Below, piece after piece: positions 1 through 25,050 of a stretch of DNA of 25,050 nucleotides (positions are counted from its first letter, which is position 1; every line of letters begins with the position of its first letter). The stretch is from positions 1 through 25,050 of the IMG/VR virus record IMGVR_UViG_3300035698_004713; one strand, given 5' to 3'. The translations under genes and the position numbers were made by a program. A model generated the notes under the pieces. It was not told the DNA's origin. It did no database searches and was given only the letters and a program-made list of their open reading frames with translations. Source of the stretch: a virus.

Positions 1-81
1 AACAAAAACGGGGAGCTGAAATATGCTTTTTTTTTAAGAATGGCGCTCCCGGCACTTAGGGCAGAAAATGGAAAGGAATAA
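1..81 (+). CDS. Possible 3' end of an upstream gene (partial)
   Basis: The first frame is open from base 1 to a TAA at 79-81 and would end in ...MALPALRAENGKE. It stops three bases before the next start codon, which is the spacing expected of an operon neighbour. A second frame is also open, to a TAG at 57-59, so the choice rests only on spacing. The product is not recognisable from 26 residues. A 6-bp inverted repeat (GGGAGC at 11-16, GCTCCC at 45-50) lies inside. Confidence 0.35.
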   Translation, partial: NKNGELKYAFFLRMALPALRAENGKE

Positions 82-84
82 AAA

Positions 85-816
85 ATGAGTATAATATACC
101 GCCCCAAAGGAAAAGCTCTCGAGTATTCACCACTCGCAGCAAACCTATACAAAGGCTGTGGTCATGCCTGTACATATTGTTTTGCTCCAAAGGCAACCTT
201 TACAGATCGTGAAGTCTTTTCTTCGCAAGAATACATAAGACCGAGGCCAAACGTAATAGAACAACTTGAAAAAGATGCTGTTAAATTTCAAGGGACTGAT
301 AAGCCGGTTCTGCTTTCTTTTACCACAGATCCATACCAGACAGTCGATGTTTATTGCAGGTTAACCAGAAAAGCCTTAATTGTTTTAAACGAAAACAATA
401 TCCCGGTTACCATTCTAACCAAAGGTGGACTTTCGGCTTGTAGAGATTTTGACATACTTGTTCAAAACCCCAAAAATGCCTTTTCTGTAACTCTTACAAC
501 AGATGATATCCAGGAGTCTCTAAAATGGGAACCATGTGCGGCACCGCCAGGTGATAGAATCCTCTCGCTTAAAATAGCTCATAATCGAGGTATTAAAACA
601 TGGGTATCTTTTGAGCCGGTTATTAATCCCGATGCCGTTATTCGAATGATACAAAGGACACACACTTTTGTTGACCTCTACAAAGTCGGAAAGCTCAACT
701 ATCATCCACTTGCCAAGACAATCGACTGGAAAGAATTTCTTTTTCGTGTTGAGGCGGAGCTTGATAAGTATGGGAAAGAACGGTATATTAAGAAAGATTT
801 GGAAGCTTATAGGTGA
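85..816 (+). CDS. SplB-like radical SAM protein
   Basis: The 243-residue product resembles the SplB/COG1533 branch of radical SAM enzymes, which use a 4Fe-4S cluster to cleave S-adenosylmethionine. The cluster motif CxxxCxxC is visible at C25, C29 and C32 (CGHACTYC), near the N-terminus as expected. The segment FTTDPYQ around residue 80 and TILTKGG around residue 110 are typical of this branch. Members range from spore photoproduct lyase to uncharacterised phage enzymes; the real substrate cannot be told from sequence. AAAGGA at 73-78 provides a ribosome site. It is the only clearly metabolic or nucleic-acid-modifying gene in the window and sits upstream of the packaging genes. Family is secure, function is not. 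Confidence 0.8.
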   Translation: MSIIYRPKGKALEYSPLAANLYKGCGHACTYCFAPKATFTDREVFSSQEYIRPRPNVIEQLEKDAVKFQGTDKPVLLSFTTDPYQTVDVYCRLTRKALIVLNENNIPVTILTKGGLSACRDFDILVQNPKNAFSVTLTTDDIQESLKWEPCAAPPGDRILSLKIAHNRGIKTWVSFEPVINPDAVIRMIQRTHTFVDLYKVGKLNYHPLAKTIDWKEFLFRVEAELDKYGKERYIKKDLEAYR

Positions 817-824
817 AACATATC

Positions 825-848
825 TTGACAAACGATAATAAATATAAT
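825..848 (+). promoter_or_regulatory. Candidate promoter for the RNA leader and HNH gene
   Basis: A perfect TATAAT at 843-848 lies just after the radical SAM stop codon, with a perfect TTGACA at 825-830. The spacer is only 12 bp rather than about 17, so they are not an ideal pair; the -10 box may act alone or with an activator. A start 6-7 bases after the -10 would fall at about 855, exactly where the structured RNA begins at 854. That coincidence is the main support. Confidence 0.4.
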
Positions 849-853
849 AGTTT

Positions 854-921
854 AAGGGAACGGATAGGGTCATTCCCGAAAAGGCGGCCTCTCACCGTCC
901 TGCCGTTCCCTTCTAATGAGA
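854..921 (+). ncRNA. Pseudoknotted three-way-junction RNA, copy 1 (leader of HNH gene)
   Basis: A perfect 10-bp stem P1 pairs AAGGGAACGG (854-863) with CCGTTCCCTT (903-912). It encloses hairpin P2 (867-869 with 875-877) and hairpin P3 (882-887 with 895-901, one bulged T). P2 and P3 are separated by GAAA, and P3 and P1 by one G. The 7-base P3 loop CCTCTCA (888-894) can pair with TGAGA (917-921), four bases beyond P1, forming a pseudoknot. Part of the same loop (CCTC) could instead pair with GAGG of the ribosome site at 930-933. The same architecture recurs at 14542-14615. I do not recognise a named family. A competing pairing of 856-860 with 873-877 exists. Confidence 0.55.
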
Positions 922-938
922 TAACAATGGAGGTTGTT

Positions 939-1487
939 ATGAAAAAACTCACACAAAAACGCTTGAAAGAAATTTTACACTATGATCCGAAAACTGGTAT
1001 TTTTACGTGGTTGGTGTCACGAGGGGGATCAAAAAAAGATGCTATTGCAGGATGCATAAACACTCCCGGATACAGAACGATCAGCGTAGACTATAGGCGC
1101 TATAACGCCTCGCGGTTGGCGTGGTTATATGTAGAGGGTTACTTTCCTGAAAACGATATCGATCACATAGACAGAATTAGACACAACAACAAGTGGGAAA
1201 ATTTACGGCATGTCTCTAAATCGTGCAACCTCCATAATCAAAAAATACACAAAGACAACAAGACTGGAATAACAGGAGTTTCGTGGAATAAAGAAAAACA
1301 GAAATGGCGGGTGAGGATAGCAATATTAGGCAAAGAGCTTTTTTTAGGACATTTTACAAAAAAAATTGATGCAGCCATGGCAAGGTGGCGGGGCGAGGTC
1401 AAGCATGGGCCCCTTGGATGCAACACGACGTCAACAGCCTATAGATACATACAGAAACATGGAAATAACAGTGCAGCTAATCGATAA
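939..1487 (+). CDS. HNH endonuclease with AP2 DNA-binding domain
   Basis: The 182-residue protein has an HNH nuclease core at about residues 59-101 (D75, H76, N84, then ENL at 87-89 and N97). An AP2-type DNA-binding domain follows at about 109-155 (TGITGVSW, the WRVRI strand, LGHF). This arrangement is typical of phage homing-type HNH endonucleases. I chose the ATG at 939 because GGAGG at 929-933 is well placed for it. The frame is open further upstream to 813, but that stretch holds the structured RNA. The gene overlaps the predicted terminase start by 29 bases. HNH proteins next to terminase genes can also assist cos cleavage (HK97 gp74 is the known case), so it may be a homing element or a packaging helper. 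Confidence 0.8.
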   Translation: MKKLTQKRLKEILHYDPKTGIFTWLVSRGGSKKDAIAGCINTPGYRTISVDYRRYNASRLAWLYVEGYFPENDIDHIDRIRHNNKWENLRHVSKSCNLHNQKIHKDNKTGITGVSWNKEKQKWRVRIAILGKELFLGHFTKKIDAAMARWRGEVKHGPLGCNTTSTAYRYIQKHGNNSAANR

Positions 1488-3405
1488 AAATTATACAAAA
1501 GACGAAGTTGTATGGTTAATGCAACAAATAGATGACCTTACTGATGAAAAAATCACACTAAAAGTTTCAGATGTAGCGGCACAATGCCGGATTATGCCAG
1601 TAGGAACTCCCTTTCCAGGCGTTTGGAATAACGAGAAGACGCCCTATTTAATTGAATTTATGGATGACGTTGGGGAGCTAAGCCCTGTCGAAGTGTCTGT
1701 TTTCATGAAAGCCCATCAAATTGGGGCAACATCAGCTATCGAAAATGCCATTTTATATATAATAAAACACGCTCCGGGGCCCTGCCTCTATACAACTGCC
1801 ACAGATCCGCTCGGAAAAGAATGGTCTGAGAACAGGTTTGATCCAATGATTGCTCAAGCTGGCATGCAAAACCTTATTTTCTCACAATCGACAAAACGTG
1901 GCAGTAAAAAAACCGGAGACAAGACGCTCCTGAAGGAGTTTCCGGGCGGACGCATAAAGATTGCAGGCTATGGCAGTACCGCGGCTTTCCGTTCATCTTC
2001 TTACCGTTATTTTTTTGGGGACGAAATAGACGAAGCAAGTCTTGATCTAAAAAAACAGGGAAACGCCCTGGAGCAAGCCGAAGGCCGGACATCCGCATAT
2101 AAAGCAAAACGCAAGATAATACTTTTCAGCACTCCGATTGAAATCGATCTATCAAATGTTTATGTTGCCTATCTTTTAGGAGACCAGCGTAAATATTTTG
2201 TGCCGTGCCCACATTTCGGATTCATGCAGGAGCTTGAATTTAAACATTTAAAATACAATAGAGACAAAGACGGTTTGCTTGATATAGAATCTGTCAGATA
2301 TGAATGCCAGGGATCCGAATGTGATGAATTTTTTTATAATTATCACAAAGCCGGAATGTATTCATCCGGGCGCTGCGAGTGGAGACCGACCAAAAAGGCA
2401 AAGCGTGTAAATTACAGATCACGTCACATGAATTGCCTTTACTCTCCACCAGGGATGATCACCTGGTCGGACGTTGTGCAGAAATATATTGATGCAATCG
2501 AAAGTAATGACCCGGGCAAATTAAAAACCTTTGAAACGCTTTATCTCGGATGGCCATACCGGGAAAAGGGAGAAAAGCCGGAATTCGTAAAAGTCATTTC
2601 GCACAGATCGAATTATCAATCAAAGACCGTTCCGGACGGAGTTCTCTTTTTAACACTTGGGGCGGATGTTCAGGGGGATAGGTTAGAGCTTGAAATTTGC
2701 GGGCATGGCAGGCAATATAAAACCTGGTCGATTGATTATGTGGTTATTCCCGGCGATACCAAAGCGGTTACAAAGGGCGCTTGGCCGAAGTTTCGGGAAA
2801 TGTTCCTTGCAGGATATTTTGTTTATGGAAATGCGAGAGGTAAATATGCACCGCAAATGGCTTTCATAGATTCTAATTACCGAACGGCCACGGTTGAAGA
2901 GTTTTGCGGAACCGTCCAGGGCCTTTTTCCTATCATTGGTCAAGATAAATTCAGCAATCCGCAACAGAAATTTAGAATTAATCAGTTACCAGGCACAAAT
3001 TTAATGTCTGTAAGGATCGCTACAAACTATCATAAAGACATTGTTTATAATTCTTTACGTACTGAAAGCGAACCAGGGCAAGATACACCTATCGGTTATC
3101 CTGAATTTCCGTATAATTACGACGATAAGTATTTTAAAATGCTCAATGCGGAATATAAAAGAGGCAAAAGAAAGGGCAATAAGATCGAATATGAATATTA
3201 TTGTCCCCAGGGAAAACGGAACGAGGCCCTGGATTGCCGCGTTTACAATATCGCAGCAAGAGAAGTCCTATATTATCAAACCATGGAAATGATGGAAGAT
3301 GCTATTGAGCAATACGAGCAACAGGTTAAACGGAAAATATTGGTAAGCGAGAAGGTTGAGTATTTTTACAGTCACATGGAAAATATTGGAGTATTTAAAG
3401 CTTGA
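1459..3405 (+). CDS. terL: Terminase large subunit, GpA family
   Basis: The 648-residue protein is a lambda GpA-type packaging motor: an N-terminal ATPase that translocates DNA and a C-terminal nuclease that cuts concatemers. A Walker-A-like segment KAHQIGAT starts at K84, and a Walker B strand ends in D188-E189 (FFGDEID). Nuclease acidic residues are D403 (GADVQGD), D471 (AFIDSN) and D592 (EALDCR). A cysteine-containing insert between them looks like a partly degraded zinc site (CPHF where CPHC is usual). The frame extends upstream to 1366, but that part overlaps the HNH gene heavily. I prefer the ATG at 1459, although no strong ribosome site decides this; 1519 is an alternative. No small terminase gene is visible in the window. 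Confidence 0.92.
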   Translation: MEITVQLIDKNYTKDEVVWLMQQIDDLTDEKITLKVSDVAAQCRIMPVGTPFPGVWNNEKTPYLIEFMDDVGELSPVEVSVFMKAHQIGATSAIENAILYIIKHAPGPCLYTTATDPLGKEWSENRFDPMIAQAGMQNLIFSQSTKRGSKKTGDKTLLKEFPGGRIKIAGYGSTAAFRSSSYRYFFGDEIDEASLDLKKQGNALEQAEGRTSAYKAKRKIILFSTPIEIDLSNVYVAYLLGDQRKYFVPCPHFGFMQELEFKHLKYNRDKDGLLDIESVRYECQGSECDEFFYNYHKAGMYSSGRCEWRPTKKAKRVNYRSRHMNCLYSPPGMITWSDVVQKYIDAIESNDPGKLKTFETLYLGWPYREKGEKPEFVKVISHRSNYQSKTVPDGVLFLTLGADVQGDRLELEICGHGRQYKTWSIDYVVIPGDTKAVTKGAWPKFREMFLAGYFVYGNARGKYAPQMAFIDSNYRTATVEEFCGTVQGLFPIIGQDKFSNPQQKFRINQLPGTNLMSVRIATNYHKDIVYNSLRTESEPGQDTPIGYPEFPYNYDDKYFKMLNAEYKRGKRKGNKIEYEYYCPQGKRNEALDCRVYNIAAREVLYYQTMEMMEDAIEQYEQQVKRKILVSEKVEYFYSHMENIGVFKA

Positions 3406-3430
3406 CAAGTAAAAAACAATAAATTATGTA
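3402..3430 (+). promoter_or_regulatory. Weak candidate promoter over the terL stop codon
   Basis: A consensus TTGACA at 3402-3407 overlaps the terL stop codon. Seventeen bases later comes TATGTA (3425-3430), which matches the -10 consensus at only three positions. If real, it would drive the 11-codon ORF and end at the terminator at 3565-3600. The -35 lies in CTTGACAAG, a palindrome repeated at the next promoter (3658-3666). Confidence 0.25.
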
Positions 3431-3486
3431 GCAAACATTGCATTAATAATTATATCACTTAACCATTAACCTTACAGGAGGCTCAA

Positions 3487-3522
3487 ATGAAGAAATTTAT
3501 ATTGAAACATCCCATTTTGTAG
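3487..3522 (+). CDS. 11-codon ORF with a strong ribosome site
   Basis: ATG at 3487 opens an 11-residue peptide, MKKFILKHPIL, ending in TAG at 3520-3522. A full AGGAGG at 3476-3481 stands five bases before the ATG, which is stronger than for many long genes here. It is followed by an intrinsic terminator 43 bases later, with no other gene between. It could be a small protein, a leader peptide linked to termination, or the stub of a lost gene. No family can be assigned at this length. Confidence 0.4.
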   Translation: MKKFILKHPIL

Positions 3523-3564
3523 GCTAACGTTATATAAAACTTATATCGAAATAAAAATAAAAGC

Positions 3565-3600
3565 AAAAGGGCGGTCGCACAGATCGCCCTTTTTTATTTT
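3565..3600 (+). terminator. Intrinsic terminator after terL and the short ORF
   Basis: GGGCGGTC (3569-3576) pairs with GATCGCCC (3582-3589) as eight pairs, including one G-T, around the loop GCACA. The stem is preceded by AAAA and followed by TTTTTTATTTT. This is a textbook rho-independent terminator and might also work on the other strand because of the flanking A run. It separates the terminase transcript from the head operon. Confidence 0.88.
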
Positions 3601-3623
3601 CTCCAACAGCTAATATCATTTTT

Positions 3624-3656
3624 CCTACTAAAAACCCACTATTTTCCTACTATTTT
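3624..3656 (+). repeat. Three tandem 11-bp iterons upstream of the head promoter
   Basis: Three contiguous units read CCTACTAAAAA (3624-3634), CCCACTATTTT (3635-3645) and CCTACTATTTT (3646-3656). The period is exactly 11 bp, about one helical turn, and the array ends two bases before the TTGACA at 3659. Each unit carries an A or T tract, so it could bind a regulator in phase, act as an UP element, or simply bend DNA. A further T tract at 3619-3623 continues the phase. Confidence 0.6.
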
Positions 3657-3658
3657 AC

Positions 3659-3687
3659 TTGACAAGCCTTTAAATATTGTGTAAATG
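3659..3687 (+). promoter_or_regulatory. Candidate promoter of the head-tail operon
   Basis: A consensus TTGACA at 3659-3664 lies downstream of the terminator and directly after the 11-bp iterons. The best -10 at the normal 17-bp spacing is TAAATG (3682-3687), which is poor. A poor -10 beside a good repeat array fits a promoter that needs a late activator. A new promoter is required here because the terminator at 3565-3600 should stop upstream transcripts. The ribosome site AGAGG (3716-3720) of the first head gene follows. Confidence 0.45.
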
Positions 3688-3726
3688 GCTTTTTTATATA
3701 CTACATCTTGTATAAAGAGGCCATTT

Positions 3727-3966
3727 ATGCTGTTCGACACCCTTGCTGAATACGATGAAGAAATCACTTTTGTTCGCAAACACATGCGAGATGCTGTTTG
3801 GGCTAAGGATTACCGACTTAATACCGGGCAATCTGACCAGCGCCAAGTAATGGATTTAAAGGAAATCAGGCTGTATCTGAACCAGCTAACCTCCGAACGG
3901 CAAGCGTTTTATGAAGACTCTATCGGCGCAAGCGTAACCGGCATAACAGTCAGGAGGTCTGCATGA
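3727..3966 (+). CDS. gpW-like head-tail joining protein
   Basis: This 79-residue protein lies between the terminase and portal, the place of lambda gpW (68 residues), which closes the filled head and lets the next connector bind. The ending of the helical region, IRLYLNQLTSER, resembles the gpW pattern in which a second helix ends in a similar (Y/L)I..LE motif. The ATG at 3727 is preferred because AGAGG lies six bases upstream; an ATG at 3685 has no ribosome site. The stop overlaps the portal start as ATGA. Assignment rests on order, size and weak similarity. Confidence 0.6.
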   Translation: MLFDTLAEYDEEITFVRKHMRDAVWAKDYRLNTGQSDQRQVMDLKEIRLYLNQLTSERQAFYEDSIGASVTGITVRRSA

Positions 3967-5648
3967 TTTCCTGGCTAAAATCTAAACTTTCTAAAAGCAA
4001 TCCAACAGAAAACCTACCTACCGTACAGGAAAAACTACAAACCGTACACGACGAAATTGCACAGCAATTAATATCCGGCTATCGAAGCCGTCAAGATTTT
4101 AGCGGCGATAAAATGTCGGGCGGCATGAACTATGATACTGCTTTTGGTATTGATACCTACTCTATGCGGCAAAAATCAATCCGGGCGTACTGGGAAAGTA
4201 TGCAAGCAAGAGGTATAATCAACCGCCTTGTCGATACGGTCATAAATACAGGTCTTTCGCTCGAATCAACTCCAGTATCATCCATGCTCGGATTATCCCA
4301 GGAAGAACGCAAGGAAATATCTAACAAAATAGAAACCAGGTTCAGCCTTTGGGCCAATTCAAAGGGCTGCGATCTCTCAAAAGAGAATACGCTCGGTCAA
4401 ATTGAAAGAATCTTATACAGAAATCAGCTTGTAAAAGGCGATTACTTCGCAGCGCTCCCATTTTCGAGTGATCCCTCTTTAATGAATCCACTACAAATCA
4501 AAGTCATAAAACCCGAACTGGTATCGACTCCTTTTGATTCAAAAATTAAGCAGGAAATTATAAACAGGGGTAACTATATCGTTGACGGTGTAGAGTTTAA
4601 CGAAAACGACGAAGAGGTTGCTATCCATGTCCGGGTTAAGAAAAAAGGCAAAGCAGGCGGGCTTAATTTACAATTTAATAGTTTATTTGGTAACGCAGGC
4701 TTGCCCGGACAGTATGAATGGGTAAGGTTTCCGAAATATGGCCCTATTTCTGGTCGTGTCGTTTTACTCCATGGAAAAGTTCAGGAATTCGGCAATGAAC
4801 CCAGGGGCATACCGGCGCTCGCGCACGTAGCACATGAGCTTGAAAAAATCACAGATTACTCTTTGCTCGAATTAATGGCGGCTATTGCAAACGCAACCAC
4901 GGCCATGATCGTTGAACCCGGCGAAAACGCACCGGCAACAAATCCTTTTCCGGGTAATTCTTTTGTACCTCCCAGCCTGGTACAGACTGCCGAAGATTTA
5001 ACCGTGGCCGCAGCATCAACCGATGAAGGATATTCCAATATCGGGAAAACTGTACTGAAAAATACCGGCGGCCTTTTGGTTGCTGGTTTAAAGGCCGGTG
5101 AAAAACTTAAAAGTCATGACACGAAACGGCCAAACGTAAACTTTGGGGATTTCGTTGACAGCATTACAAAATATCTGTCCGCTTCTCTCTCTATTCCGGT
5201 TGAAATATTAAGCATGGCCTTCAACAATAATTTCAGTGCATCCAGGGCATCTATAAAACTTTATTGGCAAAGCGTTTTTGTCAGGCGTGATGACTTTACG
5301 GCAGATTTTAAAACACCCGTATTTAATTCATGGCTTTTGGGCGAAGTTGGCACCGGCAATCTAATTTTGAAGGGCTTTGAAGACCACCAGTTGAGGCAGG
5401 CGTGGCAGTCCGCTTCCTGGATAGGCATTCCAAGTCCTTCAATTGATCCAGGAAAAGAAGAAAAAGCGGCGCAAATCAGGGTAGCGGAAGGCTTTACAAC
5501 TCGTGAGCAGGAAGCACAGAGGCGACACGGAACGAGTTTTGACAGCAATGTTGAACGGCTCGCATCTGAAAATAAGCGACTCGCGGAAGCTAACGAGCCA
5601 ATAACGAAACAAAAAGAACAAAACACACAACCTCAAAAAGCAGCATAA
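3963..5648 (+). CDS. Portal protein, lambda family
   Basis: The 561-residue protein matches lambda-type portals (gpB is 533 residues), which form the dodecameric ring through which DNA enters and leaves the capsid. Family features include an N-terminal segment from about residue 56 (YDTAFGIDTYSMRQKSIRAY), a region near 284 (ALAHVAHELEKITDYSLLEL) and the C-terminal core PVEILSMAFNNNFSASRA near 412. The C-terminus is a charged, glutamine- and asparagine-rich tail that is probably flexible. AGGAGG at 3952-3957 serves the start, and the gene overlaps its neighbour's stop codon on each side, so translation is likely coupled. Confidence 0.92.
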   Translation: MISWLKSKLSKSNPTENLPTVQEKLQTVHDEIAQQLISGYRSRQDFSGDKMSGGMNYDTAFGIDTYSMRQKSIRAYWESMQARGIINRLVDTVINTGLSLESTPVSSMLGLSQEERKEISNKIETRFSLWANSKGCDLSKENTLGQIERILYRNQLVKGDYFAALPFSSDPSLMNPLQIKVIKPELVSTPFDSKIKQEIINRGNYIVDGVEFNENDEEVAIHVRVKKKGKAGGLNLQFNSLFGNAGLPGQYEWVRFPKYGPISGRVVLLHGKVQEFGNEPRGIPALAHVAHELEKITDYSLLELMAAIANATTAMIVEPGENAPATNPFPGNSFVPPSLVQTAEDLTVAAASTDEGYSNIGKTVLKNTGGLLVAGLKAGEKLKSHDTKRPNVNFGDFVDSITKYLSASLSIPVEILSMAFNNNFSASRASIKLYWQSVFVRRDDFTADFKTPVFNSWLLGEVGTGNLILKGFEDHQLRQAWQSASWIGIPSPSIDPGKEEKAAQIRVAEGFTTREQEAQRRHGTSFDSNVERLASENKRLAEANEPITKQKEQNTQPQKAA

Positions 5649-5968
5649 TGGCAACCAGAATATTTGAAATAACAAATACAGAATGGCGTAGAATTACCTA
5701 TCCTGACGATGTTGGTACGTGCTGGAAAAAAACCGGTGGCGATGTCTTTGTATGTTCAAAAGCATCCGGTAAGGATTGGCGCTTGGTTCATGATGGCAAA
5801 GTAGCTTTCCTGATTGAAGGTAGCGAGAAGTTAGTTACTGAAACCATACATGAGATTGAGGAGTTTACAACTGAGAAGCTGGCGCTTGAGCAAATCAAGA
5901 AGTTGGGGTTGAAATATGATGCTCCTGAGATTCTTGAAGCGGAAGCAGTCGGCATCAGAAATATATGA
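5648..5968 (+). CDS. Unknown structural protein, CWKKTGG paralogue A
   Basis: This 106-residue protein has no family I recognise. Its first 31 residues align without gaps to those of the next gene, sharing 15 identical positions, including W13, I16, T17 and the block CWKKTGG at 25-31. The second half is unlike the neighbour: charged, helical-looking and rich in glutamate and lysine. The ATG overlaps the portal stop codon (TAATG), so translation is likely coupled. It starts a five-gene insertion between portal and protease. A small surface or decoration protein is possible but unproven. Confidence 0.7.
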   Translation: MATRIFEITNTEWRRITYPDDVGTCWKKTGGDVFVCSKASGKDWRLVHDGKVAFLIEGSEKLVTETIHEIEEFTTEKLALEQIKKLGLKYDAPEILEAEAVGIRNI

Positions 5969-5992
5969 GTAAATAATTAACGAGGGAAAAAA

Positions 5993-6295
5993 ATGGCTAC
6001 AATTGCAATTACACTTTCTAAAACGGTTTGGACGAAGATAACGGCAGCCGGTGAATCAGGCTCCTGTTGGAAAAAAACAGGCGGAACTATCATTGTTGAC
6101 CATACAGACGCTGAAGGTGGCGCTACTTTGACACTGGCAAACGTGAACGTTACAATTGCAAAGTCAAAGAGAATTCCGCTTGACATCGATGATAACAACA
6201 CCTTGAGCTTACCCGCTGATAATGCAAGCGATGTATTTTATGCACTTGCAACCGGTGAGGGCGATTCTAACATTTTAGCAGTGGATGTGATATAA
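5993..6295 (+). CDS. Unknown structural protein, CWKKTGG paralogue B
   Basis: The 100-residue protein begins MATIAITLSKTVW and carries CWKKTGG at residues 25-31, matching the preceding gene. The remainder is predicted beta-rich (GATLTLANVNVTIAKSKRIPLDI) with no charged helical tail. The pair looks like a duplication followed by divergence of the second halves. GAGGG at 5982-5986 precedes the start, and the stop overlaps the next ATG (TATAATGG). Beta-rich composition and location suggest a virion component; function unknown. Confidence 0.7.
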   Translation: MATIAITLSKTVWTKITAAGESGSCWKKTGGTIIVDHTDAEGGATLTLANVNVTIAKSKRIPLDIDDNNTLSLPADNASDVFYALATGEGDSNILAVDVI

Positions 6296-6699
6296 TGGGC
6301 GGCATAGGCGGCGGCTTTAGCGCACAAATATGGAAGGAAGTAAAAGAAATTGCTGCATCAATCTTTACGCTTACCGAAACCGGCGGCACATTAACCACTG
6401 ACGGGTCTGAACAGAATACATATATCAATGATGCCCCCGCTGGTCTGTATACACCGAAGGCGTTTATCATTGACCTTACCAACAGTCAAGCCGGGGAGAC
6501 CATTGTCGTTAAGGTCTATTATCGTATAAAATCAGGCGGTGATTATATCAAAGAAGTTGAAACATCATTTGCGGGTGTTCAAGATCCAGAGTTGGCGTTG
6601 TTTGAACTTCACGATAATCGTTATGGTGTTAAAGTAACCGCTGAATTGACGGCTGGTGTCAACCGTGATTATGATTGGGAAGCAACATACGAATTATGA
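6295..6699 (+). CDS. Unknown beta-rich structural protein
   Basis: This is a 134-residue protein starting MGGIGGGFSAQIW, with alternating hydrophobic strands (AFIIDLTNSQ, ETIVVKVYYRIKSGGDYIKEV, YGVKVTAELTAG) that suggest a beta-sandwich. A glycine-rich MxGIGG start is shared with the gene at 7442. The start overlaps the upstream stop codon, and its own stop overlaps the next start as ATGA. No catalytic motif is visible. It belongs to the five-gene insertion between portal and protease and is most likely a virion or capsid-surface protein. Confidence 0.65.
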   Translation: MGGIGGGFSAQIWKEVKEIAASIFTLTETGGTLTTDGSEQNTYINDAPAGLYTPKAFIIDLTNSQAGETIVVKVYYRIKSGGDYIKEVETSFAGVQDPELALFELHDNRYGVKVTAELTAGVNRDYDWEATYEL

Positions 6700-7445
6700 T
6701 AGCTCAAAGCTACGATAAAATACCTGAGAACGATTCGTTGCTATTTGATTTGCCATTTAGGGAAGCAACAGGCGTTGAAACGTTTGACCATGCCAAGCCG
6801 CATCATCCATTAACTATGGAAGATCCTGGTGGTGGCTCTTTCTCATGGGAAACATTGGCATCAGGTTTAAGTGTTCTTGAATTTGTGACTGTTGGTGGCG
6901 GTTGGAATGATGGCGTTTATTTGAAGGGGGCAACTATTGCTACTGCTGATTTTGATTTTGTTGCAGGTAATTATAGTCTTGGTGCTTGGGTCAAGTGGGA
7001 TGGTACAGGTGGATGGTCAGAAATTTTAATGGGCAGGTATGTCATAAATCAAGCTGGGTGGGAAACTTATTTTGATTTAAGTGGTGGTTTAAATACATTA
7101 TCACAAAGACATCATCATCTTTCCTTGGCACCTAATACAAACAGTAATTGTTATTCAACAGGTTGGACACCCGGTGTTTGGGCGTTTGTTGGTATTTCAC
7201 GAACTGGTGGCAACCTTTATCCGCAGCATTATCGAAATGGTAATGTTTTAGCAATGGCATATGAAGCAACAGGGATGCTTGACCCCGATACCTGTGTGCA
7301 AACTTTTGAAGTTGGCTGTAGATATACGTTTGATGCTAATTGGTTTAAAGGCCAGATGTGGAGGCCAAGGATTTGGAATCGAACCTTACTTGCTTCTGAG
7401 TGGGCGACTATTTTTGATCGAGAGAGGAGTTTATTTGGCTTATGA
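6696..7445 (+). CDS. LamG/concanavalin-A-like lectin domain protein
   Basis: The 249-residue product looks like a LamG-type jellyroll of the concanavalin A-like superfamily. Supporting features are GVYLKGATI, the strand NYSLGAWVKWDG, TPGVWAFVGISR followed by YRNGN, and the terminal PRIWNRTLLASEW, where such domains usually end (typically RVYNRALS..E). These domains usually bind glycans or other surfaces. I chose the ATG at 6696, which overlaps the upstream stop as ATGA; the in-frame ATG at 6675 would add seven residues inside the previous gene. Base use (many GGT, GTT and TTG codons) looks different from the flanking genes, suggesting separate acquisition. Its place in the head module is unusual; it may decorate the capsid. 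Confidence 0.75.
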   Translation: MIAQSYDKIPENDSLLFDLPFREATGVETFDHAKPHHPLTMEDPGGGSFSWETLASGLSVLEFVTVGGGWNDGVYLKGATIATADFDFVAGNYSLGAWVKWDGTGGWSEILMGRYVINQAGWETYFDLSGGLNTLSQRHHHLSLAPNTNSNCYSTGWTPGVWAFVGISRTGGNLYPQHYRNGNVLAMAYEATGMLDPDTCVQTFEVGCRYTFDANWFKGQMWRPRIWNRTLLASEWATIFDRERSLFGL

Positions 7446-8086
7446 GTGGCATAGGTGGACAAATTCCGAACTTTCCGGGGCCGGTCACGGTAGGCACGTC
7501 ACCTAATCGTATGATTATAGGCAGTAACGGAAAAATTACAATGGAAGGCACGGCCAAGGGATATCTAACCCTAAGAGCCGAAGCGGATTATACTGCGCAG
7601 TTGGCTCACTCAAAACCTACACAGGGAGCTATTGGAGTTTTCAAAGGGTTTTCTTTTCCTGTGTATGCGGCTGATAACGAAGAGCTTTTTTTCCGTGAGA
7701 CTGTGCCGGATAGATGGGACGGTGTTTCTGACATTGTTTTTCATTTAAAAGTTGCGCTCTCAAACACAGAAGATATAGACGACTATTTTAAATTCCAGCT
7801 TTCATGGGAACACGCTGCGTGTGATGAAATAGTTCCGGCTACCTCTAACGACGTTGAAGTTGAACAAGCTGTTTTGACTGGCCGAAATGCTCAATATGAT
7901 GAATATGAACTAACATTCATAATAGACCACGACATTGATGGAGCCGGAAACGAAATTAAATCTCATGAGCTTTTAGGGGCGAGGCTTCGCAGGATTGACG
8001 CAACTAATCCGGATGTATCGAATGAGATAATAGTGCTGAATTGGCACACGCATTATATTTGCGATAAGATACTTGGAAGTTCATAA
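7442..8086 (+). CDS. Unknown structural protein upstream of the protease
   Basis: The 214-residue protein begins MSGIGGQIPNFPGPVTVGTSPNRMII. It reads as a beta-rich domain with aromatic strands (DIVFHLKVALS, YFKFQLSWEH, EYELTFIIDHDIDG) and ends near ELLGARLRRIDA followed by EIIVLNWHTHY. No enzyme motif is seen. The start overlaps the lectin gene stop as ATGA, so the two are probably translated together and may be partners. It closes the five-gene insertion; the protease follows after its own strong ribosome site. Function is unknown; a trimeric-looking capsid surface or fibre attachment protein is a guess. Confidence 0.65.
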   Translation: MSGIGGQIPNFPGPVTVGTSPNRMIIGSNGKITMEGTAKGYLTLRAEADYTAQLAHSKPTQGAIGVFKGFSFPVYAADNEELFFRETVPDRWDGVSDIVFHLKVALSNTEDIDDYFKFQLSWEHAACDEIVPATSNDVEVEQAVLTGRNAQYDEYELTFIIDHDIDGAGNEIKSHELLGARLRRIDATNPDVSNEIIVLNWHTHYICDKILGSS

Positions 8087-8099
8087 AAAGGAGGGCAAT

Positions 8100-9188
8100 A
8101 TGCCGAAAACAGTAAACATAGAAGGAATTATCGGCTTGGAAGTCGAGAACTCAGATGTCCGGGAACAACTCGAAGCCGCAAACGGTGAAGACGTTGTCGT
8201 AAATATCGCAAGTCCGGGCGGTATGATTTCAGAAGGATTGCTCATTTACAATGAGCTTAAAAACTATCAAGGAAACGTTGATACACACCTGAACGGCTCT
8301 GTTGCATCAATGGCAAGCTATATAGCCATGGTCGGCAATCACAGAACAGCCGAAAATAACGCAGTCTTTATGATTCACAACGGATCGGGCCTCGCTATCG
8401 GTGATTATCGGGTTATGCTCAAATTCGGCGCTCATCTTGACTCTTTAACAAATATTATCGCCAAAGAAATGGCTTTAAAATCCGAAACCGACCTGGCAGA
8501 GATCCGAGAGGCGATGAACGAAACCACTTTTTACTATGGTGACGAAATCAAAGATGCCGGATTTGTCCACGAAATGACCGGGGACGAAGACCCGGAAGAC
8601 CGGGCGGAGGCGGTAGCTTTTGCAGAATTGATGATCGAAGAGTGTCAAACTAAAATCAATACACCGGAAAGCGTTAAAAAAGACATGAACGCACTTGCAA
8701 TTATGATGGCAGACGAACCAAAACTTGCAGAAAATAAAAAAATGTTCGCACAAGGACTTAATTTGATAAAACCAGAACCTAAACCAACAAAAAAGCAGGA
8801 GGTAAAAGCTATGACATTGGATGAACTAAAAAAAGAAAACCCTGAGCTTTATAAAGAAATTATGGCGCTCGGATTGGCAGAGGGAACCAACCAAGAACGT
8901 GCACGAGTAAAAACTCTGGTCGAAATGAGAGCGAAGTTTCCAAAAGAACACTCTCAGAAGGTTATCGACACGGCTATCATGGAAGGGCACGAGCTGAACC
9001 AGGTCTCAATCAACCTTATGTCGGCGGACCAGGTTGCCGCAGAGCTTGAAAAAGCCATAGCTGATGCCGCAAAAGTTCCCGGAAACGGCGCTGATGACGT
9101 GCCTGAAATGGTTGACGGCGAAATGACACATCCTGATCATGTGGATGCTGTCGGGGCTGAAATCGCAAGTCTTCCGGGCGTAATGTAA
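8100..9188 (+). CDS. ClpP-like prohead protease with C-terminal scaffold region
   Basis: The 362-residue protein has an N-terminal ClpP/crotonase-fold serine protease (about residues 1-185). INIASPGG-like VNIASPGGMISEG is at about 38-50, the nucleophile S70 is in GSVASM, and H93 is in MIHNGSG. The conserved stretch FYYGDEIKDAGFVHE follows. The remaining half is charged and helical, as expected for a scaffold. Such proteases cleave scaffold and capsid proteins during prohead maturation. AAGGAGGG at 8088-8094 decides the start at 8100 over the frame's upstream ATG at 8073. It precedes decoration and capsid genes in the lambda order, where gpC (an S49 protease) is the positional equivalent. An internal start produces a separate scaffold (next entry). 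Confidence 0.9.
   Translation: MPKTVNIEGIIGLEVENSDVREQLEAANGEDVVVNIASPGGMISEGLLIYNELKNYQGNVDTHLNGSVASMASYIAMVGNHRTAENNAVFMIHNGSGLAIGDYRVMLKFGAHLDSLTNIIAKEMALKSETDLAEIREAMNETTFYYGDEIKDAGFVHEMTGDEDPEDRAEAVAFAELMIEECQTKINTPESVKKDMNALAIMMADEPKLAENKKMFAQGLNLIKPEPKPTKKQEVKAMTLDELKKENPELYKEIMALGLAEGTNQERARVKTLVEMRAKFPKEHSQKVIDTAIMEGHELNQVSINLMSADQVAAELEKAIADAAKVPGNGADDVPEMVDGEMTHPDHVDAVGAEIASLPGVM
8811..9188 (+). CDS. Nested in-frame scaffold protein (Nu3-like)
   Basis: Inside the protease gene a full AGGAGG (8797-8802) stands eight bases before an in-frame ATG at 8811. The product would be the last 125 residues, starting MTLDELKKENPELYKEI. It is highly charged and helical, with no protease residues, as expected of a capsid assembly scaffold. 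In lambda the scaffold Nu3 is made the same way, from an internal in-frame start in the protease gene C. Here the surrounding protease is ClpP-like instead of S49. The strong ribosome site in the middle of a gene is directly seen; expression as a separate protein is inferred. Confidence 0.72.
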   Translation: MTLDELKKENPELYKEIMALGLAEGTNQERARVKTLVEMRAKFPKEHSQKVIDTAIMEGHELNQVSINLMSADQVAAELEKAIADAAKVPGNGADDVPEMVDGEMTHPDHVDAVGAEIASLPGVM

Positions 9189-9219
9189 GATTAAACAGAC
9201 TTAAAACGGAGGTATAAAA

Positions 9220-10038
9220 ATGACTATCCAAGTGAGATCAGATATTAACAATGAAACGTTTGTGCTCGATGATACGGCGGAAGTTCTTGACAGCATTACA
9301 TTGGCCGCAGAGCAGGGCGATATTACAATCGGGGCAGTCCTTGGCGAAGTTACCGCAACGCCTGGAACATATAAGGTGTGCGACGCTCTCGCTACAGATG
9401 GGAGCGAAATCCCGAAATTGTTACTTGCAACTGCCGACGTTGCCAGCGATGGATCACCCACGACCAACCTGTCGGCATTCAAAGCAGGGCTTTTTGATGA
9501 AAACCAGCTTGTTTTTGGAGGGTCAACGGATAAAGACACTCGGTTTAATACCGAATTGATGCCGAACATTGTAGACCGTGACTTTGATAGCGCTGGCGGA
9601 ACATTAACTCCAGCGTGGGCAAACATTGACATTAATGCCTATGACGAAGTGGATGATCTGACTTTGACGGCAAGTGCAGCAGATCAATATTGCACATTGC
9701 CGGTTCTTAGCTTTCCGACCGAAATAGGCAAGACTTACAAGATGCTTTATGATCTTGCGGGCCTCGCTGGTTCATGGATTATAAAAGATTTCACAGGCGT
9801 ACAGACCCTCGGAACCATCATTGCAAATGCTACGCAAGGGGCTATAACATGGTTGGCAGAAACAACCGGTGGTATGAGAATTGTGTCAGTTTCCAGCGAT
9901 GGAGGCACCTTTGACAATTTTAAACTTCAGAGGTCGGGCGATTTATCAGATCTCACAATGGAAGACGCTCTCAGAATGCTGAATATCAGACTTGCACCAG
10001 GTATCAGCGTTTCAAAATATCAAAATCCTGTGATTTAA
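9220..10038 (+). CDS. Head decoration protein D family with inserted domain
   Basis: The 272-residue protein matches gpD-type decoration proteins at its ends. Residues 1-116 include the features GAVLGEVTATPGTYK and FKAGLFDENQLVFGGSTD. The final stretch DALRMLNIRLAPGIS (about 249-263) resembles the family's closing helix. Lambda gpD has only 110 residues. The extra part (about 117-240) looks like an inserted beta jellyroll of carbohydrate-binding type, with FPTEIGKTYKMLYDLAG near 165 and the closing GGTFDNFKLQ near 228. The position before the major capsid gene fits a capsid-stabilising trimer. The ribosome cassette CGGAGGTATAAAAATGAC is repeated before the next gene. The lectin-like nature of the insertion is inference. 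Confidence 0.78.
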   Translation: MTIQVRSDINNETFVLDDTAEVLDSITLAAEQGDITIGAVLGEVTATPGTYKVCDALATDGSEIPKLLLATADVASDGSPTTNLSAFKAGLFDENQLVFGGSTDKDTRFNTELMPNIVDRDFDSAGGTLTPAWANIDINAYDEVDDLTLTASAADQYCTLPVLSFPTEIGKTYKMLYDLAGLAGSWIIKDFTGVQTLGTIIANATQGAITWLAETTGGMRIVSVSSDGGTFDNFKLQRSGDLSDLTMEDALRMLNIRLAPGISVSKYQNPVI

Positions 10039-10070
10039 TACTAAACTAATTTTCTAACGGAGGTATAAAA

Positions 10071-11219
10071 ATGACCATTGCAGCGGTACAAAACTATACA
10101 AGGCTAATGGCCCAGGTGTTTACGGATTTGGAAACAATTCCTGTTTTTACATTGTTCCAGAATCTTTTCACTTCGGGACAAACAATTATCGAAATGGACG
10201 CTAACGCAATCGATATTGACATCCAGAGAGGTAACAAAAAGATTGCTGTTTACATTCCAAGGGGCACGGATGCTGTAAATGTCGGAGACAACAGGGCATT
10301 ATTGGAGAAATTCACGTCCGACACAAAGCTGTTTCCCTTGATTGAAGAGCTAACACCTATTACGTCGAGCATGATCACAAAGAGAATGCCGGGAGAATCG
10401 GTTTACAATCCTCTTTCCAGGACTGCGAAACAGACCGCGCTTGCCATGAAAGCGCACCGTGAGCATATGAACCGGATCATCCGGAAAATGGAATATTCAG
10501 CGGCTGAGTCCGTTAGAACCGGATTTCAGACAATCCACGGCGGTCTCAAATACGATTTTTACCGGCTTGCAACCCATAACGCTTCGGCAGCAACAGTATG
10601 GAGCACATCTGCAACCGCAGTTCCGGTTACCGACCTTGCTGCCGCTGGTGATCTTATTTTTACTGTTGGAAACAGACGGCCAACGGACGTGATTTTTAGC
10701 GGCCAGTCATGGGATGAATTTTTGCTTACTACTCAGGTTATAAACCTTGCAGATAGTCGACGTGTTGTCCACTTTACGGCGGACATGACCGTTGACGCTC
10801 CTGCCGGATATGAAGACTGGGTAAAATCAGGCGCAGTTTTCCAGGGACAGGTAAAGGCCGGCAACTGGAAACTCAATATGTGGACATATCCTGCGATTTA
10901 CGATACCGACACAGATGTCAAAACGCAGTATTTGCCGGATGAAGAAACGCTTATTATCGCTAAGGGCGCTCGTTATGACCGTTATTTCGGGCCGATGGAC
11001 AGGCTGGAGGTAGATGATTCTATTTTTAGACGCATGTTTAATATTGGCGATATTTCTGGCATGTCTCCGAACGTTGTAGAGTCAGGCATTTTTAGCTCCG
11101 CAATGTTTCATGTTGACGCTTATGGCGGAGCTAATAACAAGGCATTTACTGTCAGAACTCAGGTTGCGCCGATTTTTCCGACAACCGAGATCGACACGAT
11201 TGTCAAACTCGCAACATAG
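10071..11219 (+). CDS. Major capsid protein, gpE family
   Basis: This 382-residue protein resembles the lambda gpE major capsid family (gpE has 341 residues), an HK97-fold shell protein. The family-like N-terminal part runs from LFQNLFTSGQTIIEMD into VAVYIPRG-like IAVYIPRGTDA; the central helix has RTAKQTALAMKAHREHM and the C-terminal region YFGPMDRLEV. It follows the decoration gene directly, as in lambda D-E, and is preceded by CGGAGGTATAAAA. No delta-domain scaffold is fused to its N-terminus, which agrees with a separate scaffold encoded in the protease gene. Confidence 0.9.
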   Translation: MTIAAVQNYTRLMAQVFTDLETIPVFTLFQNLFTSGQTIIEMDANAIDIDIQRGNKKIAVYIPRGTDAVNVGDNRALLEKFTSDTKLFPLIEELTPITSSMITKRMPGESVYNPLSRTAKQTALAMKAHREHMNRIIRKMEYSAAESVRTGFQTIHGGLKYDFYRLATHNASAATVWSTSATAVPVTDLAAAGDLIFTVGNRRPTDVIFSGQSWDEFLLTTQVINLADSRRVVHFTADMTVDAPAGYEDWVKSGAVFQGQVKAGNWKLNMWTYPAIYDTDTDVKTQYLPDEETLIIAKGARYDRYFGPMDRLEVDDSIFRRMFNIGDISGMSPNVVESGIFSSAMFHVDAYGGANNKAFTVRTQVAPIFPTTEIDTIVKLAT

Positions 11220-11230
11220 GAGGTTTAAAA

Positions 11231-11668
11231 ATGTTTTGGAATTCAAAAACATCTACCTATTATGACAGAGGCAAAAAAGCTTATTCCTTTGGCGTTGAAA
11301 TTCCCGTCGATGTTATCGAAAAAATGGGTCAAGAGACTTTTGATGAATATGTTGAAAAGGGCTTGATAAGCGATGGCGTTGTAGAGGACATTGTGGCGGA
11401 AGAGGCTGTCGTAATAGAAGAAACTGCCGAAGAGCGGGCGGCAAAACATAGACAAAACCTGTTTGACAAGGCCAAATCTTACGGTTTAAAACCTCATCCT
11501 AAAACCGGCATTGCAAAGCTTGAAGTAATGGTCGAAGATTTTGAGGCTTTGGGGGCGCTTAAAAGAGAAGCTCTCTCTCTCGGCATTGATCCGAGCGACG
11601 ATGTTGGCTTTGCAGAGCTTACAGATCTAGTAAACGAGAAAAAGGCCGAAGATGAGTCTGATTCTTAG
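11231..11668 (+). CDS. Head protein with two HeH/SAP-like repeats (FI position)
   Basis: The 145-residue acidic protein sits where lambda has FI, just after the capsid gene. Residues 1-55 form a small domain (YYDRGKKAYSFGVEIP). Residues about 77-105 and 109-138 are two similar helix-loop-helix units (LFDKAKSYGLKP..TGIAKLEVMVEDF and LKREALSLGIDP..VGFAELTDLVNE) that resemble HeH/SAP-type nucleic-acid-binding repeats. Lambda FI helps terminase find proheads, so a DNA or terminase contact would fit, but sequence similarity to FI itself is not evident. AGGAGG at 11218-11223 serves the start. The 3' end overlaps the next gene by 17 bases. Confidence 0.65.
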   Translation: MFWNSKTSTYYDRGKKAYSFGVEIPVDVIEKMGQETFDEYVEKGLISDGVVEDIVAEEAVVIEETAEERAAKHRQNLFDKAKSYGLKPHPKTGIAKLEVMVEDFEALGALKREALSLGIDPSDDVGFAELTDLVNEKKAEDESDS

Positions 11669-12008
11669 GAACGAGGAATTTCTCGAAAGATCCCTTGAAG
11701 ATACTGACGCTTTCGGCTGGGCATTTACGTTAACAAACCCGCTCGGAGATTCTCAATCGATTTCCGGGCAGGCACGACATATCAATATGATGATTGATAT
11801 TGATACCGGCGTGGAGGTTCAGCAGGAACAAGCTTCTATTGTGGCAAGGCTTTCTACTATTACAATCGGAGAGCCTAAAAAAGATTGGCTTGTTACGGTA
11901 ACAGATACAGCCGGGAACTCGTATAACTGTTATGTTACCGAAGCGATGCCGGACAGGACTTTCGGTCTCGTTGTTTTAAAGCTCGGATTGCTGGAGGTTA
12001 TAGCTTAA
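11652..12008 (+). CDS. Head-tail connector candidate (FII position)
   Basis: The 118-residue, beta-rich protein occupies the position and has nearly the size of lambda FII (117 residues), the protein that completes the head for tail attachment. Strands such as ASIVARLSTITIG and DWLVTVTDTAGNSYNCYVTEAMPD fit the small barrel of stopper or connector proteins, and the line ITIGEPKKDWLV is reminiscent of them. The start overlaps the upstream gene and its stop overlaps the next ATG (TTAATG). Assignment is from position, size and general fold character. Confidence 0.55.
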   Translation: MSLILRNEEFLERSLEDTDAFGWAFTLTNPLGDSQSISGQARHINMMIDIDTGVEVQQEQASIVARLSTITIGEPKKDWLVTVTDTAGNSYNCYVTEAMPDRTFGLVVLKLGLLEVIA

Positions 12009-12631
12009 TGCCGTTACCGTTAATCACGGAAAATATGTATTTCGATACTGTTTTAAAAGCGCTGGAAACAACGCTTGCGGCAGAAGCGGCAAATCAGGTA
12101 GCACTTGGCGGAACCGGATGGCGGACTGTCCGTGAACGCTTCGACCCTTTGAACGTTGAAGTTGACGAATTCAACCCGGGCATTGTTAATATTATCTGGT
12201 CAAATTCTAATTTTCCGGATGGTGAAGGTAACAATTTTGATCAATCGAGTCTTTCTTCTTTTGATGTTGATTGCTATGCATCCCAAAAGGGGTATGAAAG
12301 CGGCGGGATTGTAACCCCAAAAGACGAAAGGGCGGCGGACGTATTGCATGCCCTGATTACAAAAGTTTATTACACCATCATGAGTCCGATTTATTATGAT
12401 TTGGGCTTAACTCCGGGTATGATTGTAAGGCCGTGGATAACGAATATTGTAAAATTTGTTCCACATGAAACAAACATACCGATTCAAGGAGTGGTTGCGG
12501 CACGGTTTTCTTGTAAAATAAAGTTTGAGGAAATCCCGCCTAAAAAAGCAGGAGTTAACCTTGAAATTATTAATGTTAAAACCGACACGTCCGATGATGG
12601 ACTTGTCGATCAAACCTTTGACCTCACATAA
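12008..12631 (+). CDS. Tail terminator/completion protein candidate
   Basis: The 207-residue protein lies immediately before the tail sheath gene, where Mu-type phages carry the tail terminator (gp37) and a small companion. It has an N-terminal helix (MYFDTVLKALETTLAAEAA), a strand region (GIVNIIWSNSNFP), a helix DERAADVLHALITKVYYTIM and a later strand (QGVVAARFSCKIKFEEIPP), an alpha/beta order seen in terminator proteins. The C-terminal 30 residues are extra. It would cap the tube and sheath and bind the head connector. No direct similarity is certain. Confidence 0.5.
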   Translation: MPLPLITENMYFDTVLKALETTLAAEAANQVALGGTGWRTVRERFDPLNVEVDEFNPGIVNIIWSNSNFPDGEGNNFDQSSLSSFDVDCYASQKGYESGGIVTPKDERAADVLHALITKVYYTIMSPIYYDLGLTPGMIVRPWITNIVKFVPHETNIPIQGVVAARFSCKIKFEEIPPKKAGVNLEIINVKTDTSDDGLVDQTFDLT

Positions 12632-12643
12632 GGAGGTATTATC

Positions 12644-14149
12644 ATGGCTGTTACAAGTACAGCAGTTCCTGCCGGAGCGGTAGCTTCGGTTTTTGGAAAC
12701 GAATTTAAATATGTTAATCTCAGAGAGGGTCTTGCTGGCTTGCCACAGGTAATAGCCATATTTGCAACATACGACCCCCTCAAAACTTCGGTAGTGGCCG
12801 ATGTTCCGGTACAGGTTTTCACAGATGTTGAAGCCGGAGAAAAATTTGGCTTTGGTTTTCCGGCACATCTCGCAGCACGGCAAACCCTAAGAAAATCAGG
12901 TATAGTTCCGGTCTTTATTTTCCCGATAGCGGAAGACGGCGAAGCCGGTGATGGTAGCATCCTTGTCATAGCTGCCGCTGGAGCTACAAGTTCCGGTACA
13001 ATCAGTTTGTATGTTGGCGGTCAAAGAGTTCCTGTAACGATTGCAAAAGATACGGCAGCAACAGACATACAGGTGGCCTTAACCGCTGCCATCAACGCAG
13101 CAATCAATCTGCCAGTAACGGCTCTTGTCAATGGCGAAACGGCTGAACAATCGGATATTACAAGTAAATATCTCGGACTGATTGCAAATGATATTTCCCT
13201 TGCTATCAATCTTACCGAGGCTGAAAAAGATGCGTCACCGGGCGGTGTTTCTTTTACCATTACCGACCTTACCAGTGGTTCCGGCACTTCGGTTATTACG
13301 ACTGCGCTGGCTAATATGGGCGATGATTGGTACACCTATATTGTCAACACTCTCGGCGCCGAAGCTGTTACAATGGCGGCTTTTGCAACTCACAATGAAG
13401 ATGATAGATGGGATACGTTGGTTAATAAGTTTTACCGAGCTTTTTATGGCACCGTTGCTAACCTGGCAACAGCTACGGCTATCACGGATGCTTTGACACT
13501 CGACCGGACAAACGGGGCGATCCCTTCACCCGGCGGCTACATGCTACCTCTTGAACTTGCAGCTCTCGCAGTTGGAGGTATGGCGGCACGAAATCAAAAC
13601 AATCCGGCGCAACCGTACACGGGGCTTTTACTTGACGGCTTAGTACCTGCTATATCTTCAAGTCAGTGGACATATACGCAAAGAGATACGGCGGTCAAAG
13701 ATGGTTGTTCAACTACAATCGTTGAAGACGGCGTTATCAAGCTCGAAGATGTGGTTATGCATTATCACAAAGCAGGCGAAGATCCTCCGGCTTACAGGTG
13801 GGCGGTTGATATCGCAAAGCTGGCAGAGTGGGCTTATAATGTATTTCTTGTTTTCCAGGGCGACAACTGGAGGGGTAAAATCCTTGTCGATGATACGGAT
13901 ATCGTTAATAACCCCGATGCGAGACGACCAATAGACGCAACAGCGGAGATTTTCAAGCTCGCAGATGGAGCGAGTTTTGCAGCAATAATTACAAGACCGA
14001 AATTTACAAAAGAAAACACCGCTTCAAGTATTGATGTTGCAAATCCGAACAGGCTGAATATTACAACTTTGATAGTGCTTTCCGGGGCTACCAGGGTTAT
14101 CTCCCTAACAACTAACTTTGGATTTAATTTCGGCGCACTGGCTGAATAA
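12644..14149 (+). CDS. L: Contractile tail sheath protein, Mu gpL type
   Basis: The 501-residue protein has the length of Mu gpL (495) and its domain order: N-terminal FGNEFKYVNLREGLAGLPQVIAIFATYD, a surface domain rich in alanine and threonine, and a conserved C-terminal sheath region (KLAEWAYNVFLVFQGDNWRGKILVDD split over about 388-415, and the end NPNRLNITTLIVLSGATRVISLTTNFGF). The sheath contracts to drive the tube through the host envelope, so the phage is a myovirus. AAGGAGG (12629-12635) precedes the start. Sheath and tube genes follow each other as in Mu. Confidence 0.9.
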   Translation: MAVTSTAVPAGAVASVFGNEFKYVNLREGLAGLPQVIAIFATYDPLKTSVVADVPVQVFTDVEAGEKFGFGFPAHLAARQTLRKSGIVPVFIFPIAEDGEAGDGSILVIAAAGATSSGTISLYVGGQRVPVTIAKDTAATDIQVALTAAINAAINLPVTALVNGETAEQSDITSKYLGLIANDISLAINLTEAEKDASPGGVSFTITDLTSGSGTSVITTALANMGDDWYTYIVNTLGAEAVTMAAFATHNEDDRWDTLVNKFYRAFYGTVANLATATAITDALTLDRTNGAIPSPGGYMLPLELAALAVGGMAARNQNNPAQPYTGLLLDGLVPAISSSQWTYTQRDTAVKDGCSTTIVEDGVIKLEDVVMHYHKAGEDPPAYRWAVDIAKLAEWAYNVFLVFQGDNWRGKILVDDTDIVNNPDARRPIDATAEIFKLADGASFAAIITRPKFTKENTASSIDVANPNRLNITTLIVLSGATRVISLTTNFGFNFGALAE

Positions 14150-14163
14150 AGGAGGTATAGATT

Positions 14164-14541
14164 ATGTCTATTCATGGTAGTATGCGCTCTTTAACAATTA
14201 ATGGCCGGGGCTTTAAGGTGGCCCATGATGGCTCAGGTAATAAAGCTATGGGCGGGCGAAATAATGAAGTGGCGATGAACGGTGATGCCTCTTTCCGAGT
14301 TATTCAGACCGTTATGCCCGGCTCATTCAGCGATATTCAGGTCGAAGCCGATGATTCAAGGGGCGACCAGGAATTTTTACAGGAACTTTCTAACGGCGGC
14401 TTACCGGTTCCAGTTGTGGCTACCTATGCAGCCAATATCAGCTATACGGGTGATCTTGTAATAGCTGGTGAAATTGCAAAAGATGAAAGCACCGGCCTGA
14501 TTTCTTTAAGCTTCCAGGGCGGCGAACTTACAAAAATCTAA
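14164..14541 (+). CDS. M: Tail tube protein, Mu gpM type
   Basis: The 125-residue protein matches the Mu M tail tube family (about 118 residues), which stacks as hexameric rings inside the sheath. Signature features are the N-terminal GSMRSLTINGRGFKVA, the motif VQTVMPGSFSDIQV-like VIQTVMPGSFSDIQVEADDS and the terminal ISLSFQGGELTKI. AAAGGAGGT at 14148-14156 gives it a strong ribosome site. The stop codon is followed at once by the structured RNA at 14542, which separates this high-demand gene from the low-demand chaperone gene. Confidence 0.88.
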   Translation: MSIHGSMRSLTINGRGFKVAHDGSGNKAMGGRNNEVAMNGDASFRVIQTVMPGSFSDIQVEADDSRGDQEFLQELSNGGLPVPVVATYAANISYTGDLVIAGEIAKDESTGLISLSFQGGELTKI

Positions 14542-14615
14542 TCTGGTTGCCTTCGTACGGAGGTCAAGGGGGTTATCGCCTGTTACGGTAATCCTCAAAC
14601 CAGAACTTTAACAGG
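14542..14615 (+). ncRNA. Pseudoknotted three-way-junction RNA, copy 2 (leader of gp41)
   Basis: P1 pairs TCTGGTT (14542-14548) with AACCAGA (14598-14604). P2 pairs 14550-14554 with 14559-14563 around the loop GTAC. P3 pairs 14568-14578 with 14586-14596 (11 pairs, three of them G-T). P2 and P3 are separated by TCAA, and P3 and P1 by a single A. The whole 7-base P3 loop CCTGTTA (14579-14585) is perfectly complementary to TAACAGG (14609-14615), four bases beyond P1. That target overlaps the first half of the AGGAGGG ribosome site (14613-14619) of the gene at 14627. The fold could therefore limit translation of the chaperone. The architecture matches the leader at 854-921. I do not recognise a named class. 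Confidence 0.62.
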
Positions 14616-14626
14616 AGGGAATTATT

Positions 14627-15031
14627 ATGAAAACAGTTATGGGCAGAGACGTTGCAGAGGAAATGCTGCAAAACATTTATGATGAACTTGGCATTGACGG
14701 CGAACTGATAGAGGAAGAAGAAGAAGGAAAAGCCTCTACAAAAAAGATCATATCAGCATTAATGCAGGGCAGGCTCGAATATAAAGACGAAGTTTTCAAG
14801 CAAAAACTTTTAAAACCGATTACCGGCAAAAAAGAAATTCTTTTCCTTGAAATAAAAGAACCCACCGGCGTACAGCTTCGCGGAATGTCAGAAGTAAAAA
14901 AGAAAAATGATGATGTCGGCAAGGCTATGTCTGTCCTCGGCGAAGTTACAGGGCTTGGATTACCCATAGTCAACAAGCTCGGAAGCCGTGACCTGATGCT
15001 GTCTGTGGGGGTAATTTCCCTTTTTTTGTAA
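14627..15031 (+). CDS. gp41: Tail assembly chaperone, Mu gp41 type (short form)
   Basis: The 134-residue product lies between tube and tape measure, where Mu-type phages encode gp41, a chaperone that coats the tape measure during tail assembly. The core LKPITGKKEILFLEIKEP, followed by GVQLRGMSEV, resembles the Mu gp41 family (typically L..P....G..v..l.lreP...dlr). The first 50 residues are acidic and look like an added extension. The 0-frame ends at TAA 15029-15031, immediately after a run of seven T, and a longer form is expected by frameshifting. Translation starts behind the structured leader with AGGAGGG at 14613-14619. Confidence 0.8.
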   Translation: MKTVMGRDVAEEMLQNIYDELGIDGELIEEEEEGKASTKKIISALMQGRLEYKDEVFKQKLLKPITGKKEILFLEIKEPTGVQLRGMSEVKKKNDDVGKAMSVLGEVTGLGLPIVNKLGSRDLMLSVGVISLFL

Positions 15032-15180
15032 GTTACCTTGAAATCGGCGGCAATACTATTTTATGGTCTATCGCTGCCAGGTTTCCAGGAATCGGTAATC
15101 CCGAAAGTTTAAAACTGTCTGATTTAAGATTTTGGATTGAAGGTCATAGGCGAATGGTTAAAGAGGAGTCCGGCAAATAA
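14627..15180 (+). CDS. gp41-gp41' fusion made by -1 frameshift
   Basis: At the slippery heptamer T TTT TTG (15022-15028), a slip of one base back avoids the TAA at 15029 and opens a frame running to a TAA at 15178-15180, one base before the tape measure ATG. The extension adds 50 residues, starting VSYLEIGGNTILWS and containing DLRFWIEGHRR, and gives a 184-residue protein. Paired short and long tail chaperones made by frameshifting just before the tape measure gene are conserved in long-tailed phages. Mu itself is reported to use -2, but here the -2 frame meets stops at 15012 and 15039, so -1 is the workable shift. The extension has no start codon or ribosome site of its own. Confidence 0.8.
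15022..15028 (+). other. Slippery heptamer for -1 frameshift
   Basis: TTTTTTG is read as TTT TTG in the 0-frame, and both tRNAs can re-pair on TTT TTT after slipping back one base. The run is CCC followed by seven T, two codons before the end of the short gp41 frame. A G5 run at 15007-15011 is a second, weaker candidate slightly upstream. Confidence 0.72.
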
Positions 15181-16904
15181 TGGCCCTATCATTCTCAGTT
15201 TTCAATAAATTCAAAGCGATTGACGGCGTAACTGCGCCCGTTCGTCGTATGGAAAAGAATGTTGGCAAATTTGGCAAAACCGCAGTTAAGGCCTTCAATA
15301 AAGCTGATAGGAGCGCTTCAAGGTTCGGGAAAAAGCTAAGAAGCGTGGGCGGCACCATGACAACAAGAATGACGTTGCCGCTCTCGATACTTGGAGGGAT
15401 GGCGATAAAAACCGCTATTGATTTTGAAAGTGCTTTCACGGGGGTCAGGAAAACAGTAACCGCAACTGAAAAAGAGTTTGCTATATTAAAAAAAGAATTA
15501 ATTGATATGTCCAGGGAAATCCCGGTCGCCACAGCGGAAATTTTTGGGATAGCCGAAGCTGCCGGACAGTTAGGAATTAAAACAAAAGATATCAAAGCCT
15601 TTACACGAGTTATAGCCGACCTTAAAGCCACAACAAACCTTGAAGATCCCGCCGCAGACCTTGCCCGTTTTGCCAATATTGCCGATATAGCCGGTGATGA
15701 TTTTGGGCGGTTGGGTTCAACCATTGTTGATCTCGGTAATAATTTCGCAACCACAGAATCAGAAATAGTCGAAATGTCAATGAGGCTTGGTGCTGCCGGT
15801 AAGTTGGTAAACCTAAGCGCCGCCGAAACATTAGGGCTGTCAGCTGCATTGACTTCTGTCGGTATAAAAGCAGAGGCAGGCGGTACCGCTTTTTCCCAAG
15901 TAATGATGAAGATTAATAAAGAAATCGGTTCCGGTAATAAAAAAATGCAGGGCTTTGCAAAGGTATCGGGAAAAACGGTTAATCAATTTGAAAAAATGTG
16001 GAAAGAAGATACGGCAAGTGCCCTATTGTCTTTTATCGAAGGATTGAAAAAAACACAGGATCAAGGAAAAAATGTTAATAGAGTTCTGGACGGTTTGGGT
16101 TTTTCCAGTATAAGAATTTCAGATGCATTGCTAAGAGCTGCCGGGTCGGGCGGTTTATTTCGCAAAGCTATGAACCTTGGAAATGATGCATGGAAAGAAA
16201 ACACAGCTTTAACAAAAGAAGCAGCTCTCAGATATGAAACTGCCGCATCAAAACTTATCATATTTTGGAATAAAGTTAAAATATTAGCTGCGACATTTGG
16301 AAATATTCTTATTCCCGTTTTAATTAAAGCCGTTGATTTTTTAACACCCATTCTTGAAACCTTTGAAAAGCTCAATCCTAATTTTAAAACAGCCATTATA
16401 GTTATAGCAGGTATAGCCGCAGCTCTTGGGCCTCTAATCGTAGCCGTAGGGTTGCTTACTACTGCAATGGGTGCGCTCATGGCTGTCGGCGCTCCAATTT
16501 GGCTTTTGATAGGTGCTATATCGTTGGCCGTTATTGGAGTCGGAGCAGCTATATATCAGGTCATAAAACACTGGGATAACCTCAAAATGGATTTTATCCT
16601 GGGCTGGGAATTTATTAAAAAGAAAGTCTTTGATCCCTTTTTCACTGCCTTTCAAATGGTTTCAGCCATAGGTAGCAAAGTCGGCGGCTTCTTTTCCGGT
16701 CTTGGCGGTGTTCAAAATATCGCTCAACCTGGAACCGATACGCCTATAAGCCCTAACGCAGGGCTTGCACAAACTATCAGAACAGAAACAGAAAACAGGT
16801 CAAAAGTATCAGTTGATTTCAATAACTTACCAAAGGGCACAGATGTTAAACAATCCGGCAGTGTTGCCGGTTTTGATTTAGCTCTTGGTTACGGAGGGGC
16901 TTAA
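15180..16904 (+). CDS. Tail tape measure protein, TP901 type
   Basis: The 574-residue protein has the TP901 phage tail tape measure core at about residues 79-240 (FESAFTGVRKTVTATE, AEIFGIAEAAGQLGIK, DLARFANIADIAGDDFGRLGSTI, LSAALTSVGIKAEAGGTAFSQV). It is basic and helical in front and has a long hydrophobic stretch at about 404-460 that may insert in the host membrane during DNA entry. The tape measure fixes tail length; at about 1.5 angstrom per residue this predicts a short tail of roughly 85 nm. The ATG overlaps the frameshift product's stop (TAATGG). Confidence 0.92.
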   Translation: MALSFSVFNKFKAIDGVTAPVRRMEKNVGKFGKTAVKAFNKADRSASRFGKKLRSVGGTMTTRMTLPLSILGGMAIKTAIDFESAFTGVRKTVTATEKEFAILKKELIDMSREIPVATAEIFGIAEAAGQLGIKTKDIKAFTRVIADLKATTNLEDPAADLARFANIADIAGDDFGRLGSTIVDLGNNFATTESEIVEMSMRLGAAGKLVNLSAAETLGLSAALTSVGIKAEAGGTAFSQVMMKINKEIGSGNKKMQGFAKVSGKTVNQFEKMWKEDTASALLSFIEGLKKTQDQGKNVNRVLDGLGFSSIRISDALLRAAGSGGLFRKAMNLGNDAWKENTALTKEAALRYETAASKLIIFWNKVKILAATFGNILIPVLIKAVDFLTPILETFEKLNPNFKTAIIVIAGIAAALGPLIVAVGLLTTAMGALMAVGAPIWLLIGAISLAVIGVGAAIYQVIKHWDNLKMDFILGWEFIKKKVFDPFFTAFQMVSAIGSKVGGFFSGLGGVQNIAQPGTDTPISPNAGLAQTIRTETENRSKVSVDFNNLPKGTDVKQSGSVAGFDLALGYGGA

Positions 16905-16907
16905 TAA

Positions 16908-18230
16908 ATGCCATATCCCGAACGAATACATGATGCCTCATACATTTCACCATCGGGTAATGAGATACTATTTGATTTTGAGGTTGTCAGCAGGGATATA
17001 AGCCACAGGATAGGCACATTTGAGTTTTCCGGTGTCAACGGTACACTTCATCAAGATAAGGGCGTGAGCGGTGCGGTATATCCATTAACAGTATATATCC
17101 ACGGTCCCGATTATGATCTTGAAGCTGATAGATTTACCGAAATGGCCAAGGAGGTTGGGCCTGGATTTCTTTATCATCCAAGGTGGGGCAAAAAGCGAGT
17201 ACAGATATTATCTATAACTCAATCTGAAAGCTTTACGCAGGGCGCAGGGCAAGCTATTTTTACGGTTCAATTCCAGGAAACACTTGAACGGGAATTTCCC
17301 AAAACCGGTACAGCTTCACAACAGCTTGTAACCGCCCTTGCAGATACGGCACAGGCAGATTCCATTGACAATTTCGCAGACCAGGTAGATGTTGAATTGT
17401 TAGACGAACCGGATTTTGAAGACGAAATAATAGGTTCAGCAAATTCTATGTCCGACACGCTTTCGTCGGCTGTTAGCACGTCCCTCGAAGCGGCAGCAAC
17501 ATTCAGGGAAAACATTGATAATATTATAAATAATGTAAACGAATATATACAAAAACCTTTTGAATACGCCACGCAGGTAACTTCCGCAATACGCACAGTT
17601 GCGGAAGTGCCGGGCAGAATATCATCAAGATTGCAAGGGCTGAAAAATCTTTTAAATGTTGTAAACTTGCGAACGATCACAGACGCGATACCGAAAACAA
17701 AAAACGCATTGTTAATTGATGAGCTAATGGGCACGTCGATAATATCAGCAGCATCCGAAGTGATCAACCAGGCGCTTAATGACACGTCAAAGCTTTCCAG
17801 GGATGCAAAGGGAAAAGCCGTTATTTCTGTACCTGATGCCGATACAGGATTTCAATCCAGGGAAGAGGTTTTATCAGCGGTTATTTATTTGCAAACAAAT
17901 TCAAATAATTTGATAAATAAACTTGATGAAGGACAAACGCTATTTAAAGATTTATTATTATCAGAAACCTATATACAAACTGTCAAATCTTATGTTTCAA
18001 CGTGGCAAGTTGCCGCAACTGTTATAAAAGCGGGTCTCGAATTATCATTTTCATTACCGATTAAAAGATCCATTATTCTTACAGCGTCAAGAACTATATT
18101 GGATTTAAGCTATGAATTTTATAAAAACATTGACGATATTACACTTGATTATTTAATATTAACTAATTGCCTTACCGGTGATGACATACTGGCTGTTCCG
18201 ATGGGCAGAGAAGTATTTTTTTATGAATAA
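16908..18230 (+). CDS. N: Tail/DNA circularisation protein N, Mu gp43 type
   Basis: The 440-residue protein begins with the DNA_circ_N type domain of Mu N (about residues 8-120; DASYISPSGNEILFDFEVVSR, GVSGAVYPLTVYIHGPDYD, GFLYHPRWGKKRVQ). In Mu-type phages this protein belongs to the tail tip and baseplate hub region; the circularisation name is historical. The middle and C-terminal parts are long predicted helices. GGAGGGG inside the end of the tape measure gene supplies the ribosome site. The order tape measure - N - P - gp45 is that of Mu, and the stop overlaps the next start by eight bases. Confidence 0.88.
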   Translation: MPYPERIHDASYISPSGNEILFDFEVVSRDISHRIGTFEFSGVNGTLHQDKGVSGAVYPLTVYIHGPDYDLEADRFTEMAKEVGPGFLYHPRWGKKRVQILSITQSESFTQGAGQAIFTVQFQETLEREFPKTGTASQQLVTALADTAQADSIDNFADQVDVELLDEPDFEDEIIGSANSMSDTLSSAVSTSLEAAATFRENIDNIINNVNEYIQKPFEYATQVTSAIRTVAEVPGRISSRLQGLKNLLNVVNLRTITDAIPKTKNALLIDELMGTSIISAASEVINQALNDTSKLSRDAKGKAVISVPDADTGFQSREEVLSAVIYLQTNSNNLINKLDEGQTLFKDLLLSETYIQTVKSYVSTWQVAATVIKAGLELSFSLPIKRSIILTASRTILDLSYEFYKNIDDITLDYLILTNCLTGDDILAVPMGREVFFYE

Positions 18231-19290
18231 AATTGCTGCTAAAATACAAGCCGATTCACCCGACCAGACAACCATTATCGTTGATGGTACAAGGATCGAA
18301 CAGTTTTCAGATGAAAATGTCCTGCTAACTATTGATAATGTCGGAAATGGGTTTTCTTTTAACGCGCCATTTTTCCCAGGTACACAAGATTACCGTGATT
18401 TATTCAGGCCATTTCAATATCAGGATGCACAGATTTATATTGGAGAAAACCTTATATTAAACGGCACGATTGAAAAAATAGCTCCATCCGTTACCGAAAC
18501 CTCTAACTCCGTCAACGTGCAGGGTCGCAGCAAAACCGGCGTACTGGTTGACTGTACCTTTGAGAATGGCGATACAATGGAATTCAAAGGAGCTGCACTC
18601 AACGAAATTGCCGCAACTGTGATTGAAAAATTCGGATTGGAGGTTTCTTTTCCTGATGGTGCCGGGGCAATCTTTGAAAAAGCGGGCCCCGATTCACCCA
18701 CTGAAACAATATTTAATTTCCTTCAAAACCTGGCAAGGCAAAGAAGTTTATTGATGAGTCAAACACCGGACGGCAAGCTGCTTTTCAGGCGCGCAAAAAC
18801 ATCAGGCGTGCCGGTTGCGGAATTAATAGAAGGGCATCAAGGAATATTAATATCAACAGCATCATATGACAGCACAAAACGCTTTTCTAAATATGACGTT
18901 TTCGGACAGGAAGCTGGCAAAAATGATAATTTTGCATCAATAATTGATAACCTGGTATCAATAACCCGGCCAAAGTCAATCCAGGGAAATGACACAAATC
19001 AGGGCAATATTGAAGATGTTGCTAAATGGAAACTGACCTCAGATATCGCAAATTCAATCAATAGTCCGATAGGATATGAAGGTTGGCTCAGGCCCGACGG
19101 TGAACTATGGGCTGAAAATGAACTTGTTTTAGTTCAAGCTCCATCATTAATGATTTATAAACCCTATGTCATGTTGATAAAATCTGTCAATTTTGTTTCA
19201 ACATCGGACGAAAAGCATGTTGAACTCGGTTTGACAATACCGGAAGCATACAGCGGCGTAGTGCCGGAGGTCTTTCCATGGGACGAATAG
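18223..19290 (+). CDS. P: Baseplate hub protein P, Mu gp44 type
   Basis: The 355-residue protein is similar in size and position to Mu P (379), the central hub that carries the spike (the gp27-like role in T4). Visible family features are VNVQGRSKTGVLVDCTFEN near residue 100, a segment ETIFNFLQNLARQRSLLMS near 160 followed by PDGKLLFRR, and a later ARPDGELW-like RPDGELWAENELV. I start at 18223, giving MNKIAAKIQ, because it overlaps the upstream stop; the frame is open from 18178 but deep inside gene N. The 3' end overlaps gp45 by 13 bases. Confidence 0.8.
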   Translation: MNKIAAKIQADSPDQTTIIVDGTRIEQFSDENVLLTIDNVGNGFSFNAPFFPGTQDYRDLFRPFQYQDAQIYIGENLILNGTIEKIAPSVTETSNSVNVQGRSKTGVLVDCTFENGDTMEFKGAALNEIAATVIEKFGLEVSFPDGAGAIFEKAGPDSPTETIFNFLQNLARQRSLLMSQTPDGKLLFRRAKTSGVPVAELIEGHQGILISTASYDSTKRFSKYDVFGQEAGKNDNFASIIDNLVSITRPKSIQGNDTNQGNIEDVAKWKLTSDIANSINSPIGYEGWLRPDGELWAENELVLVQAPSLMIYKPYVMLIKSVNFVSTSDEKHVELGLTIPEAYSGVVPEVFPWDE

Positions 19291-19853
19291 GAAAAGTAAT
19301 AAAATCATATATTGCCAAACTTTCTGGATCCGGCACTAACGCTCAATTTTCCAGCGTTGAAGAGTTTGCAGGAGATCAGAGAACAGCGCAGGTATTTGGC
19401 CCCTGCAATGAAGATTTCGCGCCTCCGGAAAATTGCAAAACCTTAAACATTTCGCTTGGACGTGGCAGGGGTTTTTTAATTTCGGCGGCTTATCATAATC
19501 AAAAGATTGCACCCGTTGCCGTCCATGGAGAAAGAAGAATTTACAGCACGAATCAGGCCGGCGATACTGTAATGGCGGAAGTTTTTCTTAAACAAGATGG
19601 CACTATCAGAATCGAGAATGGCAGTGGTTATGTAGAATTAGAACCATCCGGTAATATTCTTTTAAATGGTGATGCTGATTCTGTAACTGCTTTCACCGAT
19701 ATGAAAGCAGCTTTTGACCAGCTTGTCACTGATTTTAATAGTCTTGTAACCGCCTATAATGGGCATGGCCATACACCATCTGTTGTTCCGCAAGGAGTTC
19801 CTACCGCTGCTGATATGTCGGCGGCGGAGGTAACGGATGTAAAGGTTTCATAA
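19278..19853 (+). CDS. gp45: Baseplate spike protein, Mu gp45 type
   Basis: The 191-residue protein matches the Mu gp45 family, the trimeric membrane-piercing spike at the tail tip. An OB-like N-terminal domain is followed by a beta-helix region (GTIRIENGSGYVELEPSGNILLNGDA) and then a helix. Near the C-terminus the HxH motif H163-G-H165 (NGHGHTP) is present, which in related spikes binds an iron ion at the tip. The motif is intact here, unlike the damage seen in the following genes. The start overlaps the end of the hub gene with GGAGG upstream. Confidence 0.88.
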   Translation: MGRIGKVIKSYIAKLSGSGTNAQFSSVEEFAGDQRTAQVFGPCNEDFAPPENCKTLNISLGRGRGFLISAAYHNQKIAPVAVHGERRIYSTNQAGDTVMAEVFLKQDGTIRIENGSGYVELEPSGNILLNGDADSVTAFTDMKAAFDQLVTDFNSLVTAYNGHGHTPSVVPQGVPTAADMSAAEVTDVKVS

Positions 19854-20025
19854 TGATAATTTTAAAATAGAGGGCACGAATTATCTTAAATATACCACAA
19901 TTTTAAACGATTTTGATCAGGCCGGGACATATTATTTACAGGCATCATTAACACTTTCGGGCTGGACGGGACTTGGCGAAACAGCTATCTTTGATATTTA
20001 TAATCCGTTTGCGTACGCAAGGTAA
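19852..20025 (+). pseudogene. 5'-truncated BppU-N-like tail protein remnant
   Basis: Between gp45 and gp46 a frame without any ATG, GTG or TTG start at its beginning encodes about 57 residues: NFKIEGTNYLKY near the front, then DFDQAGTYYLQASL and WTGLGETAIFDI, ending in TAA at 20023-20025. The pattern (fDqaGtyyLqA....G...GET..f.i) is the C-terminal half of the BppU-N-like beta-sandwich proteins that many Mu-like and other phages carry at this site. The preceding 60 or so residues are absent: the frame runs into gp45's last codons and a stop at 19840. It looks like a deletion remnant rather than an expressed gene. Confidence 0.6.
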
Positions 20026-20027
20026 TT

Positions 20028-20579
20028 ATGATAGATCAATTTGACGGCGACATAGCATTTATATTAACCAAGGACAGCGGGCAGATCATCTATACCGGTG
20101 GTCAGCCTCTTATGGATGTCGGCGGCCTTGAAAATGCTGTTACCATATCTCTTTTTACGGGCCTTGACTGGTGGGGCAACGCTCTTGACGAAAATGAACC
20201 GGATAAACAAATAGGCTCTGATTTTGAAGAAAGAATAAGAGGCAAGGTAATTACACTGGCATATTTGCGAGACGTCGAAGATGCCGCCGTGTCCGCTTTG
20301 CGATGGATGATAAACCAGAAAGTAGCGCAAAGCATAAAGGCTATCGCAACATGGCCGGAATTAAATCAGGTCGATCTTAAAATATTAATTACGAAACCGG
20401 ACGGCAGGACGGTACCGCTAAGATATGAATTAAACTGGGAAGCCGGTTTGCTTTATCCTGTTACGGCGACATCGGGTATCCCGGCAAGCGAAAACACAAA
20501 AAGTCTTTTTTATTTAAGCTATCAGCATGTAGTTGATTATGCTGATATAATAGATTACAGCACAATCACGACAACATAG
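20028..20579 (+). CDS. gp46: Baseplate wedge protein, Mu gp46 type
   Basis: The 183-residue protein matches the Mu gp46 family, a gp25-like wedge component linking the hub to the baseplate periphery. Features are GLENAVTISLFTGLDWWGN near residues 32-51, the following GSDFEERIRG, and the helix DAAVSALRWMINQKVAQSI near 85. The C-terminal strand pair KPDGRTVPLRYELNWEA is also typical. The ATG follows the remnant's stop codon within two bases, with only a weak AAGG as ribosome site, as if translation once depended on coupling to that gene. Confidence 0.87.
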   Translation: MIDQFDGDIAFILTKDSGQIIYTGGQPLMDVGGLENAVTISLFTGLDWWGNALDENEPDKQIGSDFEERIRGKVITLAYLRDVEDAAVSALRWMINQKVAQSIKAIATWPELNQVDLKILITKPDGRTVPLRYELNWEAGLLYPVTATSGIPASENTKSLFYLSYQHVVDYADIIDYSTITTT

Positions 20580-20588
20580 GAGAAAACT

Positions 20589-21848
20589 ATGGCAAAGCAA
20601 ACTCCATCACCGGGCGAAAGTTACGGCACGCATGTAGGCAAATGGAATGCAAACGATATTGAATTATATACTTTATATACTTTATTAGGTGTCGTTGTTA
20701 GCTCGGTTGATTTCGGCTCGTTCACCGGCTCTACGCTGTCCGATGATAAGGCCGCAAAAACATTGTTTCAGGAACTTGAAACGATGCTCGAAACCGCATA
20801 TACTATTTTGGGTTTGGCGTTAGGCGCTACACATTTCGGTACGTTCACAGGCTCTACATTATCAGACGATGAAGACGCAAAAACGCTATTTCAGGAACTT
20901 GAAACGGCTGTTGAATCATCGAATGAAGCTATCAACATCAACCCGGACTTTTCTATCTGGCAAGAAAATACGACTTTCACTAATCCTGCTAATGGTGTTT
21001 ATACGGCTGATGGGTATTATGTAAGCAAGTCTGGTGATGGAACACTACCAACGATTAATGTAAAGAAAAATACCGTCAACATGGAAACAGGGTTTGCTCA
21101 GTGCTGTGAATTAGAAATTACGAATATCGGTGTTGTTGGAACGACTCGCTTATGGAGGCAATCTCAAAAAATAGAAGATTTTACTAAATATCAAGGCCGA
21201 ACTGTAGCTGTTGCTATAAGAATAAAAGCGTCAACCGTTATTAATCTCACTGATGGAAAACTTGCCATTGAAGATGGGGTCGGTGGCGAGTCAGTAGAAA
21301 TATCTACTATTACTACAGATTGGGTAACGTACCCGATAACATATGCCGTCGCCGCTGCTGCTACACACTTAACTCCGACATTCAGTCTTTTACATTTCGG
21401 CACAGGTACAATTTCCGCAACTGGCTCAATCTACATCCAATATATGAAACTTGAACTTGGCTCAGTTGCAACGCATTTAATTCCAGAAAAAACCGGAGAT
21501 ACATTAGAAGATTCCCAAAGACACTATCAAAAAACCTATCTGCAAAGCGTTTTTCCTGGAACGGCTACAGAGGTTGGCGCTGTATGGCAGGAAATTACAG
21601 CTGTTGCAAGCGCAGACCATACGATAACAATAGATGTTAAATTTCCAAAAGTGATGAAAGCGGCTCCAACTGTAACCTTATATGATTTAGCTGGCAATTC
21701 GGGCAGGGTCACAATGGCGGCAGGGGATAATATCGTTGGAACTGTGTCTCAAATTAGCGATTCAGGATTTAAAGTTTCTGCCACAAATGGAGCAGCCGCA
21801 ACGTCCAGAAAAATTACGTTCCATTACGCAGCAATATCAAGAGTATAG
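20589..21848 (+). CDS. Fibre/adhesin protein inserted between gp46 and gp47
   Basis: The 419-residue protein separates two baseplate genes that are adjacent in Mu. Its N-terminal third holds two 33-residue repeats (residues 33-65 and 74-106) of the phage fibre type, with FTGSTLSDD and TLFQELET in each. Residues about 117-300 look like a carbohydrate-binding jellyroll of tail fibres (NPDFSIWQENTTF, TADGYYVSK, YIQYMKLELGSVATHL). The closing part (DSQRHYQKTYLQSVFPGT to the end) resembles a receptor-binding tip. A role in host recognition is likely but inferred. AGGAG at 20578-20582 precedes the start. The following wedge gene starts ten bases after its stop. Confidence 0.72.
   Translation: MAKQTPSPGESYGTHVGKWNANDIELYTLYTLLGVVVSSVDFGSFTGSTLSDDKAAKTLFQELETMLETAYTILGLALGATHFGTFTGSTLSDDEDAKTLFQELETAVESSNEAININPDFSIWQENTTFTNPANGVYTADGYYVSKSGDGTLPTINVKKNTVNMETGFAQCCELEITNIGVVGTTRLWRQSQKIEDFTKYQGRTVAVAIRIKASTVINLTDGKLAIEDGVGGESVEISTITTDWVTYPITYAVAAAATHLTPTFSLLHFGTGTISATGSIYIQYMKLELGSVATHLIPEKTGDTLEDSQRHYQKTYLQSVFPGTATEVGAVWQEITAVASADHTITIDVKFPKVMKAAPTVTLYDLAGNSGRVTMAAGDNIVGTVSQISDSGFKVSATNGAAATSRKITFHYAAISRV
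20685..20906 (+). repeat. Two 33-residue protein repeats in the fibre gene
   Basis: The two units lie at 20685-20783 and 20808-20906, offset by 123 bases. They share 23 of the last 25 residues or close replacements, and stay similar at DNA level with many silent changes. This fits an old duplication under selection. Repeats of this kind usually form a trimeric fibre shaft or a link to the baseplate. Confidence 0.7.
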
Positions 21849-21857
21849 GAGATAAAA

Positions 21858-22970
21858 ATGGCAGCTCCGGAAATACCGACCACAGAAGAAATAAAAGACA
21901 GGATTATAAGCGATATTGAAACCAGTATCGGGCAATCAACGCCTTTGTTTGTAAAGGCTTTTAACCGGATCATAGCGAAAGCACTTGCCGGTGTTTTTAC
22001 AATCCTTTATAAATTCGGGCAATGGGCAGTCAAGCAGATTTTTACTATTACCCAGGATGCTGATAGTTTAGAATTAAAAGGCGACCAATACGAAATACCA
22101 CGCACAGCCGCAACCGCTGCAATTTTAACGGCAGGATTAACGGGTGATAATGGTACGATAATTCTGGCCGGAAAGCAATTCCGAGGCGATTCAAACGGCC
22201 TTCTTTATTCAGCGCAAACGACATTAGAGATAGCGAGCGGCGTAGCTTCCGGCGATTTCCTTTGTCTTACAGCCGGTATAGCCGGAAACCTTGTCAACGG
22301 TTCAACGCTCACAATCCTTCAACCAATCTACGGGCTTGACAATCAGGCAACAGTTTCAGCAACCGCCACCGAGGGAGAAGATCAAGAAACTATCGAAAAT
22401 TATCGGGGCAGGATTTCAGAACGTGAAAAAGTGCCTCCACAGGGCGGCTCGCTGGTCGATTATATTTTATGGGCTAAAGAGGTTGCCGGAATTACGAGGG
22501 CCTTTGCGTGGGGTCATAGAGAGGTTGCAGCTATTGATCCAGGCTATGTTTCCATATATCCAATTAATGATGGAGAGGCAAGCAGGATTCCATCGGCGCC
22601 AAAACTAACGGAAGTGCAAGAATATATCGATGATCCTGCACGAGCACCTATGCAGGTAGCTGTTATTAATGTGCCTGCAATGACAGAAAAGATAATGGAC
22701 ATAGATGTAACTGCACTTGACCCGAATACGGCCGCAATCAGAAACGCTTTTGCTGAAAATATCGAAGCATATTTACTTGAAAGAGAACCGAAACAGTTTG
22801 AAGACCAGCTTGAAATTAAAAATGTTGTGTCAAGATCTGGAATAGAAGCGGTTTATATTGCTTCCGGCGCTCAATCCGTAACGCTGACTTTAAGCGATGG
22901 CGGGATAGTAGAAGATACCACGCTTTTATACAATGAGCTTGCAATTTTGGGAACGATAACCGGGCCATGA
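21858..22970 (+). CDS. gp47: Baseplate J-like wedge protein, Mu gp47 type
   Basis: The 370-residue protein belongs to the baseplate J / Mu gp47 family (T4 gp6-like), which forms the ring of wedges around the hub. Typical features are the start PTTEEIKDRIISDIE, the DADSLELKGDQY stretch near residue 72, GIAGNLVNGSTLTI near 140, and EGEDQETIENYRGRI near 173 followed by PPQGGSLVDYILWAKEVAGI. Length is close to Mu gp47. AGGAG at 21847-21851 serves the start, and the stop overlaps the gp48 start as ATGA. Confidence 0.9.
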   Translation: MAAPEIPTTEEIKDRIISDIETSIGQSTPLFVKAFNRIIAKALAGVFTILYKFGQWAVKQIFTITQDADSLELKGDQYEIPRTAATAAILTAGLTGDNGTIILAGKQFRGDSNGLLYSAQTTLEIASGVASGDFLCLTAGIAGNLVNGSTLTILQPIYGLDNQATVSATATEGEDQETIENYRGRISEREKVPPQGGSLVDYILWAKEVAGITRAFAWGHREVAAIDPGYVSIYPINDGEASRIPSAPKLTEVQEYIDDPARAPMQVAVINVPAMTEKIMDIDVTALDPNTAAIRNAFAENIEAYLLEREPKQFEDQLEIKNVVSRSGIEAVYIASGAQSVTLTLSDGGIVEDTTLLYNELAILGTITGP

Positions 22971-23569
22971 TAAATCTTGTTGAAAAATCAATACCGAAAA
23001 AAGGCTCTCTGTGGCGGATACTTCCGGGCTATTTTCAGGATTTGCTTTCCGGTCTGAATGCAGAACCTAAAAGAATACGGGATTTTCTGAAAGCAATTGT
23101 CAGGGAAGCGAACCCTGAAACCGCCATTGACACACAGCCGGACTGGTATCAGCAATATGGATTAATTTATAATGACACAAAATCGCTCGCAGAAAAACAG
23201 GCCGAAACACTTGAAAGATATATTGCCCTGGGCGACCAGGACATTACATATCTGCAAGAGTAAATAGAAAAGGCCGGATTTTACGGAGTTACTTTAATCG
23301 AAAACAATCCGGTCGTAGGTGATGAAAATAACGAATGTGGCGAAGCTGAATGCGGGGCCGCTGTTTGCTGGAATGGCGTAGATTTGGGCGCTGATTGGAT
23401 ATTTCATTATTTTGTAAATGGCGAAGTTGATAACGACCAGGAACTAACCAGGCTGAAAACACTATTACAAAAACTTGCACCCGGCCATCTTGTGCCTGTT
23501 TATGGCGTTTCAGCTTCCGATAATGTTTGCGGCCCCGCCGAAACAGGCGAGGCTATTTGTGATGGATAA
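22967..23569 (+). pseudogene. gp48: gp48-type baseplate protein interrupted by an in-frame ochre stop
   Basis: The frame from 22967 encodes a Mu gp48-like (DUF2313-type) protein: LPGYFQDLLSGLNAEPKRIRDFL, then TQPDWYQQYGL. It meets TAA at 23261-23263 after 98 residues. The same frame continues without another stop to 23569 (IEKAGFYGVTLIEN, later DWIFHYFVNGEVDNDQELTRLKTLL and KLAPGHLVPVY), giving the family's normal length of about 200 residues. One base change (for example TAT to TAA) would explain it. The second half has an ATG at 23384 but no clear ribosome site. gp48 is an outer wedge protein that Mu-type baseplates need, so this copy is probably defective unless the stop is read through or is a sequencing error. 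Confidence 0.82.
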
Positions 23570-23586
23570 AATAGGAGGTATTTTCA

Positions 23587-24867
23587 ATGTTTAAGACCAT
23601 AGCGCTTGATAGTGTAGCAAATGAATATGTTGATAAAGATGTAGGAACAAGCACTCCCGGAACACGGCTTGAGGCCGATGACAGAAATATATTACAGGAT
23701 GAGCTGGTAAATGCTGTTGAAGCATCGGGACAGACCCTTGACGCCGCTGGAACTAAACGAAGTCAGATAGCGCAAGCCATGTTCCTGAACGGCGTAGGCG
23801 CTCAATCTCTGGTTGATTCAGGTACCGCAAATGCAAAAGTTTTAGTGCCTGTTACCGGTGCATCTGGTTTTGTTTTCGGAGAAAGTTATGCCTTATTGAC
23901 CGGCGCAGCTTTCATGTTTAAAAATCTTGTGACCAATACCGGAGCCACAACCGTTAATGTCGGACAAACGGCTGGGACGCTTCTTGGTGTAAAATCATTA
24001 ACTCAGGCTGGAGGTATAGCTTTTGTCGGCGGCGAATTGGTTGCCGGAAAATATTATTTAGCAATATACGATCTGTCAAATGATCGATTCGAATTGGTAA
24101 CGTTCGAGAGTTTTAGTGTCTTGCGGGGTCATATCGACGGATTGATCATGTCAAACGGCACAGATACAGACCATGATATTGATGTTGCAATAGGCGAAGC
24201 TGCGGACTCCGCTGGAGATTATTTGATGAAATTAACATCTGCCATGACAAAGCAGATTGATGCAGAGTGGGCAGTCGGTGACAATGAGGGAGGTATGTTT
24301 ACTGGATCTGTTGCAGTCGATACGTGGTATCATGTTTTTGAAATCAGAAAAGATTCAGATGGCTCTATTGATATTGGATTTGATACGAATATAGCGGCAA
24401 GCAATAAGCCTGCCGGATATTCTAACTATCGGTACATTGGATCAGTACTTACAGACGGATCAAGCAACATCCTTCCTTTTTTTCAACAAGGTGATTGGTT
24501 TTTATGGGATTCCACCGTTTTAGATATAAATGCGGTCTATAGTAATGCGGCACGTACTCTTGTTACACTGTCTATACCGTTAGGAGTGGAGTGTCAGGCG
24601 CTTTTTAATGCGTCTTGTGCTGATGCAGCGGGTACGGCAAGTGTATTTTTTACCTCCCCGGATGTGGCAGATGATACGGCAGACGAAGCGGTATGCAGAG
24701 CACAGCTTTACAATATTACCAGCATTGCCGAAGCATCGAAAGGCGGCGGTGGATTTTTAATATGGACAAATACAAGTAGTCAAATTGGATTGGATGTAGA
24801 CACGAACACAACTACGGTTAAGATAGGGACAACCGGATATATGGATCAAAGAGGAAAGGATGCATAA
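23587..24867 (+). CDS. Tail fibre protein
   Basis: The 426-residue protein follows the last baseplate gene, where Mu has its S fibre gene. The N-terminal 70 residues (LEADDRNILQDELVNAVEASGQTLDAAGTKRSQIAQAM) resemble the baseplate-attachment part of phage fibres. The following part is a glycine- and alanine-rich beta region and contains RGHIDGLIMSNGTDTDHDI near residue 180, a motif common in tail fibres. The end (GGGGFLIWTNTSSQIGLDV) is likely a trimer tip. It should bind the host surface. AGGAGG at 23573-23578 is the ribosome site. Confidence 0.78.
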   Translation: MFKTIALDSVANEYVDKDVGTSTPGTRLEADDRNILQDELVNAVEASGQTLDAAGTKRSQIAQAMFLNGVGAQSLVDSGTANAKVLVPVTGASGFVFGESYALLTGAAFMFKNLVTNTGATTVNVGQTAGTLLGVKSLTQAGGIAFVGGELVAGKYYLAIYDLSNDRFELVTFESFSVLRGHIDGLIMSNGTDTDHDIDVAIGEAADSAGDYLMKLTSAMTKQIDAEWAVGDNEGGMFTGSVAVDTWYHVFEIRKDSDGSIDIGFDTNIAASNKPAGYSNYRYIGSVLTDGSSNILPFFQQGDWFLWDSTVLDINAVYSNAARTLVTLSIPLGVECQALFNASCADAAGTASVFFTSPDVADDTADEAVCRAQLYNITSIAEASKGGGGFLIWTNTSSQIGLDVDTNTTTVKIGTTGYMDQRGKDA

Positions 24868-24869
24868 AA

Positions 24870-25050
24870 ATGAAAAATTATTATATTAAAAGAGACAAAG
24901 ACGAAAACATCGTTAGCCTTTATGCAAGACCGCAACACAAAGGGCAGGAATTTTTGCCGGAAACCGATAAAAAAATTATCGCTTTTCTAAAAAAACAAAA
25001 GGACGTTGTCAACGAAGCTCAATTGAATGAGCATAAAATACAGGCTAAAA
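24870..25050 (+). CDS. Small protein after the tail fibre (partial, runs off the window)
   Basis: ATG at 24870 opens a frame that stays open to the end of the window (60 codons): MKNYYIKRDKDENIVSLYAR, then GQEFLPETDKKIIAFLKKQKD. It starts five bases after the fibre stop codon, with AAAGGA upstream at 24854-24859. Position suggests a fibre assembly or accessory tail protein, and the pattern of a short Y/F-rich start followed by a lysine-rich helix is common in such small genes. The end is not visible, so no family is assigned. Confidence 0.6.
   Translation, partial: MKNYYIKRDKDENIVSLYARPQHKGQEFLPETDKKIIAFLKKQKDVVNEAQLNEHKIQAK

Follow-up and report, generated by a model that had tools for sequence, protein, structure and literature searches.

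Two structured leaders in the phage window

The window analyzed here is a stretch of 25,050 nucleotides of viral DNA (positions 1 to 25,050 of the IMG/VR record IMGVR_UViG_3300035698_004713) and contains two structured RNA elements, both of which are encoded on the plus strand, as are all neighboring genes and signals mentioned below. Site 1 directly leads a gene for an HNH endonuclease of 182 amino acids (939-1487; Pfam HNH_3, 7.9e-12; PHROG 99). Site 2 is located between the genes for a tail tube protein (14164-14541; PHROG 4699, 2.7e-17) and a tail assembly chaperone (TAC; Phage_TAC_7; 14627-15031; PF10109, 27.8 bits at a cut-off of 25; PHROG 4648), adjoining both and leading the latter. 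A preliminary description of this DNA had drawn both elements as three-way junctions in which a helix P1 encloses P2 and P3, with a single base between P3 and P1 and a seven-base P3 loop of the form CCTNTNA, and this architecture is borne out by the sequences and the folds at both sites.

At site 1 (854-921), P1 consists of 10 perfect pairs (854-863/903-912; strands AAGGGAACGG and CCGTTCCCTT), P2 of three pairs (867-869/875-877), and P3 (882-887/895-901) contains a bulged U898 and is separated from P1 by G902. The four-base linker GAAA (878-881) connects P2 and P3. The P3 loop CCTCTCA (888-894) provides the 5' strand of a pseudoknot, its TCTCA portion being complementary to TGAGA (917-921), which begins four bases past P1 after the spacer CTAA (913-916). 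The P2 loop TCATT is also complementary to AATGA at 915-919, so that two five-base pseudoknots are in competition. The junction is followed by a hairpin (921-940; inverted repeat ATAACAA/TTGTTAT), which holds the Shine-Dalgarno sequence TGGAGG (928-933) in its loop and overlaps the HNH start codon. The folding z-score of site 1 is a modest -2.7.

Site 2 (14542-14604), as judged from its fold and inverted repeats, is built from P1 (TCTGGTT/AACCAGA, 14542-14548/14598-14604), a P2 of six pairs (14549-14554/14559-14564), a P3 of 11 pairs (14568-14578/14586-14596), and A14597 between P3 and P1. All seven bases of the P3 loop CCTGTTA (14579-14585) are complementary to TAACAGG (14609-14615), which opens a target region (14609-14619) overlapping the Shine-Dalgarno sequence AGGAGG of the TAC gene (14613-14618). 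AGGAGG ends eight bases upstream of the start codon, and only its first three bases are covered by the pseudoknot. The target starts four bases past P1, as had been described, but the spacer reads ACTT (14605-14608) and not CTTT; likewise, the four-base linker reported for both sites holds for site 1, while that of site 2 shrinks to CAA if the G-U pair closing P2 is counted. The region 14535-14625 folds with -28.3 kcal/mol, corresponding to a z-score of -2.55, and the folding z-score of site 2 itself is a modest -2.65.

Dinucleotide-preserving shuffles (3000 per site) reproduced the design in a single trial for site 1 and in none for site 2, as judged by a criterion that was set after the design had been seen, namely a minimum-energy fold forming a three-way junction with at least five matches between a loop and the near 3' flank. 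The shuffle check thus did not refute the design proposed before, and the combination of three-way junction and pseudoknot is not a product of composition. Both leaders look regulatory.

Site 1 is an int-alpA RNA

Site 1 is a member of the catalogued Rfam family int-alpA (RF02996): in a cmscan search, positions 857-921 matched the family model with 38.2 bits (E 6.6e-7) at a curated gathering cut-off of 35.8, and the alignments show the order of P1, P2, and P3, a loop complementary to the 3' flank, and all of the int-alpA junction bases UAG, CGAAAAG, and CUG. The two leaders had previously been proposed to form one undescribed RNA class, which fails with this assignment and with the lack of a match of site 2 to RF02996. 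Site 1 differs from the Rfam entry in carrying a pseudoknot, which is missing from the structure line of the family, in the Shine-Dalgarno hairpin, before which the Rfam model ends, and in leading a gene for an HNH endonuclease. Weak Rfam listings for MicX and sraA near 3520-3697 were far below their own cut-offs and were dropped.

About 20 further int-alpA loci of phages were fetched by a pattern built on the core of the RNA, and all 12 of those with tested records exceed the RF02996 cut-off with one copy each. The pseudoknot covaries in these ~20 loci: the complementarity between the P3 loop and the 3' flank of P1 amounts to 91 within loci, compared to 72.8 +/- 3.2 after re-pairing loops and flanks (0/5000), a control which, like the shuffles used below, leaves shared ancestry in place. 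The Shine-Dalgarno hairpin also recurs, with a mean stem of 5.9 pairs vs. 4.4 +/- 0.3 in randomized sequences (0/300); its arms differ among the loci yet pair, and the start codon comes next. The genes behind the phage int-alpA RNAs code for HNH endonucleases, endonuclease VII, pRha, or a methyltransferase, and many belong to no family. Since the P3 loop sequence is not constant among the int-alpA relatives, and the CC of site 1 lies outside of the pseudoknot, the CCTNTNA loop is shared by the two sites without indicating a common function.

Parallels to site 1 come from two loci (L022 and L023) with homologous HNH proteins (57% identity), which carry int-alpA at 46.4 bits, and from locus L270, located on the contig of the close relative L003, which carries it at 39.9 bits in front of an HNH gene. 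The RNA and the HNH gene of L270 are placed between the gene for the large terminase subunit and a gene which looks like that of a small terminase subunit, as judged from position and sequence. A putative promoter was recognized by eye upstream of site 1 (825-853), consisting of TTGACA (825-830), a distance of 17 bases, and a weak -10 element TAGTTT (848-853); TATAAT is present at 843-848. The distance from TTGACA to P1 equals that in L022 and L270; the putative promoter was not among the listings of a promoter scan.

Site 2 and a different RNA at the same position in related phages

Site 2 is a singleton with no known relative. RF02996 gave no match at E values up to 10 in a search of the 161 bases from 14500 to 14660, and the int-alpA bases UAG, CGAAAAG, and CUG are absent from the junction (14542-14604). 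A model built from site 2 alone (R2) scores itself with 112.5 bits but gave no further match when run on the window, on 63 loci, and on four contigs of related phages; an exact 24-base probe had no match in 2.9 million viral contigs, which are incomplete sequences, and a query with the TAC protein returned only the contigs of loci L002 and L003, both without the site 2 RNA. The two phages with the closest tube proteins (85-86% identity) show a short gap with a plain Shine-Dalgarno sequence and no RNA at this position, indicating that the element is dispensable.

A search for tail tube homologues yielded about 100 phage loci, with some contigs represented twice, and most of them carry a different three-way-junction RNA between the tube and TAC genes, referred to here as tube-TAC RNA. 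About 55 distinct related sequences have it, including those of cultured Shewanella, Acinetobacter, and Oceanospirillum phages. The common layout starts with a flank copy ATAGGGC just past the tube stop codon, followed by P1, a P2 (GGG/CCC) with the loop GCCCTAT, P3, the second strand of P1, some 8-20 mostly A/T bases, another ATAGGGC, about eight bases, and the ATG. P1 reads GYYGCGC/GCGCGRC in most cases and has other sequences in some. No family of Rfam 15 matches this RNA and no description was found in the literature searched; it is conserved and apparently undescribed.

A model of the tube-TAC RNA (R1) gave 60 matches at E <= 0.012 among 96 loci, two contigs being represented twice, all in the gap before TAC and with at most one match per phage record at E < 0.05. 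The match in Shewanella phage SppYZU01 scores 103 bits; the RNA is also present in Oceanospirillum phage PD0307, Pseudoalteromonas phage PY6, and Acinetobacter phage Scuro, where an open reading frame is inserted in the gap, yet the RNA still adjoins TAC. Weaker matches were obtained for Vibrio phage 367.14, Aeromonas phage AeroV_348, and Shewanella phage SFCi1. In bacterial genomes, the tail tube query returned a single contig of the FCB group (L105), with an R1 match of 36 bits. In three loci from Vibrio phages (L260, L261, and L266), the tube-TAC layout is recognizable by eye, but R1 gives no match, and they were excluded from the counts. R1 matched none of the ten int-alpA loci searched and neither site 1 nor site 2; with the filters switched off, its search of the window yielded at site 2 just an 8-bit fragment (14591-14632, E 4.9).

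Covariation of the tube-TAC helices was found in a MAFFT alignment of 20 sequences (A3), which is independent of R1: 11 pairs are changed on both sides, exceeding 500 of 500 shuffles by every measure. With 58 distinct rows, the structure including the pseudoknot contains 97 double-changed cells vs. 20 +/- 3.9 (0/500), in an alignment for which the fit used the nested helices but left out the pseudoknot. Two places are complementary to the P2 loop, the ribosome-binding site of TAC and the second copy of this site near the tube stop codon, and both pairings covary: the complementarity of the loop to the 3' copy is 241 vs. 194 +/- 5.8 (0/2000) and that to the 5' copy 211 vs. 189 +/- 5.5 (1/2000), with 24 double-changed cells for loop and 5' copy vs. 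6.2 +/- 2.2. The 5' copy, the loop, and the 3' copy read CAAGG, GCCTTG, and CAAGGC in Scuro, TGGGGA, TCCCCAC, and GTGGGG in L083, and ATAGGGT, ACCCTAT, and ATAGGGT in L069, and the occurrence of such distinct loop types with matching partners across different host genera makes independent changes likely. The 5' copy lies on the tube stop codon or within ~17 bases of it, which places it within the footprint of a terminating ribosome or at its border. AGGG-type sites occur upstream of many genes of SppYZU01, so that the 3' copy represents a normal ribosome-binding site in this phage. Because one loop has two mutually exclusive partners, the tube-TAC RNA reads as a translational switch.

The empty sites of L029, L051, and L055 contain one copy of the flank motif. 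An interpretation of the tube-TAC RNA as an insertion element was abandoned, because a deletion between direct repeats explains the empty sites equally well and all hits have the RNA at an orthologous position.

Probably separate leaders with a similar topology

The reading preferred here, with a probability of about 0.6, is that sites 1 and 2 are separate cis-acting leaders with a presumed effect on translation, which have reached a similar topology independently. Site 1 would serve as a leader controlling the translation of a homing-type endonuclease gene, in which the junction and pseudoknot set whether the Shine-Dalgarno hairpin, and hence the HNH start site, is open. Site 2 would represent an intercistronic junction in a late tail operon. 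By pairing with TAACAGG, its P3 loop would mask the 5' half of the TAC Shine-Dalgarno sequence, and the folded state would lower TAC initiation relative to the abundant tube protein. Site 2 is most naturally read in terms of such a repression, although it is a single sequence with helices devoid of covariation support. The obvious quantity to be controlled would be the amount of tube protein relative to chaperone, and the related phages seem to meet this need at the corresponding position by another RNA: the P2 loop of the tube-TAC RNA may act as an anti-Shine-Dalgarno sequence, which turns TAC off when bound to its ribosome-binding site and on when bound to the decoy, the copy of that site near the end of the tube gene. 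This direction of the switch is presumed, and a ligand, a protein, or the terminating ribosome may throw it. As a tentative extension, which is probably incorrect in this specific form, the tube-TAC RNA may sense ribosomes, as terminating ribosomes covering the decoy would direct the loop to the TAC start, and site 2 would then be its independently evolved replacement.

Phages are known to use structured RNA at gene starts, as exemplified by the pseudoknot of T4 gene 32, an autoregulatory translational operator for gp32. The leaders described here share with such operators the position beside a phage start site, but differ in sequence and structure and have no known RNA-binding regulator. The preQ1-II and SAM-II riboswitches sequester the Shine-Dalgarno sequence in a pseudoknot, and a loop or tail similarly pairs with the ribosome-binding site in the present RNAs. 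However, one loop of the tube-TAC RNA has two partners that exclude each other, no ligand is known for this RNA, no similarity to any Rfam family was found, and site 2 is an ordinary three-way junction.

Among the alternatives, it is rather unlikely that site 2 represents a functionless chance fold or a decaying remnant. Its absence from the two closest relatives and its z-score of only about -2.6 would agree with this, but a P3 of eleven pairs, a perfect match between loop and target that ends on the Shine-Dalgarno sequence, the failure of all 3000 shuffles to reproduce the design, and the retention of a broadly similar RNA at this position in dozens of relatives argue for a function. Still less probable is a predominantly trans-acting role of site 1, which would then be a small RNA with the HNH gene as a mere neighbor. 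Rfam indeed lists int-alpA under the type 'Gene; sRNA' and not as a leader, but no terminator was found between the site 1 RNA and the HNH gene, and an open reading frame starts directly behind the RNA in the ~20 phage loci, preceded by a Shine-Dalgarno hairpin whose stem varies but pairs. For phages at least, this arrangement favors int-alpA as a translational 5' leader over an independent sRNA.

A common class comprising both sites, with site 2 as a very diverged int-alpA or as an intermediate linking int-alpA with the tube-TAC RNA, appears highly improbable. The order of the elements is alike, the P3 loop pairs with the flank just beyond P1 in both, and site 2 occupies the position of the tube-TAC RNA in the relatives. 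Against this, the helices failed to superpose when the two sites were aligned with each other, so that no sensible joint model could be built, and in the cross-searches performed instead neither site was found by the model of the other's family: RF02996 does not detect site 2, R1 detects neither site, and R2 recognizes none of the int-alpA and tube-TAC leaders. Site 2 also lacks the conserved int-alpA bases, and its pairing loop is in P3 with no 5' copy of TAACAGG, whereas in the tube-TAC RNA the pairing loop is that of P2 and a 5' copy is present. Exonuclease-resistant structures shielding the downstream mRNA from 5'-to-3' decay, as suggested by analogy to the class 1 flavivirus xrRNAs, three-way junctions in which the P3 loop pairs immediately downstream of P1, are equally hard to credit, because site 1 would leave at most a few bases to be threaded before P1 if the promoter is right, site 2 is internal to a polycistronic mRNA and sits right at a start codon, and pseudoknots or following hairpins on ribosome-binding sites fit translation better. 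Unlike the xrRNAs, these bacterial virus leaders are placed at start codons and show no 5' ring strand.

Keeping sites 1 and 2 apart as separate translational leaders corrects a false merger in which one of the two was already catalogued, and it adds to the phage int-alpA RNAs a pseudoknot and a Shine-Dalgarno hairpin, both outside of the Rfam model, together with the look of a translational leader. If the ribosome-sensing scheme of the tube-TAC RNA were true, a high output of tube protein would place ribosomes on the decoy and thereby hold down the output of chaperone. The conservation of this RNA in many phages, some of them cultured (SppYZU01, PD0307, PY6, and Scuro), offers a simple reporter system for the way in which the ratios of tail parts may be set.

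Tube-TAC RNA and its pairing

The tube-TAC RNA, a three-way-junction RNA lying in the gap 5' of the tail assembly chaperone (TAC) gene, is conserved in Shewanella phage SppYZU01 (L255), in the related phage loci L257-L259, L262, and L263, and in about 45 IMG/VR loci, and has no family in Rfam 15. It shows a three-way complementarity: its P2 loop can pair with the ribosome-binding site of the TAC gene, and this site recurs as a second copy at the tail tube stop codon, which also matches the loop. In Acinetobacter phage Scuro (L257, 1961-2360), an inserted ORF separates the tube gene from the TAC gene; despite this insertion, the RNA adjoins the TAC gene and not the tube gene.

The close relatives L029, L051, and L055 lack the RNA 3' of the tail tube gene, while a single copy of the flank motif (TAGGGY) is kept 5' of the TAC start. 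This layout would fit either a loss or a gain of the RNA at a point flanked by direct repeats.

Int-alpA-like leaders and neighboring genes

The int-alpA-like leaders of L123, L156, and L187 carry a different loop, GGTT, which is matched by a downstream AACC, and this pair is a predicted compensatory variant of the leader. A radical SAM protein gene (window 85-816; Pfam PF04055; PHROG 13321, function unknown) lies directly 5' of the int-alpA/HNH unit in the window.

Slippery site in the TAC gene

Close to the 3' end of the window TAC gene (14627-15031, plus strand) lies the slippery sequence CCCTTTTTTT (15018-15027). After a -1 shift at this site, the reading frame runs on as VSYLEIGGNTILWSIAARFPG...EESGK to a stop at about 15180, which makes this a predicted frameshift of the lambda G/GT kind.
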